Source of the DNA: Halorussus caseinilyticus
GTDB lineage: Archaea > Halobacteriota > Halobacteria > Halobacteriales > Haladaptataceae
Direction: 5' to 3'
Assembly (NCBI RefSeq): GCF_029338395.1
Contig: NZ_CP119809.1
Location: 1,612,001-1,676,000, forward strand
Length of the DNA: 64,000 bases
A program made the position numbers and the translations under genes. Positions 1 through 64,000 of the stretch are shown here, piece after piece (position 1 is the first letter of the stretch; every line of letters starts with the position of its first letter). The notes under the pieces were generated by a model, which saw only the letters and a list, made by a program, of their open reading frames with translations, had not been told where the DNA came from and ran no database searches.

Positions 1-508
1 GCTCGACCAGCACCTCCTTGGGGTTGTGAAGCCCCGACACCCGACCCTCCAAGTCCTCGAAGCTCTCGAAGGGCTTGCGCTTTCGCTTCTCCAAGATGTT
101 GTTCCGGAGTTTCTTCCCGATTCCCGGAAGGAGGTTCAACTGGTGGAGACGGAGGGTAATCGGCTGAGCGTCGTTGTAGAAGTCCACGAACCGCCGTTCG
201 TTGCTCTCCACCACGTCCCGGATGGCGTGTTCGAGTTCCGACTGGGCCGCTCCCGAGAGGTCCTCGTACTCGATTTCCCGCAGACTCGCCACGAGGTCGT
301 TCGACCGGTCGGCGTCGAATCGGTCGGTGATAGTGAGGCTCACGTCCTCCTCTAGGGTGACCTCGAACAGCCGGAACTCCTCGATACCGAGCGCGTACGC
401 CAGCGCGGACTTCTGGTGCTGTGGCCTGTCGTCGTCGGCGCGACCGTGTGGCAGATAGTCCAGCACGACTGCTGGCATCTGCTTCTCGTCGTCGTTCTGT
501 TCGCTCAT
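1..508 (-). CDS. DUF655 family helix-hairpin-helix protein (3' end cut off by the window)
   Basis: Reading leftwards from the ATG at 508 gives an uninterrupted acidic protein that runs off the window edge; about 169 residues are visible. An alternative in-frame ATG lies two codons upstream at 514. The visible C-terminal part has a helix-hairpin-helix signature (LLPGIGKKLRNN near residue 130) followed by a basic stretch, typical of archaeal DUF655 proteins, thought to bind nucleic acid. It follows rpl21e and rpoF on the same strand, 44 bases after the rpoF stop, which is the conserved archaeal order and suggests one operon. The true C-terminus is not visible. The family's exact role is not established. 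Confidence 0.85.
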   Translation of the reverse strand, partial: MSEQNDDEKQMPAVVLDYLPHGRADDDRPQHQKSALAYALGIEEFRLFEVTLEEDVSLTITDRFDADRSNDLVASLREIEYEDLSGAAQSELEHAIRDVVESNERRFVDFYNDAQPITLRLHQLNLLPGIGKKLRNNILEKRKRKPFESFEDLEGRVSGLHNPKEVLVE

Positions 509-552
509 TGTCATGGATTACGGCGACGAGCTACTTAAAGAGTTGGTGGGAA

Positions 553-909
553 TCAGACGTACTTGGCGACGACGTTCAGGATGTCGTCGAGTTCCTCGCC
601 CGAGAGCGTGTACCGTTCTTGGGCGTACACCGCGCGGAGTTCGTCGCGGTCCTGCGGTAGTACGTCGGCGATTTTGTACGCCGTCGGCTCGTCCACCTTG
701 TCGAGTTCGAGCAGTTGCTCCACGAGTTCACGCGACTCCTCGGCTTCGAGCGTGGCGAACCGGTTGACGTGTTCGATGGCGCGAGCCAACTCGTAGCGCA
801 TCTCCCGGTCCTCGTCGAGCGCGCGCTCTTGCTCGACATCCGCGAGAAGCTCCTTGGCCTCCGCCGTGGTCAGGTACTCCTCCTCGACTTTCTCCTTGAA
901 TATCGTCAT
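553..909 (-). CDS. rpoF: DNA-directed RNA polymerase subunit Rpo4/F
   Basis: A 118-residue protein that matches archaeal RpoF (Rpo4), the partner of Rpo7 in the polymerase stalk, which contacts emerging RNA and TFE. Recognisable features are the N-terminal segment with EEEYLTTAEAKELL and a C-terminal HRDC-like helical part ending LSGEELDDILNVV. Its length is normal for haloarchaea. It starts one base after the stop of the upstream L21e gene (911-1201), so the two are surely co-transcribed, and DUF655 follows. Confidence 0.95.
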   Translation of the reverse strand: MTIFKEKVEEEYLTTAEAKELLADVEQERALDEDREMRYELARAIEHVNRFATLEAEESRELVEQLLELDKVDEPTAYKIADVLPQDRDELRAVYAQERYTLSGEELDDILNVVAKYV

Positions 910-910
910 G

Positions 911-1201
911 CTATTCCTGCGCTTTCAGGTGCGCGGGGGTGACGATGAGGGTCTTTTCCTTGCCGCGGTCGTTGACGCTTACCTTGTAGGCCGCGCCCTG
1001 CTCGCCGACGATTTCGCCGGTCTGACCGCCAAACCGCGGGTGGAAACGACCCTTCTCGACGCTCGGGTCGATTTTGAGGTGGACCTTCTGGCCCTCCTCG
1101 TACTGCTGGACTGCGCGCTGAGGCGGGGAGGTACCGCGCTCTCGGGGGTCGTTCGAGAGTTTGTCACGAGTGCTGTGGTAGGGTCCGTTCGAACTCGGCA
1201 T
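911..1201 (-). CDS. rpl21e: 50S ribosomal protein L21e
   Basis: A 96-residue protein of the eukaryotic/archaeal L21e family, with the conserved N-terminus ([14 protein letters not shown]) and central [14 protein letters not shown]-type motif. The ORF is open upstream to 1354, but the family begins at the MPSSNG methionine, so the start at 1201 is chosen. It is the first gene of the L21e-RpoF-DUF655 operon. A likely promoter lies in the short gap before the divergent gene at 1353 (AT-rich bases around 1233). Confidence 0.95.
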
Positions 1202-1352
1202 AGTCGTACCCCACTGTTGTTCTGTCTCCGTTATAAATGGCACGTTCCGCGTTCTTCGGGAGTCCGCCGGTCCGCCAGTCCCGGACTCCGGCGGTCCGAC
1301 CGAGCGTGTCGAAAGGGCAAGAGTAACCTGCCGTCCGTTCCTCGCTTCCCAC

Positions 1353-2522
1353 ATGACCGACGACTCCGACGAGTTCCGATTCGAGACGCGCTCGATTCAC
1401 GCCGGACAGGAACCCGACGAAGAGACCGGGGCGCTGATGACCCCGATTTACGCCAACTCGACCTACGAACAGGACGCGCCGGGCGACCACCGCGGCTACG
1501 AGTACTCCCGGACGGGCAATCCCACGCGCACGGACCTCGAAGCCAACGTCGCCAGCCTCGAAGGCGGCGAGTACGGCCGGGCGTTCTCCAGCGGGATGGG
1601 CGCGATAAACACGGTTCTGAACCTGCTCGAATCGGGCGACCACGTGGTCGCCAGCGAGGACGTGTACGGCGGCACCCACCGCATCTTCACGCAAGTCTAC
1701 GAGCAGTACGACCTCGAATTCGACTTCGTGGACATGACCGACCTCAACGAGACGGAGGCCGCGATGCAGGACGACACCGAACTCGTCTGGGTCGAGACTC
1801 CCACGAATCCCCTGCTCAACGTCGTGGACATCGAAGGCACCGCCGACATCGCCGACGAGTACGACGCGCTCTGCGCGGTGGACAACACCTTCGCCACGCC
1901 GTACCTCCAGCGTCCGCTCGAACTCGGCGCGGACGTGGTGACCCACTCGCTCACGAAGTACATGGGCGGCCACTCCGACGTGGTGGGCGGCGCGCTCGTG
2001 ACCGACGACGAGGAGTTGGACGAGCAGTTCGGCTTCTACCAGAACAGCGTCGGCGCGACCCCCGGCCCGCACGACTGCTTCCTCGTCCTCCGCGGGACCA
2101 AGACCCTCCCGGTCCGGATGGACCGCCACTGCGACAACGCCCGCGAGTTGGCCGAGTGGCTGGAGAGCCACGACGACGTAGCGCGCGTCTACTACCCCGG
2201 TCTCGACTCGCACCCCGACCACGAACTCGCGGCCGAACAGATGGACGACTTCGGCGGGATGGTCAGCTTCGAGATGGACGCCTCCCTCGAAGAGACCGCC
2301 GACGTGGTGAGCGAGACGGAGGTGTTCACCCTCGCGGAGAGTCTCGGCGGCGTCGAGAGCCTCATCGAGCAACCCGCGACGATGACCCACGCCGCGATTC
2401 CGAAGGAGGAGCGCGTTGCGGCTGGTTTGCGGGATGGGCTGATTCGCGCGAGTATCGGGATTGAAAATGTGGAAGACCTGAAGGCGGACCTTCAGCAGGC
2501 GTTCGAGAAGTCGCTGGAATAA
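1353..2522 (+). CDS. PLP-dependent transsulfuration enzyme (cystathionine gamma-synthase/lyase family)
   Basis: A 389-residue Cys/Met metabolism PLP enzyme. N-terminal TRSIHAG, the substrate/PLP region [11 protein letters not shown] (about residues 50-60), FSSGMGAI and the PLP-binding lysine in [16 protein letters not shown] (Lys 202) are all present. Length is standard for the fold. Family members add or remove cysteine or homocysteine thiols in methionine/cysteine interconversion. The sequence does not tell gamma-synthase from gamma-lyase safely, so no symbol is given. It is divergent from rpl21e and stands alone. Confidence 0.9.
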
Positions 2523-2615
2523 CCCTCCACGTTCTCGCTTCCGGAAGGTATCGCCGTCTCGCGGTGACACCAGTGTTACCTGAAGTCTATACCCACTGGC
2601 CGCCTACCCGGAGGT

Positions 2616-3245
2616 ATGCCCAACGACCGCCGACCAGCAGACGACTTCGAAGTCTCGGCCGACCTGCCGGACAGTCCGATGCACACCACCGGAACCGACC
2701 ATATCACGCTCGTCGGGAGCAACGCCGAGGACACCATCGCGTTCTACCGCGATTTGCTCGGGATGCCTCTCGTCCTGCGACAACCCAATCTGGACGACCC
2801 CGACTCGACCCACCTCTTCTTCGACACGGGCGACGGGCGCGTCCTCACGTTCTTCGTGAACGACGACCGGGACTCGGACCCCCGGCCCCGGCGCACGCCC
2901 GTCGGCGGGGTCCACCACCTCTCGTTCGGTATCGACCCCGAGCGATTCGTGGCGGTCCGCGAGGCCCTCGAAGACGCCGGACGGGGCTACAACGAGTTCG
3001 ACCGGGGTATCTTCCACTCGCTGTACACGCGGGACCACAACGGTCTCACCATCGAACTCTCGACCGACAAGTGGGCGATTCCCGACGACCGGCGCGGCGA
3101 AGTCCTCGCCACGGCCCAGCGCATCCGCGAGGAGGACGGCGCGGACTTCGCGGAGGAGCGCCACCTCGAACAGGCGCTGGACGAGTTAGGTATCGACGCC
3201 GAGAAGTTCGACCTGCCCGACGCGCCGACCGGCGCGGGCGTCTGA
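2616..3245 (+). CDS. VOC (glyoxalase/dioxygenase fold) family protein
   Basis: A 209-residue vicinal-oxygen-chelate protein. The VOC module starts near residue 22 (TGTDHITLVGSNAEDTIAFYRDLLGMPLV) and shows the paired beta-alpha-beta-beta-beta pattern. Candidate metal ligands are His 29 (DHITL), the His-His of GVHHLSFG and Glu of LTIELST. A C-terminal helical tail of about 50 residues follows. The start at 2616 could be replaced by the ATG at 2679, which lies immediately before the domain. Substrate unknown; ring-cleaving dioxygenase or glyoxalase-like. Confidence 0.8.
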   Translation: MPNDRRPADDFEVSADLPDSPMHTTGTDHITLVGSNAEDTIAFYRDLLGMPLVLRQPNLDDPDSTHLFFDTGDGRVLTFFVNDDRDSDPRPRRTPVGGVHHLSFGIDPERFVAVREALEDAGRGYNEFDRGIFHSLYTRDHNGLTIELSTDKWAIPDDRRGEVLATAQRIREEDGADFAEERHLEQALDELGIDAEKFDLPDAPTGAGV

Positions 3246-3585
3246 GACGGGAGTCCTGAGAATTTTCCACCCCGGCGCGTGCGGGCGCGGCCCGCAAGTG
3301 GCCGCGCCCACCGCGCGAGGGACGACTGAGCGACCGGAGGGAGCGAAGGAGTCGGTTGGGGAGGACGTGGCCCGCGGTGGCAGTGGCGGTGCTGTGCAGT
3401 CTGACAGGAGTCGGCAGTAGCTAGCTCCGCTAGCTACAACCATATCTTCCGTTTCCTCAGCTATCTGTAGCTGTCTCTTCACCACCTATTTATTGTCCCC
3501 AACCCCCAGAACCCACCTATCGACGGAACGCCGAAGCTACGCACCGAAGCCACGCGCGAAAACCGCACCGAACCGCAGAAGTCGC
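3246..3585. repeat. Intergenic region carrying a dispersed GC-rich repeat
   Basis: No convincing gene in 340 bases. Bases about 3307-3374 match, in reverse complement, 61271-61339 with scattered mismatches (shared core: cgagggacgact, accggagggag, ggttgggga). A small inverted repeat, ctagctccgctagct, sits near 3421. The last 100 bases, before the stop of aEF-1beta, look non-coding. The function of the repeat is unknown. Confidence 0.5.
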
Positions 3586-3852
3586 TTATATTCGGCCGAC
3601 GTTCTCGACTTCGACGCTCTCGACGCCTTCGACGTTCGAGAAGCCTTCTTCGACCGCTTCGGTCCCGCCCGTGTCGTCGGGGACGATGACGGTCGGGAGC
3701 AGAGCGACGAGACCGAACGCAACGTCGTCGCGTTCGAAGCCGTTGATTTTGGCTCCCTCGGGGAGCGAGTCCTCGAGTTTCTCCTGAAGCTCGTCGAGGT
3801 CGATTTCCGGGCTCTGCGGCATGACCTTGATTTTAGCGGCTACCTTTCCCAT
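3586..3852 (-). CDS. ef1b: Translation elongation factor aEF-1 beta
   Basis: An 88-residue protein matching archaeal EF-1beta, the nucleotide-exchange factor for aEF-1alpha. It begins [16 protein letters not shown], has the [17 protein letters not shown] core, and ends with the ferredoxin-like strand [12 protein letters not shown]. The frame is open upstream, but the family length and the two-base gap to the preceding zinc-finger gene fix the start at 3852. It is co-transcribed with that microprotein, an arrangement I know from other haloarchaea. Confidence 0.94.
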
Positions 3853-3854
3853 GG

Positions 3855-4034
3855 TTACGGTCCCATGAACCCGCAGTCGGGGCACTCGTAGAGGTTGCTC
3901 TGCTTGCGACACTTGGCACAGCGGTAAATCTGCTGGCCGCAGTCCGGGCACTTGAACGACGCCGCGTTCGTCCCGGAGATGTTAATCCCACAGGAGACGC
4001 ATCGTCGCGCCTGCGTCTGTTTCGATTGACTCAT
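3855..4034 (-). CDS. HVO_2753-like two-zinc-finger microprotein
   Basis: A 59-residue protein found by direct translation of the minus strand. It has four CPxCG-like motifs: CVSCG near residue 12, CPDCG near 29, CAKC near 39 and CPDCG near 51, so eight cysteines that could bind two zinc ions. Length and motif layout match Haloferax HVO_2753, whose deletion is reported to impair biofilm formation and swarming. It ends two bases before the aEF-1beta start, so the two are one transcript. The function here is inferred from the homologue. Confidence 0.92.
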
Positions 4035-4223
4035 ACCTCTCCTTACCCGACCGCGACTTTAAATCGTTTCGATAGAGCCGTCGGTTCTCCCGGCGCTCGC
4101 GGCGAATCAACGGTGAGCGTCCCCAACGAGTAGATTGGGGCGTTTCGACGCTCTCTAAACTCCCGGCGGCCGAGCGCGGTCCGAAACGTGATTCTTAAGG
4201 GGGGAACGAGCGACGTTTCGGGT

Positions 4224-5174
4224 ATGAGTGAAGAACAAGAGGCCGAAGTGGCCGACGACGAAGAACAAACGGAAGCAGAAGACGAGGCCAACGAGGGACT
4301 CCAGACGGGCGACTTCATCCGCCTCGACTACACCGCGCGCACCGTAGAGGACGGCAACGTCGTGGACACGACCGACCCCGAGGTAGCCGAAGAAGAGGGT
4401 CTCGACGAGGAAGAACGCGAGTTCGAACCGCGCACTATCGTCCTCGGCGAAGGCCACATCTTCGAGAGCGTCGAAGAGGCCATCATCGGCGAGGAAGTCG
4501 GACACTCCGGAAGCACGACCATCCCCGCCGCGGAAGCGTTCGGCGAGTACGACCCCGACCAAGTCAAGACCGTCAGCGCCGACAAGATTCCGGAAGACGA
4601 GCGCTACCCCGGCGCACACGTCAACGTGGACGGCGAACACGGCCACGTCGAGACCATCATCGGCGGCCGCGCCCGCGTGGACTTCAACCACCCGCTGGCC
4701 GGTGAAGATGTCGAGTACGACTACGAAGTCGTCGGCGAAGTTGAGGACCGCGTCGAACAGGCGCAGGGTCTCATCTCGATGTACATCGACGCCGACCTCG
4801 ACATGTGGATAGAGACCGAGGAAGTCGAAGAGGAGACGGTCGTCGAATCCGACGAGGACGAAGAAGGAGAACCCGAGACGGAAACCGAGACCGTCGAAAA
4901 GGAGACGCTCTACATCGAGAGTACGCCGCAACTGGCGATGAACCAGCAGTGGATGTTCCAGAAACAGCAAATCGCCCAGAGCGTCATGGACCAGTTGGGT
5001 CTCGACCGCGTTATCATCCAAGAGACCATCGACGGCGGCGGCATGGGTCCGATGGGCGGCATGATGGGCGGCGGCATGGGCGGCGCTGACCTCGAAGAAG
5101 CACTCGAAGACGCCGACGTTGACGAGGACGAAATCGTCGAGGAACTCGAAGACGCCGAAGGCGACGAAGAGTAA
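4224..5174 (+). CDS. FKBP-type peptidyl-prolyl isomerase (long SlyD-like form)
   Basis: A 316-residue acidic protein. A charged N-terminal tail is followed by an FKBP domain (FIRLDYTARTVEDGNVVDTT from about residue 31). The SlyD-type insert-in-flap region ends with VDFNHPLAGEDVEYDYEV (about residues 150-170). A long C-terminal extension carries a Glu-rich linker, a hydrophobic segment and a Met/Gly-rich stretch (MGPMGGMMGGGMGG near residue 275) that might contact metal or exposed hydrophobic clients. The start is at the methionine of MSEEQ, after a TATA-like attcttaag at 4191-4199. Predicted cytosolic chaperone/prolyl isomerase. Confidence 0.88.
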   Translation: MSEEQEAEVADDEEQTEAEDEANEGLQTGDFIRLDYTARTVEDGNVVDTTDPEVAEEEGLDEEEREFEPRTIVLGEGHIFESVEEAIIGEEVGHSGSTTIPAAEAFGEYDPDQVKTVSADKIPEDERYPGAHVNVDGEHGHVETIIGGRARVDFNHPLAGEDVEYDYEVVGEVEDRVEQAQGLISMYIDADLDMWIETEEVEEETVVESDEDEEGEPETETETVEKETLYIESTPQLAMNQQWMFQKQQIAQSVMDQLGLDRVIIQETIDGGGMGPMGGMMGGGMGGADLEEALEDADVDEDEIVEELEDAEGDEE

Positions 5175-5269
5175 TCCCGACTCGTTCCTGCTTTCTTTTT
5201 CGCCGATAGCGGAGCGTCAGCCGGACGTGACTATCGAGTCGTCGTATCGGGAATCGGGGTCTCGACCGT

Positions 5270-5899
5270 CTACGCGATGTCCCGACTCGTGTCGATGCGG
5301 ACCGTCTCCGCGAGTTCGAGTTTGATGGTCTCCGAGAGCGCACGGCCGCCGCGGAACTTCGGCACGGCGAGTCGGGTCTCGACCGTGTCGGTGGAGTACT
5401 CCGTGTGGAGTTGAAACACTACGTCGGCGACGTGTTCGGTCACGTCGCGGGCGTCGGGAACCGACCGGCCGTCGAGACAGTGCAGAATTGCGACGCCCTC
5501 GGTGTTGTGGAGGTGGTTCTGGAGGTCGTTGAGGAAGTTCCGATAGCGGTCTTCGTCCTGCTTTTCGAGCAGGTCAACCGGGTCTACGACGAGATTCGAG
5601 TCCTCGGGGAGTCGCCGGAAGAGGCGCTGAGAGTGGTCCAGCGGTGCGTCTCCGGGGACCCGGCGCACGTCGGGCGGGGGTCCCGTCTGGCCGGGCGCGC
5701 GCTCCAGCGCCTTCGTCACGGCGGCCTCGTCGCGGTCCGTCGAGAGGTAGAGCGTCTGTCGGGCCGAAGTGAACTCGTAGAGCAACAACTCCGCCTGACT
5801 CGCGGGCGGGGCCGAGAGCGAGACGATGCTCCCTTTCGGTAGCCCGCCGTCTAGTTTGCGGTCTAACACTTCGATGCCCGTCGAGAGACGCCGTGCCAC
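5270..5899 (-). CDS. RecA/KaiC-superfamily ATPase-like protein (HTR-like)
   Basis: A 209-residue protein resembling the small RadA/KaiC-like proteins of haloarchaea. TGIEVLDRKLDGGLPKGSIVSL is the usual lead-in to a Walker A loop, but the loop reads SAPPASQAE and lacks the GK[T/S] triplet, so ATP hydrolysis is doubtful. A Walker-B-like hydrophobic strand (NLVVDPVDLL) is present near residue 105. It follows the MinD-like gene by 27 bases on the same strand and is probably in its operon. Role unknown. Confidence 0.8.
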   Translation of the reverse strand: MARRLSTGIEVLDRKLDGGLPKGSIVSLSAPPASQAELLLYEFTSARQTLYLSTDRDEAAVTKALERAPGQTGPPPDVRRVPGDAPLDHSQRLFRRLPEDSNLVVDPVDLLEKQDEDRYRNFLNDLQNHLHNTEGVAILHCLDGRSVPDARDVTEHVADVVFQLHTEYSTDTVETRLAVPKFRGGRALSETIKLELAETVRIDTSRDIA

Positions 5900-5926
5900 G
5901 TATTTGCACGCTTAGGTAACGTTGTT

Positions 5927-6672
5927 TCATAAATATTTGGGCTGAAGGGCTGACAAGAGGTCGTCGTGTGCGGCCCGCACCTCCTCGCTTGCTAGCGGTT
6001 CTCTGGCCCGCGGAGCGTCGGCGGCGGAACCGTCGGCTCTAGCCTCGGGGACGACGCCGAGGACCGGACAGTCGAGGAGACGGCCGACGCCCTCCGGGGG
6101 TCGGCGGCCCTCGAGACGACCGCGCCCGCGACCGGCGTGTCGAGTTCGCGGGCCATCGCCGCGGTCTTGGACGCGTCGCGCAGGCACGCGGGGTCGGCGG
6201 TGGTCACGACGACGGCGGCGTCCGCGGCCCGGAGCGGCGCAACGGCGTCCGGTCCCGCACCGGCCGGGCAATCTACGAGAACGGCGTCGGCGCATCCCCG
6301 GACGCGAGCGAGTGACGTTTGGGTGGCGTGTGGGGGTCGCCCGGTTCGCGCGGCGGAGCGCGCGCTATCGCCGCCACCGCCGGTCGCGGGTCCGCTGGCG
6401 GCCGGTACCGCCGGTCCGCTCGCGGCGGGTAGCACCCCGACGCCGGGCGTCGGCTCGTCTGCGGTCCCGGCGACCATCCGCGGGGGCCACCCGGCGGCCA
6501 CGGCGTCGAGTCCGGGGTCGCGCGCCACGCCTGCCATCGCGTGCAGGTCGGGCATCTCCCTGTCGGCGTCCGCCGCGACGACGGTCCTGCGCTGGCGCGC
6601 GAGCGCCCCCGCGAGTCCGAGCGCCGTGGTCGTCTTCCCCGCTCCGCCCTTTCCTCCGGCGACGGCTAACAT
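5927..6672 (-). pseudogene. MinD/ParA-like ATPase gene with a single-base frameshift
   Basis: The N-terminal reading frame from the ATG at 6672 encodes a deviant Walker A ATPase (GGKGGAGKTTTALGLA), a DADREMPDLH segment and a VLVDCPAGAGPDA Walker B region. After AGAVVSRAADP the frame turns into low-quality sequence. The family-like C-terminus (EGVGRLLDCPVLGVVPEA, later LASEEVRAAHDDLLSAL, stop at 5927) continues in a neighbouring frame. The shift lies in a run of five C (minus strand, near 6090); six C would restore one ORF of about 248 residues. Either a real inactivating deletion or a homopolymer error. It precedes the RecA-like gene at 5270-5899. Confidence 0.75.
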
Positions 6673-6856
6673 ACCCCCGGTTCGTCGCCCTCTCGGATTT
6701 GAACCTTCGGGTGACGATTTCGGTCGCACCGCTCGCGCAGGAATGACGAAGAATTGTCTAAGAAACCGTTACAATGCCGAAACAAATGCAGAAGTTGTCT
6801 CGTCGCGGACCGGGTTCGGTCCGGTCGGTGTGACGCCGTTTCCGACTGCGGTTCGT

Positions 6857-7027
6857 CTACTCCCGGACTGGCTGGTACGACCCCGTGATGTCCCACTCGT
6901 GGATGCAGAAGGGGTCGCCCGCGTTTGCGTCGTTCTGAATCCGCCAGTTCCGTTCCTCGTCGTCCCACACGTCGCGTCGGCCGCACCGCTGGCACTCTCG
7001 TTTTTTCGGTGGGTCCAGTTCCGTCAT
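6857..7027 (-). CDS. HEWD-family small zinc-finger-like protein
   Basis: A 56-residue protein read directly from the minus strand. It has one CxxC pair (ECQRCGRRDVW, residues 11-21), a lone Cys at 41, and the HEWDITG signature that names the haloarchaeal HEWD family. Small size, the CxxC and the Trp-rich middle suggest a zinc or nucleic-acid-binding microprotein, but its function is not known. It lies upstream of the MinD-like gene on the same strand with a gap of about 185 bases. Confidence 0.85.
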   Translation of the reverse strand: MTELDPPKKRECQRCGRRDVWDDEERNWRIQNDANAGDPFCIHEWDITGSYQPVRE

Positions 7028-7522
7028 CGGATGAGAAAAAGACGCACGGGTTGATAAACTACGCTGCTACCTCAGGGTTTGCCGGATTTTCAATAATCTC
7101 GTTCTCCAGTCGGATATTAGACGCGATTCGGCCGAATCGACTTGCAGTCTCGGAATTCTGCCCGCTACGAATTGCTACAGCTCTTCCGGAATCGCCGTGA
7201 CGAACGCTCAGAAAGCCCCCGTTCGCTCGACTCCCGCGGCTCGGTGCGGTCCTCGGTCGTCGCTCCGCTCCTCCCGGCGTCCTTCCGTCGCTGGGGTTCG
7301 CCGAGTGCGCGGCCCCTTTATCCCGCCTACGGTGGTTTGGTCAGTCGAGCGTCCGCGGATGGTTGGTCGCGGCAGGCACGTTCCCGTGGACCGATTCGCC
7401 GAGCGCAATCCGGCGGTTGGTCGGCCGAGCGCACCCTCTCGTGGATTGTTTCACCGGGCGTCACCGCGCCCGAACTTGTGGGTGGAGTAACTATTTCTGC
7501 CACGGCGTGGAAGCACCGTCGC
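7028..7522. repeat. Intergenic region with a dispersed structured repeat (copy 1)
   Basis: No gene is supported in these 495 bases. Bases 7164-7352 share an ordered series of blocks with 11349-11476: gctacagc..tccgga, a cgtgacgaa-like block, gcggcccctttat/cag, and cggtggttt..gtca..cgagcg. The copies differ in the length of the GC-rich middle. Several ggttggtcg-type imperfect repeats follow to 7440. The pattern looks like a dispersed element or a structured RNA rather than random spacer. The first 130 bases (7040-7140) are relatively AT-rich and may hold the HEWD-gene promoter. Confidence 0.5.
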
Positions 7523-8176
7523 ATGCGCAGACGCACGCTTCTGCGCTCGGCCGCGGCGACTTCGACGATTGGGGGGACCGCGCTGGTTGCGAGTGGGAAC
7601 CGCGACGGGCAGGAGACGACCGACGCACAGGACACGACCACCGGAGAGCAGACGGAAGAGGGTGAGACGACGACGGCGGGTGGCGGGGAGTTCACTATCG
7701 CCACCGACGCGTGGGAGAACGGCGGCACCATCCCCACGCAGTACACCTGCGAGGGCGAGAACGTCTCGCCGCCGTTCACCGTCTCGAACCCGCCGGAGGG
7801 GACCGAAGCGTTCGCGCTGGTGATGGACGACCCCGACGCGCCGAACCCGCCGTTCGTCCACTGGTTGCTGTGGAACCTCCCGGCCGACGCGCGCGAGATA
7901 CCCGAGAGCGTCCCGACCAGCGAGACGATAGACGCCCTCGGCGGCGCGGTGCAGGGTGCGAACGGCACCGGCGAACTCGGCTACATCGGCCCGTGCCCGC
8001 CGGAGGGCGACCCGCGCCACACCTACCTGTTCAGCCTCTACGCGCTCGAAGCGCCGCTGGACCTCGAACCGGGCGCGGAGTACCCCGCCGTGGTCGAGGC
8101 GGTGATGCGGAACGCTCTCGACCGGGCGCGCTACGTCGGCCAGTACGCCCGGAGCGGGGAGACGACGACCGAGTAA
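7523..8176 (+). CDS. YbhB/YbcL (PEBP/Raf kinase inhibitor-like) exported protein
   Basis: A 217-residue protein. MRRRTLLRSAAATSTIGGTALVAS is an export signal with Tat character, followed by a Thr/Glu-rich linker and a PEBP domain from about residue 55. Family landmarks are the GGTIPTQYTCEGENVSPP segment, ALVMDDPDAP (ligand-pocket DPDAP), FVHWLLWNLP and YIGPCPPEGDPRHTY. PEBP-like proteins bind anionic ligands; the archaeal role is unknown. The start at 7523 is preferred over longer upstream frames because it begins right at the signal. It precedes the halocyanin and sulfite-oxidase genes. Confidence 0.9.
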   Translation: MRRRTLLRSAAATSTIGGTALVASGNRDGQETTDAQDTTTGEQTEEGETTTAGGGEFTIATDAWENGGTIPTQYTCEGENVSPPFTVSNPPEGTEAFALVMDDPDAPNPPFVHWLLWNLPADAREIPESVPTSETIDALGGAVQGANGTGELGYIGPCPPEGDPRHTYLFSLYALEAPLDLEPGAEYPAVVEAVMRNALDRARYVGQYARSGETTTE

Positions 8177-8238
8177 CGCGAAGCGGACCCGCGCCACCCG
8201 AACGCTTTTTTCGGCGAGAACCGACGGTACGGTCGATT

Positions 8239-9171
8239 ATGGGGGAAGACGGGGAGACGACCGCGACCGGAGAGGCTCGAACCGACCGCGAGAACGACTC
8301 GCGACACCTGCGACCGACCACCTGCGGAGAATCGACCGCTAGCGGAGGCCCGACCACCCGCCGAGGCGTCCTGCGCGCGCTCGGCGGCGCGACTGCGCTC
8401 GCGGCCGCGCCGACGGTCGCGGAGCGCGGCGCGGCCCAAGACGACCGGACGACCATCGTCCTCGGCGCGCGCCGGGACTACTGGCTCGGACTCCAACCGA
8501 GAGCCATCGAGGGCCAGCGGAACCCGACGCTCCGGTTGCGCGAGGGCGACCGGTACCGAATCGTGTGGGTCGACCTCGACGGCGCGCGACACCGCTTCCG
8601 ACTGCTCGACGCCGACGGGAACGTCGTGAACCGAACCCGGCCGTCCGACCAGCGGGGAGCGACCCGCGCGACCCGATTTCGCGGACGCCCGGAACTCGCA
8701 GGCTACGACTGCGAGTTCCACCCCGAGCAGATGAACGGGTCGGTCGAACTCGGCGAGGGGTTTCCGACGACGCGGGCGGCCGGTGAGACCACCGAAGCGA
8801 ACCAGACCGCGGAGGCGAACGAGACGACCGCTGGCGGCGGGTCGGGCGGCGTGGCCGAAGTCGCGGTCGGACCCGAGGGCGACTACTTCCGGTTCGTCCC
8901 CGAACGCGTCGAGATTCCGGTCGGCGGGACCGTCCGCTGGCGGTTCGAGAGCGCCGGTCACAACGTCTCGGCCCGACCGGAAGCCGCGAGACAGGTGAGT
9001 CTGCCGGAGGGCGCGCAACCGTTCTCGTCGTACCCCGAGGGTGAGTCGTTTCGCGTCGTATCGGAGGGCGAAACCTACGAACACGCGTTCTCGGTGCCCG
9101 GCGAGTACACGTACGTCTGCGTCCCGCACGTCGGCGAGGGGATGATAGGCACGGTGGTCGTGACCGAATAG
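8239..9171 (+). CDS. Two-domain halocyanin-like blue copper protein
   Basis: A 310-residue exported protein with a long N-region and Tat signal (RRGVLRALGGATALAAAP, about residues 40-57). Two cupredoxin modules follow. The first has candidate ligands His (ARHRF), Cys and His (YDCEFHPEQM) and Met. After a Thr/Glu linker the second has His (GHNVS), Cys, His and Met (VCVPHVGEGM). Both type-1 copper sites thus look complete. Halocyanins shuttle electrons outside the cell; the sulfite-oxidase-type enzyme 89 bases downstream is a plausible donor. Confidence 0.92.
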   Translation: MGEDGETTATGEARTDRENDSRHLRPTTCGESTASGGPTTRRGVLRALGGATALAAAPTVAERGAAQDDRTTIVLGARRDYWLGLQPRAIEGQRNPTLRLREGDRYRIVWVDLDGARHRFRLLDADGNVVNRTRPSDQRGATRATRFRGRPELAGYDCEFHPEQMNGSVELGEGFPTTRAAGETTEANQTAEANETTAGGGSGGVAEVAVGPEGDYFRFVPERVEIPVGGTVRWRFESAGHNVSARPEAARQVSLPEGAQPFSSYPEGESFRVVSEGETYEHAFSVPGEYTYVCVPHVGEGMIGTVVVTE

Positions 9172-9260
9172 TTCGCCCGAAAAAGGAATTCGATTTATCA
9201 CGACTGGCGTGTCACCTCAGACGGAGGGTTAAGCCGCGATGGGCCGAACCAGTTGCCCGT

Positions 9261-10697
9261 ATGTCAGGGGGAGACGAGGGGAACGACAGCGACACCGAGA
9301 ATCGACCCGCCCGACGCGAACGGTATCTGAACCGGCGGCGGTTCATGATGGCGTCGGGGATGCTCGCGGGCGTCGGCGTCCTCGCGGGCAACGTCGGCGG
9401 GCAGGAGACCACGACCGAGGGACAGGACGGCGGACAGGAACCGTCGCTGGCCGAGCAGTACCCCGGCCTGCGAATCATCTCCGCGGACCCGCAGAACGCC
9501 GAGGCCGAGTCCCGAAGCACCTACGAGAGTTTCGTCACGCCGCGCGAGGAGCATTACATCCGGAACCACTACGCGACGCCGGAAATCGACGAAGACGAGT
9601 GGACCGTCTCGCTGACCGGGATGGTCGAGGAGGAAGTCGAGTTGTCGATGGACGAAATCAAGCGCGAATACTCCACCGAGACAGTCACCCACACCATGCA
9701 GTGTTCGGGCAACGGCCGAGCCTACTTCGAACCGCAGGTCGGTGGCAACCCGTGGACGTTCGGCGCGGTCGGAAACACGGTGTGGACCGGCACGCCCGTC
9801 GCCGAGATTTTAGACGAGTACGGCGCGAACACGAGCGACGACATGTGGCTCTCGGTCATGGGCGGCGAGGCCCCGGAGGGAGAGGACATCTTCACGCGGT
9901 CGATTCCGATGTCGAAGGTGAAGCGAGACTGCCTGCTGGCCTACGAGATGAACGGCGCGCCGATGAACGACGACCACGGCTTCCCGGTCCGCCTGCTCGT
10001 CCCCGGATGGTTCGGCAACAACAACGTCAAGTGGGTAGACCGGATGCACGTCATGGACCGGATGGTGTACGGCGAGGAGTGGGAACGGGGCGACCAGCAA
10101 CTGTACACCCACTGGCAACAGTACTCCTACCGCATCATCCCGGCGGGCGAGGAGGCCAACACCCGGCCCCGAATCGGCGTCTTCGACACCCAGCGCCAGA
10201 TGAACAGCGGCAACATCCAGCAACCGTTCATCTACGACCAAATCGTCAAGTCGCTCATCGGCTACCCCGGCGAGGACGCCACGATTTCACCCGGACCCGA
10301 CGGGCAGGTCGAAGTCCTCGGCGTGGCGTGGGCGGGCGACGACCGGGTCCGGCAGGTCGAAGTCTCGACCGACGGCGGCGAGTCGTGGAACGAAGCCGAG
10401 TTCTTCGGTCCGCGGCAGGGTCCGTACTCGTGGCGGCAGTTCCGGTACATGTGGGACGCCAGCCCCGGCGAACACACCCTCTACTCGCGGGCCACCGACG
10501 GAAAGGGTCGGACCCAACCGGCGACCGTCTCGGCCCCCGACGAGGGCCTGCGCCAGATTCGGGACGACAAGTTCCCGTGGAACGTGGACGGCTACGCCAA
10601 CACCGCCTACGAACCCCACGGCGTGACCGTGACGGTCCAGTCCGACGAGGGCGGCGACGGCGAGACGACGACTGCCCAGACGACCACATCGTCGTAG
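9261..10697 (+). CDS. Tat-exported sulfite oxidase-type molybdopterin enzyme
   Basis: A 478-residue protein. NRRRFMMASGMLAGVGVLAG (about residues 24-43) is a Tat signal, as expected for a cofactor-loaded molybdoenzyme. The sulfite oxidase catalytic domain carries the Mo-ligand cysteine in MQCSGNGR (about residue 150) and the GFPVRLLVPGWFG and VKWVDRM segments. The C-terminal Mo-co dimerization domain (VEVLGVAWAGDD..VRQVEVSTDGGESW) is complete, and a Thr/Ser-rich tail follows. It likely oxidises sulfite or a related S-oxide outside the membrane and passes electrons to halocyanin. Confidence 0.92.
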   Translation: MSGGDEGNDSDTENRPARRERYLNRRRFMMASGMLAGVGVLAGNVGGQETTTEGQDGGQEPSLAEQYPGLRIISADPQNAEAESRSTYESFVTPREEHYIRNHYATPEIDEDEWTVSLTGMVEEEVELSMDEIKREYSTETVTHTMQCSGNGRAYFEPQVGGNPWTFGAVGNTVWTGTPVAEILDEYGANTSDDMWLSVMGGEAPEGEDIFTRSIPMSKVKRDCLLAYEMNGAPMNDDHGFPVRLLVPGWFGNNNVKWVDRMHVMDRMVYGEEWERGDQQLYTHWQQYSYRIIPAGEEANTRPRIGVFDTQRQMNSGNIQQPFIYDQIVKSLIGYPGEDATISPGPDGQVEVLGVAWAGDDRVRQVEVSTDGGESWNEAEFFGPRQGPYSWRQFRYMWDASPGEHTLYSRATDGKGRTQPATVSAPDEGLRQIRDDKFPWNVDGYANTAYEPHGVTVTVQSDEGGDGETTTAQTTTSS

Positions 10698-10731
10698 CTT
10701 CCTCGGCCCACGTCGCTCTCCGGTGTCAGCC

Positions 10732-11211
10732 TCACCCGTCGTCGTAGGCGTCGAGCAGTTTCACGTCGAACTCGACGGCGACCCCCGCGAGTTCGTGGTT
10801 GAAGTCCACCGTCACCGTCTCGTCGTCCACCTCGGTAATCCACCCGGTCTCGCCGGTCTCTGACCGGACGAGTTCGCCCGGTTCGGCGGCCGCGTCGCTT
10901 CTCGCTTCGAGGTCGGCCCGCGGCATCTCGACTACCTTCCCCTCGTTTCGCTCGCCGAACGCCCGGTTCGGTTCGACTCGGACGGTTCGCTCGTCGCCGA
11001 CTTCCATCGACTCGACCGCTTCGTCCAGTCCCGGAACGACCTTCCCCTCGCCGACGCGGAACTCCAGCGGTTTGTAGTCGCGGTGCCCGTGGTAGATGCC
11101 CGACTCCATCGCCACGTCCACGTCGGTCGTGTCGAAGACCTCCCCCGCGTCCTCGCCCTCGGCGACCCGCCCCGTGTAGTGTACGACCGCGATTTCCCCC
11201 TCAGAGGCCAT
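10732..11211 (-). CDS. FKBP-type peptidyl-prolyl isomerase (SlyD-like)
   Basis: A 159-residue protein: FKBP half-domain (EIAVVHYTGRVAEGEDAGEVFDTT), the VVPGLDEAVESMEVGDERTV pocket sequence, an inserted flap domain and the terminal VDFNHELAGVAVEFDVKLL strand typical of SlyD. No His-rich tail. Predicted cytosolic foldase. It faces the sulfite oxidase gene tail to tail with a 34-base gap, too short to hold two separate terminators. Confidence 0.9.
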   Translation of the reverse strand: MASEGEIAVVHYTGRVAEGEDAGEVFDTTDVDVAMESGIYHGHRDYKPLEFRVGEGKVVPGLDEAVESMEVGDERTVRVEPNRAFGERNEGKVVEMPRADLEARSDAAAEPGELVRSETGETGWITEVDDETVTVDFNHELAGVAVEFDVKLLDAYDDG

Positions 11212-11348
11212 AGGCTACTACTCTACGCTGACCCTCTTGAATCCGGGGGAGCGTTCAGTCGGTCGGCGGCGGCGTAACGGACTTTGCGTTTGCCTGTTCG
11301 GGGTTTTCGGTATCGGCGACGGCGGGAGAGTCGGCCGTCTGTTCGCTC

Positions 11349-11476
11349 TGAATCGTTACAGCACCTGCGGAAGTCCTCGTGACAAAGGCCTCGAATAGGG
11401 CCGCGCTGAGACGACCACGGTAAACGCGACCGGGCGGCCCCTTTCAGTCCACCCACCGTGGTTAGTGACACCGAGC
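11349..11476. repeat. Dispersed structured repeat (copy 2)
   Basis: The gap 11212-11488 has no gene. Its right half repeats the block order seen at 7164-7352: gttacagc..gcggaa, a cctcgtgacaaag block, gcggcccctttcagt, then ccgtggttagtgaca..cgagcg. Sequence between the blocks is shorter than in copy 1. Both copies sit in spacers next to a GC-rich gene start or end. I do not know this element's function. Confidence 0.5.
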
Positions 11477-11488
11477 GCACCCGACCGA

Positions 11489-12592
11489 CTACACGTCCAC
11501 GTCGCCGACCTCGACTCGTCGGCCGGTCTCGGCCGACTCGTAGACGGCCTCTACCGCCTCCATGTCGGCAACGCTGTCCCGGCCGTCCGGTTCCGGAGTC
11601 GCGTCGGTCAGCGCGCAGTGGGCGAAGTAGTCGAACTCCTCGCGGACCTCGTTGACGTACGGGCCGGTGTACTCGACTCGCTCGTCGCCGCGTTCGACCG
11701 CGAGCGTCGGGTGAATCTCGGAGTTGAACGCCGGTTCGAGGGTGGCTTGGCCCTCGGTGCCGACGAGTCGGAGTCGGTCGTCGGCCTGCGCGCGGTAACT
11801 CGCGGTGCAGGAGGCGGTCGCTCCCTCCGGAAACTCCAACTGGAAGGCGACGTGTTCGTCCACGCCCTCGAAGGTCTCGTCGGGCGTGCTGGTCGTCGCT
11901 CGGACGGCGACCGGGTTCGCGTCGAGCAGGAACCGAACCGCGTTCAGGGGGTAGACGCCCACGTCCATCAGCGCGCCGCCACCGGCCATCTCCGGGTCGA
12001 GTCGCCACTGGTCGGGTCCGCCCTGCCGGAGGATGTGGCCCGAGAACCAGCCGTGAAACTGCACCGGGTCGCCCAACACTCCGTCGCGGACCATCTCGCG
12101 GAGGCGGCGCATCGCGGGTTCGACCTGCGGCCGGTAGGCCACCATCAGGGTCACGCCCGCCTCCTCGCAGGCCCGGGCCATCTCGCGCGCTCGGTCGGCG
12201 CTCACCTCGATGGGTTTCTCGCAGAGGACGTGCTTGCCGTGGTCGGCGGCGGTCCGGGCGTAGTCGAGGTGGAGCGCGTTCGGTCCGGCGACGTACACCG
12301 CGTCGAAGTCCTCCGTCCCCTCGCCCGCCTCGAACTCGTCGTAGTCGAGGACCGACTCGACGCCGTACTCGTCGGCGACCCGGCGGGCTTTCTCGGGCGA
12401 CCCGCTGACGAGCGCCGTGACCTCGCAGAAATCGGTTCTCTCGCGGTCCCCTCCCGCGCCCCCCGCCAGCGCGGGTAGGACGTGTTCGCGCGCGAACCCG
12501 CCGAGACCGAGCAGAGCCACTCGAAGAGTGCCCTCGTCTGCGGTCTGCCAGTCGCGCGCGGCGAAGTCGTCGAGGTACGTATCGAGGTTCAC
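11489..12592 (-). CDS. Gfo/Idh/MocA family NAD(P)-dependent oxidoreductase
   Basis: About 367 residues from a GTG at 12592 (VNLDTYLDDFAARDW); a GTG nine bases upstream is an alternative, and the longer frame overlaps the divergent EamA gene. Rossmann motif VALLGLGGFARE near residue 28, family motif HVLCEKPIEVSADRA (catalytic Lys of EKP) and the C-terminal substrate domain with MDVGVYPLNAVRFLL. It resembles the haloarchaeal xylose/glucose-fructose-type dehydrogenases, but the sugar substrate cannot be read from sequence. Confidence 0.85.
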   Translation of the reverse strand: MNLDTYLDDFAARDWQTADEGTLRVALLGLGGFAREHVLPALAGGAGGDRERTDFCEVTALVSGSPEKARRVADEYGVESVLDYDEFEAGEGTEDFDAVYVAGPNALHLDYARTAADHGKHVLCEKPIEVSADRAREMARACEEAGVTLMVAYRPQVEPAMRRLREMVRDGVLGDPVQFHGWFSGHILRQGGPDQWRLDPEMAGGGALMDVGVYPLNAVRFLLDANPVAVRATTSTPDETFEGVDEHVAFQLEFPEGATASCTASYRAQADDRLRLVGTEGQATLEPAFNSEIHPTLAVERGDERVEYTGPYVNEVREEFDYFAHCALTDATPEPDGRDSVADMEAVEAVYESAETGRRVEVGDVDV

Positions 12593-12686
12593 GTCCGGCA
12601 CCTCGGCCCGGACGCCGGAAAGGGTGGTGGTACCCCGGCACGCCTCGGCCGGACGTTTCTTCCCGGCCGACCGAGAAGGCCGCGAC

Positions 12687-13562
12687 GTGGTAGAACTGGG
12701 CATCTGGTACGCGACGATTTCGGCGCTTCTCTGGGGAGGCTATCTCTTCGGCCTGAAGCGGTACTTCTCGGGGTACCCGCCCGCGGTGGTCATCGTGGCC
12801 GCCAACGTCGCCGGGGTCGCGTGGTACCTCCCGGTGGTCCTGCTCCGACCCGCGGACGGGCCGGTCGCGGGCGAACTGACCCCCTCCGCGCTCGCACTGG
12901 TCGCCTTCGTGTTGCTCGCCAGCGCCGCGGCGTACCTCGCGCTCCTGTACGCCCTTTCCGCCGGAGACGTGTCCTACGTCGCGCCGCTGGGCAAACTGGT
13001 TCCGGCGTTCACCCTGCCGCTGGAAGTGGTGCTGGTCGGCGAGCGACTCGCGCCCTCGCAGGTCGTCGGCGTCGGGTTCGCCACGCTCGCGGTCTACCTC
13101 GCAAACTACCAACGCACGGGCCTGCTCGCGCCGATTCGTCGCGCCGCGACGAATCGGCCCGCACAGTTGGCGCTCGGGAGCGCCGCGCTCTACGGCGCGG
13201 TGGACGTGGGGACTCGCGTGCTGTTGCAGGGCGTCGGAGTCCGGTCGGACGTGTGGGTCCTCGTCTACACCGGCGGGGTCGCGGCCGTCCTCCTGCCAAT
13301 CGCAGTCCGCCAGTGGCCCGACGAGTTCGCCTCGGCCGCGCCGAAGTTCGCGGTCTTGGGCGCTGTCGTCGCAGTGGCGACCCACACCATGACTCAGGCG
13401 TTCGCGGTCCTGCCCGCGAGCGTGGTCTCGCCGATTCTCAACACGCAGGCCATCGTCGCGGTGGTCCTCGGAGGTCTCTTGCTCGGCGAGGACCGCTTCG
13501 CGCTCCGACTCGTCGCCGGTGCGGTCGCAATCGTCGGCATCTCGCTCATCGCGCTCGGGTGA
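12687..13562 (+). CDS. EamA/DMT-superfamily membrane transporter
   Basis: A 291-residue polytopic membrane protein from a GTG start at 12687. About ten hydrophobic helices form the two five-helix EamA repeats (first ISALLWGGYLFGLKRYF.., second from ALGSAALYGAVDVGTRVLL). The repeat-end signature LVGERLAPSQVVGVGFATLAVYL is present and is echoed by LLLGEDRFALRLVAGAVAIVG. Likely a drug/metabolite exporter. The start lies close to or overlapping the divergent Gfo/Idh gene, so both probably share a promoter region. Confidence 0.88.
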   Translation: MVELGIWYATISALLWGGYLFGLKRYFSGYPPAVVIVAANVAGVAWYLPVVLLRPADGPVAGELTPSALALVAFVLLASAAAYLALLYALSAGDVSYVAPLGKLVPAFTLPLEVVLVGERLAPSQVVGVGFATLAVYLANYQRTGLLAPIRRAATNRPAQLALGSAALYGAVDVGTRVLLQGVGVRSDVWVLVYTGGVAAVLLPIAVRQWPDEFASAAPKFAVLGAVVAVATHTMTQAFAVLPASVVSPILNTQAIVAVVLGGLLLGEDRFALRLVAGAVAIVGISLIALG

Positions 13563-13631
13563 GGGTCCTCGGCAAGATTCGGTCGAATCCAAAGGGAAAA
13601 CTGTTTGAAATCGCTGGCCGGACTCCACTGT

Positions 13632-15410
13632 ATGAAAGTCCGCGTCAGCGACGGTGCGACCGACGAAGAGGCCTCCGCCATCGCGGAGGCGCTGGCCCAA
13701 CACGTCCGCGACGAGGTAGAAGTGTTCGTGGGCGAGGCCGACTCGCCCGCGGTGGTCCGCGAGGCACCCGCCGGGGCCGCGGGAGTGGCCGCCGAAGCGA
13801 CCGCCGAGGCCATCGCCGAGTCCGACGACCTCGGGCCGACGGAGCGCGAGAACGCGCTCTGGGACGAAATCGAGGACATCGAGTTGGGCGGTCCCGAGAA
13901 GTACAAAGACCGCCTCGAAGAGCAGGGCAAACTCTTCGTCCGCGACCGACTCGACCTCTGGTTCGGCGAGGACGGCATGCTGTTCGAGGACGGCAAGTTC
14001 GCCAACTTCGACGCGTGGCACCCCGACAGCCCCGAAGTCGGCGAGGACAACGACGACCGACTGCCGGGCGACGGACTGCTCACCGGCGCGGCCGAGTTCG
14101 AGGGCCGCGAGTTGCACTTCATGGCCAACGACTTCACCGTCAAAGCTGGCTCGATGGCCGAGAAGGGCGTCGAGAAGTTCCTCCGGATGCAACAGCGCGC
14201 GCTCAAGAACGGCAAGCCGGTCCTCTACCTGATGGACTCCTCGGGGGGTCGCATCGACCAGCAGACCGGCTTCTTCGCCAACCGCGAGGGCATCGGCAAG
14301 TACTACTACAACCACTCGATGCTCTCGGGTGCCGTGCCCCAAATTTGCGTCCTCTACGGTCCCTGCATCGCGGGGGCGGCCTACACCCCGGTCTTCGCCG
14401 ACTTCACCATCATGGTCCGGGACATGTCCGCGATGGCCATCGCCTCGCCGCGGATGGTCCAGATGGTCACGGGCGAGGACATCGAACTCGAAGAGTTGGG
14501 CGGCCCTGACGTTCACGCCCAGAAGTCGGGGAGCGCGGACCTCGTGGCCGACGACGAGGAACACGCCCGGCAACTCGTCGCCGACTTGGTGTCGTACCTG
14601 CCCGACAGCGCCGACGAGAAGCCCCCGCAGACCGAGGGCAAACCGCCCCTGAAGTCGCCAGAGGGAATCGACTCGGTGGTCCCCCAAGAACCCAACAAGG
14701 GCTACGACATGACCGACGTAATCGACCGGGTGGTGGACGAAGACTCCTACTTCGAACTCAAACCCGAGTACGGAAAGGAGATTATCACCGCGTTCGCCCG
14801 CATCGACGGCCGACCGGTCGGCATCGTGGCGAACCAACCGGCACAGCGTGCGGGGGCCATCTTCCCCGACGCCGCCGAGAAAGCCGCGGAGTTCATCTGG
14901 ACCTGCGACGCCTACGAGATTCCCCTGCTGTACCTGTGTGACACGCCCGGATTCATGGCCGGGTCGCAGGTCGAAGAGGACGCAATCTTGGAGAAGGGCA
15001 AGAAGTTCATCTACGCCACGTCGTCCGCCACTGTCCCGAAACAGACCGTCGTCGTCCGGAAGGCCTACGGCGCGGGCATCTACGCGATGGGTGGCCCGGC
15101 CTACGACCCCGAGAGCGTCATCGGACTTCCCTCCGGCGAGATTGCGATTATGGGTCCGGAGGCCGCAATCAACGCGGTCTACGCCCGAAAGCTCTCGGAA
15201 ATCGAGGACGACGACGAGCGAGCGCAGAAAGAGCAGGAACTCCGCGAGGAGTACCGCGAGGACATCGACGTGCATCGGATGGCGAGCGAAGTCGTCATCG
15301 ACGACATCGTGCCGCCGAGTACGCTCCGGACCGAACTGGACAATCGGTTCTCGTTCTACGAGGGCATCGAGAAGGACCTGCCGGACAAGAAGCACGGCAC
15401 GATTCTGTAG
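13632..15410 (+). CDS. Acyl-CoA carboxylase carboxyltransferase (beta) subunit
   Basis: A 592-residue protein of the propionyl/acetyl-CoA carboxylase beta family. It has an extra N-terminal region of about 75 residues (MKVRVSDGATDEEASAIAEAL). Two crotonase-fold halves follow: SGGRIDQQTGFF and YGPCIAGAAYTPVFADF in the first, and VGIVANQPAQRAGAIFPDAAEKAAEFI with LCDTPGFMAG and VVVRKAYGAGIYAMGG in the second. It transfers carboxyl from biotin to an acyl-CoA. The biotin carboxylase and carrier subunits are not in this window. Related to haloarchaeal PccB; substrate not certain. Confidence 0.92.
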   Translation: MKVRVSDGATDEEASAIAEALAQHVRDEVEVFVGEADSPAVVREAPAGAAGVAAEATAEAIAESDDLGPTERENALWDEIEDIELGGPEKYKDRLEEQGKLFVRDRLDLWFGEDGMLFEDGKFANFDAWHPDSPEVGEDNDDRLPGDGLLTGAAEFEGRELHFMANDFTVKAGSMAEKGVEKFLRMQQRALKNGKPVLYLMDSSGGRIDQQTGFFANREGIGKYYYNHSMLSGAVPQICVLYGPCIAGAAYTPVFADFTIMVRDMSAMAIASPRMVQMVTGEDIELEELGGPDVHAQKSGSADLVADDEEHARQLVADLVSYLPDSADEKPPQTEGKPPLKSPEGIDSVVPQEPNKGYDMTDVIDRVVDEDSYFELKPEYGKEIITAFARIDGRPVGIVANQPAQRAGAIFPDAAEKAAEFIWTCDAYEIPLLYLCDTPGFMAGSQVEEDAILEKGKKFIYATSSATVPKQTVVVRKAYGAGIYAMGGPAYDPESVIGLPSGEIAIMGPEAAINAVYARKLSEIEDDDERAQKEQELREEYREDIDVHRMASEVVIDDIVPPSTLRTELDNRFSFYEGIEKDLPDKKHGTIL

Positions 15411-15478
15411 TCGGCACTCCGCCGACTACAGTCGCGGGAGCGTTCGGAACGTCGCTGTCGCCCGCGTCGGGAGTGCGG

Positions 15479-15784
15479 TCAGCACTCTCGCATCCAGTCG
15501 CAACAGCCGTAGTCGCAATAGGCGCAATCGACCCGACACTCCTTCAGACAGCATTCGTTCGGCGTGACGAGTTCCTCGTCGGTGTCCATTTCGGCGTGGA
15601 GGCGGCGGACCTTCGACCGCGATGGGTTTTCGAGCGTTGCGACGACCTCTTCGCCGCGTTCGACGTGAACTGCGTCGAGGTCGGTGACGCTGACCCCGCC
15701 CGACTGTTTCGCGGCCGCGTTTCCGACGCCGAGAGTCACGAGACCGCCCGCACCGACGCGCTTGAGGACCTGTCTTCGGTTCAT
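15479..15784 (-). CDS. Small exported cysteine-rich protein, family member 1
   Basis: 101 residues. MNRRQVLKRVGAGGLVTLGVG is a Tat-like signal. A conserved middle follows (LDAVHVERGEEVVATLENPSRS..VRRLHAEM..LVTP, about residues 35-75), then a tail of about 25 residues with eight cysteines (CC, C, C, C, CC, C). It belongs with the genes at 15879, 16397 and 17986: same signal type, same middle domain, different Cys tail. All cysteines lie in the tail and their number is even, fitting full disulfide pairing outside the cell. Function unknown. Own promoter box at 15812-15821. Confidence 0.8.
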   Translation of the reverse strand: MNRRQVLKRVGAGGLVTLGVGNAAAKQSGGVSVTDLDAVHVERGEEVVATLENPSRSKVRRLHAEMDTDEELVTPNECCLKECRVDCAYCDYGCCDWMREC

Positions 15785-15811
15785 GTCCGGCGGGAACGTC
15801 GATTTCGTCTC

Positions 15812-15821
15812 GTATAAATTT
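15812..15821 (-). promoter_or_regulatory. TATA-like box for cysteine-rich gene 1
   Basis: On the minus strand this reads AAATTTATAC, 28-37 bases before the ATG at 15784. That spacing predicts transcription starting at or beside the start codon (leaderless mRNA), as is common in haloarchaea. Confidence 0.6.
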
Positions 15822-15878
15822 GTAGTCTAGATATTATAAATTCGGCGGGAGATTGCGGGTTCTCGGGCTTACGCCGTC

Positions 15879-16259
15879 TCAGCACCCCTCACAGCACGTC
15901 ACCTCGTCCGGGTTGTCGAACTCGCTACAGCAGTCGCAGATGCTCTCGTCGGGGTTACAGCAGTCGAAACAGCCGACCGCACAGGGTTCGCAGGGGCAGT
16001 TGCTCGCACAGAACGCCGTACACTCGTCGTCGGGGGTGACGAGAGTCTGGTCGTCGTCCAAGGTGGCTTCGACTTCCCGGACCTTCTCCCACGTCGGACT
16101 CTCGACGGTGCCGACCGTCTCACCGTCGCTGACGATGCGGAGTCTGTCGTACTGGTCGATGGCCTTCACCTGTACACCGGGTTCGAGGGCCGCGCTGGTT
16201 ACGCCGGTACCGAGGACGCTACTCGCCGCGATGCCTTTCAGGAGGTTTCTACGCTTCAT
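15879..16259 (-). CDS. Small exported cysteine-rich protein, family member 2
   Basis: 126 residues. MKRRNLLKGIAASSVLGTGVTSA signal, family middle domain (IVSDGETVGTVESPTWEKVREVEATL..LVTPDDE) and a long tail of about 50 residues with 14 cysteines, several as CC or CxC pairs (CPCEPC, CDCC, TCCEGC). No Cys before the tail. Longest tail of the four relatives. Predicted secreted disulfide-rich protein. A zinc/metal-binding role cannot be excluded, but cysteines outside the cell usually oxidise. AT-rich promoter box at 16288-16301. Confidence 0.8.
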   Translation of the reverse strand: MKRRNLLKGIAASSVLGTGVTSAALEPGVQVKAIDQYDRLRIVSDGETVGTVESPTWEKVREVEATLDDDQTLVTPDDECTAFCASNCPCEPCAVGCFDCCNPDESICDCCSEFDNPDEVTCCEGC

Positions 16260-16287
16260 GGCGCGACAACTACTACGTAATAGTTGG

Positions 16288-16301
16288 AAATAAATTATTT
16301 T
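16288..16301 (-). promoter_or_regulatory. TATA-like box for cysteine-rich gene 2
   Basis: AT-rich block (aaataaattatttt on the plus strand) 29-42 bases before the ATG at 16259. The position suits a leaderless or nearly leaderless transcript. Confidence 0.6.
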
Positions 16302-16396
16302 CTAGCTAAGGGGAAAGGTCGCGGCGGGGATTCGACCGACGAATCGCGAGCGATACGGTCCCGACGAGTCGGACGTACCGCCGCGATACCGTCGGC

Positions 16397-16760
16397 CTAA
16401 CAACCGTCGGGACAGGAGCAATCGCTACACACTTTCGACCCGTCGTCGCAGGTCTTGCACTCACATCGGTAGCCACAGCAGGTGTACCCACAGTCGACTC
16501 TGCACTTGACCGTACACTCGGGACTCACCACCTGCTCGTCCGGACCGATTTCCGTGCGGAGTCGTCGGAGGTCGGTCTCGCTCGGGTCTTCGACGGTCCG
16601 GACGACCCTTCCGTCGGCACCCGCGACGTGTACCTCGTCGAGGTTCTCGGCCGATTTCACGGTGGTTTCCGTCCGTCCGTCCGGACGCGGCCACACTGCC
16701 GATTCCGAGCGTCAGGACGCTTCCGGTCGCAACGCCTTCGAGGACTTGTCTTCGTTTCAT
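16397..16760 (-). pseudogene. Small exported cysteine-rich protein, family member 3, frameshifted in a 4-bp repeat
   Basis: The frame from the ATG at 16760 encodes the family signal (MKRRQVLEGVATGSVLTLGIGSVAASG) and then loses the family pattern. The family middle domain (ENLDEVHVAGADGRVVRTVEDPSETDLRRL) and a 12-Cys tail continue in another frame to the stop at 16397. The switch falls exactly on (TCCG)x4 at 16668-16683. Removing one 4-bp unit joins both parts into one ORF of about 119 residues (..ASGRTETTVKSAENL..). Could be a phase-variable gene, a fresh mutation or a sequencing slip. A TATA-like cataaaac lies at 16790-16797. Confidence 0.75.
16668..16683. repeat. Tetranucleotide tandem repeat (TCCG)x4 at a frameshift
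   Basis: Four perfect TCCG units inside the coding region just after the signal peptide of cysteine-rich gene 3. The gene is out of frame with four units and in frame with three. Tetranucleotide repeats that switch frame are the classic layout of slipped-strand phase variation, though four units is short. Confidence 0.75.
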
Positions 16761-16813
16761 GGCGCAAACGCACCAACGGATTGGTCAACCATAAAACTCT
16801 AGTTATCTAACTA

Positions 16814-17245
16814 TTAGTCGTCGCTCGCGCTATCCGCGAACACCGCGAGCGCCAGCGCCGCCAGTCCCACGTCTCGCGCGATAACGTCGCCGAACAGTCC
16901 GGTCGTGACCCAGACGACCAGCAGGTAGAGAATCGTCGCCGACAGCGAGACGGCGGCGACTGCGGCGGCGAACGCGGTGTAACGGTCCGCGAGCAACGCG
17001 AGTCCGAACCCGATTTCGAGCCACCCGTTTATCAGCATGAAGGCGACGGGCGAGACGACGAGGAAGGGCGCGAACCAATCGGTGACGTAGACGGCCCACG
17101 CCGCCGGGTCGAGCAGTTTGTGGACGCCCGCCGCGACCAGCATCGCGCCGAGACCCGCGCGCGTCAGCGTGGCCGACGGGGGAAGCGACGAGGCGACTCT
17201 ACCGAACGCCGATTCGACGGTGCGGCGCGGACCGCTTCGGGACAT
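16814..17245 (-). CDS. DoxX-like integral membrane protein
   Basis: 143 residues from the ATG at 17245 (MSRSGPRRTVESAFGRV); longer upstream frame not supported. Four hydrophobic helices follow the DoxX layout: ATLTRAGLGAMLVAAGVHKLLDP, FLVVSPVAFMLINGWLEIGFGLALL, AVAAVSLSATILYLLVVW and a last helix near the C-terminus. Some DoxX proteins work with thiol/oxidative-stress enzymes, but nothing here proves that. It sits among the cysteine-rich secreted protein genes and stands alone on its strand segment. Confidence 0.8.
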   Translation of the reverse strand: MSRSGPRRTVESAFGRVASSLPPSATLTRAGLGAMLVAAGVHKLLDPAAWAVYVTDWFAPFLVVSPVAFMLINGWLEIGFGLALLADRYTAFAAAVAAVSLSATILYLLVVWVTTGLFGDVIARDVGLAALALAVFADSASDD

Positions 17246-17521
17246 ATCCGGGGGTAGGTACTCGGACGCGGAAAACCCTCCCGTCCGCGCCGAGAGCCGC
17301 TTCGGCAACGCATCGCTGTCGGGACGTATCGACCACGTAATCGCAGATTTCGCCACGTAGAGGCGCTAAGAACGTCGTCTCTCGGGCGTCGGTCGTCGGC
17401 CGGTAGGTCACGTCGCAGTCCGATTAATCCCGCGTATCAGCGGCTAAGGAGGCGTATAACAATGGTCGGTCTCGTCGTCGGTCAGTCCGTCACGAGGCGC
17501 ACGCCGCGCCGGGTTTTCACT

Positions 17522-17896
17522 ATGAGTTCTGACGGACGCCACTGGCCGACGCTGACCCGCACGGGCCGCCGACGAGTGACCACCGCGCTGGCGAGCATCA
17601 GCGCCCGAGAGCGGGCGCTCTGGGCGCTCGTCGGAGTCGCGCTCGTCGGGGACCTGCTCACGACCTACTACGGTCTCCGAATCGGTCTCACGGAGTCGAA
17701 CCCGGTCGCACAGGCCGCGCTCGACCAGTTCGGCTTCTCGGCGATGGTGGTCCTGAAACTGTTCGCTCTGGGCGTCGGCGTGGCATGTCGCCAACTGCTC
17801 CCGGACCGACACGGCGCGCTGGTTCCGGCCGGGTTAGCGGTGCCGTGGAGCGCCGCCGTCGTCGTCAACCTCTCTCTGTACGCCGTCGTGCTGTAG
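17522..17896 (+). CDS. DUF5658 family membrane protein
   Basis: 124 residues from the ATG at 17522; an earlier ATG at 17462 would add a non-conserved basic leader. Three to four membrane helices with the family signature GDLLTTYYGLRIGLTESNPVA followed by LDQFGFSAMVVLKLFALGVGV. Function unknown. It is the only plus-strand gene between cysteine-rich members 3 and 4. Confidence 0.78.
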   Translation: MSSDGRHWPTLTRTGRRRVTTALASISARERALWALVGVALVGDLLTTYYGLRIGLTESNPVAQAALDQFGFSAMVVLKLFALGVGVACRQLLPDRHGALVPAGLAVPWSAAVVVNLSLYAVVL

Positions 17897-17985
17897 CACC
17901 GTTTTGTTCGTCGGCCAGCGGCGCTACCGGCACTCATGGGCACGATTCCACTTAAAAGAGACCGCCGGACGGGAAGCGTGTTTTA

Positions 17986-18339
17986 CTAGTTCTCTGACAC
18001 GCTACAACACACTTTGCAGTCGGAGCAGGTACACTCGTAGCTACAGTGGTCGTAATCGTCCTCGCAATTGGCGCGACAGTTCTCCTTGCAGTAGGACGCG
18101 CAGTATTCCGCGTCGTTGGCCTTGAGTCCTTCATCGTTCCCGAGCGACAACTCGAGTTCGAGGAACTGCTTGTGGGTCGGGTTCTCGACAGTCTCGACTT
18201 TCTCACCGTCCCGAACGACGTGGAGCGTGTCGATGCCCTCGACCTGCCCTTTCGGGACAGTTCGTCCTTGGACCGAACCGATGCTAATTGCCGCCATACC
18301 ACTCGCAGCGAGTGATTTGAGTAGTTTTCGTCGTTGCAT
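17986..18339 (-). CDS. Small exported cysteine-rich protein, family member 4
   Basis: 117 residues. MQRRKLLKSLAASGMAAISIGSVQG signal, family middle domain (IDTLHVVRDGEKVETVENPTHKQFLELELSL) and a tail with ten cysteines (CASYC, C, C, C, C, CTC, C, CC), again an even number and none elsewhere. It lacks the LVTP lead-in of the others (KANDAEYC instead). Predicted secreted and disulfide-bonded; function unknown. A very AT-rich promoter region lies at 18347-18372. Confidence 0.8.
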   Translation of the reverse strand: MQRRKLLKSLAASGMAAISIGSVQGRTVPKGQVEGIDTLHVVRDGEKVETVENPTHKQFLELELSLGNDEGLKANDAEYCASYCKENCRANCEDDYDHCSYECTCSDCKVCCSVSEN

Positions 18340-18650
18340 CGCAATTTAACATTATGTTAATGTATAATTAATGTTTTGACTAGATAGTCACTTTAGCTTA
18401 TAAGGTATATTACCCTATCAGTAGCTATCCCGTCGTCACGATAGCCCGGTCGTCAAACCGATAGACCACCACGGCCGGGCAACTTAGTGCGAGCAACCTT
18501 TACGCCTACTAAACAATCAAAAAAGTTCTTTAACAATTGAAAAAGTTGCTGTGACGACGAGGGAGGACTGCGGGCGTGGGCGTCGCGCTCGCTCGGTCAC
18601 TGCGTTCCCTCGCTCGCCGACTGGCGACCCGGCGGCAGGACGGGTCGGCG
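18340..18650. promoter_or_regulatory. AT-rich promoter zone and GC-rich spacer
   Basis: Bases 18340-18420 are strongly AT-rich. tataattaat at 18363-18372, 24-33 bases before the ATG at 18339, is the likely TATA box of cysteine-rich gene 4. An imperfect inverted repeat (agcccggtcgt..acggccgggc, about 18442-18482) follows. A second AT-rich piece lies at 18510-18550 and a GC-rich spacer at 18551-18650 runs up to the MaoC stop. No gene seen. Confidence 0.5.
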
Positions 18651-19124
18651 CTACTGGTTCGCTTTCTTCAGTGACAGGACGGTTCGGTCGAACTCGCAGA
18701 CCAGCAACTCCTCGCCGTCGTCGTCCTTGCGGTTGACCGCGAACGCCTCGACGTGCATCGTCACGACGCCGCGTTCGCCGTCGGAAGTCTCGCGCTTGTC
18801 GGTCACGGTCGATTGGGCGCGGATGGTGTCGCCGTGGAACACCGGGTTGGGATGCTCCACCTCGTCGTAACTGAGGTTGGCGACGATGGTGCCGTCGGTG
18901 GTGTCCGGAATCGAGACGCCCACGGCGAGACTCATGGTGTAGAGTCCGTTGACCAACCGCTCGCCGAACTGGGTGTCCTCGGCGAAGTCGGCGTCGAGGT
19001 GGAGCGGTTGCTGGTTCATCGTCATGTCGCAGAACTGCTGGTTGTCGCTCTCGCTTATCGTTCGGCGCTTGTCGTGTTCGATTGTCTGGCCGACCTCGAA
19101 CTCCTCGTAGTAAAGACCACTCAT
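18651..19124 (-). CDS. MaoC-like (R)-specific enoyl-CoA hydratase family protein
   Basis: 157 residues from the ATG at 19124 (MSGLYYEEFEVGQTIEH). Single hot-dog domain with the hydratase-2 region: SESDNQQFCDMTMNQQPLHLDADFAEDTQFGERLVNG (Asp/His dyad region near residues 40-50) and NPVFHGDTIRAQSTV. It would hydrate a trans-2-enoyl-CoA, or act on a related CoA ester. It lies near a CitE-like lyase (19883) and glutamate dehydrogenases, which hints at CoA-ester carbon metabolism such as the haloarchaeal methylaspartate cycle, but it is shorter than the two-domain mesaconyl-CoA hydratase. Confidence 0.85.
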   Translation of the reverse strand: MSGLYYEEFEVGQTIEHDKRRTISESDNQQFCDMTMNQQPLHLDADFAEDTQFGERLVNGLYTMSLAVGVSIPDTTDGTIVANLSYDEVEHPNPVFHGDTIRAQSTVTDKRETSDGERGVVTMHVEAFAVNRKDDDGEELLVCEFDRTVLSLKKANQ

Positions 19125-19284
19125 GAGCGAACCGTCGGCGCGTCGGGCCAAAAATCCCGCCGATTTCGGGTGAGACCCCGCCGTCGTCGGGTTTCAGGCC
19201 GCGCCTGAGACTCGGTAAGGAGCACATAACAAAGGGTAACACGCGAGTAACACTGTTTGCAGTCAGTCACAGTCGAGGCTTACG

Positions 19285-19860
19285 ATGTCCGAAGACCGAA
19301 GTCGGTTCGAGTGGGCGCGACCGCAGACAGGGGAAGAGCGGGTCTGCTCTGGCACTGGCCGGAACGCGGCGCGAGGGACGCCGCAGGGCTTGACGCCCTC
19401 GGCCGGTGGGTCGGACGCACGCGAGGCGACGGGCCGACGGCGTACGCGTCCGACGAGGGCAGACGCGCGTGACAGGCGTGTGACCGCCGCGGACGGCCGA
19501 CTTGCGACTTCGGAGCGGCCGCGGGTTCGATTCCGGTTTCGGTGCGCTGGTTCGGCCGAAACCGCGCCCGCGGTCCGCGACGGGACGGTGTTTCTCGACT
19601 GTGCGAGCGACTGCACGCACGCGTTCGACGGTGGGACTGGGACGGTCCTCGCATTCGACGCCGCGACCGGCGACCACCGGTGGGAGTTCGGGACCGACGC
19701 AGGGAACGTCGACGCGATAGACAGGGAAGAGGGAACGGTACTGTGGTGGTGCCGGGCGGACGACGCCGCGGTCGCACCCGTGACCGCCTCGGGTGGGACG
19801 CGCACGTGACCGACTGCGGCGCGGCCGTCACTGCGCTTTCGTTTTCGGAATAGTTGAACC
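19285..19860 (+). pseudogene. Degraded PQQ-type beta-propeller gene fragment
   Basis: The frame from 19285 to 19809 is open, but its first half (Arg/Pro-rich) looks non-coding. From about 19530 a propeller-blade pattern appears: AETAPAVRDGTVFLDCASDCTHAFDGGTGTVLAFDAATGDHRWEFGTDAGNVDAIDREEGTVLWWC split by odd residues. This matches the repeating PQQ-like blade (TVADGTVY..ALDAATG..W). A short extra piece continues in another frame to about 19852. I read it as a remnant of a larger secreted beta-propeller protein; a functional short protein is less likely. Confidence 0.5.
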
Positions 19861-19882
19861 GTCGGAGCGCGTCGTCTCGAAC

Positions 19883-20755
19883 ATGCCACGACGAAGCGTG
19901 ATGTTCACGCCGGGCGACCGCCCGGAGATGATGCGCAAAGCGCCGAGTGCCGGGGCCGACGTAATCGTCTTCGACTTGGAAGACGCGGTGGCTCCCCCGA
20001 ACAAGGACGAGGCCCGCGCCGCGGTGCGGGAGGTTCTCGCCGACCCCGACTTCTCGCCGGACTGCGAGGTCTGTGTCCGGGTGAACCCGGCCGGAATCGC
20101 CGCGGACGACGACCTTCACGGCGTCTTCGGAAACGGGAAAGCGGCCCGCAACGCCGCCGAGACCCTCGACGCGGTGATGCTCCCGAAGACCGAAGACGCC
20201 GAGGACGCCGAGACGCTGGCCGACCTGCTGGCCGAACGAGACGCCGAGGTGCCGATTCTCGCGCTGGTCGAGACGGCCGCCGGGATTCTGGCCGCCGAGG
20301 AGATTGCGGCGGTCCCCGACGTGGACGCCCTCGTCTTCGGCGCGGAGGACCTCGCGGCCGACATCGGCGCGACCCGGACCGACGAGGGCACCGAAGTCCT
20401 CCACGCGCGCGAGCAGGTGGTCCTCGCGGCCAGCGCCGCCGACGTGGACGCCATCGACACGGTGTACACCGACATCGAGGACGCCGAGGGCCTGCACGAG
20501 GAGACCGAGTTCGCAATCCAACTGGGCTACGACGGCAAGATGGCGATTCACCCAGCGCAGGTCGCTCCAATCAACGAGTCGTTCACGCCCGACCCCGAAC
20601 GCGTCGAGTGGGCCGAGCGAGTGCTGGAAGCGAAACGCGACGCCGACGCCGAGGGCCGCGGCGTCTTCCGGGTGGACGGCGAGATGATAGATGCGCCCCT
20701 GATTTCGCAGGCAGAACGAGTGCTGGCGTACGCCGAGGCGTCCGACGAGAAGTAG
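19883..20755 (+). CDS. HpcH/HpaI aldolase / citrate lyase beta (CitE)-like protein
   Basis: 290 residues from the ATG at 19883 (MPRRSVMFTPGDRPEMMRKA). CitE-family landmarks: DVIVFDLEDAVAPPNKDEARAAV (metal-binding DLED), VRVNPAGI, MLPKTEDAED, ILALVETAAGILAAEEIA (catalytic Glu region), LVFGAEDLAADIG and GKMAIHPAQV. Such enzymes act on malyl-CoA or beta-methylmalyl-CoA as lyases or thioesterases. With the glutamate dehydrogenases next door this fits, but does not prove, the methylaspartate cycle. An upstream frame extension from 19793 is not conserved-looking. Confidence 0.88.
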   Translation: MPRRSVMFTPGDRPEMMRKAPSAGADVIVFDLEDAVAPPNKDEARAAVREVLADPDFSPDCEVCVRVNPAGIAADDDLHGVFGNGKAARNAAETLDAVMLPKTEDAEDAETLADLLAERDAEVPILALVETAAGILAAEEIAAVPDVDALVFGAEDLAADIGATRTDEGTEVLHAREQVVLAASAADVDAIDTVYTDIEDAEGLHEETEFAIQLGYDGKMAIHPAQVAPINESFTPDPERVEWAERVLEAKRDADAEGRGVFRVDGEMIDAPLISQAERVLAYAEASDEK

Positions 20756-20782
20756 GACGAACCGAGCGTCAGCGACGAATTT

Positions 20783-22084
20783 TCAGGGCCAGAGACCGCG
20801 GGTCTCTTTCGCCTCGGCGATGCGCGAGAGCGCGACGACGTAGGCGGCGTCTCGCCAACTCACGTCGCGGGCCTCGACTTCCGAGCGCACCTCGTCCCAC
20901 GCCGAGAGCATGTGCTTCTCGAGTTCGTCGTTGACGCGTTCGAGCGACCACTGGCGGCGGTTGATGTCCTGCAACCACTCGAAGTACGAGACGGTGACGC
21001 CGCCCGCGTTGGCGAGGATGTCCGGGATGACTTCGACGCCGTTCTCTTCGAGGATTTCGTCGGCCGCGAACGTGGTCGGGCCGTTCGCGCCCTCGACGAC
21101 GACATCGGCCTGCACGTCGTCGGCGTTCTCGGCGGTGACGACGTTGCCGATAGCGGCCGGAATCAGCACGTCCACGTCGAGTTCGAGAATCTTCTCGTTC
21201 GAGAGCTTCTCGGGCGCGTCGTGGGTCATCACGGCCTCGGGTTCCTCTTCGTGAGAGGGGACCGCGTGGGTGTCCAGACCGTCGGGGTCGTAGATGGCCC
21301 CGTTCACGTCGCTGACCGCGACGACGTTCGCGCCCCAGTCGTCGAGCAGACGGGCGGCGTTCGCACCGACCGAACCGAATCCCTGCACGGCGACGGTGGT
21401 GTCTTCGAGGTCGTAGTCGTAGTAGTCGGCCGCCTCGCGTGCGACGATTGCGACCGAGCGACCGGGTGCCTCCTCGCGGCCCTCGCTCCCGCCGACGACG
21501 GGCGGTTTACCCGTGACGACGCCGGGGATGGTCTCGCCCTCCTGCATCGAGTAGGCGTCCATGAACCACGCCATCGTCTGGGCGTCGGTCCCCATGTCGG
21601 GCGCGGGGATGTCTTTTTTCGGACCGACGAACTTGCGGAGTTCCTCGGCGAACCGCCGGGTCAGACGCTCCTTCTCGTCGCCGCTCAGGTCCTTCGGGTC
21701 CACCACGATGCCGCCCTTCCCGCCGCCGAACGGCAGGTCCATCACCGCGCACTTCCACGTCATCCACATCGAGAGACCGACACACTCCTCCTCGTTGACG
21801 TGCGGGTGGAAGCGCAGGCCGCCCTTGTAGGGACCGCGCACGTCGTCGTGTTGGGAACGATAGCCCGTGTACACCTCGACGGACCCGTCGTCGCGTTCGA
21901 GCGGAACCGCGACTCGGTGGACCTTCGTCGGGTGCTTGAGTCGCTCGATGACGCCCTCGTCCACGTCGAGGTGGGCCGCGGCGTGTTCGAGTTGCCGACG
22001 GGCCGTTTCGAGTGCGGACTCGGGTTGGTCGGTCTCTTCGTCGTTACCCTGCTTTTCCGTGGTTTCGACAGTTCCTGAAGGCAT
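20783..22084 (-). CDS. Glu/Leu/Phe/Val-type glutamate dehydrogenase (copy 1)
   Basis: 433 residues. Substrate region [27 protein letters not shown] with the catalytic lysine, [10 protein letters not shown], Rossmann motif [17 protein letters not shown], and C-terminal [17 protein letters not shown]. Converts glutamate to 2-oxoglutarate with NAD(P). Its N-terminal extension (about 30 acidic residues) is longer than in the second copy. It is divergent from copy 2 (22401) across a 316-base gap and clearly paralogous to it. Confidence 0.93.
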
Positions 22085-22400
22085 GGTGTATCGTCACGTC
22101 GGCGGCGACTCGCACGTCGCGTCTCCGCTCTCCCGCACCGGCGAGAGAGTCCCCCGAGACCGACGCGAGTCGTCACGGCGACGCATCGTAGGCGTAGATT
22201 CCCGTAGTCGCATAAAATATTAATGTTATAGACTCATCTTAGGTCCTTATACACATACTTACACATCTCCGAGGATGGGGGATAGGTTAGACAAAATCGG
22301 CCGTCTGCGGCCGAACGACGCCGCGAACGACCGTTCCAGTTTCGGAAACTGTATGAGTGGCTACGGCAAATCTGTAACGCGACGAGAGAATTTACCACCC
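22085..22400. promoter_or_regulatory. Divergent promoter region between two glutamate dehydrogenase genes
   Basis: A 316-base gap between divergent paralogues. An AT-rich core (aaaatattaatgttatag) at about 22214-22231 sits far from both starts, implying leaders on at least one mRNA or another regulator site. A second AT-rich stretch (agagaatttacc) lies just before copy 2. No small gene is evident; the frame open to 22275 upstream of copy 2 does not look like protein. Confidence 0.4.
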
Positions 22401-23657
22401 ATGTCCGAGCAAGCAAATCCCTTCGAGAGCCTCCAAGAACAGATAGACGACGCGTCGGAATACATGAGCGTCTCCGACGACGTTATCGAGCGACTCAAAC
22501 ATCCCGAGCGCGTTCTGGAGACGAACCTCTCGGTCGAGATGGACGACGGCGACGTAGAAGTGTTCAAGGCGTTCCGGTCGGAGTTCAACGGCGACCGCGG
22601 CCCGTACAAAGGCGGCATCCGCTACCACCCCGGCGTCAACCGCGACGAGGTGAAAGCCCTCTCGGGGTGGATGGTCTACAAGTGCGCCGTCGTGGACATC
22701 CCCTACGGCGGCGGGAAAGGCGGCATCGTCATCGAACCCGACGACTACAGCGAGGGCGAACTCGAACGCATCACTCGGTCGTTCGCCAAGGAACTGCGTC
22801 CGTTCATCGGCGTGGACAAGGACATCCCCGCGCCCGACGTGAACACGGGCCAGCGCGAGATGAACTGGATTAAGGACACCTACGAGACGCTGGAGAACAC
22901 GACCGAACCCGGCGTCATCACGGGCAAGTCCCCCGACAGCGGCGGGAGCGCGGGCCGCGTCGAAGCGACCGGTCGCTCGACCATGCTCACCGCCCGCGAA
23001 GCGTTCGACTACCTCGACCGTGACATGGAAGGCGCGTCCGTCGCGGTGCAGGGCTACGGAAACGCCGGGTGGATTGCCGCGAAACTCATCCACGAACTCG
23101 GCGCGAACGTCGTCGCTGTGTCGGACTCCAGCGGTGCCGTCTACAACGAGGACGGTTTCGACCCCGTGGACGTGAAGAGCCACAAGAACGAGACCGGAAG
23201 CGTCACCGGCTACCACGGTGCCGACGAGGAGTTCTCGAACGACGACCTGCTCACCCTCGACGTGGACCTGCTGGTGCCCGCGGCCCTCGAAAACGCCATC
23301 GACGGTGACCTCGCCGAGGACGTGCGGGCCGATGTCGTCGTCGAGGCCGCGAACGGGCCGCTCACGCCCGAGGCCGACGACGTACTGCGCGACACCGACA
23401 CCTACGTCTTCCCGGACATCCTCGCCAACGCGGGCGGCGTGACGGTCTCGTACTTCGAGTGGGTCCAGAACCGCCAGCGGTTCTCGTGGACCGAAGAGCG
23501 CGTCAACGAGGAACTCGAACGCATCATCACCGACGCCTTCGACAATCTGGTCGAGACCTACGAGGAGACGGGTGCGCCCAACATGCGCACCGCCGCTTAC
23601 GTGGTCGCCATCCAGCGCGTCGTAGACGCCTACGACGAGAGCGGCAACTGGCCCTGA
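22401..23657 (+). CDS. Glu/Leu/Phe/Val-type glutamate dehydrogenase (copy 2)
   Basis: 418 residues from the ATG at 22401 ([22 protein letters not shown]). Same motifs as copy 1: [54 protein letters not shown] and [18 protein letters not shown]. The Rossmann glycine pattern GYGNAG differs from GFGSVG in copy 1, possibly a different cofactor or regulation. The two copies probably serve catabolic and anabolic directions. Confidence 0.93.
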
Positions 23658-23858
23658 CGCGGCGTCCGAACCGTCAACAGGTTCGAGCGCGTTTTCTTCC
23701 GAAGTAACGTACTTCCCGCCCTCTGACAGTCGTTTCGAGGGATTGCCGTAGAATCCAGCATGAGACCGTTTCGCTCGGATTTAGTCTTATTTTCATTTCT
23801 GATAATGGTATCGGGGTTTTATGTCCTACGTCCGAGAAAAGTTGTTCAGAAGAGAACC

Positions 23859-24446
23859 ATGTTCGACATCGAAGACGGGCGGGCCGACCGCGCACAGGTC
23901 GGCATCGGCACCCTCATTGTGTTTATCGCCATGGTGCTGGTTGCCGCTATCGCGGCGGGCGTCCTCATCAACACTGCGGGCTTCCTCCAAACGAAGTCCG
24001 AGCAAACAGGAGAAGAGTCCACTGCGCAAGTGACCAACCGCGTAACCGTGGTCAGTACGGTCGGAACCGTCGGTAATGACGACTCCGTTCACGGCGTGAA
24101 CATGACCGTCATGAAGAGTTCGGGGTCCGGTGACGTGAACCTCTCGACGGCCACCGTCGAGTGGCTTGGACCCGACGGCGCGGAAATTCTGACGGAAGGT
24201 GACTCGGCCACCGCCGACAACTTCACGGTCTCGGCCATCAAGGACATCGACAACACCCTTCCGGTCCTCGTGAAACAAGGCGACCGATTCCGCGTCACCC
24301 TCGACGCGACGGTCCTGACCGACGGTACGCACGGCCTGCGCGAGAGCGAGGACTTCACGGTCAAAATCGTCACGTCCGCAGGCGCGGTGACGTACCACCA
24401 CAGCGTTCCGCAGACGCTGACCAACAAGCAGGCCGTCCAGTTGTAA
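23859..24446 (+). CDS. Archaellin (archaeal flagellin)
   Basis: 195 residues from the ATG at 23859. The N-terminus has a class III (type IV pilin-like) signal. Cleavage by the prepilin peptidase FlaK/PibD is expected in [10 protein letters not shown] just before the hydrophobic helix ([25 protein letters not shown]). The rest is a Thr/Ser/Val-rich beta domain with Asn-X-Thr/Ser sequons suited to N-glycosylation. Most haloarchaea keep archaellins next to arl/fla assembly genes; none is here, so this is an isolated copy. A signal and size (about 20 kDa) fit archaellin better than a minor pilin. Confidence 0.85.
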
Positions 24447-24515
24447 CCCACGTCGCATCTGCGACGGTTCTTTTCTCCTCGACTCCGCCGACGGTTCTTT
24501 TCTCTCTCTTCTCGG

Positions 24516-24551
24516 GCCGAACAGCGCCGTCCGGCGACGGCGCTGTTCGGC
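24516..24551. terminator. Perfect 16-bp hairpin after the archaellin gene
   Basis: Stem gccgaacagcgccgtc, loop cggc, and an exact complementary arm. It lies about 70 bases after the archaellin stop and is preceded by pyrimidine-rich ttttctctctcttctc. A probable transcript end for the plus-strand gene. Confidence 0.6.
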
Positions 24552-24633
24552 CATTTTCGGTGGCCTTTTGGAAATAAAAATATTTCTTAGAGAATGGATA
24601 TTCGTTCCTAGCGTCGGTTCCTCGGACTCGAAC

Positions 24634-24658
24634 GCGCGGGCGGCGACGCCGCCCGCGC
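24634..24658. terminator. GC-rich hairpin after the acyl-CoA dehydrogenase gene
   Basis: An 11-bp perfect stem (gcgcgggcggc / gccgcccgcgc) around a gac loop, 40 bases past the stop at 24698 of the minus-strand gene. AT-rich DNA (aaataaaaatatttc) lies further on at 24571-24585. Confidence 0.45.
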
Positions 24659-24697
24659 GCCCGGACGTTTGCGTCTCGCGCCCGGCGTCGCGCGTCT

Positions 24698-25840
24698 TCA
24701 GAGACCCAACTCGCGCCCGATGACGAGGTGCTGAATCTCGCTGGTCCCCTCGCCGATTTCCATCAGCTTCGCGTCGCGGAAGAACCGCTGGGGCGCGAAG
24801 TCCTCGGTGTAGCCGTAGCCGCCGAGGGTCTGAATCGCGTCCTCGGAGACTTCACGGGCCGCCTCGCTTGCGTCGAGTTTCGCCAGCGCGCTCTCGTGGC
24901 TGACCGACTCGCCTTGGTCGTACTTCCACGCCGCCTTGTGGGTCAGCAGGCGGGCGCGCTCGATTTTGCGGTCCATCGAGACCACCTTGTTCCGGATGGC
25001 GTCGAACTTCGAGATGGGTTGGCCGAACTGCTCGCGTTCCTTGCTGTACTCCTTGGCCGCCTCGTACGCGCCCTGCGCGAGACCCGTCGAGAGCGCCGCG
25101 ATGGAGATTCGGCCGCCGTCCAGCGTCTTCTTGGTCTGGTCCCAACCGTCGCCCTCCTCGCCGAGCAGTCGGTTCTCGGGCAGGCGCACATCCGAGAGCT
25201 TGATTTCGCAGGTCGGCGAGGCGTTCAGCCCCATCTTGTCCCACACCGTCGTCACCTCGAAGCCGTCGTCCTCCTCGGGGTCCACGATGAACGTCGAGAT
25301 GCCGTCGTAGCCCGCGTCGGGGTCCGTGACCGCCTTCACGAGGACCGACCCGGCGACGTTGGCGTTGGTGATGAACTGCTTGGTGCCGTTCAGAACCCAC
25401 TCGTCACCCTCCTTCTCGGCCATTGTGTCCATGTCGCTGGCGTCGGAGCCACTGCTCGGTTCGGTCAGCGCCCACGACCCGAGGTACTCGCCCTCCGCGA
25501 GCGGTTCGAGCCACCGCTCTTTCTGTTCCTCGGTGCCGAACAGTTCGAGGGGCTTCGAGGCCAGCGAGACGTGCGCGGCGTACGAGAGACCGATGGACCC
25601 CGACACCCGGCCGAGTTCCTCGGTCACGAGGGCGTACATCAACTGGTCGCCGCCGAGTCCGCCGTACTCCTCTCCGACGGGGACGCCCATCATGTCGAGG
25701 TCGGCGAGTTGGTCGAAGATTTCCTCGGGGAAGCGGTGTTCGTCCTCTACGTCCTGCGCGATGGGTTCTATCTCCTCGTCACAGAACTCGCGGACGGTGT
25801 CCCGAATCATCCGATGCTCGTCGGGAAGGCTGAAATCCAT
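24698..25840 (-). CDS. Acyl-CoA dehydrogenase
   Basis: 380 residues from the ATG at 25840 (MDFSLPDEHRMIRDTVREF); another ATG two codons upstream is equally possible. Family signatures: LTEPSSGSDASDM (FAD/substrate contact), catalytic base region ALAKLDASEAAREVSEDAIQTLGGYGYTEDFAPQRFFRDAK, and the closing IGEGTSEIQHLVIGREL. Oxidises acyl-CoA to enoyl-CoA with ETF as electron acceptor. Stands alone; no ETF genes nearby. Confidence 0.93.
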   Translation of the reverse strand: MDFSLPDEHRMIRDTVREFCDEEIEPIAQDVEDEHRFPEEIFDQLADLDMMGVPVGEEYGGLGGDQLMYALVTEELGRVSGSIGLSYAAHVSLASKPLELFGTEEQKERWLEPLAEGEYLGSWALTEPSSGSDASDMDTMAEKEGDEWVLNGTKQFITNANVAGSVLVKAVTDPDAGYDGISTFIVDPEEDDGFEVTTVWDKMGLNASPTCEIKLSDVRLPENRLLGEEGDGWDQTKKTLDGGRISIAALSTGLAQGAYEAAKEYSKEREQFGQPISKFDAIRNKVVSMDRKIERARLLTHKAAWKYDQGESVSHESALAKLDASEAAREVSEDAIQTLGGYGYTEDFAPQRFFRDAKLMEIGEGTSEIQHLVIGRELGL

Positions 25841-25983
25841 ACGCAAATTTTGCGGCAGTAGCAGTATAAAATCTCCGAAGCGAGCGACGACGCCGACCGG
25901 CGCGAAGCGACGACAATCGGACCCGTCGAACTATCGAACGGTCATCGAAACGCTGTTATTACAACCGGGCGTAGCCGCGAAAC

Positions 25984-27429
25984 GTGAATCGTCGCACGTC
26001 GTCCAGAGCCGTCCTCGCCGTCGTCGTCTTGGGGTTGGTCCTCTCGCTCGCCGCCGGATTCGTGACCGCTGGCCAGTCGCCCAACCAACGATACGACCGG
26101 TCGGCGGGAGTCGCTCCCACCGCACAGGAACAGGTCGTGGAACCGAGAAGCGGCGTCACCGTCATCACGGCCCAGCGCGGCGACATGCGCGACCTCTCGG
26201 GCGAAATCGTCGCGTTCCGACCCGACGGAACGGTCCTCTACCAGTCCGAGCGCTACAGCACCTACTGGGACGTGGACCCGAGTCCCCGCGGTGACCGGAC
26301 CGTCACCTACGTCGCCACGGAGTGGTTGAACAAATCTGTGTGCGGCGGCGGTCCGATGCTGGCCGACCGGGGGAACTGCCGCCGAAACGTGGTCGAGCGT
26401 CTGAACCTGACCACCGGCGAGCGGACCCGACTCTACAGCTATCGGATGGAGGGGGGCCGGTGGCACGACGTTGACGTTATCAACGACACCCACATCCTCG
26501 TCGGGGACATCGCCAACGAAGCGGTGTTCGTCGTCAACACCTCGTCGGGCATCCGTGAGTGGACGTGGGCCGCCGAGAGCGAACTGCCGATAACCGGCGG
26601 CGGCGACTACAGGAAAGACTGGGTCCACCTCAACGACGTGGAGTACCTTCACGACGGCCGAATCATGGTAGACCTCCGGAATCAGGACAAGGTGGCCTTC
26701 CTGAACCGGACGGGCATCGTGGAGAACTGGACGCTCGGAACCGACGACGACTACGACGTGCTTCGGGAACAGCACAACCCCGACTACATCCCCGCCTCGG
26801 AGGGCGGTCCTGCCGTCGTCGTCGCCGACTCCGAGAACGACCGGGTGGTGGAGTACCAGCGTGAAGGCGGCGAGTGGACTCGGACGTGGGTGTGGTCCGA
26901 CGACGAGATGCAGTGGTCGCGGGACGCCGACCGCCTGCCCGACGGTAACACCCTCGTCACCGACACCATCGGCGACCGAGTGTTCGAGGTGAACCGCGAG
27001 GGCGAAATCGTCTGGGAGGTTCCAGTAGACCGGGCGTACGAGGCCGAACGCCTCGGCACGGGCGACGAGAGCGCGGGCGGTCCCTCGGCGGCGTCGGCAG
27101 ACCTCGAATCGCGGCGGGCCGAACCGCCGTCGGGTCCGGCCGAGCAGTTCGAGGAGGCGGTCCGCGACGCGGTGCCAATCGAGGTCCAAAACGGACTGCT
27201 CGGCTACTTCTTCCCGTGGTGGATGGGCTTGTACGACGTGTTGGCGACGTTCGCGCTGGTCGTCGCGGTGGCCGTCTGGGGCGGTCTGGAACTCCGGTGG
27301 TCGTCGCTCTCGCTCCCGACGCGAGAGTCGCTCGACACCGACTCGCTCGTCTCGCTCCGGTCGATTCTCGTCCTGACCCTCGTCGCCGCACTGGGCTACG
27401 CCGCGGCGGGCGTCACCGCACTGCTCTGA
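25984..27429 (+). CDS. Arylsulfotransferase (ASST)-like membrane-anchored beta-propeller protein
   Basis: 481 residues from a GTG at 25984. N-terminal hydrophobic signal/anchor (VLAVVVLGLVLSLAAGFVTA). A propeller-like extracellular domain follows with blades such as GEIVAFRPDGTVLYQSE, WHDVDVINDTHILVGD, VHLNDVEYLHDGRIMVDLRNQD and the RLPDGNTLVTDTIGDRVFEVNREGEIVWEV signature seen in ASST-family archaeal proteins. Two C-terminal membrane helices end it. Many Asn-X-Thr/Ser sequons. Sulfotransferase activity is not proven for these archaeal relatives. Confidence 0.8.
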   Translation: MNRRTSSRAVLAVVVLGLVLSLAAGFVTAGQSPNQRYDRSAGVAPTAQEQVVEPRSGVTVITAQRGDMRDLSGEIVAFRPDGTVLYQSERYSTYWDVDPSPRGDRTVTYVATEWLNKSVCGGGPMLADRGNCRRNVVERLNLTTGERTRLYSYRMEGGRWHDVDVINDTHILVGDIANEAVFVVNTSSGIREWTWAAESELPITGGGDYRKDWVHLNDVEYLHDGRIMVDLRNQDKVAFLNRTGIVENWTLGTDDDYDVLREQHNPDYIPASEGGPAVVVADSENDRVVEYQREGGEWTRTWVWSDDEMQWSRDADRLPDGNTLVTDTIGDRVFEVNREGEIVWEVPVDRAYEAERLGTGDESAGGPSAASADLESRRAEPPSGPAEQFEEAVRDAVPIEVQNGLLGYFFPWWMGLYDVLATFALVVAVAVWGGLELRWSSLSLPTRESLDTDSLVSLRSILVLTLVAALGYAAAGVTALL

Positions 27430-27474
27430 GTCGGGCAAGTGGCTTTTTGAGGGCCGGACGCTTAGTCGCCTCCG

Positions 27475-28272
27475 ATGAGCATCCGGCGGCTGGTACGCGG
27501 CACTATCGAGTGGGAGCGTCTCGAAGCGGTCTTCGAAGAGATGGCTCGTCGGTACGACCAGTCGGGACTCCGGGTGGAGTTTCTGGACGCCGACAATTGG
27601 CTCTCGACGCCCTGCGTCGTGGACGACCAGTGGTTCGTGAAAATCGTCACCGACCAGAACTCGCTGGTCCACGCCGTCTTCACCGGCGCGCGAAACCTCG
27701 GGGCGTTCTCGTCGGGCACCGAGGGATTTTTCGAACACTTCGCCGACCCGATGGAGATGTGCGAACACGAACTGGAGGCGACCCGCCGGATGCGCGAAAT
27801 CGGTCTGAACGTCCCCGCGCCGGTCGAGTCGTTCGAGGTGGACGGCATGGGCGTCCTCGTGATGGAGTACCTACCGGAGTTTCGGATTCTCGACGACCTG
27901 ACCGCCGAGGAGGTAGAACGCTTCGCGCCCGACGTGTTCGCGGCGCTGTCGGTGATGCACGACAACCGACTCGCCCACGGCGACCTGCGGGGCGAGAACG
28001 TCTTGGTGCAGGACGGCGAGGTGTACTTCATCGACGCGACCAGCGTCCGTGAGGACGCCATCGAGGAGGCCCGGTCGTACGACCTCGCGTGCGCGCTCGC
28101 GGCGCTCGAACCCCTCATCGGCGCGCGAACCGCGGTGGCGGCCGCCGCCGAACACTACTCGCCCGACCAACTGCTCGCGGCCCGCGAGTTCCTGGACTTC
28201 GTGAACATCCGGCCCGACCACGACTTCGACGCGGTGCAGGTGAAGGGCGAAATCGAGAAGATAGCGGCATAA
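27475..28272 (+). CDS. RIO/ABC1-like atypical protein kinase
   Basis: 265 residues. Kinase landmarks: VKIVT (ATP-lysine), CEHELEATRRM (helix C Glu), LVMEYLPEF hinge, HGDLRGENVL catalytic loop with Asp and Asn, and VYFIDATSV in place of DFG. It has neither the RIO1 nor the RIO2 N-terminal domain, so it is a haloarchaeal RIO-like kinase of unknown target rather than a ribosome-maturation RIO protein. It follows the ASST-like gene after a 45-base gap on the same strand. Confidence 0.85.
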   Translation: MSIRRLVRGTIEWERLEAVFEEMARRYDQSGLRVEFLDADNWLSTPCVVDDQWFVKIVTDQNSLVHAVFTGARNLGAFSSGTEGFFEHFADPMEMCEHELEATRRMREIGLNVPAPVESFEVDGMGVLVMEYLPEFRILDDLTAEEVERFAPDVFAALSVMHDNRLAHGDLRGENVLVQDGEVYFIDATSVREDAIEEARSYDLACALAALEPLIGARTAVAAAAEHYSPDQLLAAREFLDFVNIRPDHDFDAVQVKGEIEKIAA

Positions 28273-28297
28273 GTGGTATACCGATGACATCGGTAGC

Positions 28298-28310
28298 TTT
28301 TTTTAATATA
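28298..28310 (+). promoter_or_regulatory. TATA-like box of the trypsin-like protease gene
   Basis: tttttttaatata, 23-35 bases before the ATG at 28333. This spacing supports the ATG at 28333 over the GTG at 28312 as the true start of a leaderless mRNA. Confidence 0.55.
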
Positions 28311-28332
28311 GGTGGGGGAGGATAAATTGCAG

Positions 28333-29544
28333 ATGCAAAGAGATTTGTTCAAGATGGGTCGGCGGCGATTCCTAAGCACACTTGCAGGACTCGGGATTTC
28401 TGGTGAAGCTTTGCAACACATGAGTAAAGATGTCCTGGCTCAGGTGACAGACAACCCTAAAAAGGAGGTGCCACGCCTAAAGGCACTAGTGCATACGAAC
28501 CACGAAGAGGTGGAGAATGGGAAACCTCCCAAGCGAGAACCGATTTACTACACAATTCCCCGCGACAAATGGGTTCAAGTGGAAAGTGCACACGATGCAG
28601 CGAACCGGATAAAACAAAAAGTTCGTAAAATAACGAATTCTTCGCTTGTGCGTGTCGGAGTAACAGAAAAGACGACAGGTCATCGTTCGAAGCCTGTTGT
28701 AGTTGTTCGACGCGACAAGCTACCAAACCGTTCTCAGCAAGCAAATATCTCGATAGAGGAACTCTCAGAGCGGCTTCCAGCCGCGATTGACGGCAACGCA
28801 GGCAATAAAAACGTTTCGGAGGTTGTATCAGATATCGAAGTGACGTTTGACGAAAGAGAGTTGGCGACTTCCGCTACCTGTAGCTGGGACACACCCTACT
28901 ATGATCAAGACTTTAGCGATAATGTTCCCGGGGGGTGCCAAATTTCCAGCGGTGGAATAGGAACAGTATGCACACCCGCACAAAACGATGGCACAGGTGC
29001 ACAACAACTACTAACTTGTGCTCATCTCTTCGGAGAAAACGGTGAAGGAGATGCGGTAAACCAGTCTGGAACTAAAATCGGAAACTGTGCCGCTTCTGTT
29101 TGGAGGTGGAATGACAAAGACTCTGGTGATCAGGACGCTGACGCCAGTAGAGCATTCGACTGTGCCACAATCACACCAGATAGTGGTGTGGACGTAAGCT
29201 ATACTTTCGCAGAGGACGACGGAACATATTCAATAGAAAGTATCGTTGGGCGAACCGGCTGGGATCTAATAAAAGATGGATTTACTATAAAAAGACAAGG
29301 GCGAACGTCGGGGCGACAATCTGGAGAAGTCACAACTGCATTTACTAATCAGACATTCGAAACTTCGGCCGTATCCAACGATGGGGATTCTGGAGGCCCC
29401 CATTACGACGAAGTGTATGGGGACAACCGCGAGAAGAATTTCTCCATCGCAGGGATACACAGCTACGGTGAAAATTCGGGTTGTTCGTATAGTGGCGCGA
29501 TTTGGGTTGGTAAAGCTGAAAACGAATTCAACGTAACTATTTAA
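28333..29544 (+). CDS. Tat-exported trypsin-like serine protease
   Basis: 403 residues from the ATG at 28333. An RR-containing signal (MGRRRFLSTLAGLGISGEAL) is followed by a pro-region of about 150 residues and a chymotrypsin-fold domain. The catalytic order is His 231 in LLTCAHLFGE, Asp 276 in AFDCATITP and Ser 353 in NDGDSGGPHYD. Several cysteines in the domain. Base composition is strikingly poorer in GC than the flanking genes and codon use favours A/T endings, a sign of recent transfer. It faces the lipoprotein gene at 29557 tail to tail with a 12-base gap. Confidence 0.85.
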   Translation: MQRDLFKMGRRRFLSTLAGLGISGEALQHMSKDVLAQVTDNPKKEVPRLKALVHTNHEEVENGKPPKREPIYYTIPRDKWVQVESAHDAANRIKQKVRKITNSSLVRVGVTEKTTGHRSKPVVVVRRDKLPNRSQQANISIEELSERLPAAIDGNAGNKNVSEVVSDIEVTFDERELATSATCSWDTPYYDQDFSDNVPGGCQISSGGIGTVCTPAQNDGTGAQQLLTCAHLFGENGEGDAVNQSGTKIGNCAASVWRWNDKDSGDQDADASRAFDCATITPDSGVDVSYTFAEDDGTYSIESIVGRTGWDLIKDGFTIKRQGRTSGRQSGEVTTAFTNQTFETSAVSNDGDSGGPHYDEVYGDNREKNFSIAGIHSYGENSGCSYSGAIWVGKAENEFNVTI

Positions 29545-29556
29545 ATTACTAATCCC

Positions 29557-30258
29557 CTATTTTTTCACAGTAAATTTTGTTGCTAACACGCTGTGTTTTT
29601 CTGTGTTTGTGAGCCCCCAATAGAGAAAACGATACGTTCCAGTTCGGATTTCTGAGCAAACATAATACGACGGGTCATATTTGTGTTCTGATGATAGTCC
29701 GGTCTTGGAAAAATTCTGTTTCCAGACAAATCCTTCATTTGGTGGGTGAGAGAATGCTTGACTACTCCATCCTCTGTGTTTCAATTTAAAAATCGATTTC
29801 CAGCCATCTTTTGAATGGTATTGTAGATCGTATTTTTGTTTGTTTCCTGTCTCACGATTCTCTTGAGTAGTATTTTCGAGTTCGAATATAATTTTCTCCC
29901 CAATTCTAACTACTTTTGGGGTTGCTTTGAGTTCAAAGCCATTTAACGAATCATACGTGATTTCGTTCTCGTTAAAAGAGAAATCTGGTTCTCGGAGTTC
30001 GTTACAGGATGGAACCACGGTCGTCGTGTCGTTTGTAGTCTTTCTGTCTTCTCTAGTTTTTGTAGTTCTACTTGTTGTTTGTTTGGATGTATATTTTGTT
30101 TCTGTCTGGTATACGCGTGTGCTAGTAGACCCCTTTACGGAGGTGTTTCTCTCACCGGTTTCCGCACCACCGCTATCATCTTTAGCACCGATACAGCCAG
30201 TAAGGAAGCTGGTTATAGTTCCACTGCATAAACTCTTGAGGACTGTACGACGTTGCAT
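29557..30258 (-). CDS. Low-GC secreted lipoprotein of unknown function
   Basis: 233 residues from the ATG at 30258. The signal MQRRTVLKSLCSGTITSFLTGC has a twin arginine and a lipobox (LTGC) for lipid attachment. A Thr/Lys-rich linker follows, then a domain of about 150 residues with a beta-sandwich look (FELENTTQENRETGN..YDLQYHSKDGW..GTYRFLYWGLTNTEKHSVLATKFTV), similar to small haloarchaeal Ig-like surface proteins. Strongly AT-rich compared with its surroundings, as is the protease it faces. It might protect the producer from that protease, but that is conjecture. Confidence 0.7.
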   Translation of the reverse strand: MQRRTVLKSLCSGTITSFLTGCIGAKDDSGGAETGERNTSVKGSTSTRVYQTETKYTSKQTTSRTTKTREDRKTTNDTTTVVPSCNELREPDFSFNENEITYDSLNGFELKATPKVVRIGEKIIFELENTTQENRETGNKQKYDLQYHSKDGWKSIFKLKHRGWSSQAFSHPPNEGFVWKQNFSKTGLSSEHKYDPSYYVCSEIRTGTYRFLYWGLTNTEKHSVLATKFTVKK

Positions 30259-30355
30259 ACTAAAAAAGTAGCACAGAAATAACAAGTGTCTTCTGGTGAG
30301 TTGGAGCGACAAGAGAGAGGGTTTTTAGTTTGCCCCACGCAATTCTCACCTGAGT

Positions 30356-31894
30356 ATGAGCCAGCAAGCCAGCGAGGAGACGTACGAGCACTACATCGGC
30401 GGCGAGTGGACGGAAGGCCACGGTGACGAGACCTTCGAGAGCGTAGACCCCTCGAATCAGGAAGTACTCGGGGAGTTCCACCGCGGGACCGAGCAAGACG
30501 TAGACGAGGCGCTCGCGGCCGCGAAGGAGGCCGAGGACGAGTGGGCCAGCCTCTCGTACATCGACCGCGCGGAGTACCTCTGGGACGTGTACCACGAACT
30601 CCGCGAGCGTACCGACGAACTCGGCGAAGTCGTCACCAAGGAGTGCGGCAAGGAGATTTCCGAGGGGAAGGCCGACGTGGTGGAGGCCGCGCACATGGTC
30701 GAGTGGGCCGCGGGCAACGCCCGCCACCCCCACGGCGACGTGGTGCCCTCCGAAATCGGGAGCAAGGACGCCTACATGCGCCGCAAGCCCCGCGGCGTCA
30801 TCGGGTGTATCACGCCGTGGAACTTCCCGGTCGCCATCCCGTTCTGGCACATGGCCTTGGCGCTGGTCGAGGGCAACACCGTCGTCTGGAAACCCGCCGA
30901 GCAGACGCCGTGGTGCGGCCAGATTATCGCCGAGATGCTCGAAGACGCGGGCGTCCCCGAGGGCGTCTTCAACATGGTCCAAGGCTTCGGCGACGCCGGA
31001 AACGCCATCGTGGAAGACGACCGCGTGGACACCGTGCTGTTCACGGGCAGTAGCGAGGTCGGCCACAAAATCGCGGGCAAGGTCGGCGGCGAACCCGGCA
31101 AACTCGCGGCCTGCGAGATGGGCGGCAAGAACGGCATCGTCGTGACCGAGAACGCGGACCTCGACATCGCGGTCCACTCGGCCATCATGTCCTCGTTCAA
31201 GACGACGGGCCAGCGCTGTGTCTCCAGCGAGCGACTCATCGTCCACGAGGACGTGTACGACGAGTTCAAGGAGCGCTACGTTGAGTTGGCGAAGAACGTC
31301 TCGGTCGGCGACCCCCTCGACGAGGACACCTTCATGGGTCCGATGGTCAACGAAGAACAGGTCGAGAAGTTCGGCAAGTACAACGAACTCGCCCGCGAGG
31401 AGGGCGCGAACGTCCTCGTGGACCGCGAGGAGTTGGACGACGACGAGATTCCCGAGGGCCACGACGACGGCTACTGGGTCGGCCCGTTCGTCTACGAAGT
31501 CGATTACGACGAGGACCTGCGGTGCATCCAAGAGGAAGTCTTCGGCCCGCACGTCGCGCTCATCGAGTACTCCGGCGACATGGACCGCGCGATGGAGATT
31601 CACAACAACACGCCCTACGGACTCGCCGGGGCGGTCATCTCCGAGGACTACCGCCAAGTCAACCAGTTCCGCGACGAGGCGGAACTCGGTCTGGCCTACG
31701 GTAACCTCCCGTGCATCGGCGCGGAGGTCCAACTGCCGTTCGGCGGCGTCAAGAAGTCCGGCAACGGCTACCCGAGCGCCCGCGAAGCCATCGAAGCCGT
31801 CACCGAGCGCACGGCGTGGACGCTGAACAACAGTAAGGACATCGAGATGGCGCAGGGTCTGAGCGCGGACATCAAGACGGAAAGCGACGACTAA
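30356..31894 (+). CDS. Aldehyde dehydrogenase (NAD(P)+)
   Basis: 512 residues. Signatures: TPWNFPVAIPFWHMALAL, VVWKPAEQTPWCG, FTGSSEVGHKIAG, the catalytic Glu region CEMGGKNGIVV, the nucleophile Cys in TTGQRCVSSERL (about residue 290), and the C-terminal EVQLPFGGVKKSGNG. A spacer of about 20 residues (DREELDDDEIPEGHDDGY) is inserted before the EVFGP segment. Substrate not readable. A T-rich stretch at 31928-31938 and a hairpin (gaccgcgac gcgt gtcgcggtc, 31961-31982) follow the stop and may end transcription. Confidence 0.92.
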   Translation: MSQQASEETYEHYIGGEWTEGHGDETFESVDPSNQEVLGEFHRGTEQDVDEALAAAKEAEDEWASLSYIDRAEYLWDVYHELRERTDELGEVVTKECGKEISEGKADVVEAAHMVEWAAGNARHPHGDVVPSEIGSKDAYMRRKPRGVIGCITPWNFPVAIPFWHMALALVEGNTVVWKPAEQTPWCGQIIAEMLEDAGVPEGVFNMVQGFGDAGNAIVEDDRVDTVLFTGSSEVGHKIAGKVGGEPGKLAACEMGGKNGIVVTENADLDIAVHSAIMSSFKTTGQRCVSSERLIVHEDVYDEFKERYVELAKNVSVGDPLDEDTFMGPMVNEEQVEKFGKYNELAREEGANVLVDREELDDDEIPEGHDDGYWVGPFVYEVDYDEDLRCIQEEVFGPHVALIEYSGDMDRAMEIHNNTPYGLAGAVISEDYRQVNQFRDEAELGLAYGNLPCIGAEVQLPFGGVKKSGNGYPSAREAIEAVTERTAWTLNNSKDIEMAQGLSADIKTESDD

Positions 31895-32126
31895 GACGAG
31901 CGCGACGACCGAGACGCGAACGACGAGATTTTCTTTTTCAACTTCGGCGCGTACGGGCGCGACCGCGACGCGTGTCGCGGTCCCCCGTCGTCTGCCCCCG
32001 TCGCTGACGAGACTCGCGCCGCTCGGAGGCGGGAAACGCGGCTACCGACGGGCCAACTGAAACACTTCCGAAGTAAACAATTACCCACCGAAGACAAACA
32101 AAAAGAATGTCGAAAGAACGAAGGAG

Positions 32127-32708
32127 TTAGTCCACCAGACGGAGTATCTTGGGTCCCTCGACGGCCATCACGAACGAGACACTGAGCATCATGAACACCA
32201 CCGTCAGGAGACCGTAGAGGCTCTCGGTGCCGAGGTGAGTCGCCGGGGTCGTCCCGAGCCAGTTGCCCGCGATGGCGGCGCTCCCGACCACGGCGGTCCA
32301 GAAGAAGTACCGACTCCACTGGTGGGAGAACCCGCTACACGGCGCTTCCTCCACGTCGAGGAATCGGTGGAGTCGCTCGGGGTCGCCGGTCAGTCGGACG
32401 CGCCGGTCCTCGGAGTCGTACGCCACGATGTCGTGTTCGCTCAGTCGTGGGATGTGAGTCTGGTAGAGCGAGGAGTACACTTGCTTTCGCTGGCGCGAGG
32501 AGAGGTCGGCGACGGTGGTGTCGTTCTCCCACGCCGCGATGCGCGCGCTCAGGTTGGTCAGGGTGATTTCGCGCTCGTCCAGCAGGTGACGGAGGACTCG
32601 GCGGCGGCGCGAGTTCCCGAGAAGGTCGAACATCACCTCCCGCGAGGGACCCTGCTCGGCCTCCCCACCCACGTTCGAAGCGGAGGACACAGTTTTCGCT
32701 TCAGCCAT
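32127..32708 (-). CDS. DUF7344-type winged-helix regulator with C-terminal membrane helices
   Basis: 193 residues. N-terminal winged-helix domain typical of haloarchaeal DUF7344 (REVMFDLLGNSRRRRVLRHLLD..LTNLSARIAAWEN..RKQVYSSLYQTHIPRLSEHDIVAYD), then two hydrophobic segments (YFFWTAVVGSAAIAGNWL and LTVVFMMLSVSFVMAV). The combination suggests a membrane-bound DNA-binding protein. Target genes unknown. The upstream AT-rich region at 32720-32755 likely holds its promoter. Confidence 0.85.
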   Translation of the reverse strand: MAEAKTVSSASNVGGEAEQGPSREVMFDLLGNSRRRRVLRHLLDEREITLTNLSARIAAWENDTTVADLSSRQRKQVYSSLYQTHIPRLSEHDIVAYDSEDRRVRLTGDPERLHRFLDVEEAPCSGFSHQWSRYFFWTAVVGSAAIAGNWLGTTPATHLGTESLYGLLTVVFMMLSVSFVMAVEGPKILRLVD

Positions 32709-32784
32709 CTGTCTATTATTGTCTAGACGTTGCTACTCCGTAATTAATATTCGGGTTTTGAGTCTTGTGGCCGTCTGACTCGCG

Positions 32785-33588
32785 TCAGACTCGCCGGTCG
32801 TCCCACGCCGGGAACTCGTCGCGGACCCGTTCGACTCGGCCGAGGTCCACGTCGGTCACGACGAGGGCCGGGTCGTCGCCCGTACTCGCCAGCGTCGTCC
32901 CCCACGGGTCGTAGACCGTCGAGCGCCCGAGCAGGGTGGCGTCGTCGTACTCGCCCGACCCGTTGATGGTCGCAACGAACAGTTGGTTCTCGACCGCGCG
33001 AGCGCGCGGCAGGAGTTTCCAGTGTTCGACGCGGGGGTAGGGCCACGCGCTCGGAACCAGAATCAAGTCCGCGCCCTCCGCGGCGATGTCGCGGTAGAGT
33101 TCCGGAAACCGGAGGTCGTAACAGGTCGTCATCCCGACGGTCGCACCCTCGAACTCGGCGACCCCGAGTGTCTCGCCGGGGACGAGCATCCGGGCCTCCG
33201 CCGACTCGTAGCCGAACAGGTGGTGTTTGCGGTAGACCGCGAGTCGCTTTCCCTCCCGGTCGAACAGGACGGAGGTGTTGGCGAGTCCCTCGTCGGCGGG
33301 CGTCTCGACGCTCTCGGTTTCGGCGAGGTCCTCCACGATGCTCCCCGCGAGGACGCCCACGTCGTACTCGCGCGCGGCGTCCGCGATGCGCGCGAGCGTG
33401 GGACCCTCGATGGGTTCGGCACCGCGCTGGTAGGTGTCGAACGCGAAGTAGCCGACGTTGAAAATCTCGGGGAGCGCAACGAGGTCCGCGCCGCGGTCCG
33501 CGGCCTCGGCGATAGCCGCCTCCGCGCGTTCGCGGTTGGCCTCGACCGCACCGCCCTCCACGTCGAGTTGTGCGAGTGCGAGTCTCAC
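32785..33588 (-). CDS. Carbon-nitrogen hydrolase (nitrilase superfamily)
   Basis: 267 residues from a GTG at 33588. Full catalytic set: Glu in VALPEIFNVGYF, Lys in YRKHHLFGYE, and Cys in TTCYDLRFPELYR. Family members hydrolyse amides such as omega-amidic acids or deaminated glutathione; the substrate here is unknown. Its start overlaps the stop of the SRPBCC gene (33585-34007) by four bases, so the two are translated from one mRNA. Confidence 0.92.
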   Translation of the reverse strand: MRLALAQLDVEGGAVEANRERAEAAIAEAADRGADLVALPEIFNVGYFAFDTYQRGAEPIEGPTLARIADAAREYDVGVLAGSIVEDLAETESVETPADEGLANTSVLFDREGKRLAVYRKHHLFGYESAEARMLVPGETLGVAEFEGATVGMTTCYDLRFPELYRDIAAEGADLILVPSAWPYPRVEHWKLLPRARAVENQLFVATINGSGEYDDATLLGRSTVYDPWGTTLASTGDDPALVVTDVDLGRVERVRDEFPAWDDRRV

Positions 33589-34007
33589 GCCGCGGCTTCC
33601 TCCCTGAGCGCCGCTTCGAGGTTGTCGAGTTCGTCGTCCAGATTCTTCTTGAAGTAGCGTTCGACGCCCGGGACTCTGCCCTCGACGGTGAACCGGTTGA
33701 CCAACCGAGACCCGTTCTCGGCCTCCCGAACCTCGTGTTCGCCCGTGACCCGGAGCGCCGACGACCGGCCGACGAACTTCACGTAGCGCGGCGGGTCCGA
33801 CTCCACGTCCTCGGTTTCGACCGGTACCGTCGTGTCGAGAAACGGAATCGGGAGTCGGATGTGCCAGATGTAGGTGTTCTCGCCGGTCTCTTCGAAATCG
33901 GCGACGACGCTGATGACGCTCGCCCGCTTCTCCGGGTCCGCGATGAAATTCCAGACGTTCTCCGGCGAAACCCCGAGGTCGAACGTTCGCTCCACCCGGA
34001 CAGTCAT
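33585..34007 (-). CDS. SRPBCC (START/polyketide cyclase-like) family protein
   Basis: 140 residues from the ATG at 34007 (MTVRVERTFDLGVSPENVWNFIADPEK). The DPEK/R helix, the strands TYIWHIRLPIPFLDTTVPV and the C-terminal amphipathic helix fit the SRPBCC hydrophobic-pocket fold. Ligand unknown. Longer upstream frame rejected because it runs into the preceding gene. Translationally coupled to the nitrilase gene. Confidence 0.85.
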   Translation of the reverse strand: MTVRVERTFDLGVSPENVWNFIADPEKRASVISVVADFEETGENTYIWHIRLPIPFLDTTVPVETEDVESDPPRYVKFVGRSSALRVTGEHEVREAENGSRLVNRFTVEGRVPGVERYFKKNLDDELDNLEAALREEAAA

Positions 34008-34057
34008 ATCGGGGTTTCGGGCCGCGGTGTCAAAAACCCGCCGGACCTCTCGGCGGG

Positions 34058-34282
34058 TTATCCCGGCGTGACCTTCCACGTCGTGGACTTCGCGCGACCC
34101 CACTTCTCGATGTCCACTTCCTCGCTCTTCTCGGCGAGTTCCGGAAGTCTGACACCGACCTGCTTCGAAGAGAGACCGAGTTGTTCGGCGATGTTCTTCG
34201 AGCGGAAGTAACGCTCGCCTTTAGAGACGCTCTCGCGGAGATACGCGATGATACGCCGTTCCTCGTCGGTGTAATCAGTCAT
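34058..34282 (-). CDS. DUF7123 family winged-helix-like protein
   Basis: 74 residues from the ATG at 34282 (MTDYTDEERRIIAYLRESVSKGERYFRSKNIAEQLGLSSKQVG). The helix-turn-helix pattern continues to a WKVTPG strand at the end. Matches the haloarchaeal DUF7123 family. Small DNA-binding protein candidate. It precedes the SRPBCC/nitrilase pair on the same strand with a 50-base gap. Confidence 0.85.
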   Translation of the reverse strand: MTDYTDEERRIIAYLRESVSKGERYFRSKNIAEQLGLSSKQVGVRLPELAEKSEEVDIEKWGRAKSTTWKVTPG

Positions 34283-34378
34283 CCTCACTACTACGTAGGG
34301 CGTTGTGACCCTTAACGATTTCCCGCGGGAAATCGCTCACTTCGTAGACCTGTACCGCGCCCGTGAGTAGGTTGGGAT

Positions 34379-34564
34379 TTACCAGAAGAGGTGGACGGCG
34401 GCGACGGCGAGGACACCGGCGGTCACGGCGGCGGCGAATCCCCACGCGGCGAGTTCGGTGCCCGGCGCGACGAACATCGCAACCGTGGCCCCGGCCGCCA
34501 GTAGCGTGAACAGCGTAGCGAGTCCGATGCCCTTGTCGCTCCCAACAGTCTCGTGTTCGGCCAT
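34379..34564 (-). CDS. Small two-helix membrane protein (DUF7525-like)
   Basis: 61 residues: a short charged N-terminus (MAEHETVGSDKG) and two hydrophobic helices (IGLATLFTLLAAGATVAMFV and AAWGFAAAVTAGVLAVAAVHLFW). The pattern recurs in many haloarchaeal genomes as a conserved hypothetical. Role unknown. Confidence 0.75.
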   Translation of the reverse strand: MAEHETVGSDKGIGLATLFTLLAAGATVAMFVAPGTELAAWGFAAAVTAGVLAVAAVHLFW

Positions 34565-34806
34565 GCGTGGCGGTTCTGTCGGCCGGGACTTAGTTCATTC
34601 TACTCGTCGGTCAGCGAGGCGAGACGTTCCGGCGGGCGCGTTCGTCGCGGGGCCGAACGGAAGGGGAAAGTCGGCGTTACCGGGGAGTAAGTTCCGGCTA
34701 TCGCTGGCAGTGACTCCTCGGTTGGACGGCCGATTCGGTCGAGACGCTTCTCTCGCGGATGTGAGTTCTCGAAGAAAGGCGCAGAAATTCGTATCCGTCG
34801 GTAGAG

Positions 34807-34817
34807 CTTTATACTTA
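34807..34817 (+). promoter_or_regulatory. TATA-like box with anomalous downstream start
   Basis: ctttatactta, 21-31 bases before the ATG at 34838. A leaderless start at that ATG would be expected, yet it opens a frame that stops after 15 codons; the conserved-looking protein is in another frame. Confidence 0.5.
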
Positions 34818-34859
34818 GCGACGGGACGTAGAAACACATGACACGGAGTGTAGACGCTC

Positions 34860-35354
34860 CTGATCGAGTTCTTCTCGGGCGATGAGAACGACGTTTCGGT
34901 CCGACGAGACGGCGAGTCGATAGTTCTGGCGGTCGATGGCCGCGACTACGAACTGAGTAGGGACGAGGCTACCGACCTGCAGGAGGCGGTCGGTGACGCC
35001 CTGACCCAACGCCGGGAGTTCTTCCGGACCGCGGGCGTCCACCGCGAGGACGGCACCTACGAGGTCACGCGCCGAGGTGCGGACTCGGCGGGCAACTCGA
35101 AAGTGTTCGAGAGTTTCGAGGCCCTGCGCCGGATGTTCGACCGACTGCCCGTCGAGTTCACCGCCGACGACGTGGGACGGACGGGCATCACGGGGTCGCG
35201 CCGCCACATGCTGGTGCGCCACTTCGCCGAACACCCGGCGTTCGACTGCGACATCACCCGTCGGAACCCGCTGACCGCCGAGAAGACGAACGAGGCACAG
35301 GCCCGCGAGAAGACGATGACCGGCGACGAGAGCGAGGTGGCGAGCGCGGACTGA
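34860..35354 (+). CDS. Haloarchaeal conserved hypothetical protein with an unclear or frameshifted start
   Basis: A good coding frame of about 164 residues begins just after a TAG at 34851: LIEFFSGDENDVSVRRDGESIVLAVDG, then AGVHREDGTYEVTRRGADS, TADDVGRTGITGSRRHMLVRHFAEHPAFDCDITRRNPLTAE. There is no ATG or GTG near its beginning; a CTG is at 34860 and the first in-frame GTG is 35103. The promoter-proximal ATG at 34838 is one base out of register (removing one base between 34838 and 34860 would join them). Either a sequence error, a mutation or unusual initiation. Possibly DNA-binding; function unknown. Confidence 0.65.
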   Translation: MIEFFSGDENDVSVRRDGESIVLAVDGRDYELSRDEATDLQEAVGDALTQRREFFRTAGVHREDGTYEVTRRGADSAGNSKVFESFEALRRMFDRLPVEFTADDVGRTGITGSRRHMLVRHFAEHPAFDCDITRRNPLTAEKTNEAQAREKTMTGDESEVASAD

Positions 35355-35494
35355 GCGCGTCACACCCCGGTTTCGGCGTCGTGCAGTATCATCGACAAAC
35401 TTCTAGCAGGTGAAAAGCCGCGTAGCGCATCGTCTGCGCAACTAAATTATTGCTTTCGGAACGATTGAGAATTGTTTCGGACAGCGAAACGGTT

Positions 35495-35534
35495 CTCGGT
35501 CGCCGGAGCGTCGGCCGACGCTCCGGCGACCGAG
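35495..35534. terminator. Perfect 40-bp palindrome followed by a T run
   Basis: Both 20-base arms (ctcggtcgccggagcgtcgg and its complement) match without a loop, followed by tttttccc. It lies between the gene ending at 35354 (plus) and AbrB-PhoU (minus stop at 35683). It could end plus-strand transcription, or be a dyad protein site. Confidence 0.55.
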
Positions 35535-35587
35535 TTTTTCCCGAGAAGCGAGGTCACGGCGCGGCGAATTCTCCGAGAGCCGAGTTC

Positions 35588-35620
35588 GCCGAGACGCGGC
35601 GCGATGCGCCGCGTCTCGGC
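35588..35620. terminator. 15-bp hairpin after AbrB-PhoU gene
   Basis: Stem gccgagacgcggcgc, loop gat, perfect complementary arm. Lies 63 bases past the minus-strand stop at 35683. The whole 35355-35682 spacer is otherwise gene-free; a related gacgcggcgtctcggcgac piece recurs at 35650. Confidence 0.45.
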
Positions 35621-35682
35621 GACCGAATCGGGGTCGGCGCTCGGTCCGGTGACGCGGCGTCTCGGCGACGTTTCCCCCGGAG

Positions 35683-36711
35683 TCAGTTGATGGTCGTGTG
35701 TTCGCTCTCCTCGTTCAGCGCGAGGTTGGCCGCGATTTCGGCGTTTCGCATGGCGTACTGGGCGGTCTGCTGGAGGCTGACCAGCACCTCCCGGACTGCG
35801 AGCAGGGCGTCGTTGTCCATCTCTGGCAGGTCCGACAGGATGTCGCTCTCCCTGTCGCCGATTTCGTGGAACAGCGCCCGGACTTCCAGCGTCTTGTCGT
35901 AGTCGCGTTCGACGGCGGCTTGGACCGCCTTCGCGGTGATTTCGTCCACTTGGTCGGTGAACTCCCGGATGCGACGCATCGTCTGGCCGTCCACGTCCAA
36001 GGTGTGACCCTCCGCTTCGAGCGCGATTTCGGCGATGTCCTCGGCGTTGTCCGCGATGAGTTCGAGGTTCTTGGCGATAGACCGGTAGCCGATGAGGGGG
36101 AACCCGCTGTCCAAGTCCACCGCTCGCGCCAGCGTCGGGTTCTGGTAGGCCGTGAAGATGAGACGCAGGAGAAGGACGAAAATCTTGTTCGCCTGTCGCT
36201 CGCGGTTGAGCGCGCGCTGAGCGAGGTCCGGGTTGCCGTGCGCGAGGGCTTTGACCGCCTCGCCGCGCATGGTCGAACCCGTGTTTTCGAGGCGTTCGAG
36301 CAGGTTGTCGAGGCTGAAGTCCTCGGGGTCCACCGAGCACCGGATGGCGATGCTGTTGGGCGTCTCTTCGACCACGCCCAGACCCATCAGTTGGGTCTCG
36401 GCCTTGTACACCGCGTTGATGTGGGCGCTGTCGAGGGTCTCCTCGCTTTCGAGGTGGATGACCCGCCGCCCGAGGACGTACTGGGCGACGATCGCTCGCT
36501 CCACCGCGTCGGCGTCCAGATTCTCGGCGTGGATGACCGCCTCGGACTCCTCGGTGTGTGCCGACTCCGGAAGCACCGTCAACGTCCCCTTTCCGCCCAT
36601 GCGAAGCGACACTTCGTCGCCTTTCTCGACGTTGTTCTCCGACGCCCACTCCGCGGGGAGGGTCATCGCCAGCGTAGAGGGACCCAACCGTTGCACCTTT
36701 CGCGTTTCCAT
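35683..36711 (-). CDS. PhoU-domain regulator with N-terminal AbrB/SpoVT domain
   Basis: 342 residues. The N-terminal swapped-hairpin AbrB DNA-binding domain (METRKVQRLGPSTLAMTLPAEWASENNVEKGDEVSL) is followed by two PhoU helical repeats (about residues 120-330; e.g. RSIAKNLELIADNAEDIAEIAL with the conserved E(D)xxD-like metal region). This is the archaeal AbrB-PhoU architecture linked to phosphate-uptake regulation, but no pst genes are here. It follows the ATP-NAD-kinase-like gene with a 57-base AT-rich gap holding its own promoter (acaattattgtgcc). Confidence 0.9.
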   Translation of the reverse strand: METRKVQRLGPSTLAMTLPAEWASENNVEKGDEVSLRMGGKGTLTVLPESAHTEESEAVIHAENLDADAVERAIVAQYVLGRRVIHLESEETLDSAHINAVYKAETQLMGLGVVEETPNSIAIRCSVDPEDFSLDNLLERLENTGSTMRGEAVKALAHGNPDLAQRALNRERQANKIFVLLLRLIFTAYQNPTLARAVDLDSGFPLIGYRSIAKNLELIADNAEDIAEIALEAEGHTLDVDGQTMRRIREFTDQVDEITAKAVQAAVERDYDKTLEVRALFHEIGDRESDILSDLPEMDNDALLAVREVLVSLQQTAQYAMRNAEIAANLALNEESEHTTIN

Positions 36712-36768
36712 GTATTTCCACTCTGCCCCCGAAGACCTTAAACTTCACTAGTAGACAATTATTGTGCC

Positions 36769-37845
36769 TTAAACGACCTTCATCATCCGGCGCTCGAACC
36801 GGCCGACCCGAACTTTCCGCCACCCGCGGAGGGAGTCGTCCACCCCGTCGTCGCCGGTATCGACCCGGAGGACGCCCACGCCGTCGAGTTTCGACTTCGA
36901 GGCGACGACTTCCACTTCCGACCGGCGAATCACCTCGGGCGAAATCTGGTCGTTGCCCCGACCGAAGACGAACCCCTGCCCGCCGATTGGCGACACCACG
37001 ACGACGTTCCGGTCGCCGAGGTGGTCGAGAATCTCGTCGGCAGTGGCGTCCGCCACCAGAACCTCGCCGTCGCGCCACACGTCCACGCCGAGGGGCGACC
37101 CCTCGAAGCCGAGTTCGGACTTTATCGCGCCGACGGTGCTTCCGGGACCGAGGACGTACGTCGCGCCCTCGTCTGCCTTCGCGTCGTCGGCCACGCCCGC
37201 GGCCAGACTCTCGACGGTGCCGCCGCCGACCTGCTTGCTTGATTGGAGGTCCTCGGCGACGGGCACCTCGGCCAGCGCTTTCAGGTCGGCCCGGACCTCC
37301 CCCTCGCGGTAGGCGTCCTCGTCGATGTCGTTGACCTCGCGGGTCTCGGTCCGGTCGAAATCCGCGGCGACCCGGCCCGCCGCCTCGGGCGTGACCGCGA
37401 ACACCGCGGAGTAAACTTTCACGCCCGCCGGGACTCCGAGAGTCGGAGTCTCGACGCCTTCTTCCTTTAGGGTCTCGGCCACGTCTACCGCGGTTCCGTC
37501 GCCGCCGACGAACAGTATCAGGTCCACCCCTTCGGCCGCGAATCGGCGGACCGCCTCGCGCGTGTCGGCGGCAGTCGTGGTCGCCTCGCTCTCGGGACCC
37601 CCGACGACTTCCGGGCCGAACCCCGCGTCTCGGGCCTCTCGCTCGCCCATCTCGCCGCCGTAGGTCACGATTTCGGTCTCGGGCGCGCGCTCGGCCACCG
37701 CGCGCAGGGCCGCGAGCGCTCGGTCGGGTGCCCGCGCCTCCGCGCCGCGTTCGCGGGCCTCCACGACCTTTCCGTCGGTCCCTTTCAGGCCGACCCGACC
37801 GCCCATCCCGGCGATTGGATTGACGACGACGCCGATGGTTCGCAT
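36769..37845 (-). CDS. ATP-NAD/AcoX kinase family protein
   Basis: 358 residues from the ATG at 37845 (MRTIGVVVNPIAGMGGRVGLKG). The NAD kinase core motif GGDGTAVDVAETL lies near residue 110, followed by LGVPAGVKVYSAVFA and a C-terminal SPIGGQGFVFGRGNDQISPEV segment. This belongs to the AcoX-like branch rather than canonical NAD kinase. It probably phosphorylates a nucleotide or polyol-type substrate; exact substrate uncertain. Confidence 0.85.
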   Translation of the reverse strand: MRTIGVVVNPIAGMGGRVGLKGTDGKVVEARERGAEARAPDRALAALRAVAERAPETEIVTYGGEMGEREARDAGFGPEVVGGPESEATTTAADTREAVRRFAAEGVDLILFVGGDGTAVDVAETLKEEGVETPTLGVPAGVKVYSAVFAVTPEAAGRVAADFDRTETREVNDIDEDAYREGEVRADLKALAEVPVAEDLQSSKQVGGGTVESLAAGVADDAKADEGATYVLGPGSTVGAIKSELGFEGSPLGVDVWRDGEVLVADATADEILDHLGDRNVVVVSPIGGQGFVFGRGNDQISPEVIRRSEVEVVASKSKLDGVGVLRVDTGDDGVDDSLRGWRKVRVGRFERRMMKVV

Positions 37846-37938
37846 GGCCGTGGCTACGCGAGTCGGGAGCAAAAACGGCCCGATGCGGCGCTCCGTCGAA
37901 AGAAAGAAGACGCTACCGGCGCAGTAGTCGCAGGCGGT

Positions 37939-38637
37939 TCAGTAGTTCTGCGTGCCGCCGAACTGTCCGCCCTGCGGTTGCTGGAACGACTGGCCCTGCG
38001 GTTGCTGGAACGACTGGCCCTGCGGTTGCTGGAACGACTGGCCCTGCGGTTGCTGGCCCATCGACTGCTGGCCCTGCTGTTGAACCTGCTCGCGGATGCC
38101 CGTCGTCCGACTCTGTTGGCCTCCACCGATGGAGTTCAGCAGTTTGTTCGTCGCGTCGAGGGCCTGCTGGACCGCCTGATACGTCTCTTGGACGTGTGGC
38201 GACTGCTGGTGTTGCTGGAGAATCGGCAGGCCCTGCTGGGCCACCTTCAGGAACGCCTCGGCGACCTCCGGACCGTTGATGGAGTCGCGTGCGATGAGTT
38301 TCTCGTTCAGCGACGCGAGGTCCGCGAGGTCCTCGCAGAGTCGGGCGCACTCGGCCATCTGCGGACCGCTCTCGATACACTTGTCGGCACACCACTCGGA
38401 GATTTCGACCACGCGGTCGAAGGATTCGAGTGCCTGATTCAGTTCGTTGGTCATCTCCGATTCGAACTGCTGGCCGACGCGTTCGTGAGTCATCTTGTGG
38501 CTCTGGCCGGACTGCTGCGTACCCATCTGGCCGCCTACCTGTGAACCCTGCATCGGTTGTCCTGTCTGTCGTCCGCCGGTCTGTCCGTACGTCTGCTGTC
38601 CCATGCTACCCGTCGGTTGCTGGTATTGCTCTGACAT
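37939..38637 (-). CDS. Gln-rich protein with a four-helix cysteine core and C-terminal octapeptide repeats
   Basis: 232 residues. The Gln/Gly-rich N-terminus (about 45 residues) is disordered-looking. The middle is a helical bundle with cysteines in EWCADKCIESGPQMAECARLCEDLADL, recalling the DUF326/Csp-type four-helix fold that can bind copper via Cys. The C-terminus carries GQSFQQPQ-type repeats encoded by 24-bp tandem units. Such low-complexity Gln-rich tails occur in some stress or aggregation-prone proteins. Function unknown; not exported as far as the sequence shows. Confidence 0.75.
   Translation of the reverse strand: MSEQYQQPTGSMGQQTYGQTGGRQTGQPMQGSQVGGQMGTQQSGQSHKMTHERVGQQFESEMTNELNQALESFDRVVEISEWCADKCIESGPQMAECARLCEDLADLASLNEKLIARDSINGPEVAEAFLKVAQQGLPILQQHQQSPHVQETYQAVQQALDATNKLLNSIGGGQQSRTTGIREQVQQQGQQSMGQQPQGQSFQQPQGQSFQQPQGQSFQQPQGGQFGGTQNY
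37970..38056. repeat. 24-bp tandem repeat (3.6 units)
   Basis: Units at 37970-37993, 37994-38017 and 38018-38041 are identical, and 38042-38056 is a partial fourth. They encode the octapeptide repeat near the C-terminus of the Gln-rich protein. Copy number probably varies between strains. Confidence 0.9.
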
Positions 38638-38935
38638 TATTACTCACTCCCCCGCATAGGCGTCTCCTACACTCGAAGACGCCCTCAGCGGGCAAACTCC
38701 GGTTCGCCGGAAATACAGATAAACCGGGCCGACCGTTGGCAATTGTTCAATCGAGCAACGGTGTGTTTCCGGTCGTTCGGGGTCGAAAAAACCGATTTCC
38801 GGGGGGAAACAAACGTCAGGTTACGCGGACGTTTCCGAATCGTTCGCGGCGTCAACGACGGGTTTCGACGGCCGAAGCCGGGGGACCCGGCCGGGGTTGG
38901 CAAGCGTTAAGGGAACTGGCCCGGAACCGTCGGGC

Positions 38936-39046
38936 ATGTTCGTACTCGCAGAATCGGCGAGCGTTCCGGCTAACGCCGCAGGTATCGTCACTGGCGTCCT
39001 CGGACTCCTGATTACGGTCGCGTGGCTGGCGTATCTCTACCGATAG
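38936..39046 (+). CDS. 36-residue single-helix membrane microprotein
   Basis: Read directly from the plus strand: MFVLAESASVPANAAGIVTG, then a hydrophobic helix GVLGLLITVAWLAYLYR ending just before a TAG. A TATA-like cgttaaggg lies about 30 bases upstream. I recall similar short AWLAYLYR-ending proteins in other haloarchaea. It overlaps the 3' end of the convergent gene (39037) by ten bases. Confidence 0.65.
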   Translation: MFVLAESASVPANAAGIVTGVLGLLITVAWLAYLYR

Positions 39047-40134
39047 GTTTCCGGCGGGCGTTCTGCTCCCGCGCCGTCATCCGCGAGGTCGAAGAACCGG
39101 AGCGACGACGGTTCGACGCCCGTCAGCAGAATCGTGACCCGACACTCCTCGCCCAGCCCAGTCGTCGCGTTTCCGGCGTGGACCCATCGGTCGGGTTCGA
39201 CCGCCGTCCCGAAGCGGTCGGCGGCGGTCCCGAACAAGTCCTGATACTCACGCAGAGTGAACGCTTCACCGAACCGACAGACGCCGAGTCCGCCATCGGC
39301 CGTCGAACGGTCGCCGTCGCAGAGTCGGTGAGCGACCGCGTGGTCGAGGAGTTCCGCGGCCACGTCGTCTCGGGTTCCCACCCCTCGATACGCCAGCGCG
39401 ATTCCGCCGGTGTCGAGCAGGTCGTAGAGACGGACGACGTTCACGGGGGCGGAAAGCGGTGCCTGAATCACCTCGAAACAGTCGGTCGTCAACTCGCGGA
39501 CGAGACCGTCGGCGAGCGAACGGACCGGCGGGTCGTCGGCGTCGGTCGAGTCCTCGAACGCGGCGTCGAACCCCGACCGGAGGTGAGCGAAGTCGAGAGG
39601 AACCACGGTGTCCGCGGCCCCGGCGACTCGCTCGAATCCCGCCGAAAACCGGTCGGTGGCGGGAACCGACTCCGGAACCGAGACGGCGGCGACGACGGTG
39701 GCGTCCGACGGGAGGCAGTCGGCGGCCGCCGCGGTCAACTCGGCCGTCTCCGGGGCGGACAGGTGGGCCGTCACGACGGCGACATCGACGGTTTCGAGTC
39801 GGGATTCGAGCGCCGCGTCGTCGGCCGAGAGGTCGCTCGACTCGACTGCGCTCCGGTCGTCTGTTTCGACCGGCACGCACACGTCCGCGCGGTCGGAGTC
39901 CAACGAGGAGGGCGCGCCGACCGCCACGGTCGTCACGTCGAATTCGAACGAGTACCGGTCTCTCGACGGCGACTGGACGCCGACGTTCGCTCTGTCGATA
40001 CCCGCCTCGCCGCACCCGACCAGCGCGAACTGCGGAGGTCCGAACGCCTCGGGGTCCCGGTCGTCGTCCGCGTCTTCGGCATCCTCCCGGGTCTCGGCCG
40101 CGCTTTCGAGGGCTTGGGCTACGATGTCGCGCAT
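39037..40134 (-). CDS. Degenerate FtsZ/tubulin-like protein without the GTP-binding signature
   Basis: 365 residues. The N-terminus (MRDIVAQALESAAE..EAFGPPQFALVGCGEAGIDRA) resembles haloarchaeal FtsZ, whose VIVGCGGAGNNT loop binds GTP. Later FtsZ-like segments are DTVVPLDFAHLRSGF, LVRELTTDCFEVI and VNVVRLYDLLDTGGIALAYRGVG (FtsZ has LVNLDFADVR..GGVAMIG). The tubulin signature GGGTGTG is absent: the corresponding place reads VVTAHLSAPETAE. So it probably does not bind or hydrolyse GTP in the usual way. A regulatory or structural relative of FtsZ is likely. It is divergent in function from FtsZ1/2 and CetZ. Confidence 0.7.
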   Translation of the reverse strand: MRDIVAQALESAAETREDAEDADDDRDPEAFGPPQFALVGCGEAGIDRANVGVQSPSRDRYSFEFDVTTVAVGAPSSLDSDRADVCVPVETDDRSAVESSDLSADDAALESRLETVDVAVVTAHLSAPETAELTAAAADCLPSDATVVAAVSVPESVPATDRFSAGFERVAGAADTVVPLDFAHLRSGFDAAFEDSTDADDPPVRSLADGLVRELTTDCFEVIQAPLSAPVNVVRLYDLLDTGGIALAYRGVGTRDDVAAELLDHAVAHRLCDGDRSTADGGLGVCRFGEAFTLREYQDLFGTAADRFGTAVEPDRWVHAGNATTGLGEECRVTILLTGVEPSSLRFFDLADDGAGAERPPETYR

Positions 40135-40164
40135 ACGACCGTCGAAACTCCCCCGCGATACAAG

Positions 40165-40857
40165 TCAGTTACTCGTCGGTTCGACGCGCTCGCTGAGCCA
40201 CGAGACCGCGCGTTCGAGTTCGTCCTCGTCGGTACTCTGGACCTTGATGCGAACGTGGTCGCCGGGGTAGCTTCCGACGGTCACGTCGAACCGGTCGCGG
40301 ACCTCCGCGAGTCGGTCCACCAGCGCACTCTCGGGTTCGTCGGCCTCTACGGTCCGGACGTGGCGGTACGCGCCCGAGAACTCGTCTGCGACCGACTCGA
40401 ACATCGCCTCCATCTCGTCGGGGACGCCCGGCAGGACGTAGATGCCTTCGACGACGCACCCCGGCGCGACCCCTTCCGGGTTGGGAAGCATCCGGGACCC
40501 CTTCGGGAGGTGGGTCGTCCCCTCCACGAGGTCGGCGTGTTCGTAGTCGGTGTGGTCGGTTATCCACGCCACGGCGTCGTCGTGTTCCTCGACCGGAACG
40601 CCGACGGCGGCGGCGACGCCCTCCATCGTCAGGTCGTCGTGGGTCGGCCCGAGACCGCCGGTGACGAGAACGGCGTCGTAGTCGGCGCGCAACTCGTTGA
40701 CGACGCGGGCGATGTCGGCCTCCCGGTCGGGAACGACGACCACGCGCTCGACGCTCGCGCCGCGGTCGGCGAGTCGCTGGCCCAACCACGCGGCGTTCGT
40801 GTTCACGGTGTCGCCCGCCAGCAGTTCGTCGCCGACGGTGACGAGGGCTACCTGCAT
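40165..40857 (-). CDS. CinA-like/MoaB-Mog-fold molybdopterin-binding domain protein
   Basis: 230 residues from the ATG at 40857 (MQVALVTVGDELLAGDTVNTNAAWLGQRL). Family signature VLVTGGLGPTHDDLTMEGVAAAVG near residue 65, then LPNPEGVAPGC and YVLPGVPDEMEAMFE. This is the CinA N-terminal domain without the deamidase half; CinA-N hydrolyses ADP-ribose-type compounds in bacteria. It is downstream of DUF5803 but a 12-bp hairpin intervenes, so it is likely transcribed separately. Confidence 0.9.
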   Translation of the reverse strand: MQVALVTVGDELLAGDTVNTNAAWLGQRLADRGASVERVVVVPDREADIARVVNELRADYDAVLVTGGLGPTHDDLTMEGVAAAVGVPVEEHDDAVAWITDHTDYEHADLVEGTTHLPKGSRMLPNPEGVAPGCVVEGIYVLPGVPDEMEAMFESVADEFSGAYRHVRTVEADEPESALVDRLAEVRDRFDVTVGSYPGDHVRIKVQSTDEDELERAVSWLSERVEPTSN

Positions 40858-40947
40858 GGGTTCTGGTTGGGGGCGAGCGACCAAAAAGAGGGCGTTCCGC
40901 CTCTCTCTTCTCCCCTTCTCGGCGGCACGTCCGACTTCTCGGATGGC

Positions 40948-40975
40948 GGCGCTTCCGGCGGTCGCCGGAAGCGCC
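40948..40975. terminator. 12-bp hairpin between DUF5803 and CinA-like genes
   Basis: ggcgcttccggc, loop ggtc, perfect complementary arm. It lies about 100 bases past the DUF5803 stop (minus strand), followed on that strand by a pyrimidine-rich run. Likely terminator of the TFE operon. Confidence 0.45.
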
Positions 40976-41077
40976 GCGACCGACAGCGTGCGCTCAGTGT
41001 GATTTCCACCAGTAGCGCGACGACTATCACGGCGATTCGAGACCGCGAAACGAATCAGAAACTGCGAGCCGAAACCG

Positions 41078-41848
41078 CTAGCCCATCCCCGGCGGCGGCC
41101 CTTGGTCGAACTCGTCGTCACCGGTATCGACGTTCAGGCCCATCTCCTCGCGCTCCTGTTCGAGTTGCCGAATCTGGAGGCGGAAGTAAGCCAACCCGAC
41201 CAGAGCGACGAGGATACCGGCGGCGATGATGCCGCCGAAGATGGTCAGGTCGCGGGCGAGGTAGTAGCGCACCACCACGTTGTCGGCCGTCACCTCGGCC
41301 CACGAGAGGTGGACCCGACCGTCGATTTGGGCCTTGTCGTCGGCGTTCGGCCGGACCTGACTCAGAATCGGCATCCCGACGCGCATCCCCGACGGGAGGA
41401 CGACTTCGTAGGAGCCTTCGACGTAGGTCGGCGTGCTGAACGACTTGCCGCGGTGGGGCGCGGTGTATGCGAGTTTCCCGTCCGAGACCGGGAGCAGGAA
41501 CACCGTCTTGGAGTCTTTCTTCAGCACGCGCTCCTGTCCGAGGGTGACGACGGTCCCGTTGGGGTACTGGAACCTGACCGTCCCCACCTCGACGGGCGTC
41601 TTCTCGCCGAGCGACTCGCGTTCGAAGATGGCGAGTTGCGACCGGTTGTCGAAGTCGTAGACCGCCTGATACTGGCCGCCGGTGACGTTCAGCGTCACGG
41701 CGGCGGAGTTGTTCCACTCGTAGGTCGCGTTGCCGTCGCCCTCCAGACGCTTCTCGCTTATCTGGTCGCCGCCGAAGATACCCGCGCATCCGGCGGTGAG
41801 AGCGAGCAGTGCGACCGACGCGAACGCGAGTAAGAGTCGCCGATTCAT
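41078..41848 (-). CDS. DUF5803 family membrane lipoprotein-like protein
   Basis: 256 residues. The signal ends in a lipobox (ALTAGCAGIFGG). A beta-rich external domain (YEWNNSAAVTLNVTGGQYQAVYDFDNRS..) follows, one transmembrane helix (FGGIIAAGILVALVGLAYF, about residues 203-222) and a short cytosolic coiled segment QIRQLEQEREEMGL. The DUF5803 family always appears near tfe and DUF2110 in the haloarchaea I know. Function unknown. Confidence 0.85.
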   Translation of the reverse strand: MNRRLLLAFASVALLALTAGCAGIFGGDQISEKRLEGDGNATYEWNNSAAVTLNVTGGQYQAVYDFDNRSQLAIFERESLGEKTPVEVGTVRFQYPNGTVVTLGQERVLKKDSKTVFLLPVSDGKLAYTAPHRGKSFSTPTYVEGSYEVVLPSGMRVGMPILSQVRPNADDKAQIDGRVHLSWAEVTADNVVVRYYLARDLTIFGGIIAAGILVALVGLAYFRLQIRQLEQEREEMGLNVDTGDDEFDQGPPPGMG

Positions 41849-41855
41849 GCTGTGG

Positions 41856-42533
41856 TTACGGAATCACGCACCGAATCTCCGCGGGCAGGTAGTCGCCGAT
41901 AGCCGCGAGCAGGCCCGGCGGGTCAGTCTCGTCCTTGCAGACGATGCTCTGTTCGAGGAGTCCGAGGCGTTCGACCGTCACGATGTCCCGGGCGTGGCCC
42001 GCGCGGTTGACCGTCGCGCGCACCTCGCCGCGGGTCGCGCTGTTGACGTTGACTCGGCCCGCGCCGCGGGTCCAGTCGTAGAGTCGGTCGCGTTCGGCGT
42101 CGGCGAGGCGGTGGCTCTCGGCGTCGGGGTCCGAGTAGACGAACGTCAGCGGCATGTGTTGGACCAACCCGAACCGCTCGACGATTTGGACCGGCGTCCC
42201 CTGTCCGAGACCGAGTTCGCTCGCGGGGATGCGAATCTCCTCGCCCGCGTCGAGGACGAAGCCCTCGTCGTCCCACGCTTCGAGCGTGCCGACGTAGGTC
42301 TCGCCCGACTCGAAGTCGGGGGTTACTTCGCCGAACTCCTCGCGCAGGACGTTTCGGGCGACTACTTCGTCGTCGCCCTCGATGGTCACGACCGCGAACT
42401 CGTCGCGGCGGACGCCGACGGTGTACTCCACGTCGAGGTCCTCGATTTCGTTACCGACGAGCGACCGGAGTGCGTCGAGTGCGCGTTCGCGGGCGTCGCC
42501 CTGCACGTACACCTTCGTGGCGAGTACGACCAT
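41856..42533 (-). CDS. DUF2110 family protein
   Basis: 225 residues. It begins MVVLATKVYVQGDARERALDALRSL; a central KOW/S1-like beta segment (YVGTLEAWDDEGFVLDAGEEIRIPASEL) suggests nucleic-acid contact; a C-terminal part has RLYDWTRGAGRVNVNSATRGEVRATVNRAGHARDIV. It starts right after the TFE stop, so the genes are translationally linked. Probably a transcription- or RNA-related partner; not characterised. Confidence 0.88.
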   Translation of the reverse strand: MVVLATKVYVQGDARERALDALRSLVGNEIEDLDVEYTVGVRRDEFAVVTIEGDDEVVARNVLREEFGEVTPDFESGETYVGTLEAWDDEGFVLDAGEEIRIPASELGLGQGTPVQIVERFGLVQHMPLTFVYSDPDAESHRLADAERDRLYDWTRGAGRVNVNSATRGEVRATVNRAGHARDIVTVERLGLLEQSIVCKDETDPPGLLAAIGDYLPAEIRCVIP

Positions 42534-43070
42534 CTATGCCTCGGCCTCTTCACGGTGTTCGACGTTGAGTTCGCCTCGGAGGTTCTCGATTCGTCGCTCC
42601 ATCGCGTCGATGAGCCTGCTGTTCTCCATGGATTCGAGCGGCGACCCGCACTCGGGGCACTCGAAGCCGAAGTCCATCGCCTCGCCGAACTCGAAGCGAA
42701 TCGAACACACCTCACACAGGTAGAACTCGTGTTGGTACTCGTACTCTTGGCGCGCTTCGAGGGCGTCTAGCAGGCGGTACATCTCCTCTTCGAGGTTGTC
42801 CGGGATGTTCTCGTACTGGAACGTCCAGAGGTACGTCAGCCACCCCGAGTCCTCGTCGCGCAGGCGGCGGTACGTGGCGAGGTCGTTCTCGTAGAGGATG
42901 AACAGCGCGCGTCGAACGTCGTTGAGTTCGAGGTCCAACTCCTCGGCGAGTTCCTCGTCGGTGACTTCGCCGTCCGGCGGGGCCGCGGCGACCGGCATCC
43001 CCTTCGGACCGACCAACTCGTGAAGATATTTCTGAATTACTGGGTCCTCCAGTAAGTCCTCAAAAGCCAT
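42534..43070 (-). CDS. tfe: Transcription initiation factor TFE (alpha subunit)
   Basis: 178 residues from the ATG at 43070 (MAFEDLLEDPVIQKYLHELVG). Winged-helix domain (EVTDEELAEELDLELNDVRRALFILYENDLATYRR) followed by a zinc ribbon with CEVC and CPEC motifs (about residues 125-150) and a C-terminal acidic helix. TFE stabilises the open complex through the clamp and the Rpo4/7 stalk. First gene of the tfe-DUF2110-DUF5803 cluster. Confidence 0.95.
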   Translation of the reverse strand: MAFEDLLEDPVIQKYLHELVGPKGMPVAAAPPDGEVTDEELAEELDLELNDVRRALFILYENDLATYRRLRDEDSGWLTYLWTFQYENIPDNLEEEMYRLLDALEARQEYEYQHEFYLCEVCSIRFEFGEAMDFGFECPECGSPLESMENSRLIDAMERRIENLRGELNVEHREEAEA

Positions 43071-43176
43071 TATCGTGTAGTGGGGCGTTGGAGCGTTTAA
43101 AACCATCGGAGAAGCCATCTCGTCGGCCGGTCGGCGAACCGAAGCGCCCTTGCCCGCTCCCCGAGAAATCCCGCCG

Positions 43177-44514
43177 ATGACCCCCCGCATCCTCCAGTAT
43201 TCGGACATCGAGAACGCCTACGACGACCCCGAGCGCGTGGGTCGTCTCGCCGGAACCATCGAGTCGCTCCGGGACGACCGGACCGTCGTCGTCGGGACCG
43301 GAGACGACACCGCGCCGGGCGTCCTCGCGCTCCGGACCGACGGCAGACAGTCGCTGGACTTCTTCCGGGCGGTCGAACCCGACGTGGAGACGTTCGGCAA
43401 CCACGACTTCGACTTCGACACCGACCAACTGAGAGGCATTATCGCCGACTCGCCCCAGACGTGGCTGAGCGCCAACGTCTACGGGACCGACGGCGGCCGA
43501 TTCGCCGACGTGGACCCGACCGCCGTGGTCGAACGCGGCGGCGAGCGAATCGGACTCGTCGGCGTGACCGACCCGGAGACGCCCGACATCTCGGTCGGTG
43601 CGAACGAACTCACCGTCACCGACCCGGTGGACGAGGTGCGCGAGGCGCTACCCGCGCTCCGCGAGCGGACCGACTACGTGGTCGTCCTCGCGCACCTCCG
43701 AGATTCGACAGAGCGCACCATCGCGGAGTTCGACGGCGTAGACGCCGTCCTCGGCGGGCACGTCCACAGCGAGCGCCACGACCGAGTGGAAGACACCCTC
43801 CTCCTGCGACCGGGCGCGAACGGCCGGGTCGTCTGGGAGGTCGAACTGGGCGAGCGAGCGACGGCGACCCGACACGCCGTGGCCGACGGCCCGCGCGACG
43901 AGACGGTAGCGAGCGCGCTCCGCGACCGGATGGAGGCGACGGGTCTTACCGAAGTCGTCGGGCGCGTCGAGGACCCAATCGTCCGGGAGGCCGAACGGCA
44001 CTACGGCGGGGAGTGTCGCCTCGCCAACCTCGTCACCGACGCCTACCGGTGGGCGACCGGCGCGGACGTGGGGTTCACACAGACCGGTGGTCTCCGCGAC
44101 GGTCCCGCGCTCTCGGGCGAGGTGACGGTGGCCGACCTCGTGGGCGTCTCGCCGTTCGACGGCGAGTTACACACCGTTTCGCTCACGGGCGAGCGAGTGC
44201 GCGAACTCGTCGCCGAGTCCTACGCCCCCGACGACCCGGAGGGCCGAACGTGGCGGGGCCACTTCGCCGGTCTCGAAATCGTCCACGACCCCGAGGACGG
44301 GCGCATCCGTGAAGTCCGACACGACGGCGACTCGCTGGACCCCGAGGCGGAGCTATCGGTCGCCACGAACGCCTACGTGGTCGAGTACGCGGTTGAGACG
44401 CTGACGACCGACGACGTGGTGGAGTCGTTCGGCGTCCAGTACGACGCCATCGTCGAGTACGTCCGTGAGGACGGACTCGACGCGAAGATAGAGGGTCGCC
44501 TCCGGGAGGCGTGA
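43177..44514 (+). CDS. 5'-nucleotidase/UshA-like metallophosphoesterase
   Basis: 445 residues from the ATG at 43177 (MTPRILQYSDIENAYDDPERVGRL). Metallophosphoesterase ligands: Asp in YSDIENAYDD, GTGDDT, GNHDFDFDTDQ, VVLAHLRDST and VLGGHVHSERH. The C-terminal 5'-nucleotidase domain has GGECRLANLVTDAYRW (family: NLxxDA) and TQTGGLRDGPALSGEVTVADL (family: xNGGxIR). There is no signal peptide, so it may act in the cytosol, unlike periplasmic UshA. Nucleotide or cyclic nucleotide phosphoester hydrolysis is likely. Confidence 0.9.
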   Translation: MTPRILQYSDIENAYDDPERVGRLAGTIESLRDDRTVVVGTGDDTAPGVLALRTDGRQSLDFFRAVEPDVETFGNHDFDFDTDQLRGIIADSPQTWLSANVYGTDGGRFADVDPTAVVERGGERIGLVGVTDPETPDISVGANELTVTDPVDEVREALPALRERTDYVVVLAHLRDSTERTIAEFDGVDAVLGGHVHSERHDRVEDTLLLRPGANGRVVWEVELGERATATRHAVADGPRDETVASALRDRMEATGLTEVVGRVEDPIVREAERHYGGECRLANLVTDAYRWATGADVGFTQTGGLRDGPALSGEVTVADLVGVSPFDGELHTVSLTGERVRELVAESYAPDDPEGRTWRGHFAGLEIVHDPEDGRIREVRHDGDSLDPEAELSVATNAYVVEYAVETLTTDDVVESFGVQYDAIVEYVREDGLDAKIEGRLREA

Positions 44515-44616
44515 GCCGTGCAGAGGATAAATTTAGGTTTTGATTAGCAATATGTAGATACTTTCCAGATAAATTTTGGATTGTTATATATAAGTAGAGA
44601 TTGCTCCGTGACCGCC

Positions 44617-45162
44617 TCACTCCTCGTCGGCCGGGACGACCTTCTTGCCGGTCGCCCGCGGCACGACGGTCTGGTCGGCGTCGGTCCACTCGCGGTCCAA
44701 CTCCCGGCCTTCGAAGAGGCGGTCCAGAAACACCGCCAACCCCGCGACTTCGGAGTGGGGTTGGTTGGTCACGCCGACGTTCCAGTCTGCGGCCTCGTAC
44801 ACGTCGAACGAGACTTTCTGTGACCCGACGACGACCAAGATTGGTTCGCCGTCGGCGTGGCACTCGCGGACGGTCGTTTCCACGTCCTGAATCCGTTCGC
44901 CGTACATCGTCAGGTGGACGACCCGGCCCGCCCAGTCGCGGATGACGGCCTTCGGACTGTCGGTCAGTTCCACCTCGAACGGGCCGCCGAAGCGGTCGGT
45001 GATGTCCGCGACGGTGCCCTCGGACTTGCTCGCGTCGCCCGCCAGAATCGCGCGGTCGGCCCCCAGCGCCCGCGCGGTCAGGCCGACGTGGGTCGTCATT
45101 CGCTCGTCGCGGCCCGGCCGATGGCCCAGTCGGAGGACCGCAACCTCGGGTTCGCCTTGCAT
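44617..45162 (-). CDS. trm56: tRNA (cytidine(56)-2'-O)-methyltransferase
   Basis: 181 residues. SPOUT fold (aTrm56): N-terminal EVAVLRLGHRPGRDERMTTHVGLTARALGAD, central NLTMYGE-like VHLTMYGERI, and the knot ILVVVGSQKVSFDVYEAADWNVGVTNQPHSEVAGLAVFLD. Methylates C56 of tRNA. The length is slightly above average. An AT-rich spacer (44515-44616) follows the convergent 5'-nucleotidase stop and has no gene. Confidence 0.93.
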   Translation of the reverse strand: MQGEPEVAVLRLGHRPGRDERMTTHVGLTARALGADRAILAGDASKSEGTVADITDRFGGPFEVELTDSPKAVIRDWAGRVVHLTMYGERIQDVETTVRECHADGEPILVVVGSQKVSFDVYEAADWNVGVTNQPHSEVAGLAVFLDRLFEGRELDREWTDADQTVVPRATGKKVVPADEE

Positions 45163-45288
45163 GCCCGTGCATCGGTGGTCGGCGGGTTAGGGGGTTTCGG
45201 AACGGGGCGCACCCAAAAAAGCACAAAAATTATAAATCAAGAGAAGAACAGAATATTCGTTGATGTGTCATACGTCAACGATAATCTG

Positions 45289-45555
45289 ATGAGACGAACG
45301 CTACTCACTCTCGTCGTCGCGGTCGTATTGCTCGGAACCGTCGTTGCGGGAAGCGCGTCCGGTCAAACGTCTCCAGCGCCCTCAGCCAGTGAGAACGTAG
45401 AGAGAATTTCCGTCGGACCGATGGACGACGACCCGCGCCCCGGTATCGGCGGTGGTAGTGGTGGTAGTGGCGGTGGCGGTGGCGGTGGTGGGGGTACTGG
45501 TGTCTTCATTCCCGGTCCCTGCGACCGATTAGACTTGATTCCGTGGCTGTGTTAG
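45289..45555 (+). CDS. Small secreted Gly-rich protein with a C-terminal Cys pair
   Basis: 88 residues from the ATG at 45289. A Sec-type signal (MRRTLLTLVVAVVLLGTVVAGSASGQ) is followed by a Ser/Pro segment, a Gly-Ser run (about residues 54-70) and the end GPCDRLDLIPWLC, in which two cysteines enclose nine residues. That tail could form a small disulfide loop. No known family recognised. The preceding region (45220-45290) is AT-rich and contains a promoter-like aaaaattataaatc at 45225-45238. Confidence 0.7.
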   Translation: MRRTLLTLVVAVVLLGTVVAGSASGQTSPAPSASENVERISVGPMDDDPRPGIGGGSGGSGGGGGGGGGTGVFIPGPCDRLDLIPWLC

Positions 45556-45650
45556 CGACTAGCGAACGGCCGTACCGACCTCACACCGGACTACTCGTCT
45601 TTCCAGTCAAGTTAATGTCACTAAGAGGGCCAGTCGTCACTCCGTAATCG

Positions 45651-46451
45651 TCACGTCCACCCGTACCGCAGGCCGAACTCCGACTCCAGCAGGTCGGACC
45701 ACTCGGCTTCGGTCACTTCGCGCTCGGTCCGGTCGCCGCGCTCGGTTCGAGTGAACTTCTCGGGCGAGAGCTTCTGATACCCCCGCTCGGTCGCAATCGA
45801 GACGGTCGGGTCGCCCGTGAACGCCGACTCGGGCGCGGTGGCGAGGTGGTCGCAGGTCGCCTCGAAGTAGCCGAGTTTCCGCGGCGTCGTGTCGAACAGA
45901 TACCGGTCGGACCACTCGCCGCCCGGCGTCCGGTACTGGGTCAGGTACTCGGCGTCGGACCGGTCGCTCTCGACCACGCGCCACGCGACCCCCGCCGCGT
46001 CCTCGCTGACGCTTCCGTCGAGGGGAAGCGGTCGGCGGAGCGGCGGCGTCCCGCATCCCACGTCCACGACGTACCGACGGTCCAGCGAGACGAGGTGACT
46101 GTGGTGGTTCGCGGGCGGCCGGGGGTCGCCGTCGTCGCTCAGCATCCGGGCGGCGATTCGGTCGGCGTCGAAGCCGAGTTCCGCGAGCAACCACCCGAAC
46201 AGGCCGTTCAACTCGAAGCAGAACCCGCCGCGCTCTCGCTCCACCACCTTCTCGTAGAGGTGGGGCAGGGTCAGGGTCACGCCCTCGCCGTCGGCCGGTC
46301 CGAAGGGGTCGCCGGTCACCGCCAGCGTCTCGAAGGGAACCGCGGCGACGTGGGCCTGCTGGAGGCGTTCGAGCGTCCCGCGGTCGGCGGTTTCGACCCG
46401 CGCCGGGTCGAGGTCGATGCGCGAGAGGTAGGCGTCGGTGTTCGGAGACAT
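45651..46451 (-). CDS. Arylamine N-acetyltransferase
   Basis: 266 residues from the ATG at 46451 (MSPNTDAYLSRIDLDPARVE). NAT catalytic triad is complete: Cys in GGFCFELNGLF (about residue 75), His in NHHSHLVSL and Asp in RYVVDVGCG. Transfers acetyl from acetyl-CoA to arylamines or hydrazines. The reading frame stays open upstream into the subtilase array, but that part is a shadow of the antisense-free frame of the protease and is not this gene. Confidence 0.92.
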   Translation of the reverse strand: MSPNTDAYLSRIDLDPARVETADRGTLERLQQAHVAAVPFETLAVTGDPFGPADGEGVTLTLPHLYEKVVERERGGFCFELNGLFGWLLAELGFDADRIAARMLSDDGDPRPPANHHSHLVSLDRRYVVDVGCGTPPLRRPLPLDGSVSEDAAGVAWRVVESDRSDAEYLTQYRTPGGEWSDRYLFDTTPRKLGYFEATCDHLATAPESAFTGDPTVSIATERGYQKLSPEKFTRTERGDRTEREVTEAEWSDLLESEFGLRYGWT

Positions 46452-46543
46452 GGCGTTTCTCGTCTCGTGGTTCGGAGACGAGCGACTTGAAAGCTCGCTG
46501 AAACGAGATTTGGTAAAGCAGAGTATAATTTCGGCCGGGCGAC

Positions 46544-46876
46544 CTACACCGAGAAGTCGGTCCGGGCCTCGGCCGTGTCGCCGGTCGCGTTCAGTTCCGC
46601 GACCACGGTGTAGTCGCCGGGTTCGGGGTCGTCCCACTCGCCGGGGAACGTCTCGCCGTCCCCGGCGTCGATGGTCTCGGTCTGCATCATCTGGGCGAAC
46701 ATCTGGCCGTCGCTGGCCCGCCAGACTTCCTCGCCGTCTTCGAGGACGGCGAAGTCGGCGGTCAGCGCGCTCCGGAGCTGAACGTCCTCCGGGGAGTCGC
46801 CGACGTTCTCGACGGTGTACTCGAAGACCACGCGGTCGGACTCGACGGATGCGGTGACGGAGCTTTGAAGCGTCAT
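46544..46876 (-). CDS. BsuPI-like (intracellular proteinase inhibitor domain) protein
   Basis: 110 residues. An Ig-like beta-sandwich layout, TLQSSVTASVESDRVVFEYTVENVGDSPEDVQLRS, a central GEEVWRASDGQMFAQMMQTETIDAGDGETF, and ending EPGDYTVVAELNATGDTAEA. The strand pattern V.F.YTV.N and VWR.S.G..F.Q....I..G (cf. W..S.....F.Q) is the hallmark of the BsuPI family, named after the Bacillus subtilisin inhibitor. No signal peptide, so it should be cytosolic. It lies 48 bases after the first subtilase gene in the same direction, at the end of a ten-subtilase array, so a role in restraining those enzymes is a natural idea but unproven. Confidence 0.8.
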   Translation of the reverse strand: MTLQSSVTASVESDRVVFEYTVENVGDSPEDVQLRSALTADFAVLEDGEEVWRASDGQMFAQMMQTETIDAGDGETFPGEWDDPEPGDYTVVAELNATGDTAEARTDFSV

Positions 46877-46924
46877 GGTTTCTACTGCATCGCGTGTCCC
46901 TGAAAACTTTTCGTGCGAGCGACT

Positions 46925-48064
46925 TCAGCAGTCGACCGCGGCCTGCACGTCCACCAGACCGCAACCGGTCGCGTCGTCCGAGAGACCGATGTCTTCCGCC
47001 GTCTCGCAGAGGATGTTCCACGTCTTGAAGCGCGTGTAGTTGAACGGGTCGCCCATCAGCAACGCCGCCGCACCGCTGACGAACGGTGCCGCCATCGAGG
47101 TGCCCGAGAGCGTCTTGTAACCGCCGCCGACGTACGTCGAGTAGATGTCGGAACCGGGCGCGGCGATGTTGATTTCCGGACCGGTCGAGGAGAATCCCGA
47201 GAGGTTGTCGCTGGAGTCGATTGAACTCACGGCGAGGGTCTCGGGATAGGCGGCGGGGTAGCCCACGCAGTCGGTACACGGCCCGGAGTTGCCCGCCGCC
47301 GCGACCATCAGGACGCCCTTGCTGTCGGCGTACTTCACCGCGTCTTTGACCGCGCTGGACGCGCTTCCGCCGAGACTCAGGTTGGCGATGTCCCAACCTT
47401 GGTCGGCGACGTACTCGATGCCCGCCGCGATGTCCGAGTACGACCCGCCGCCGTTGCTGTCCAGCACCTTCACGGCGTGGATGGTCGCCTCGGGCGCGAC
47501 CCCGAGGACGCCTTGGCTGTTATCGACGGCCCCGACGATTCCGGCGCAGTGGGTGCCGTGGCCGTTGTCGTCGCCCCACGAGTAGGTACACTCGGCGGAC
47601 CACGAGCTACACGAGACGGCGTACGCGCCAGTGCCGAGGTTGGCTTCGAGGTCGGGGTGGTTGCCGTCGATGCCCGTGTCGATGATGGCTACGTCGGTTC
47701 CCTTCCCCTTCGCGCAGGGGTGGGCCTCCGGTGCGTCGATGCGGTCGATACCCCACGAGATGTTCTGGGCGAGCGCGTGCATCCGGCCGTTCTGCTCGAC
47801 GTAGCGCACGTCGGGACGCTTGCCGAGTTCGCTCGCGGCCCGTCTCGGGACTCGGACCGTCACGACGGGGAGCGAGTCGAAGTCGCGTACCACCTCGCCC
47901 GCGGCGTCGAGAGCGGCCTTTCGGCCGCTCTCGGCGGCGACCCCGACGTTGACTACGACGGGGGTGGAGTCGGCCGAGACGAGACCGGTCGCTCCGAGTC
48001 CGGCGAGTGCGCCGCCGGTCGCTTGCAGGACGCTTCGTCGGTCGATGGGGGTGTGTCGTGTCAT
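46925..48064 (-). CDS. S8 subtilase 1 (last gene of the array)
   Basis: 379 residues. Tat signal IDRRSVLQATGGALAGLG. Propeptide of I9 type (about 35-100, ending VRYVEQNGRMHAL). Catalytic Asp 129 (AIIDTGIDGNHPDL), His 169 (GHGTHCAG), oxyanion Asn 259 (AAAGNSGPCTDC), Ser 323 (SGTSMAAPF). The Asp-His interval carries SCSSWSAECTY. No C-terminal extension of the halolysin type. Its start is 33 bases after the stop of subtilase 2 and lacks an AT-rich box, so it is probably transcribed with subtilase 2 and followed by the BsuPI gene. Confidence 0.93.
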   Translation of the reverse strand: MTRHTPIDRRSVLQATGGALAGLGATGLVSADSTPVVVNVGVAAESGRKAALDAAGEVVRDFDSLPVVTVRVPRRAASELGKRPDVRYVEQNGRMHALAQNISWGIDRIDAPEAHPCAKGKGTDVAIIDTGIDGNHPDLEANLGTGAYAVSCSSWSAECTYSWGDDNGHGTHCAGIVGAVDNSQGVLGVAPEATIHAVKVLDSNGGGSYSDIAAGIEYVADQGWDIANLSLGGSASSAVKDAVKYADSKGVLMVAAAGNSGPCTDCVGYPAAYPETLAVSSIDSSDNLSGFSSTGPEINIAAPGSDIYSTYVGGGYKTLSGTSMAAPFVSGAAALLMGDPFNYTRFKTWNILCETAEDIGLSDDATGCGLVDVQAAVDC

Positions 48065-48097
48065 GGTTCTTCCGTCGATGTCGTTCGGTCGGTCGAT

Positions 48098-49234
48098 TCA
48101 CGCCGCGGCCGCCACGTCGAGCAGACCGTAACCCTGTTCGTTGCTCGACAGGCCGAGGTCCTCGGCGGTGTCCCGGAGGCGGGTGCGAGCGCCGTCGCTC
48201 GTGTACCCCTGCGCGCGGAGGATGCCAGCGCCGCCCGAGACGTGCGCGGCGGCGTAGGAAGTCCCCGAGAGCGACTGGTAGCCGTCGCTCGCGTCGCAGG
48301 ACTCGAAGTAGATGTCGGTGCCGGGCGCGGCGAGTTCGACTTCCGGTCCGGTCGCCGAGAAGTACGCGAGCGAGTCGTTCCGGTTGGTCGCGCTGACGGC
48401 TATCACTTCGCCGAACTTGGCGGGATAGCTCACGCAGTCGGTGCAAGAGCCGCTGTTTCCGACCGCACCGACGAGGGTGACGCCCTCGTCGTCGGCGTAC
48501 CTGATTGCGTCGTACAGCGTGCTGGAGTAACTGCCGCCGAAACTCATGTTCGCCACGTCCCAACCCTTGTCCGCGACCGTTTCGAGACCCGCCGCGATGT
48601 CCGAGTACGACCCCGACCCGTCAGCGCCGAAGACTTTGACCGCGTGGAGGGTCGCGCCGGGTGCCACGCCGACGGTCCCCTCGTAGTTATCCACCGCCCC
48701 GACGAGAGTCGCTAGCTGCGTCCCGTGACCGCTGTCGTCGTCCCACGGTACCTTACAGCCGTTGCAGTAGCTCTCGTCCGAACAGGGGACGACGGCGACT
48801 CCCTCGCCGAGGTTCTGCTCGAGGTCCGACCGGTCGCTGTCGATGCCGGTGTCCACGATTGCGATGTCCGCGCCGGTGCCGTCGGCAGAGGTCCGGTCGG
48901 CGTCTACCCGGTCTACGCTCCACTGTAGGGTCTGGGCGAACGTTTCCATCCGGCCGTTCTCCTCGACGTAGCGCACGTCGGCGCGCTTGCCGAGTGTGGT
49001 CGCGGCCCGCTTGGGCGCGCGCATCGTCAGTGCGTCGAGGGAATCGAACTCGCGGACGACTTCGCCCGCGGCGTCGAGCGCGGCCCTCCGCCCGCTCTCG
49101 GCGGCGAACCCGACGTTGACTTCGACCGACCGGCCGGGGGTCGCCGCCGCGAGACCGGTCGCGGTAGCCCCGACGAGCGAACCGCCGGTCGCACGGAGGA
49201 CGGCACGTCTGGAGAGGTTGGTTTCGAACTGCAT
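48098..49234 (-). CDS. S8 subtilase 2
   Basis: 378 residues. Tat signal LSRRAVLRATGGSLVGA. Asp 128 (AIVDTGIDSDRSDL, HPDL replaced by RSDL), His 170 (GHGTQLATLV, where most subtilases have GHGTHxAG), Asn 260 (GNSGSCTDC), Ser 326 (SGTSYAAAHVSG). The Asp-His interval has PCSDESYCNGCKVPW. The changes around Asp and His are unusual, but all four active-site residues remain. An AT-rich box (ctattaaaattg) sits at 49258-49269. Likely secreted protease. Confidence 0.9.
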   Translation of the reverse strand: MQFETNLSRRAVLRATGGSLVGATATGLAAATPGRSVEVNVGFAAESGRRAALDAAGEVVREFDSLDALTMRAPKRAATTLGKRADVRYVEENGRMETFAQTLQWSVDRVDADRTSADGTGADIAIVDTGIDSDRSDLEQNLGEGVAVVPCSDESYCNGCKVPWDDDSGHGTQLATLVGAVDNYEGTVGVAPGATLHAVKVFGADGSGSYSDIAAGLETVADKGWDVANMSFGGSYSSTLYDAIRYADDEGVTLVGAVGNSGSCTDCVSYPAKFGEVIAVSATNRNDSLAYFSATGPEVELAAPGTDIYFESCDASDGYQSLSGTSYAAAHVSGGAGILRAQGYTSDGARTRLRDTAEDLGLSSNEQGYGLLDVAAAA

Positions 49235-49257
49235 GTGGCGAAGTTACCGAATTGCCG

Positions 49258-49269
49258 CTATTAAAATTG
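49258..49269 (-). promoter_or_regulatory. TATA-like box, subtilase 2
   Basis: ctattaaaattg on the plus strand, 24-35 bases before the ATG at 49234; leaderless-type spacing. Confidence 0.6.
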
Positions 49270-49318
49270 TAAGCTAGCTATCTTAAATTCGAGAGGAAGA
49301 CGGCGGAGAGCGACGACC

Positions 49319-50455
49319 TTAGTCGTCGCTCGAATCGAGTCCCAGCGCCGCGGCCGCATCGACCAGTCCGTAGCCCTGTTCGTCGCTCGGCAGGCCGAGG
49401 TCCTCAGCGGTGTCGCGCAGGCGGGTGCGAGCGCCGGTGTTGGTGTATCCCGCGCCCATCAGGAGGGCGAGGACGCCCGAGGCGTGGGCCGTCGCCATCG
49501 ACGTGCCCGAGAGAGTGATGCACGAGCCGTCGGGGTCCACCGTGGTGATGTTGGTGCCGGGCGCGACGACTTCGACTTCAGGACCCTGACTGGAGAACGA
49601 CGCGAGACCGTCGTTCTCGTTGGTTGCGCCCACGGCGACGACTTCGGAGTAAGCGGCGGGGTAACCCACGCAGTCGGTGCAGGGACCGCTTCCGCCCGCC
49701 GCGCCCACGAGGACGACGCCGTTGTTCTGGGCGTACTGGCAAGCGTCCCGCAGGACCGACGACCCGGAACTGCCGCCGAGACTCATGTTCGCCACGTCCC
49801 ACCCCTGATTCGCGGTGTACTCGACGCCCGCGGCGATGTCGGAGTACGACCCCGCGCCGTAGTCGTCCAGCACCTTCACGGCGTGGAGGGTCGCGTCGGG
49901 CGCGATGCCGGTGGTGCAGTCGCAGGTCTCGCTCGCGCCGATGACCGCCGCGACGTTCGCCCCGTGGCCGTTGTCGTCGTCCCACGGCGCACAGCAACTC
50001 GAAGTGCAGTCTACGAACGCCTTGCCGGCACCGACGTTCGGCAGACAAGAACTGTTACACGGCAGGCCGGTGTCGATGATAGCCACGTCCACGCCGTCGC
50101 CGGTGTACCCGTTGATGTTGGTCACGTCGGCGTCGATGCGGTCGTAGCCCCACGTCGTCGAGAGGGCGTGTGCGGTGCCGTCGTGTTCGACGTAGCGCAC
50201 GCCACCGCGGTCGGCCAGCGCAGTCGCGGCGCGTTTCGGGAGTCGGAGGGTCGCGGCGTCGAAGTCGAACTCGCGGACGACTTCGCTTGCGGCCTCGCGC
50301 GCGGCGGCGCGACCCGCCTCGGAGTCGAACCCGACGTTGACTCGTACCACGTCGTCGGGGTCGGCCGAGGCGAGACCACCTGCGCCGACAGCGAGGAGCG
50401 AACCGCCGGTCGTCTTCAGCACGGTGCGTCGGGAGACAGCCTGTTCGGGGAGCAT
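49319..50455 (-). CDS. S8 subtilase 3, oxyanion-hole Asn replaced by Gly
   Basis: 378 residues. Tat signal VSRRTVLKTTGGSLLAVG. Asp 128 (AIIDTGLPCNSSCLPN, so the usual GIDxxHPDL is lost), His 164 (NGHGANVAAV), Ser 319 (SGTSMATAHASG). The oxyanion-hole position reads GAAGGSGPCTDC: Gly 255 where all nine sisters have Asn. The Asp-His interval has DCTSSCCAPW and the region after His an extra CDC. It may be a weak or non-catalytic copy (decoy, binding protein or pseudoenzyme). Confidence 0.9.
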   Translation of the reverse strand: MLPEQAVSRRTVLKTTGGSLLAVGAGGLASADPDDVVRVNVGFDSEAGRAAAREAASEVVREFDFDAATLRLPKRAATALADRGGVRYVEHDGTAHALSTTWGYDRIDADVTNINGYTGDGVDVAIIDTGLPCNSSCLPNVGAGKAFVDCTSSCCAPWDDDNGHGANVAAVIGASETCDCTTGIAPDATLHAVKVLDDYGAGSYSDIAAGVEYTANQGWDVANMSLGGSSGSSVLRDACQYAQNNGVVLVGAAGGSGPCTDCVGYPAAYSEVVAVGATNENDGLASFSSQGPEVEVVAPGTNITTVDPDGSCITLSGTSMATAHASGVLALLMGAGYTNTGARTRLRDTAEDLGLPSDEQGYGLVDAAAALGLDSSDD

Positions 50456-50480
50456 CAGTATACTGCAAAGTGTTCTTAGG

Positions 50481-50494
50481 ATAAAATAATTTTG
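50481..50494 (-). promoter_or_regulatory. TATA-like box, subtilase 3
   Basis: ataaaataattttg on the plus strand, 26-39 bases before the ATG at 50455. Confidence 0.6.
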
Positions 50495-50639
50495 TACTTA
50501 ATATAAATGAAACAATATTCTGAAGGTTCAACGCTGTCGCTATCCGACTGGCGCGAGAAAAGCGGGGTCGGGCGGACTTACGCCAGCGAGCGACCCACGC
50601 CGGGTCTCTCGCCGACTGGTAAGATGGCAGTTGTCGCCG

Positions 50640-51764
50640 TTACAGCGCGCCCACGTCGAGCAGGCCAGCGCCGGACTCGTTGTCCGCGAGACCGATGTTC
50701 TCGGCGGTGCTCAGGAGGCGGTTCTTCGTCTGGGAGTTGGAGTAGCCCTGCGCACGGAGGATGCCAGCGGCACCGGCGACGTGCGGACAGGCCATCGAGG
50801 TACCCGAGAGCGTCTCGTAACCGCCACCGACGTACGTCGAGTAGATGTCGGAACCGGGCGCGGCGATGTCCACTTCCGGACCGGTCGAGGAGAAACTCGA
50901 CAGGTCGTCGTTGGAGTTGGTCGAGGAGACGGCGATGGTCTCGGGGTAGGCGGCGGGGTAGCCCACGCAGTCGGTACAGGGACCGGAGTTCCCGGCGGCC
51001 GCGACGAGCGTGACGCCTCGGCTGTCGGCGTACTGCACCGCGTCTCGGACCGAGCTGGACGCACTGCCACCGAGCGAGAGCGAACCAACGTCCCAGCCCT
51101 GGTCGGCGACGTACTCGATACCCGCCGCGATGTCGGAGTACGACCCACCGCCTCTGCTACCGAGGACCTTCACGGCGTGGAGCGTGATTTCCGACCCGAC
51201 GCCGACGACGCCCTCGTAGTTGTCGACTGCGCCAGCGATGCCAGCACAGTGAGTACCGTGGCCGTTGTCGTCTCCCCAGCCGTAGGTACACTCGGCGGAG
51301 TAGGAGCTACACTGGGTAGCGTACGCGCCAGCGCCGAGGTTGGCTTCGAGGTCGGGGTGGTTGCCGTCGATACCCGTGTCGATGATTGCTACGTCTGCAC
51401 CGTTACCCTCGGCGGACTGAACGTCGGCGTCCACACGGTCGACGCCCCACGGCAGGGTCTGGGCGAGGGCCTGCATCTGGCCGTTCTCTTCGACGTAGCG
51501 GACGTTCGGACTCTGTTCGAGACCCGTGACCGCCTTCTTGGGCGCACGGATGGTGACGATGTCGAGCGAGTTGAACTTCCGGACCACGTCGCTCGCGGCG
51601 TCGAGCGCCTTCTGTCGTCCCTTCTCGGACTTGAACCCGACGTTGACCTCTACCGTGTCGTCGGGCTTGGCCGCCGCGAGACTGGTCGCGCTCAGGGCGG
51701 CGAGCGAACCACCGGCGGTTTGCAGAACTTTACGACGGGAAACGCCGTTGTTTTCTTCGAGCAT
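50640..51764 (-). CDS. S8 subtilase 4
   Basis: 374 residues. Tat signal VSRRKVLQTAGGSLAAL. I9-type propeptide ending YVEENGQMQAL. Asp 129 (DTGIDGNHPDL), His 169 (GHGTHCAG), Asn 259 (GNSGPCTDC), Ser 323 (SGTSMACPHVAG). The Asp-His interval QCSSYSAECTY is closest to that of subtilase 1. Complete triad, predicted secreted protease without C-terminal extension; stops soon after LLDVGAL. Confidence 0.94.
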   Translation of the reverse strand: MLEENNGVSRRKVLQTAGGSLAALSATSLAAAKPDDTVEVNVGFKSEKGRQKALDAASDVVRKFNSLDIVTIRAPKKAVTGLEQSPNVRYVEENGQMQALAQTLPWGVDRVDADVQSAEGNGADVAIIDTGIDGNHPDLEANLGAGAYATQCSSYSAECTYGWGDDNGHGTHCAGIAGAVDNYEGVVGVGSEITLHAVKVLGSRGGGSYSDIAAGIEYVADQGWDVGSLSLGGSASSSVRDAVQYADSRGVTLVAAAGNSGPCTDCVGYPAAYPETIAVSSTNSNDDLSSFSSTGPEVDIAAPGSDIYSTYVGGGYETLSGTSMACPHVAGAAGILRAQGYSNSQTKNRLLSTAENIGLADNESGAGLLDVGAL

Positions 51765-51791
51765 GGCAGTTGAACGAAGATGTTGGCCAAC

Positions 51792-51805
51792 AATAAAGTT
51801 TTATT
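51792..51805 (-). promoter_or_regulatory. TATA-like box, subtilase 4
   Basis: aataaagttttatt on the plus strand, 28-41 bases before the ATG at 51764. The rest of the 51765-52046 spacer is AT-rich and gene-free. Confidence 0.6.
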
Positions 51806-52046
51806 CTAGAACTAGATGTTAGGAACAATATCTATATATGGGATACGAAATATGTTTTCGTTGCTTCAGAGAATGTGTATCATAACGATGCAATTAATTT
51901 GGTTGCTTAAAGAATTATTTGGCAGTGTTTATTCGCAAATATTGACAGCTATTTTCGTGGAGGGGATTGGTAACGTAAAACACTGCCGCTGGTCGGAGTC
52001 TCGATGCGGGCGTCGAAAGAAAGAGTCGGTTCCGAAGGGGGACGGA

Positions 52047-53240
52047 TTACGTGCTGTCGCTAGAGTCGTAACCGAGCGCGGCCGCGGCGTCCAATAGGCC
52101 AGCGCCGGACTCGTTGCTGGCGAGACCGATGTTCTCGGCGGAGTTCGCCAGCGTCGAACGGATGTTACTGCCGGTCGTACCGTTCGAGGCGAGTTGGCCC
52201 GCGACACCGGCGACGTGCGGGGTCGCCATCGAGGTCCCCGAGTAGGTGTCGTAGCCGCCGTTCGCGACCGACGAGTAGATGTCGGTACCGGGCGCGGCGA
52301 TGTCCACTTCCGGCCCCGTACTGGAGAAGTCCGAGAGGCTGTCGTCGCTGGCGGTCGAACTCACGGCCATGACCTCGCTGTAGGCGGCGGGGTAGCCCAC
52401 ACAGTCGGTACACGGTCCGGAGTTACCCGCGGCCGCGACGAGGAACACGCCGTTGTTCGTCGCGTACTGCACCGCGTCCTTGAGCGCCGAGGAGCCAGAG
52501 CTACCGCCGAGGCTCATCGACCCAACGTCCCAGCCTTGGTCGGCGACGTACTCGACACCCGCCGCGATGTCCGAGAACGAACCGCTCCCACAGCCGTCGA
52601 GGACCTTCACCGCGTGGAGGGTCACGTCGGGCGCGGCACCGACGACTCCCTGACTGTTGTTGTCACCTGCGGCGATACCGGCACAGTGGGTGCCGTGGTT
52701 GTTGTCGTCGGTCCACGAGTAGTTACACGTGTTGTTGGCCTTCTTCGCGCCGAAACGACAGCCACCCTTGGTCTTACACGTGGCGAACGCCTTCCCTGCG
52801 CCGAGTTTGTCGGTCAGGTCGGGGTGGTCGTCGTCGATACCCGTGTCGAGGATTGCCACGTCCGCGCCGCTTCCGAGTTCGCCGTTGGCGTGGAGAACGT
52901 CGGAGTCCACGCGTTCCTGACCCCACGGCAGACTCTCGGCGAGCGCGTGCATCGTGCCGTTCTGCTCGACGTAGCGCACGTTCGGGTTGTTCTCCAGACC
53001 CTTGGCCGCCTGCTTCGAGGCGCGCATCGTCACGACATCGATGGAGTTGAAGTCACGGACCACTTCGTCGGCCGCGCTGAGCGCCTTCTGACGCCCGCTC
53101 TCGGACTTGAACCCGACGTTGACCTCCACCGTGTCGCCGGGCTTTGCCGCCGCGAGACCGCTCGCGGCCGCAGTCGCCACCGACGCACCGGCCGCTTTCA
53201 GAACACTCCGCCTCGACATACCATTGTCATTACCTAACAT
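52047..53240 (-). CDS. S8 subtilase 5
   Basis: 397 residues from the ATG at 53240 (MLGNDNGMSRRSVLKAAGAS); the frame is open further up but the promoter box fixes this start. Asp 132 (AILDTGIDDDHPDL), His 182 (NNHGTHCAG), Asn 273 (GNSGPCTDC), Ser 337 (SGTSMATPHVAG). The Asp-His interval is long, with three Cys (TCKTKGGCRFGAKKANNTCNY). Nearly identical to subtilase 6 over most of its length: a recent tandem duplicate. Confidence 0.94.
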   Translation of the reverse strand: MLGNDNGMSRRSVLKAAGASVATAAASGLAAAKPGDTVEVNVGFKSESGRQKALSAADEVVRDFNSIDVVTMRASKQAAKGLENNPNVRYVEQNGTMHALAESLPWGQERVDSDVLHANGELGSGADVAILDTGIDDDHPDLTDKLGAGKAFATCKTKGGCRFGAKKANNTCNYSWTDDNNHGTHCAGIAAGDNNSQGVVGAAPDVTLHAVKVLDGCGSGSFSDIAAGVEYVADQGWDVGSMSLGGSSGSSALKDAVQYATNNGVFLVAAAGNSGPCTDCVGYPAAYSEVMAVSSTASDDSLSDFSSTGPEVDIAAPGTDIYSSVANGGYDTYSGTSMATPHVAGVAGQLASNGTTGSNIRSTLANSAENIGLASNESGAGLLDAAAALGYDSSDST

Positions 53241-53264
53241 TGCACTCGATAGCAACCACCACGT

Positions 53265-53275
53265 GCATAAAATAC
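53265..53275 (-). promoter_or_regulatory. TATA-like box, subtilase 5
   Basis: gcataaaatac on the plus strand, 25-35 bases before the ATG at 53240. Confidence 0.6.
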
Positions 53276-53464
53276 TTTCTTTTTTATCGTTAAAATAATA
53301 AACATCCAACAATTGCTATGTAGAAATAGTTAGGAAAAATAATTGTAGCGGCCGGAGCGTCCCGAAACGAGACCTGACCTGACTGGTTTAGACGAACGCG
53401 AACCGGGACGCCGACCGAAGGGAAAGAGTGACAGACACTGACACCGAAAAAACCGGGAAAGGGT

Positions 53465-54661
53465 TTACGTGCTGTCGCTGGAGTCGTAGCCGAGTGCGGC
53501 CGCGGCGTCGAGCAGACCGGCACCGGACTCGTTGCTGGCGAGACCGATGTTCTCGGCGGAGTTCGCCAGCGTCGAACGGATGTTACTGCCGGTCGTACCG
53601 TTCGAGGCGAGTTGGCCCGCGACACCGGCGACGTGCGGGGTCGCCATCGAGGTCCCCGAGTAGGTGTCGTAGCCGCCGTTCGCGACCGACGAGTAGATGT
53701 CGGTACCGGGCGCGGCGATGTCGACCTCGGGACCTTGCGACGAGAAGTCCGAGAGGCTGTCGTCGCTGGCGGTCGAACTCACGGCCATGACCTCGCTGTA
53801 GGCGGCGGGGTAGCCCACACAGTCGGTACACGGTCCGGAGTTACCCGCGGCCGCGACGAGGAACACGCCGTTGTTCGTCGCGTACTGCACCGCGTCCTTG
53901 AGCGCCGAGGAGCCGGAGCTGGCACCGAGCGACATCGACCCAACGTCCCAGCCTTGGTCGGCGACGTACTCGACACCCGCCGCGATGTCCGAGAACGAAC
54001 CGCTCCCACACTTGTCGAGGACCTTCACCGCGTGGAGGGTCACGTCGGGCGCGGCACCGACGACTCCCTGACTGTTGTTGTCGCCTGCGGCGATACCGGC
54101 ACAGTGTGTGCCGTGGTTGTTGTCGTCGGTCCACGAGTAGTTACACGTGTTGTTCGCGGGTTTCGCACCGTAGCGACAGCCACCGCTCGTGTTGCAGGAG
54201 ACGAACGCCTTCCCTGCGCCGAGTTTGTCGGTCAGGTCGGGGTGGTCGTCGTCGATACCCGTGTCGAGGATGGCCACGTCCGCACCCGCGCCGAGTTCGC
54301 CGTTGGCGTGGAGAACGTCGGAGTCCACGCGCTCCTGACCCCACGGCAGACTCTCGGCGAGCGCGTGCATCGTGCCGTTCTGCTCGACGTAGCGCACGTT
54401 CGGGTTGTTCTCCAATCCGGAGACGGCTTTCTTGGCCGCGCGCATCGTCACGACATCGATGGAGTTGAAGTCACGGACCACTTCGTCGGCCGCGCTGAGC
54501 GCCTTCTGACGCCCGCTTTCGGACTTGAACCCGACGTTGACCTCCACCGTGTCGTCGGGTTTCGCCGCCGCGAGACCACTGCCTGCCGCCGCAGTCGCCA
54601 CCGACGCACCGGCCATCTTGAGAACGTTCCGCCTCGAAACACCATTGTCGTTATCTAGCAT
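53465..54661 (-). CDS. S8 subtilase 6
   Basis: 398 residues. Tat signal VSRRNVLKMAGAS. Asp 133, His 183, Asn 274 and Ser 338 in the same motifs as subtilase 5. Differences from subtilase 5 cluster in the Asp-His interval (SCNTSGGCRYGAKPANNTCNY), a few signal residues and a patch reading FSSQGPEVD where subtilase 5 has FSSTGPEVD. That patch is, at DNA level, identical over 36 bases to subtilase 9, pointing to gene conversion. Complete active site. Confidence 0.94.
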   Translation of the reverse strand: MLDNDNGVSRRNVLKMAGASVATAAAGSGLAAAKPDDTVEVNVGFKSESGRQKALSAADEVVRDFNSIDVVTMRAAKKAVSGLENNPNVRYVEQNGTMHALAESLPWGQERVDSDVLHANGELGAGADVAILDTGIDDDHPDLTDKLGAGKAFVSCNTSGGCRYGAKPANNTCNYSWTDDNNHGTHCAGIAAGDNNSQGVVGAAPDVTLHAVKVLDKCGSGSFSDIAAGVEYVADQGWDVGSMSLGASSGSSALKDAVQYATNNGVFLVAAAGNSGPCTDCVGYPAAYSEVMAVSSTASDDSLSDFSSQGPEVDIAAPGTDIYSSVANGGYDTYSGTSMATPHVAGVAGQLASNGTTGSNIRSTLANSAENIGLASNESGAGLLDAAAALGYDSSDST

Positions 54662-55008
54662 GGCAATTAATCCATAATGCCGGTTACTAATAAGTTTTTC
54701 TTATTTTGCTGTGAAAATAACTCTCTGAGGCCGTATTTTCTTACGATTCCGATTTCATCTGACGAAGTATTAAAAAGAGGTGGAGTAGTACGAGCCGCCT
54801 CGGTCGGAATCGGCGACGGCGCGCGAGACGAGCGCCGACTTCCTCGAAGTCGGCGCTCGGTGACGGGACTCGGCAGTCGCTTCGAGGCGACTGGTCGAGA
54901 AGCGACGGAAACAGAAACGCGGCGAAGCGAAAGCGCAACGAAACGGGAACGCGGCGAAAACGAGGCAGGGATGGTAGGTGATGACGGAGGCGAACCCTCG
55001 TTACGCGC
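54662..55008. promoter_or_regulatory. Spacer with subtilase 6 promoter and subtilase 7 hairpin
   Basis: The AT-rich box actaataagttttt at 54686-54699 lies 25-38 bases before the subtilase 6 ATG. A perfect hairpin (cgagcgccgacttc, loop ctc) at 54829-54859 follows subtilase 7 on the minus strand and leads to a minus-strand T run near 54770, a good terminator. Bases 54880-54990 are rich in gcgaaa/gaaac motifs. No gene seen. Confidence 0.6.
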
Positions 55009-56160
55009 TTAGTTGTCGCTGGAGTCGTAGTTGAGTGCGGCGGCCACGTCGAGGAGACCAGCGCCGGACTCGTTGTCCGCGAGACCGATGTTCTCCGCGG
55101 AACTCTTGATGGTGTCGCGGGCCTTCGTGTTGCTGGCACCGTTGGCCATCAGTTGACCGCCAGCACCGGCGACGTGCGGGGTCGCCATCGAGGTACCCGA
55201 GAAGGTGTCGTAGCCACCGACGACAGTCGAGTAGATGCTGGAACCGGGTGCGGCGATTTCGACCTGCGGACCCGTCGAGGAGAACCCGGAGAGATTGTCG
55301 CTAGAGTCGGTCGAACTCACGGCCATGACCTCGCTGTAGGCGGCGGGGTAGCCCACGCAGTCGGTACAGGGACCCGAATTTCCGGCCGCGCCGACGAGGA
55401 ACACGCCGTTGTTGTAGGCGTAGGTACACGCGCTCTTCAGCGTCTGACCGCCCGAGGACGCGCCGAGAGACATCGAACCAACGTCCCAGCCCTGATTGGC
55501 GACGTACTCGATACCGGCCGCCACGTCCGAGAGCGTCCCGCTACCGCTGTTGTCCAGCACCTTCACGGCGTGGAGGGTCGCGTCGGTGGAGACGCCGACG
55601 ACGCCCCGACTGTTGTCCACCGCGTCGGCGATACCGGCGCAGTGGGTCCCGTGGTCGTTGTCGTCCGACCAGTTGTAGTTACAACCCTTGCCGCGGCACT
55701 TGACGAACGCCTTGCCCGACCCGACGTTGGCCTGTAGGTCGGGGTGGTCGCCGTCGATTCCCGTGTCGATGATGGCGATGTCCGCACCAGCGCCGGTGTC
55801 GCCGTTGGCGTGAGCGACTTCGGCGTCCACGCGGTCGATACCCCACGGCAGGGTCTGGGCCAGCGCGTGAACTTCGCTGTTCTCCTCGACGAATCGCACG
55901 TCTGCGCGGTTCTCCAGACCCGAGACGGCCTGTTTCGCGGCGCGAATCGTCACGATGTCCAGCGAGTCGAACTTTCGAACCACGTCGCTCGCGGCGTCGA
56001 GCGCCGCCTTCTGACCGCTGGTGGATTTGAACCCGACGTTGACCTCCACCGTGTCGCCGGGCTTTGCCGCCGCCAGTCCGCTTCCCGCGGCGGTTGCCAC
56101 GGATGCACCGGCCATCTTGAGAACGTTCCGCCTCGACACACCATTGTCGTTACCTAACAT
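55009..56160 (-). CDS. S8 subtilase 7 (shortest Asp-His interval of its subgroup)
   Basis: 383 residues. Tat signal VSRRNVLKMAGAS. Asp 132 (AIIDTGIDGDHPDL), His 170 (NDHGTHCAG), Asn 261 (GNSGPCTDC), Ser 324 (SGTSMATPHVAG). The Asp-His interval is reduced to KCRGKGCNYNW. An extra Cys in LKSACTYAYN near residue 245 is absent from sisters other than number 3 (RDACQYAQ). Complete triad. Ends LLDVAAALNYDSSDN like the rest. Confidence 0.94.
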   Translation of the reverse strand: MLGNDNGVSRRNVLKMAGASVATAAGSGLAAAKPGDTVEVNVGFKSTSGQKAALDAASDVVRKFDSLDIVTIRAAKQAVSGLENRADVRFVEENSEVHALAQTLPWGIDRVDAEVAHANGDTGAGADIAIIDTGIDGDHPDLQANVGSGKAFVKCRGKGCNYNWSDDNDHGTHCAGIADAVDNSRGVVGVSTDATLHAVKVLDNSGSGTLSDVAAGIEYVANQGWDVGSMSLGASSGGQTLKSACTYAYNNGVFLVGAAGNSGPCTDCVGYPAAYSEVMAVSSTDSSDNLSGFSSTGPQVEIAAPGSSIYSTVVGGYDTFSGTSMATPHVAGAGGQLMANGASNTKARDTIKSSAENIGLADNESGAGLLDVAAALNYDSSDN

Positions 56161-56184
56161 GGCAAATTAAATAAGTTGTTGGAG

Positions 56185-56198
56185 AATAATAAATTTTT
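56185..56198 (-). promoter_or_regulatory. TATA-like box, subtilase 7
   Basis: aataataaattttt on the plus strand, 25-38 bases before the ATG at 56160. Confidence 0.6.
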
Positions 56199-56269
56199 CT
56201 TCAGATATATTACTATAAAATTACAAGTGCATTTTGGTGGAAAATTTCGCTGGTCGGAGGGTTGCGACG

Positions 56270-57466
56270 CTACGTGCTGTCCGACGAGTCGAGTCCGAGG
56301 GCGGCGGCCGTATCGACCAGTCCGTACCCCTGTTCGTCGTCCGAGAGACCGATGTCCTCCGCGGTGGCGTGGAGGCGGTCGCGGGCCTCGGTGTTGGTGT
56401 AACCGTTCGCCATCAACTGCCCGCCGGTCCCCGAGACGTGCGGACAGGCCATCGACGTGCCGCCGTAGTAGGCGTACCCGCCGTAGACCGTCGAGTAGAT
56501 GTCGGTACCGGGCGCGGCGAGTTCGACTTCGGGACCCTGCGACGAGAAGTTCGCCAACTGGTCGTTCTCCGTGGTCGCGCTGACCGCGACGACCTCGGGT
56601 TCGGCCGCGGGATAGCTAACGCAGTCGGTGCAGGGACCGTCGTTCCCGGCCGCCGCGACCAACAGGACGCCCTTCCCGTAGGCGTACTCTACGGCGTCCT
56701 CGACGGCTTGGGACTTGCCGCCGCCGAGACTCAGCGACCCAACGTCCCACCCTTGGTCGGCGGTGTACTCGATGCCCGCCGCGACATCCGAGAACGTCCC
56801 ACTCCCGCAGTAGTCCAGTACCTTCACGGCGTGGAGGGTGGCCTCCGTCGAGACGCCGACGACCCCCTGCGTGTTGTCCACGGCGTCGGCGATACCGGCG
56901 CAGTGGGTCCCGTGGTTGTTGTCGTCCGACCACGCGTAGTTACAGGGGTTGTCGTTCGTTCTGCTTCCGTACCGACACCCGTTCGGCCGACCTTGCAGTG
57001 GTCGGCAGTCCACGAAGGCTTTGCCCGCCCCGACGTTGGCCTGTAGGTCGGGGTGGTCGCCGTCGATTCCGGTGTCGATGACGGCGATGTCCGCGCCAGC
57101 GCCCGTCTCGCCGTTCGCGTGGGCTACCTCGGCGTCGATGCGGTCGATACCCCACGGCAGGGTCTGACTCAGGGCCTCCATGGTCCCGTTCTCCTCGACG
57201 TACCGAATCCCGGCGCTCCGTTCGAGTCCGGCGACGGCCCGTTTGGGAAGGCGGATGGTCAGAGCGTCGAACGCGAAGGTCCGAACCACCTCGGTCGCGG
57301 CGTCGAACGCCACTTTCCGGCCGCTCTCGGACTCGAACCCGACGTTGACTTCGACCGTATCGTCGGGTTTCGCGGCCGCGAGACCCCCTGCCCCGATAGT
57401 TGCGACGGACGCGCCCGCCGTTTTGAGTACGTTCCTCCTTGAGACACCGTTGTCATTATAGGACAT
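56270..57466 (-). CDS. S8 subtilase 8
   Basis: 398 residues from the ATG at 57466 (MSYNDNGVSRRNVLKTAGAS). Asp 131 (AVIDTGIDGDHPDL), His 185 (NNHGTHCAG), Asn 275 (GNDGPCTDC), Ser 338 in GGTSMACPHVSG, where the first residue is Gly rather than the usual Ser. Longest Asp-His interval of the set (DCRPLQGRPNGCRYGSRTNDNPCNY). Propeptide ends YVEENGTMEALS. Complete triad; predicted secreted. Confidence 0.94.
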   Translation of the reverse strand: MSYNDNGVSRRNVLKTAGASVATIGAGGLAAAKPDDTVEVNVGFESESGRKVAFDAATEVVRTFAFDALTIRLPKRAVAGLERSAGIRYVEENGTMEALSQTLPWGIDRIDAEVAHANGETGAGADIAVIDTGIDGDHPDLQANVGAGKAFVDCRPLQGRPNGCRYGSRTNDNPCNYAWSDDNNHGTHCAGIADAVDNTQGVVGVSTEATLHAVKVLDYCGSGTFSDVAAGIEYTADQGWDVGSLSLGGGKSQAVEDAVEYAYGKGVLLVAAAGNDGPCTDCVSYPAAEPEVVAVSATTENDQLANFSSQGPEVELAAPGTDIYSTVYGGYAYYGGTSMACPHVSGTGGQLMANGYTNTEARDRLHATAEDIGLSDDEQGYGLVDTAAALGLDSSDST

Positions 57467-57488
57467 GACGTTCGAATGAGCAATGGAA

Positions 57489-57505
57489 CTAATAATCAAA
57501 TTTCT
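57489..57505 (-). promoter_or_regulatory. TATA-like box, subtilase 8
   Basis: aactaataatcaaattt on the plus strand, 23-39 bases before the ATG at 57466. Confidence 0.6.
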
Positions 57506-57607
57506 ACCTATTTACTTAAAATCTACGCGCGCGAGACTCGTACCGGTTCGTCGTGAGACAGTCGAACGACGCCGAGAGCGCGGCCGAAAAAAGCTACTTC
57601 GGAGTCG

Positions 57608-58804
57608 TTACGTGCTGTCGCTGGAGTCGAGTCCGAGCGCCGCCGCCACGTCGAGCAGACCAGCGCCGGACTCGTTGTCCGAGAGGTCGATGTTCTCGGC
57701 CGTGGACTTCAGTTGGTCGCGGGCCTCGCCGTTGGTGTAACCGTTCGCCATGAGTTGACCGCCCGCGCCCGCGACGTGCGGGCAAGCCATCGACGTACCC
57801 GAGAAGGTGTCGTACCCGCCGGGCACCGTCGAGTAGATGTCGGTGCCGGGCGCGGCGATTTCGACCTCGGGACCTTGCGACGAGAAGTCCGAGAGGTCGT
57901 CGTTCGAGTCGGTCGAACTCACGGCCATGACCTCGCTGTAGGCGGCGGGGTAGCCCACACAGTCGGTGCAGGAACCGGAGTTACCGGCCGCGGCGACCAG
58001 CAGGACGCCGTTGCTCTGGGCGTACTCGACGGCGCTCTTGAGCGTGGACGACCCGGAACTGCCGCCGAGGGACATCGACGCGACATCCCAGCCCTGATTG
58101 GCGACGTACTCGATACCCGCCGCGATGTCCGAGAACGACCCACTGCCCGAACAGTCCAGCACCTTCACGGCGTGGAGGGTCGCTTCGGTCGAAACACCGA
58201 CGACGCCCCGACTGTTGTCCACCGCGTCGGCGATGCCAGCGCAGTGGGTGCCGTGGTCGTTGTCGTCCGACCACGTGTAGTTACACGCGTTGCTGTTGCC
58301 CGAGTACGAGCAGTCGCCGAAGTACCCGCCGTTGCCACAGTTGACGAACGCCTCGCCCGACCCCAAGTTGCCCTGTAAGTCGGGGTGGTCGTCGTCGATT
58401 CCGGTGTCGATGATGGCGATGTCCGCGCCAGCGCCCGTCTCTCCGTTCGCGTGGGCGACTTCGGCGTCCACGCGGTCGATACCCCACGGCAGGGTCTGGG
58501 CCAGCGCGTGCATCGTCCCGTTCTCCTCGACGAACTCGACGTTCGGATTGTTTTCGAGACCGCTCGCCGCCTTCTTGGGCATCTTGGCGGTCACGATGTC
58601 GAGCGAGTCGAACTCGCGGACGACTTCGGTCGCGGCGTCGAGCGTCTGCTTGCGACCCTTCTCGGACTTGAACCCGACGTTGACTTCGACCGTATCGTCG
58701 GGTTTCGCGGCCGCGAGACCACTCCCCGCCGCGGCAGTCGCCACGGACGCACCGACGCCTTTCAGAACGTTTCGCCTCGACACACCACTGCTATTTTGGA
58801 ACAT
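57608..58804 (-). CDS. S8 subtilase 9
   Basis: 398 residues. Tat signal VSRRNVLKGVGAS. Asp 133 (AIIDTGIDDDHPDL), His 184 (NDHGTHCAG), Asn 275 (GNSGSCTDC), Ser 338 (SGTSMACPHVAG). Asp-His interval NCGNGGYFGDCSYSGNSNACNY, shared in outline only with subtilase 10, so 9 and 10 form a pair. Complete triad; predicted secreted. Confidence 0.94.
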   Translation of the reverse strand: MFQNSSGVSRRNVLKGVGASVATAAAGSGLAAAKPDDTVEVNVGFKSEKGRKQTLDAATEVVREFDSLDIVTAKMPKKAASGLENNPNVEFVEENGTMHALAQTLPWGIDRVDAEVAHANGETGAGADIAIIDTGIDDDHPDLQGNLGSGEAFVNCGNGGYFGDCSYSGNSNACNYTWSDDNDHGTHCAGIADAVDNSRGVVGVSTEATLHAVKVLDCSGSGSFSDIAAGIEYVANQGWDVASMSLGGSSGSSTLKSAVEYAQSNGVLLVAAAGNSGSCTDCVGYPAAYSEVMAVSSTDSNDDLSDFSSQGPEVEIAAPGTDIYSTVPGGYDTFSGTSMACPHVAGAGGQLMANGYTNGEARDQLKSTAENIDLSDNESGAGLLDVAAALGLDSSDST

Positions 58805-58831
58805 AGCAATTTAACTATTATCGAATAACAG

Positions 58832-58841
58832 ATTAAAATTA
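58832..58841 (-). promoter_or_regulatory. TATA-like box, subtilase 9
   Basis: attaaaatta on the plus strand, 28-37 bases before the ATG at 58804. Confidence 0.6.
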
Positions 58842-58941
58842 TGACCTAATTGTTTAAACCCATAATTTTAATTTTAAAAGACTTTGGGAAAGAAGGGTGA
58901 TTGCTCGAAAAGAAACCGGGAACCGGTGAGTCGGGACGCGC

Positions 58942-60135
58942 TCAGTTGTCGCTTGAGTCGAGTCCGAGCGCCGCCGCCACGTCGAGCAGACCGTTGCCCT
59001 GTTCGTTGCTCGACAGACCGATGTCCTCGGCCGTGCTTTCGAGCGCGTTTCGAGCCTCGGAGTTGGACTTGCCGCTGGCCATGAGTTGGCCGCCCGCGCC
59101 CGCGACGTGCGGGCAGGCCATCGACGTACCGTCGAAGTTGGCGTATCCGCTCGGCACCGTCGAGTAGACGCCCTTTCCGGGCGCGGCGATGTCCACCTCG
59201 GGACCCTGCGCGGAGAAGTCCGCAAGCGAGTCGCTCTCGGTCGTCGCGGAGACCGCGACGACCTCTTCGTACTTCGCGGGGTACTTCACACAGTCGGTAC
59301 ATGGACCGGGATTACCCGCCGCGACCACCACGAGGACGCCGCTGTCGTTGGCGTACTGCACCGCGTCCTTGAGCGTCTGAGAACTCGAGTCGCCGCCGAG
59401 CGAGAGGCTAGCCACGTCCCAGCCTTGGTCGGCGACGTACTCGACGCCCGCCGCGATGTCCGAGAACGACCCGCTCCCGGCACAGTCCAGTACTTTGACC
59501 GCGTGGAGGGTCGCTTCGGTCGAGACGCCGACGACGCCTTCGCCGTTGTTGACCGCGTTGGCAGTCCCGGCGCAGTGGGTGCCGTGGTCGTTGTCGTCCG
59601 ACCACGACCGGTTACAGGAGTTGCTGTTACCCGACCACGCGCAGTTGCCGAAGTACCCGCCGTTACCGCAGGAGACGAACGACTCGCCCGCACCGAGGTT
59701 GCCCTGTAGGTCGGGGTGGTCGTCGTCGATTCCCGTGTCTACGATAGCGATGTCCGCGCCAGCGCCCGTCTCGCCGTTCGCGTGAGCGACTTCGGCGTCC
59801 ACGCGGTCGATACCCCACGGTAGGGTCTGGGCGAGCGCTTCCATCGTCCCGTTCTGTTCGACGTAGCGGATGTTGGGACTCTTCTCGAGTGCCGTCGCCG
59901 CCTTCTTCGGCAAGCGGAGCGTAACCGCGTCGATGGAGTTGAACTCCCGAACCGTCTCGCTGGCCTTGTCCAGTGCCGCTTTTCGCCCGCGTTCGGACGC
60001 GAATCCGACGTTGACTTCCACCGTGTCGTCGGGTTTCGCCGCCGCGAGACCGCTTCCGACGCTTGCGGTCGCCACGGACGCACCGACGCCTTTCAGAACG
60101 TTTCGCCTCGACACACCTTTGTCATTATGTGCCAT
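58942..60135 (-). CDS. S8 subtilase 10 (first gene of the array)
   Basis: 397 residues. Tat signal VSRRNVLKGVGAS. Asp 133 (AIVDTGIDDDHPDL), His 184 (NDHGTHCAG), Asn 275 (GNPGPCTDC), Ser 338 in DGTSMACPHVAG (Asp in place of the first Ser). GPCTDCVKYPAKY differs from the usual CVGYPAAY. Asp-His interval SCGNGGYFGNCAWSGNSNSCNRSW. Complete triad. Predicted secreted protease. Confidence 0.94.
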   Translation of the reverse strand: MAHNDKGVSRRNVLKGVGASVATASVGSGLAAAKPDDTVEVNVGFASERGRKAALDKASETVREFNSIDAVTLRLPKKAATALEKSPNIRYVEQNGTMEALAQTLPWGIDRVDAEVAHANGETGAGADIAIVDTGIDDDHPDLQGNLGAGESFVSCGNGGYFGNCAWSGNSNSCNRSWSDDNDHGTHCAGTANAVNNGEGVVGVSTEATLHAVKVLDCAGSGSFSDIAAGVEYVADQGWDVASLSLGGDSSSQTLKDAVQYANDSGVLVVVAAGNPGPCTDCVKYPAKYEEVVAVSATTESDSLADFSAQGPEVDIAAPGKGVYSTVPSGYANFDGTSMACPHVAGAGGQLMASGKSNSEARNALESTAEDIGLSSNEQGNGLLDVAAALGLDSSDN

Positions 60136-60160
60136 GACATTTGTACATTATACCCATTCA

Positions 60161-60174
60161 TAATAAAATTTTTT
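60161..60174 (-). promoter_or_regulatory. TATA-like box, subtilase 10
   Basis: taataaaatttttt on the plus strand, 26-39 bases before the ATG at 60135. The rest of the gap to 60304 is AT-rich and gene-free. Confidence 0.6.
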
Positions 60175-60304
60175 CTAGATGGCATTACTAAATTAACGAC
60201 TCTGATTTTTGCCATTCTATCCCTAAATTCTCTTTCTCTTGTCAAATTCCGTCTGATTTCGACCGAACGGCACGCCTTTAGGACCCGAGCGCGTAGCCGC
60301 GGGC

Positions 60305-61060
60305 GTGCAAATCGTCGGGTACGAGACGGAACGTGACGACGGACGACCGGCGCTGTTCGTGGCGGACGGCCGAGAGGTACGCCGCGAACCGCTGGCGCAG
60401 GGCGGGAGTCTCGGCTACTCGCTCGGCGAGCGCCGGTGTGCGGGCGCGTTAGACGGGACGACCCACTACGACTGTGAGAACGAGACCGCGCCCTACTGCG
60501 GCCAGCACGCGAGTACGTGGGTGTGCGCCCGGTGTACCGGCACGTGTCTCAAAGACGAGATGGACTGCTACGACGACCACGCTCTCTACCTCGCGGCGTT
60601 CGCGCCCGCGACGTTCAAGGTCGGCGTGACCAAAGAGTGGCGACTCCGCACGCGCCTGCGCGAGCAAGGCGCGGACCGCGCCGCCCACCTCCGGACGGTC
60701 GAGAACGGCCGAGTCGCCCGCGAAATCGAGTCGCAACTGGCCGAGGAGTACACCGACCGCGTGCGTGTGCCCGCGAAGGTTTCGGGGTTGCACCGCGATG
60801 TGGACGCCGAAGACTGGAAATCAACGCTGGCGGCGTTCGACCCCATCGAGACGTTCGACTTCGACTACGGGTTGGAGTTGGACGCCGCGCCGGTCGCCGA
60901 AACCGTGCTGACCGGCGAGATTCTCGGCGTGCAGGGCCGCGTGCTGGTGCTGGAGCGCGGCGGCACGACCTACGCCGTGGACCTGCGGGACGTGGTTGGC
61001 TACGAGATTTCCGAAGAGGCGACCGACCGAGAGTTGCAGTCGAGTCTCGCGGCGTTTTGA
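60305..61060 (+). CDS. DUF2797 family zinc-binding protein
   Basis: 251 residues from a GTG at 60305. A cysteine cluster (YDCENETAPYCGQHASTWVCARCTGTC, about residues 58-84) probably binds zinc. It is followed by a GIY-YIG-like stretch (ALYLAAFAPATFKVGVTKEWRLRTRLREQGA) and a C-terminal beta domain (GEILGVQGRVLVLERGGTTYAVDLRDVVGYEI). Matches the DUF2797 family; nucleic-acid cleavage or modification is suspected from the fold but not shown. Confidence 0.88.
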   Translation: MQIVGYETERDDGRPALFVADGREVRREPLAQGGSLGYSLGERRCAGALDGTTHYDCENETAPYCGQHASTWVCARCTGTCLKDEMDCYDDHALYLAAFAPATFKVGVTKEWRLRTRLREQGADRAAHLRTVENGRVAREIESQLAEEYTDRVRVPAKVSGLHRDVDAEDWKSTLAAFDPIETFDFDYGLELDAAPVAETVLTGEILGVQGRVLVLERGGTTYAVDLRDVVGYEISEEATDRELQSSLAAF

Positions 61061-61454
61061 GGCGTGGGTTTCGGGTGGGTTCTAGCGTGGGTGGTTGCTC
61101 TTCGTCTCCTCGACGTTTTCTCTCGTTCTAACGTGTCCGCGCCGTTCTCCGAGAACGACGAGAGCTAGCGTCAGGCTGGAACCGATGAAGGCCCCACGGC
61201 TCGTGGGAGCGTCGCTCCCACGAGCCGTGACTCACTGCGTTCGTCACGACACCGCTCCGCACCGCGACCACGGGCCACGCCCTCCCCAACCGACCCCCTC
61301 ACTCCCTCCGGTCGTTCGGTCGTCTCTCGCGCGGATGGGCGCGACACGCTACGCGGTCGCTCCCGCGCGCTGGATGAAAAGTGAATAGTTCGAGACGACC
61401 CGACCCCCGAGCGCAAACGGTGGAACTTTACTCGCGCGTCGCGGCGGTTCGACC
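61061..61454. repeat. Spacer with left arm of the purM-flanking inverted repeat
   Basis: Bases 61166-61269 are repeated in reverse complement at 62629-62732 (104 bases, one mismatch). A 35-base hairpin (cacggctcgtgggagc, loop gtc) sits at 61195-61229. Bases 61271-61339 also match, in reverse complement, the repeat at 3307-3374. No gene seen; the open frames here are shadows. Confidence 0.9.
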
Positions 61455-62447
61455 ATGAGCGACGACGAGGAACTCACCTACGCGGAGGCAGGGGTGGACA
61501 TCGAGGCGAGCGAGGCCGCTACCTCGGCGCTGGTCGGCGCGGTGGGCGACATAGACGAGAGCGAGTACGCCGGTCTGCTCGACATCGGCGACCGCTACCT
61601 CGCGCTGGCGACCGACGGCGTGGGCACGAAACTGCTGGTCGCGGAGGCCCTCGGCGACTACTCCACGGTGGGCATCGACTGCATCGCCATGAACGCCAAC
61701 GACCTCGTGGCGTCGGGGGTCGAACCCGTCGCGTTCGTGGATTACCTCGCGGTGGACGAACCCAGCGAGGAGTTCTCCGAACAGGTCGGCGACGGACTCG
61801 CGACCGGGGCAGAGGAGGCAGGCGTGGCGCTGGTCGGCGGCGAGACGGCGGTCATGCCCGAGGTCATCAAGGGCTTGGACCTCGCGGGCGCGTGCGTGGG
61901 ACTGGCACCGAAAGACGCCGTGTTCCCCGGCGAAGCGGAGGTCGGAGACGCGCTGGTCGGGTTCCCGTCCAGCGGCATCCACTCGAACGGCCTGACGCTG
62001 GCGCGGGAGGCCGCGACCCGCGAATACGACTACGACGACACCTTCCCGCTCGGCGTAGCGGACGACGGCGACGGAAAGCCCTCGGTCGGCGAGGTCCTGC
62101 TCGAACCCACGCGCATCTACACGTACCTGTTGGACCACCTCCGAGAGCGCGAGGTCCACGCCGCGGCCCACGTCACCGGCGGCGGGTGGACCAACCTCGC
62201 GCGGATGGGCGACCACCGGTACGAGATTACCGACCCGTTCGACGCCCAGTCGGTCTTCGAGTTCGTCCAGCGCGAGGGCAACGTGGGAGACGAGGAGATG
62301 CACCGGACGTTCAACATGGGCACCGGATTCGTGGTCGCGCTTCCGGAGGACGACGCCGAGTCGCTCGCGGACGAGACCGACGGCCGAGTCGTCGGCGAGG
62401 TCCGAGAGGGCGACTCAGTGGCGATTCGCGGTCTGGAACTCGACTGA
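61455..62447 (+). CDS. purM: Phosphoribosylformylglycinamidine cyclo-ligase (AIR synthetase)
   Basis: 330 residues. PurM signatures: TYAEAGVDIEA, LATDGVGTKLLVAEAL, DCIAMNANDLVASGVEPVAFVDYLAV, LVGGETAVMPEV, FPSSGIHSNGLTLAR, AAAHVTGGGWTNLARM and FNMGTGFVVA. Converts FGAM to AIR with ATP in purine synthesis, in the cytosol. No other pur gene is nearby. It lies alone between two arms of a 104-bp inverted repeat. Confidence 0.96.
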   Translation: MSDDEELTYAEAGVDIEASEAATSALVGAVGDIDESEYAGLLDIGDRYLALATDGVGTKLLVAEALGDYSTVGIDCIAMNANDLVASGVEPVAFVDYLAVDEPSEEFSEQVGDGLATGAEEAGVALVGGETAVMPEVIKGLDLAGACVGLAPKDAVFPGEAEVGDALVGFPSSGIHSNGLTLAREAATREYDYDDTFPLGVADDGDGKPSVGEVLLEPTRIYTYLLDHLREREVHAAAHVTGGGWTNLARMGDHRYEITDPFDAQSVFEFVQREGNVGDEEMHRTFNMGTGFVVALPEDDAESLADETDGRVVGEVREGDSVAIRGLELD

Positions 62448-62919
62448 GCGGTCGGGTTCGGCACGCGACGAGTTCACCCCGTCCTCGGATTTAAATCCTC
62501 GGGCGTTCCGTCGAGGACGGGAATATCGTTCTCTGAGGTTTCTTTATCAACCCTAGAAAATTATTTTTCTTTCTTTGGGAACGGGATAGATGTCTCGTTC
62601 CACGTCGCGGTCGGAGCGCGCGGGCCGCGGTCGCGGTGCGGAGCGGTGTCGTGACGAACGCAGTGAGTCACGGCTCGTGGGAGCGTCGCTCCCACGAGCC
62701 GTGGGGCCTTCATCGGTTCCAGCCTGACGCTACTCTTCTAACTCGACTTGAGCAGGAGCTAGCTCCTTCGACTCGAACACGACCAGTCGCTCTTCCAACT
62801 CGACTACCGGAGAGAAACCGCCGAACAGAGCGACTTCCGACCCCACGATAATCACCAACCCCCCGCGACCCGACGAACGAACCCCTAACGTTTTGCCAAC
62901 CGCGGGAAAGGTTGCTTCC
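62448..62919. repeat. Spacer with right arm of the purM-flanking inverted repeat
   Basis: The right arm is 62629-62732, with the same hairpin at 62669-62703. Just after purM an imperfect stem (cccgtcctcg..cgaggacggg, about 62478-62521) and a T-rich stretch (62560-62578) form a likely terminator. Bases 62733-62890 have no convincing gene; a minus frame of about 45 hydrophobic/Glu residues there has no start I trust. Confidence 0.85.
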
Positions 62920-63858
62920 ATGGTCGGTGTCGCGGACGTACTCGACGGAGCAATCGAGACCTTCTGGAGTCTGCCGGGCGCGAGATACGTCGTGGTCACG
63001 CTGATACTCGTCGTCGCGTGGTACGGCAGTCGGTTTCTCATCCGGTTTCTCGGCCGTCCGGTCGCCCGGCGGTTCCAGCGGCCGAGTCTGACCAAGACCG
63101 TCCTCGGCGGGATTCGGGCCATCGTGATGGTGTTCGCGGCGTCGGTGGCCGCCAGTCAACTCGGGTTCAAGCCGGGAGACATCCTGCTGTCGGTGACGGT
63201 GTTCTCCGCGGTCCTCGGTCTGGTCCTCGCGCCCATCATCGGGAGCGTCATCAACGGCCTGTTCCTGCTGGCCGACCAGCCCTACGAAATCGGCGACATG
63301 ATAGAACTCGTGGACCGCGACACGCGGGGGTACGTAGAGGACATCACGCTCCGGTACACCAAGATATTCACGCTCGAAAACACCTTCCTCGTGATTCCGA
63401 ACTCCAACATGCGCGACCGGGACGTTATCAACTACTCCGCCGAGGACACCCGGTCGAGACTCTCGCTGGAACTGCTCGTGACCTACGAGGGGGACCTCGA
63501 CGCGGCCCGCGCCATCATGGAGCGTGCGGCTCGCGAGACCCAAGAAGTCGTGGAGGGCGGCCCGGACATCCGCATTGGGAGCGCGCGCTATCCCTCCGCG
63601 CCCGTCTCCTACATCAAGGAGTACGCCGACCACGGCGTCCTGTTGGACCTGCGCTACTGGGTGAAAGACCCCTACTACGTGCCCCGCGTCCGGTCGAAGA
63701 TTAACGAGCGCATCTGGAGCGAACTCGACGACGCCGACGTGGACATCGCCTACCCCCACCAGCACCTCGTGTTCGACGAGACCAGCGGCACCGCCCGCGT
63801 CGAAGTCGAAGAGAGCCAGCGCCAGCCACGACCCGAGGAGTTCGACCCGCCGGGCTGA
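62920..63858 (+). CDS. MscS-family mechanosensitive channel
   Basis: 312 residues from the ATG at 62920; a TTG at 62893 would add nine residues. Three N-terminal helices (YVVVTLILVVAWYGSRFLI; AIVMVFAASVAASQLGF; the pore-lining SVTVFSAVLGLVLAPIIGSVINGLFLL). The beta domain has QPYEIGDMIELVDRDTRGYVEDITLRYTKI and VIPNSNM, then the C-terminal alpha/beta domain. Releases solutes on membrane stretch. Confidence 0.92.
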   Translation: MVGVADVLDGAIETFWSLPGARYVVVTLILVVAWYGSRFLIRFLGRPVARRFQRPSLTKTVLGGIRAIVMVFAASVAASQLGFKPGDILLSVTVFSAVLGLVLAPIIGSVINGLFLLADQPYEIGDMIELVDRDTRGYVEDITLRYTKIFTLENTFLVIPNSNMRDRDVINYSAEDTRSRLSLELLVTYEGDLDAARAIMERAARETQEVVEGGPDIRIGSARYPSAPVSYIKEYADHGVLLDLRYWVKDPYYVPRVRSKINERIWSELDDADVDIAYPHQHLVFDETSGTARVEVEESQRQPRPEEFDPPG

Positions 63859-63893
63859 CCCCGACGGGACGGTCCCGTCCGGCAGACTGACCC

Positions 63894-63925
63894 GGCCGGA
63901 GTCGTCCGACCGGACGACTCCGGCC
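63894..63925. terminator. 14-bp hairpin between convergent genes
   Basis: ggccggagtcgtcc, loop gacc, perfect arm, followed by tactttttcccc. It lies between the MscS gene and the partial minus gene and overlaps the stop codon of the latter. Probable bidirectional terminator. Confidence 0.6.
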
Positions 63926-64000
63926 TACTTTTTCCCCACCGTGAGAACTTCGGCGTCGAGTTTCCCGCGGAGGTAGCCCTCGATGTCGGGGTCGGAGGTG
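63925..64000 (-). CDS. C-terminal end of an unidentified minus-strand gene
   Basis: Only the last 24 or so residues are visible (SDPDIEGYLRGKLDAEVLTV, then GKK and a TAG at 63925-63927). Codon use fits the neighbouring genes. Too little to name a family; the gene is convergent with the MscS gene. Confidence 0.6.
   Translation of the reverse strand, partial: TSDPDIEGYLRGKLDAEVLTVGKK

What the first reader, a model, noticed from the sequence alone, without database searches (positions are those of the whole stretch)
46544..48064. Subtilase array ends in a BsuPI-type inhibitor gene
The 110-residue product at 46544-46876 has the strand pattern of the BsuPI family, named for the Bacillus subtilisin inhibitor. 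It follows subtilase 1 by 48 bases, same strand, with no promoter box seen between. It has no signal peptide, so it would act inside the cell, a place where prematurely folded Tat-exported proteases are dangerous. A protease-inhibitor (toxin-immunity-like) module is plausible.
Basis: partly seen in the sequence, partly recalled or inferred. Interest (0 to 1): 0.8.

Follow-up and report, generated by a model that had tools for sequence, protein, structure and literature searches.

The report
Protease inhibitor beside exported-protease gene array
A salt-loving archaeon carries one small gene for a protein of a known bacterial protease-inhibitor family directly after a row of ten exported-protease genes, and the pairing recurs across many salt-loving archaea, which suggests, but does not yet prove, that the inhibitor protects the cell from its own proteases before they are exported.

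Summary
In detail: 46544-46876(-) encodes a 110-aa PF12690 protein (E 2.4e-23). It is the genome's only copy and lies 48 bp after subtilase 1, at the 3' end of ten same-strand subtilases. Its AlphaFold model matches B. subtilis inhibitor IPI (3isy) at Z 16.2; the next hit is 9.9. The MF[AT]Q loop, IPI's proposed reactive site, is conserved.

The link to subtilases is real. A subtilase lies directly upstream, same strand, in 24 of 28 genomes of the family and 29 of 80 other BsuPI-positive Halobacteriales loci, plus two distant archaeal loci. None lies on the opposite strand within the stretches read. In an even sample, 9 of 38 genomes are linked against 0.03 expected. The one paper found on the family states that no such proximity exists in complete genomes, so this corrects the record. 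Nearly all linked subtilases carry Tat signals; no haloarchaeal BsuPI shows a signal peptide.

Two corrections: BsuPI has its own conserved promoter-like element 25-36 bp upstream, so an operon is not shown; and linkage is lost in many genomes, three of which have BsuPI but no detected subtilase.

Best reading: a cytoplasmic guard against prematurely active Tat-exported subtilases. Inhibition was not tested; cofolding was uninformative.

The parts
46544..46876 (-). BsuPI-family (PF12690) protein, 110 aa, no signal peptide, single copy in the genome
   Evidence: Pfam E 2.4e-23; own-genome search; model to 3isy Z 16.2
46685..46702 (-). codons M59-F60-A61-Q62-M63-M64, the conserved MF[AT]Q wedge loop, aligned with the proposed reactive site of B. 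subtilis IPI (M63-F64-T65-Q66-A67-F68)
   Evidence: alignment with 3isy; column conservation in 81 sequences outside the family; site proposed in PMC3901451
46901..46912 (-). GAAAAGTTTTCA, BRE/TATA-like element at -36 to -25 from the BsuPI start codon
   Evidence: conserved at this distance in family f1 with and without an upstream subtilase; AT-rich peak at the same distance in other families
46925..48064 (-). subtilase 1 (PF00082), Tat signal at residues 9-13, 48 nt upstream of BsuPI
   Evidence: Pfam E 2.8e-60; Tat motif
48098..49234 (-). subtilase 2, 33 nt upstream of subtilase 1
49319..50455 (-). subtilase 3 (oxyanion Asn replaced by Gly)
50640..51764 (-). subtilase 4
52047..53240 (-). 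subtilase 5
   Evidence: start chosen at the ATG
53465..54661 (-). subtilase 6
55009..56160 (-). subtilase 7
56270..57466 (-). subtilase 8
   Evidence: start chosen at the ATG
57608..58804 (-). subtilase 9
58942..60135 (-). subtilase 10

Best explanation
The gene encodes a cytoplasmic subtilisin inhibitor of the BsuPI/IPI family. The neighbouring subtilases carry Tat signals, so they are expected to fold before export and can mature inside the cell. The inhibitor, made from its own promoter and lacking an export signal, would cover the active site of any subtilase that activates too early, through the conserved MF[AT]Q wedge, and stay behind when proteases are exported. One inhibitor would serve the whole array because the ten catalytic domains are alike. 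Shown here: family, fold, wedge motif, conserved neighbourhood, Tat signals, lack of a signal on BsuPI, the promoter-like element. Published: IPI inhibits Isp1 with Ki about 1 nM; halolysin trapped in the cell becomes active and kills. Inferred: that this protein binds and inhibits these subtilases, that the wedge does it, and that protection is the purpose.
For: PF12690 E 2.4e-23 and 3isy Z 16.2 against 9.9 for the next hit. Subtilase directly upstream, same strand, in 24/28 genomes of the family and 29/80 loci elsewhere in the order, none on the opposite strand; even sample 9 of 38 against 0.027 expected, P 2e-20 without correction for relatedness. The pair occurs in several unrelated gene contexts and in two distant archaeal loci (L155, L156). 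BsuPI-positive haloarchaea hold more subtilases (mean 5.2 against 1.0). RR-type Tat motif in 47 of 52 linked subtilase frames; no signal on BsuPI. F60 99% and Q62 88% conserved in 81 sequences outside the family. Literature: PMC3901451, PMC6085418.
Against: No inhibition or binding was tested; the cofolding model was poor (pLDDT 61). MEROPS removed the family because inhibition was not certain, and casein relieved it (PMC3901451). Linkage is rare in family f4 (3 of 25 upstream). Three BsuPI-positive haloarchaea have no PF00082 match. The two distant archaeal pairs have Sec-like signals on the protease, so Tat folding cannot be the only reason for pairing. The subtilases already carry propeptides.
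Confidence: 0.6

Rival explanations
1. BsuPI is a folding or export partner of the Tat subtilases: it holds the folded proenzyme and delays self-cleavage until the Tat machinery takes it, acting as a dedicated chaperone rather than a competitive inhibitor.
For: Same linkage, Tat and compartment data. Rigden et al. considered that IPI may bind subtilisin without classical inhibition (PMC3901451).
Against: The most conserved loop corresponds to IPI's proposed active-site wedge. The two distant archaeal pairs use Sec-like signals.
Confidence: 0.17
2. BsuPI mainly acts on other intracellular targets, and the neighbourhood is an old gene order kept by descent.
For: BsuPI stays in place between DUF2797 and the downstream genes when the subtilase is missing; three genomes keep BsuPI without a detected subtilase; it has its own promoter-like element.
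Against: Pairs occur in several unrelated contexts; subtilases cluster only on the same strand; subtilase number and BsuPI presence go together. The trees suggest that pairs moved together between families, though only one protein of each pair rejects the alternative.
Confidence: 0.18
3. A toxin-immunity module: the exported subtilases attack rival archaea and BsuPI protects kin.
For: Halolysins take part in antagonism between haloarchaea by cutting precursor proteins (PMC12893001).
Against: BsuPI has no export signal, so it would not meet proteases acting outside. In that published system the protease alone did not kill.
Confidence: 0.04

Closest known systems
Bacillus subtilis intracellular proteinase inhibitor IPI (BsuPI, PF12690, former MEROPS I22; PDB 3isy)
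   Same: Family score over cut-off, whole-domain fold (Z 16.2, rmsd 1.6 over 110 residues), the MF-x-Q wedge motif, and no signal peptide in the short form.
   Different: 22% identity. IPI's reported target Isp1 is itself intracellular and its gene is reported not to be near ipi; here the candidate targets are Tat-exported and adjacent.
Tat-exported halolysins such as SptA of Natrinema (PF00082)
   Same: Subtilase domain with a Tat signal, able to mature inside the cell (SptA, PMC6085418).
   Different: The window's enzymes are about 375-400 aa without the C-terminal extension of SptA, lie in a tandem array, and have a linked BsuPI gene.
N-terminal domain of metalloprotease AsaP1 (PDB 2x3a)
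   Same: BsuPI-like fold as part of a protease (Z 9.3, 22% identity).
   Different: Covalently part of an unrelated zinc protease; similar Z to many Ig-like domains, so possibly only a shared fold.

Membership tests
BsuPI (PF12690) | profile match over the curated cut-off | tested here: met
   82.5 bits against 22.9
BsuPI (PF12690) | IPI variant of the Ig-like fold | tested here: met
   3isy first in Foldseek (E 8e-8, TM 0.91) and VIA-align (Z 16.2)
BsuPI (PF12690) | conserved wedge loop with hydrophobic-hydrophobic-x-Gln | tested here: met
   M59 F60 A61 Q62 in the window; conserved in relatives
subtilisin inhibitor (MEROPS I22 sense) | inhibits a subtilisin in vitro | not testable with these tools
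   published for IPI only; cofolding of subtilase 1 with BsuPI was uninformative
cytoplasmic inhibitor | no export signal | tested here: met
   N-termini begin at the first strand, no hydrophobic leader, by reading about 100 translated starts; no signal predictor was run
operon with subtilase | co-transcription | not testable with these tools
   short gap and same strand, but a conserved promoter-like element precedes BsuPI
toxin-immunity system | protease toxic to non-immune neighbours | not testable with these tools
   no data

The most novel reading that the evidence does not exclude
Haloarchaea use a dedicated two-gene module, a Tat-exported subtilase plus a cytoplasmic BsuPI inhibitor, which expands on the protease side into arrays of ten or more under one inhibitor and moves between families as a unit.
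Probability: 0.4. Interest if true: 0.72.

Novelty: new variant of a known kind. Interest (0 to 1): 0.6.

Why it matters
Whether IPI/BsuPI proteins are true inhibitors has been left open since MEROPS removed the family, and the structure paper argued against a functional link because no genome placed the gene near a subtilisin (PMC3901451). The larger genome sample here shows a widespread link in haloarchaea. That gives natural enzyme-inhibitor pairs to test, and offers an answer to how Tat-exporting cells keep prefolded subtilases from digesting the cytoplasm.

Tried and rejected
Cofolding: mature subtilase 1, the intergenic codons and BsuPI happen to share a frame, so the read-through stretch was folded with 20 rows; pLDDT 61, pTM 0.62, no interface can be read. 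Viral contigs: no relative found. Plasmids: one distant Natronorubrum relative only. NCBIfam: no family for BsuPI. Literature: PF12690 occurs in one held paper; no paper linking BsuPI to halolysins was found, but subscription journals are mostly missing. A fused subtilase-BsuPI frame was suspected in L023 and dropped, because the two domains are in different frames. Bacterial neighbourhoods were not surveyed.

Full report
What was checked. It passes PF12690 at 82.5 bits, E 2.4e-23, and nothing else in the 4.39-Mb genome does. It sits at the 3' end of ten PF00082 genes, all on the minus strand. The genus is Halorussus or very near: genome G012, in the same genus as the window, has a contig of the same length as the H. 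aquaticus chromosome NZ_CP100400.1.

Fold. phmmer finds IPI (3isy) at E 2.5e-5. An AlphaFold model from seven sequences (pLDDT 84.8, pTM 0.76) has 3isy as first hit: Foldseek E 8e-8, TM 0.91; VIA-align Z 16.2, rmsd 1.6 over 110 residues, next hit Z 9.9. The loop M59-F60-A61-Q62 aligns with M-F-T-Q of IPI, the stretch that docking placed in the subtilisin cleft with Gln as P1 (PMC3901451). In 81 sequences from outside the family, W52 is invariant, F60 99% and Q62 88%. The model is least certain in this loop (blocks at 71-74).

Neighbourhood. All 28 genomes of the family have one BsuPI, and 220 of 392 sampled Halobacteriales have a match. A profile built from the window's subtilases was run on the loci. 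In the family, a subtilase lies directly upstream on the same strand in 24 of 28 genomes, often with an array behind it. In 80 loci from other families of the order the count is 29, by family code: f2 2/4, f3 6/16, f4 3/25, f5 11/20, f7 3/5, f8 2/6, f9 0/2, f39 2/2; one more (L091) has subtilases downstream. No subtilase lay on the opposite strand in the stretches read. Two of five loci from distant archaea of the phylum have one upstream (L155, L156) and one downstream (L157). These 80 loci were chosen to cover genera, so for chance I used the even phylum sample: 38 BsuPI-positive haloarchaea outside the family, 9 with a subtilase within 1 kb upstream, 0.027 expected from subtilase number and genome size, Poisson P 2e-20. 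That P ignores relatedness.

Independence. The commonest setting is DUF2797 (divergent), subtilase(s), BsuPI, a sugar-nucleotide epimerase-like gene, Trm56; in unlinked genomes BsuPI often sits in the same place without the subtilase. So much of the linkage is inherited. But pairs also occur in other settings: L065/L066, L072, L073, L075, L083, L132, L155, L156. On a poorly resolved BsuPI tree at least 19 changes between linked and unlinked are needed. The f2 pair groups with f5 in both trees, and L132 (f7) with the long f3 pairs. Tests that would exclude the family grouping reject it for one protein each (f2/f5: subtilase p 0.01, BsuPI 0.11; f7: BsuPI 0.02, subtilase 0.35), and the groups were named after seeing the trees. 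Joint transfer is therefore suggested, not shown.

Presence and absence. BsuPI-positive haloarchaea outside the family hold 5.2 subtilases on average and 35 of 38 have at least one; 24 BsuPI-negative genomes hold 1.0 and 14 have one (Mann-Whitney 3e-7, Fisher 0.003). Genome size and kinship are not corrected for. Three positive genomes (G192, G241, G256) have none.

Compartments. Of 52 linked subtilase frames, 47 show an RR motif by pattern, nearly all in the [ST]RRxVL Tat setting; a few matched frames are broken genes where the motif is spurious. The two distant archaeal enzymes instead start with Sec-like hydrophobic leaders. Translated BsuPI starts show no leader. No signal predictor was available.

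Promoter. GAAAAGTTTTCA at -36 to -25 is nearly fixed in position across the family, in linked and unlinked genomes; other families have an AT peak at the same distance (0.73-0.74 AT against about 0.3 around it). This fits a BRE/TATA pair for a leaderless transcript. Subtilases 2 to 10 have their own AT-rich boxes near -33; subtilase 1, 33 nt behind subtilase 2, has none. So BsuPI is probably transcribed on its own, possibly also by read-through.

Prior knowledge. Rigden et al. 2013 state that in no complete genome is the IPI homologue close to a subtilisin gene (PMC3901451). H. aquaticus NZ_CP100400.1, a complete chromosome, has the two genes about 40 nt apart (L031), so the statement no longer holds. 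SptA with a mutated Tat signal accumulates active in Hfx. volcanii and the cells die (PMC6085418).

Conclusion. Family, fold and linkage are established by computation. Function as a guard against premature Tat subtilases is the best-supported inference (0.6). Inhibition, specificity within the array, and co-transcription remain untested.

Noticed in passing
window 49319-50455 (subtilase 3); loci L002, L005, L012, L014-L016, L018, L020: The oxyanion-hole Asn of subtilases (AAGN) is Gly (AAGGSG) in this paralogue and in the BsuPI-linked subtilase of several relatives, with Asp, His and Ser motifs kept in the intact ones: altered or lost activity is possible.
   Followed up: partly
L014 and L020, subtilase next to BsuPI: The linked subtilase is split between two frames (frameshift, or sequencing error), suggesting decay of array members while BsuPI stays intact.
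   Followed up: no
G192, G241, G256 (L127, L069, L067): Haloarchaea with a BsuPI gene but no PF00082 match; the inhibitor may have another target there.
   Followed up: no
window 46925-60135: Ten tandem subtilases, most preceded by an AT-rich box near -33 from the start, so largely separate promoters rather than one long operon.
   Followed up: partly
PDB 2x3a residues 23-151 (hit of the BsuPI model): The N-terminal part of metalloprotease AsaP1 resembles BsuPI (Z 9.3, 22% identity); it may be a related inhibitory domain or only a common Ig-like fold.
   Followed up: no

Follow-up and report, generated by a model that had tools for sequence, protein, structure and literature searches.

Work on haloarchaea mostly treats secreted proteases as single enzymes, and a locus at which ten of them stand side by side raises the question of why such enzymes were retained and multiplied in one place on the chromosome. 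The locus lies in a stretch of 64,000 nucleotides from Halorussus caseinilyticus (the window) and comprises ten complete S8 subtilase genes, S1 to S10, arranged in tandem on the minus strand between positions 46925 and 60135. It seems rather probable that this is an old, vertically inherited array of compact proteases in a fixed slot (DUF2797, array, Trm56), the members of which have differentiated, serve a probably nutritional purpose and include one catalytically weakened enzyme. Active-site residues are given in subtilisin numbering; the genes and their surroundings are:

44617..45162, minus strand, Trm56 tRNA methyltransferase (PF01994), conserved downstream slot boundary
45651..46451, minus strand, arylamine N-acetyltransferase (NAT, PF00797), downstream neighbour
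46925..48064, minus strand, S1 compact subtilase, 379 aa, triad and Asn155 intact
48098..49234, minus strand, S2 compact subtilase, 378 aa, long-branch member
49319..50455, minus strand, S3 compact subtilase, 378 aa, triad intact, oxyanion Asn155 replaced by Gly
50640..51764, minus strand, S4 compact subtilase, 374 aa
52047..53240, minus strand, S5 compact subtilase, 397 aa from ATG, 95% identical to S6
53465..54661, minus strand, S6 compact subtilase, 398 aa
55009..56160, minus strand, S7 compact subtilase, 383 aa
56270..57466, minus strand, S8 compact subtilase, 398 aa from ATG, Ser at subsite 166
57608..58804, minus strand, S9 compact subtilase, 398 aa, canonical residues, served as query
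58942..60135, minus strand, S10 compact subtilase, 397 aa, Lys at S1-pocket position 166
60136..60304, no strand, S10–DUF2797 spacer, 169 bp, AT-rich promoter-like region of S10
60305..61060, plus strand, DUF2797 gene (PF10977), divergent from S10, conserved upstream slot boundary

The first-pass annotation had described ten consecutive S8 proteases on one strand, and this is borne out by open reading frames lying exactly within these limits and by strong PF00082 matches of all ten products (E 1e-45 to 3e-60, far above the cut-off). With the ATG adjoining the Tat motif taken as the start, the proteins measure 374–398 residues, as had been claimed. The Asp/His/Ser triad is intact in each of them (S1 reads TSMAAPFV at the catalytic serine), and the twin arginines are invariant at alignment positions 10–11, so that export is predicted; no lipobox cysteine occurs near the cleavage region in S1 to S10. 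All ten stop shortly after the PF00082 match, and the compact build without a halolysin-type C-terminal extension therefore holds for every member. The I9-type propeptide of the earlier description stands by fold but not by profile: AlphaFold2 models of S3 and S9 find their best fold match in unprocessed pro-subtilisin E with its prodomain (3whi), whereas the Pfam I9 profile matches none of the ten, and PF22148 exceeds its cut-off in S5, S6 and S10 only. An assembly artefact, with fewer copies in reality, is unlikely given the divergence of the paralogs (54–95% pairwise identity), a dS that is still about 0.2 in the closest pair, S5/S6, and flanks that are syntenic with other Halorussus genomes; the intergenic spacers also differ within the array. 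Roughly a dozen further S8 genes lie outside the array in the same genome.

The slot between DUF2797 and NAT/Trm56 is conserved among relatives. DUF2797 is kept there in all 18 Halorussus genomes, and the arylamine N-acetyltransferase flanks the slot downstream in seven Halorussus loci, the window included. The number of protease genes in the slot ranges from 0 to 10 in Halorussus (median 3.5), the window being the maximum; since the slot holds no protease in three of these genomes, the array is dispensable. Nine Haladaptatus genomes carry two to five copies, the genomes G281 and G358 three each, and many other haloarchaeal genera one or two, with a single gene in most slot users. Close relatives (E<=1e-90) occur in 125 of 392 sampled genomes of the order, among which compact-type arrays elsewhere reach six copies at most. 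This survey, which covered arrays of the compact type, scored the best four candidates per genome; four-hit genomes outside Halorussus were re-searched in full, and all genomes with at least four matches were either re-scored or had their loci read. These counts support the view that an array of this size is unusual and that arrays as big as this one are not the rule in haloarchaea.

How the copies arose can be read from the tree, in which most paralog lines are common to many Halorussus species and some are older than the split between Halorussus and Haladaptatus. Every line tested, S3 included, yields a dN/dS of 0.14–0.32 (the S5 and S8 references for alignments and dN/dS lacked the first Met, which leaves the conclusions unaffected). 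As judged from these sequence comparisons, most of the paralogs belong to orthologous lines of long standing on which purifying selection acts. The tree rules out a recent strain-specific burst, S5/S6 alone being recent, apparently as a duplicate or through gene conversion. The slot array is expanded in Haladaptataceae and largest in this Halorussus, but most of its lines are shared and not specific to the strain. Positive diversification at the substrate cleft is rejected, as only 5 of 69 line-distinguishing sites fall there, against 10% expected, and between-line variability in the cleft gives p=0.35. The lack of enrichment weakens specificity as part of the explanation. Selection for diversity over dosage, as the first-pass annotation had put it, is only partly supported, by long-diverged, constrained lines and by single subsite changes such as Lys166 in the S10 line, but not by the cleft as a whole.

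That the ten genes are redundant copies which add to the amount of enzyme is an unlikely explanation, even though fold and signal are common to all ten, cleft residues are mostly alike, and both S5/S6 and a pair in the genome G015 are recent near-identical duplicates. Against pure dosage speaks the finding that most lines predate the Halorussus species and are held by purifying selection, as does the alteration of active-site residues in S3 and in S2, the latter of which retains Asn155 but has Ala225 and Gln67. Antagonism is likewise doubtful: here the secreted subtilisins would either release antimicrobial peptides from precursor proteins, their own or those of neighbours, or break down the halocins of competitors. 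Cleavage of the precursor HFX_0892 by each of HlyR4, SptA, Hly65 and the compact HlyHap yields a peptide active against haloarchaea (PMC12893001). However, general proteases give the same effect, which leaves ten copies unexplained, the slot shows no recognisable gene for a precursor or a halocin, and there is no link with lanthipeptide synthetases. The three empty-slot Halorussus genomes have none, one and two such synthetases, and having none is compatible with three or five protease copies; a role as lanthipeptide leader protease is rejected for this lack of co-occurrence with LanM.

An anti-phage or other defence function, also raised in the first-pass annotation, is very improbable. Some defence systems do include S8 proteases, and PADLOC subtilase models match the catalytic domain, but these matches are generic, the score for the anti-phage S8 model of NCBIfam is 20 against a cut-off of 900 bits, the identified neighbours are housekeeping genes, and the Tat signals predict secretion. 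Under the preferred reading of an old, differentiated and probably nutritional array, the proteins would fold in the cytosol, leave the cell by Tat export, lose the propeptide by self-cleavage and degrade extracellular protein, mainly for nutrition. Preferences would differ modestly among members; Lys166 of S10, which is also present in the S10 orthologs of the genomes G012 and G016, would be expected to bring a preference for acidic residues at P1.

A member that departs from this scheme is S3, in which N155G and P225A are accompanied by a change of His67 to Asn. The oxyanion-hole Asn155 is present in the other nine array members, which are ordinary representatives of family S8, and its loss in S3 had been overlooked in the first-pass annotation. 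S3 is a member of S8 by fold and triad that has lost the oxyanion feature; as it keeps Asp, His and Ser, it does not show the loss of a triad residue that defines a pseudoprotease. Gly155 and Ala225 co-occur in 17 of 17 sequences, and the combination N155/P225 is found in 151 of 171. Many Halorussus have an S3 ortholog, and Haladaptatus has related genes. A pattern search of the 392 genomes found the Gly155 pattern in nine, all of them Halorussus or Haladaptatus, and the Asn155 pattern in 108, although the absence of Gly155 outside both genera is not fully proven because the strict DNA pattern misses some members of these genera known from the alignment. The Gly155 sequences may be monophyletic, which is neither rejected nor proven: the AU test gives p 0.63 with the constrained tree slightly better, and the free quick tree splits them.

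From its residues, hydrolysis by the S3 line should be much reduced; the conserved active-site change would make S3 a poor cutter, so that another job is possible. Its most likely part would be that of a partner or regulator that is slow, retains its prodomain or binds a ligand, and not that of a general protease. That S3 is merely decaying toward a pseudogene is improbable. The gene is frameshifted in G009 and G012, from which it follows that its role is not essential, but it is full-length in the window and in eight other Halorussus genomes, and its dN/dS in the pairs tested (0.21–0.27) resembles that of active paralogs; the Gly155/Ala225 pair is also present in Haladaptatus, with a dN/dS of 0.14–0.20. 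More specifically, and tentatively, S3 could be a subtilisin kept for a dedicated job, as regulator or decoy of sister proteases, prodomain-locked binder or slow transpeptidase, with its oxyanion hole dismantled by N155G and its nucleophile helix relaxed by P225A, while the Haladaptatus array would also be controlled by a cytosolic free propeptide inhibitor; this combined proposal has a limited chance of being right.

The candidate inhibitor is encoded next to the array in all nine Haladaptatus genomes, by a propeptide gene that stands on its own and lacks a signal. No such gene was found at the Halorussus loci examined, and in the whole genome from which the window derives every propeptide match lies inside a protease frame. 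SptA, a Tat-dependent scavenging protease, undergoes self-activation within cells, which it damages (PMC6085418). The Haladaptatus gene suggests a way to curb proteases that fold in the cell before Tat export.

The array members share with the classical halolysins SptA, HlyR4 and Nep the Tat signal, propeptide, subtilisin catalytic domain and, as predicted, secretion (PMC6085418) but lack their C-terminal extension; S8 proteins of roughly 530 aa in Halorussus, about 42% identical to S9, are located elsewhere. A compact halolysin without this extension is already known, according to passages citing Hou 2022 (PMC12893001, PMC12975503), in HlyHap of Haladaptatus sp. DYF46, an active S8 protease of about 400 codons and of a kind like the array members, which appear to share its anatomy at about 400 aa. 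In contrast, those citing passages describe HlyHap as a single enzyme and mention no tandem array or S3-type paralog. The DYF46 genome has the DUF2797–Trm56 slot with a small array (L005/L099), among the genes of which no start codon gives exactly the 1,203 bp of HlyHap. The Bacillus subtilisins E and BPN' resemble the array in the fold with prodomain (3whi) and in catalytic residues, whereas predicted Tat export, an additional loop with Cys that precedes the catalytic His and a CxxC that follows Asn155 set the array apart, and S3 additionally lacks N155 and P225. The P225A exchange of subtiligase/peptiligase, an engineered S221C/P225A subtilisin (PMC7921005), is natural in S2 and S3, both of which keep the catalytic Ser and do not have Cys there; S3 also lacks N155. 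Like CspC (PMC6636752) and PCSK9 (PMC8551645), S3 is a conserved, catalytically altered subtilase among active relatives, but its triad is intact and its changes are confined to oxyanion-hole and neighbouring residues. New here are the Haladaptatus free propeptide gene and the N155G/P225A line with intact triad, in which nature has experimented with an enzyme active site that is among the best studied; both lend themselves to tests with purified proteins. The slot further allows protease evolution to be followed gene by gene through nearly 30 genomes.

Transcription signals also differ along the array. S1 starts 33 bp after S2 and has no AT-rich promoter of its own, whereas S2 to S10 each have a separate AT-rich upstream region, the 70 bp before these genes having a mean GC of 0.31 against 0.64 for the window (the S5 and S8 slices were shifted by 3 bases, with conclusions unaffected). 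S2 to S10 would thus be expected to have transcripts of their own, and S1 to be transcribed together with S2. A TTTATT-like element often lies about 33 bp before the start of S2 to S10.

Ten complete S8 subtilase genes (S1–S10) are found at positions 46925-60135 of the minus strand by ORF listing and translation, and all ten products match PF00082 in a profile search.

46925-48064, minus strand: S1, first-numbered array gene
58942-60135, minus strand: S10, last-numbered array gene

The proteins are 374-398 residues long, counted from the ATG adjoining the twin-arginine motif, and each carries a propeptide and stops soon after the catalytic domain, confirming the one-strand tandem of compact proteases described in the first-pass annotation. 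The I9 type assigned there to the propeptide holds only in part: the Pfam library does not call I9, yet pro-subtilisin E with its prodomain is the best PDB match of AlphaFold2 models of both the canonical S9 and S3, whose active site is altered (fold search). Because pairwise identities range from 54 to 95%, even the closest pair, S5/S6, has a dS of ~0.2, and spacers vary from 33 to 347 bp, the ten genes are genuine rather than a duplication introduced by assembly, the artefact considered earlier. S2–S10 are each preceded by an AT-rich region (mean GC 0.31 over 70 bp versus 0.64 for the window), in many cases with a TTTATT-like element at about -33; these are promoter-like features rather than proof of transcription starts. 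S1 has no such region of its own and probably follows S2.

The array is bordered by a divergent DUF2797 gene on one side and by NAT and/or Trm56 downstream. DUF2797 is kept in 18/18 Halorussus genomes, and the slot beside it holds a graded number of subtilase genes.

Subtilase genes in the slot of Halorussus genomes (G-numbers)
0 intact: G001, G002, G008
1: G010, G016
2 intact: G006, G009, G012 (G009 and G012 each with an additional frameshifted S3)
3: G003
4: G004 (array spans contig ends), G011 (incomplete MAG), G013, G014
5: G005, G007, G017
6: G015
10: window

In G004 the array spans the end of L079 and the start of L080 (C1), an S4-type gene being split at the record's origin. The same slot holds 2-5 copies in nine Haladaptatus genomes and three each in two genomes of another family (G281, G358), and one or two genes adjoin DUF2797 in Halolamina, Haloferax marinum, Halobaculum, Halogranum, Halostella, Halorubellus, Halobium, Halorarius, Haloprofundus, Halegenticoccus and Halomicrococcus. 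A close relative is present in 125 of the 392 genomes sampled from the order. Since no other compact-type array in this sample exceeds six genes and slot counts are otherwise graded from 0 to 6, the ten genes are the largest array seen and the top of a graded pattern, and the unusual size claimed initially is indeed exceptional. Longer relatives form a separate array of about six (frames of ~370-690 aa, 15 kb) in an incomplete genome of another family (L104, G025:C3:14849-29647) and a second tandem pair in the window's genome (G000:C1:139969-142882; frames of 535 and 594 aa, 66-70% identity to S9), with similar pairs in other Halorussus (L012, L022, L046).

In the tree, S9, S10, S8, S7, S5/S6, S4, S1 and S3 each cluster with counterparts from other Halorussus species. 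Sequences from Haladaptatus are placed near the S5–S7, S4 and S3 regions, which indicates that part of the array is older than the split between the genera. The lines tested have dN/dS values of 0.14-0.32 (Nei-Gojobori).

S3 has an intact triad, with the oxyanion-hole Asn155 replaced by Gly, Pro225 by Ala and His67 by Asn (subtilisin numbering). Among 171 aligned relatives, in which a few genomes are represented twice, Gly155 occurs in 17, all 17 with Ala225; Asn155/Pro225 occurs in 151, and Asn155/Ala225 in S2 and one G005 gene. Full-length genes of the S3 type occur in nine Halorussus genomes, window included; G009 and G012 have frameshifted ones (L085:12253-13391, L088:12661-13787), and most Haladaptatus arrays contain the type. 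The sole, divergent array gene of G010 likewise bears Gly155/Ala225. A degenerate DNA pattern for the Gly155 motif matches in 9 of the 392 genomes, only Halorussus and Haladaptatus, and its Asn155 version in 108. A tree test neither rejects nor proves that all Gly155 sequences arose once. The dN/dS of the S3 line is near that of active paralogs. Subtilisin without Asn155 turns over more slowly by about two orders of magnitude or more. P225A, shared with subtiligase, is the helix-relaxing change employed in that enzyme (PMC7921005). The S3 protein thus likely folds but would be a poor cutter, and its prodomain may or may not come off. Precedents for a conserved inactive or altered subtilase in a regulatory role are CspC (PMC6636752) and PCSK9 (PMC8551645).

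The array proteases would probably be mainly nutritional, being predicted to be secreted, of a general-purpose fold and related to HlyHap, an active, characterised Haladaptatus halolysin without C-terminal extension; for the classical halolysin SptA, a scavenging role has been proposed from deletion mutants (PMC6085418). An argument for a side role in antagonism is the cutting of an antimicrobial peptide precursor by several halolysins, HlyHap among them (PMC12893001). Lanthipeptide processing was examined and is unsupported, as is the defence role suggested in the first-pass annotation. Its proposal of selection for diversity is supported in part: Lys166 sits in the S1 pocket of the S10 line and Gly101 occurs in the lines of genes S4 and S1, but the substrate cleft shows no enrichment of sites that tell the lines apart, so that such selection is not demonstrated.

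In 9/9 Haladaptatus genomes, a short propeptide-only ORF without Tat signal or protease domain has a GTG codon at a constant position, 15 codons before a VNVG motif.

L097:10346-10585, an example (others in L094-L102, L005-L008, L058): free propeptide gene between DUF2797 and the first protease

A search of the window's genome found no such gene. As SptA, a Tat-dependent halolysin, self-activates inside cells and harms them (PMC6085418), the free propeptide may reasonably be taken for a cytosolic inhibitor.

Compact halolysins and gene-family expansion are already known in kind; what is new is that the slot and the active-site variant are both conserved and that the sister genus carries a free propeptide gene. 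A search of the open-access literature turned up no account of the array. Elsewhere in the window, a low-GC stretch (48% versus 64%) was possibly acquired.

28312-29544, plus strand, and 29557-30312, minus strand: low-GC stretch in which a putative trypsin-like protein with Tat export signal (GDSGGP motif; Trypsin match under the cut-off) adjoins a putative lipoprotein
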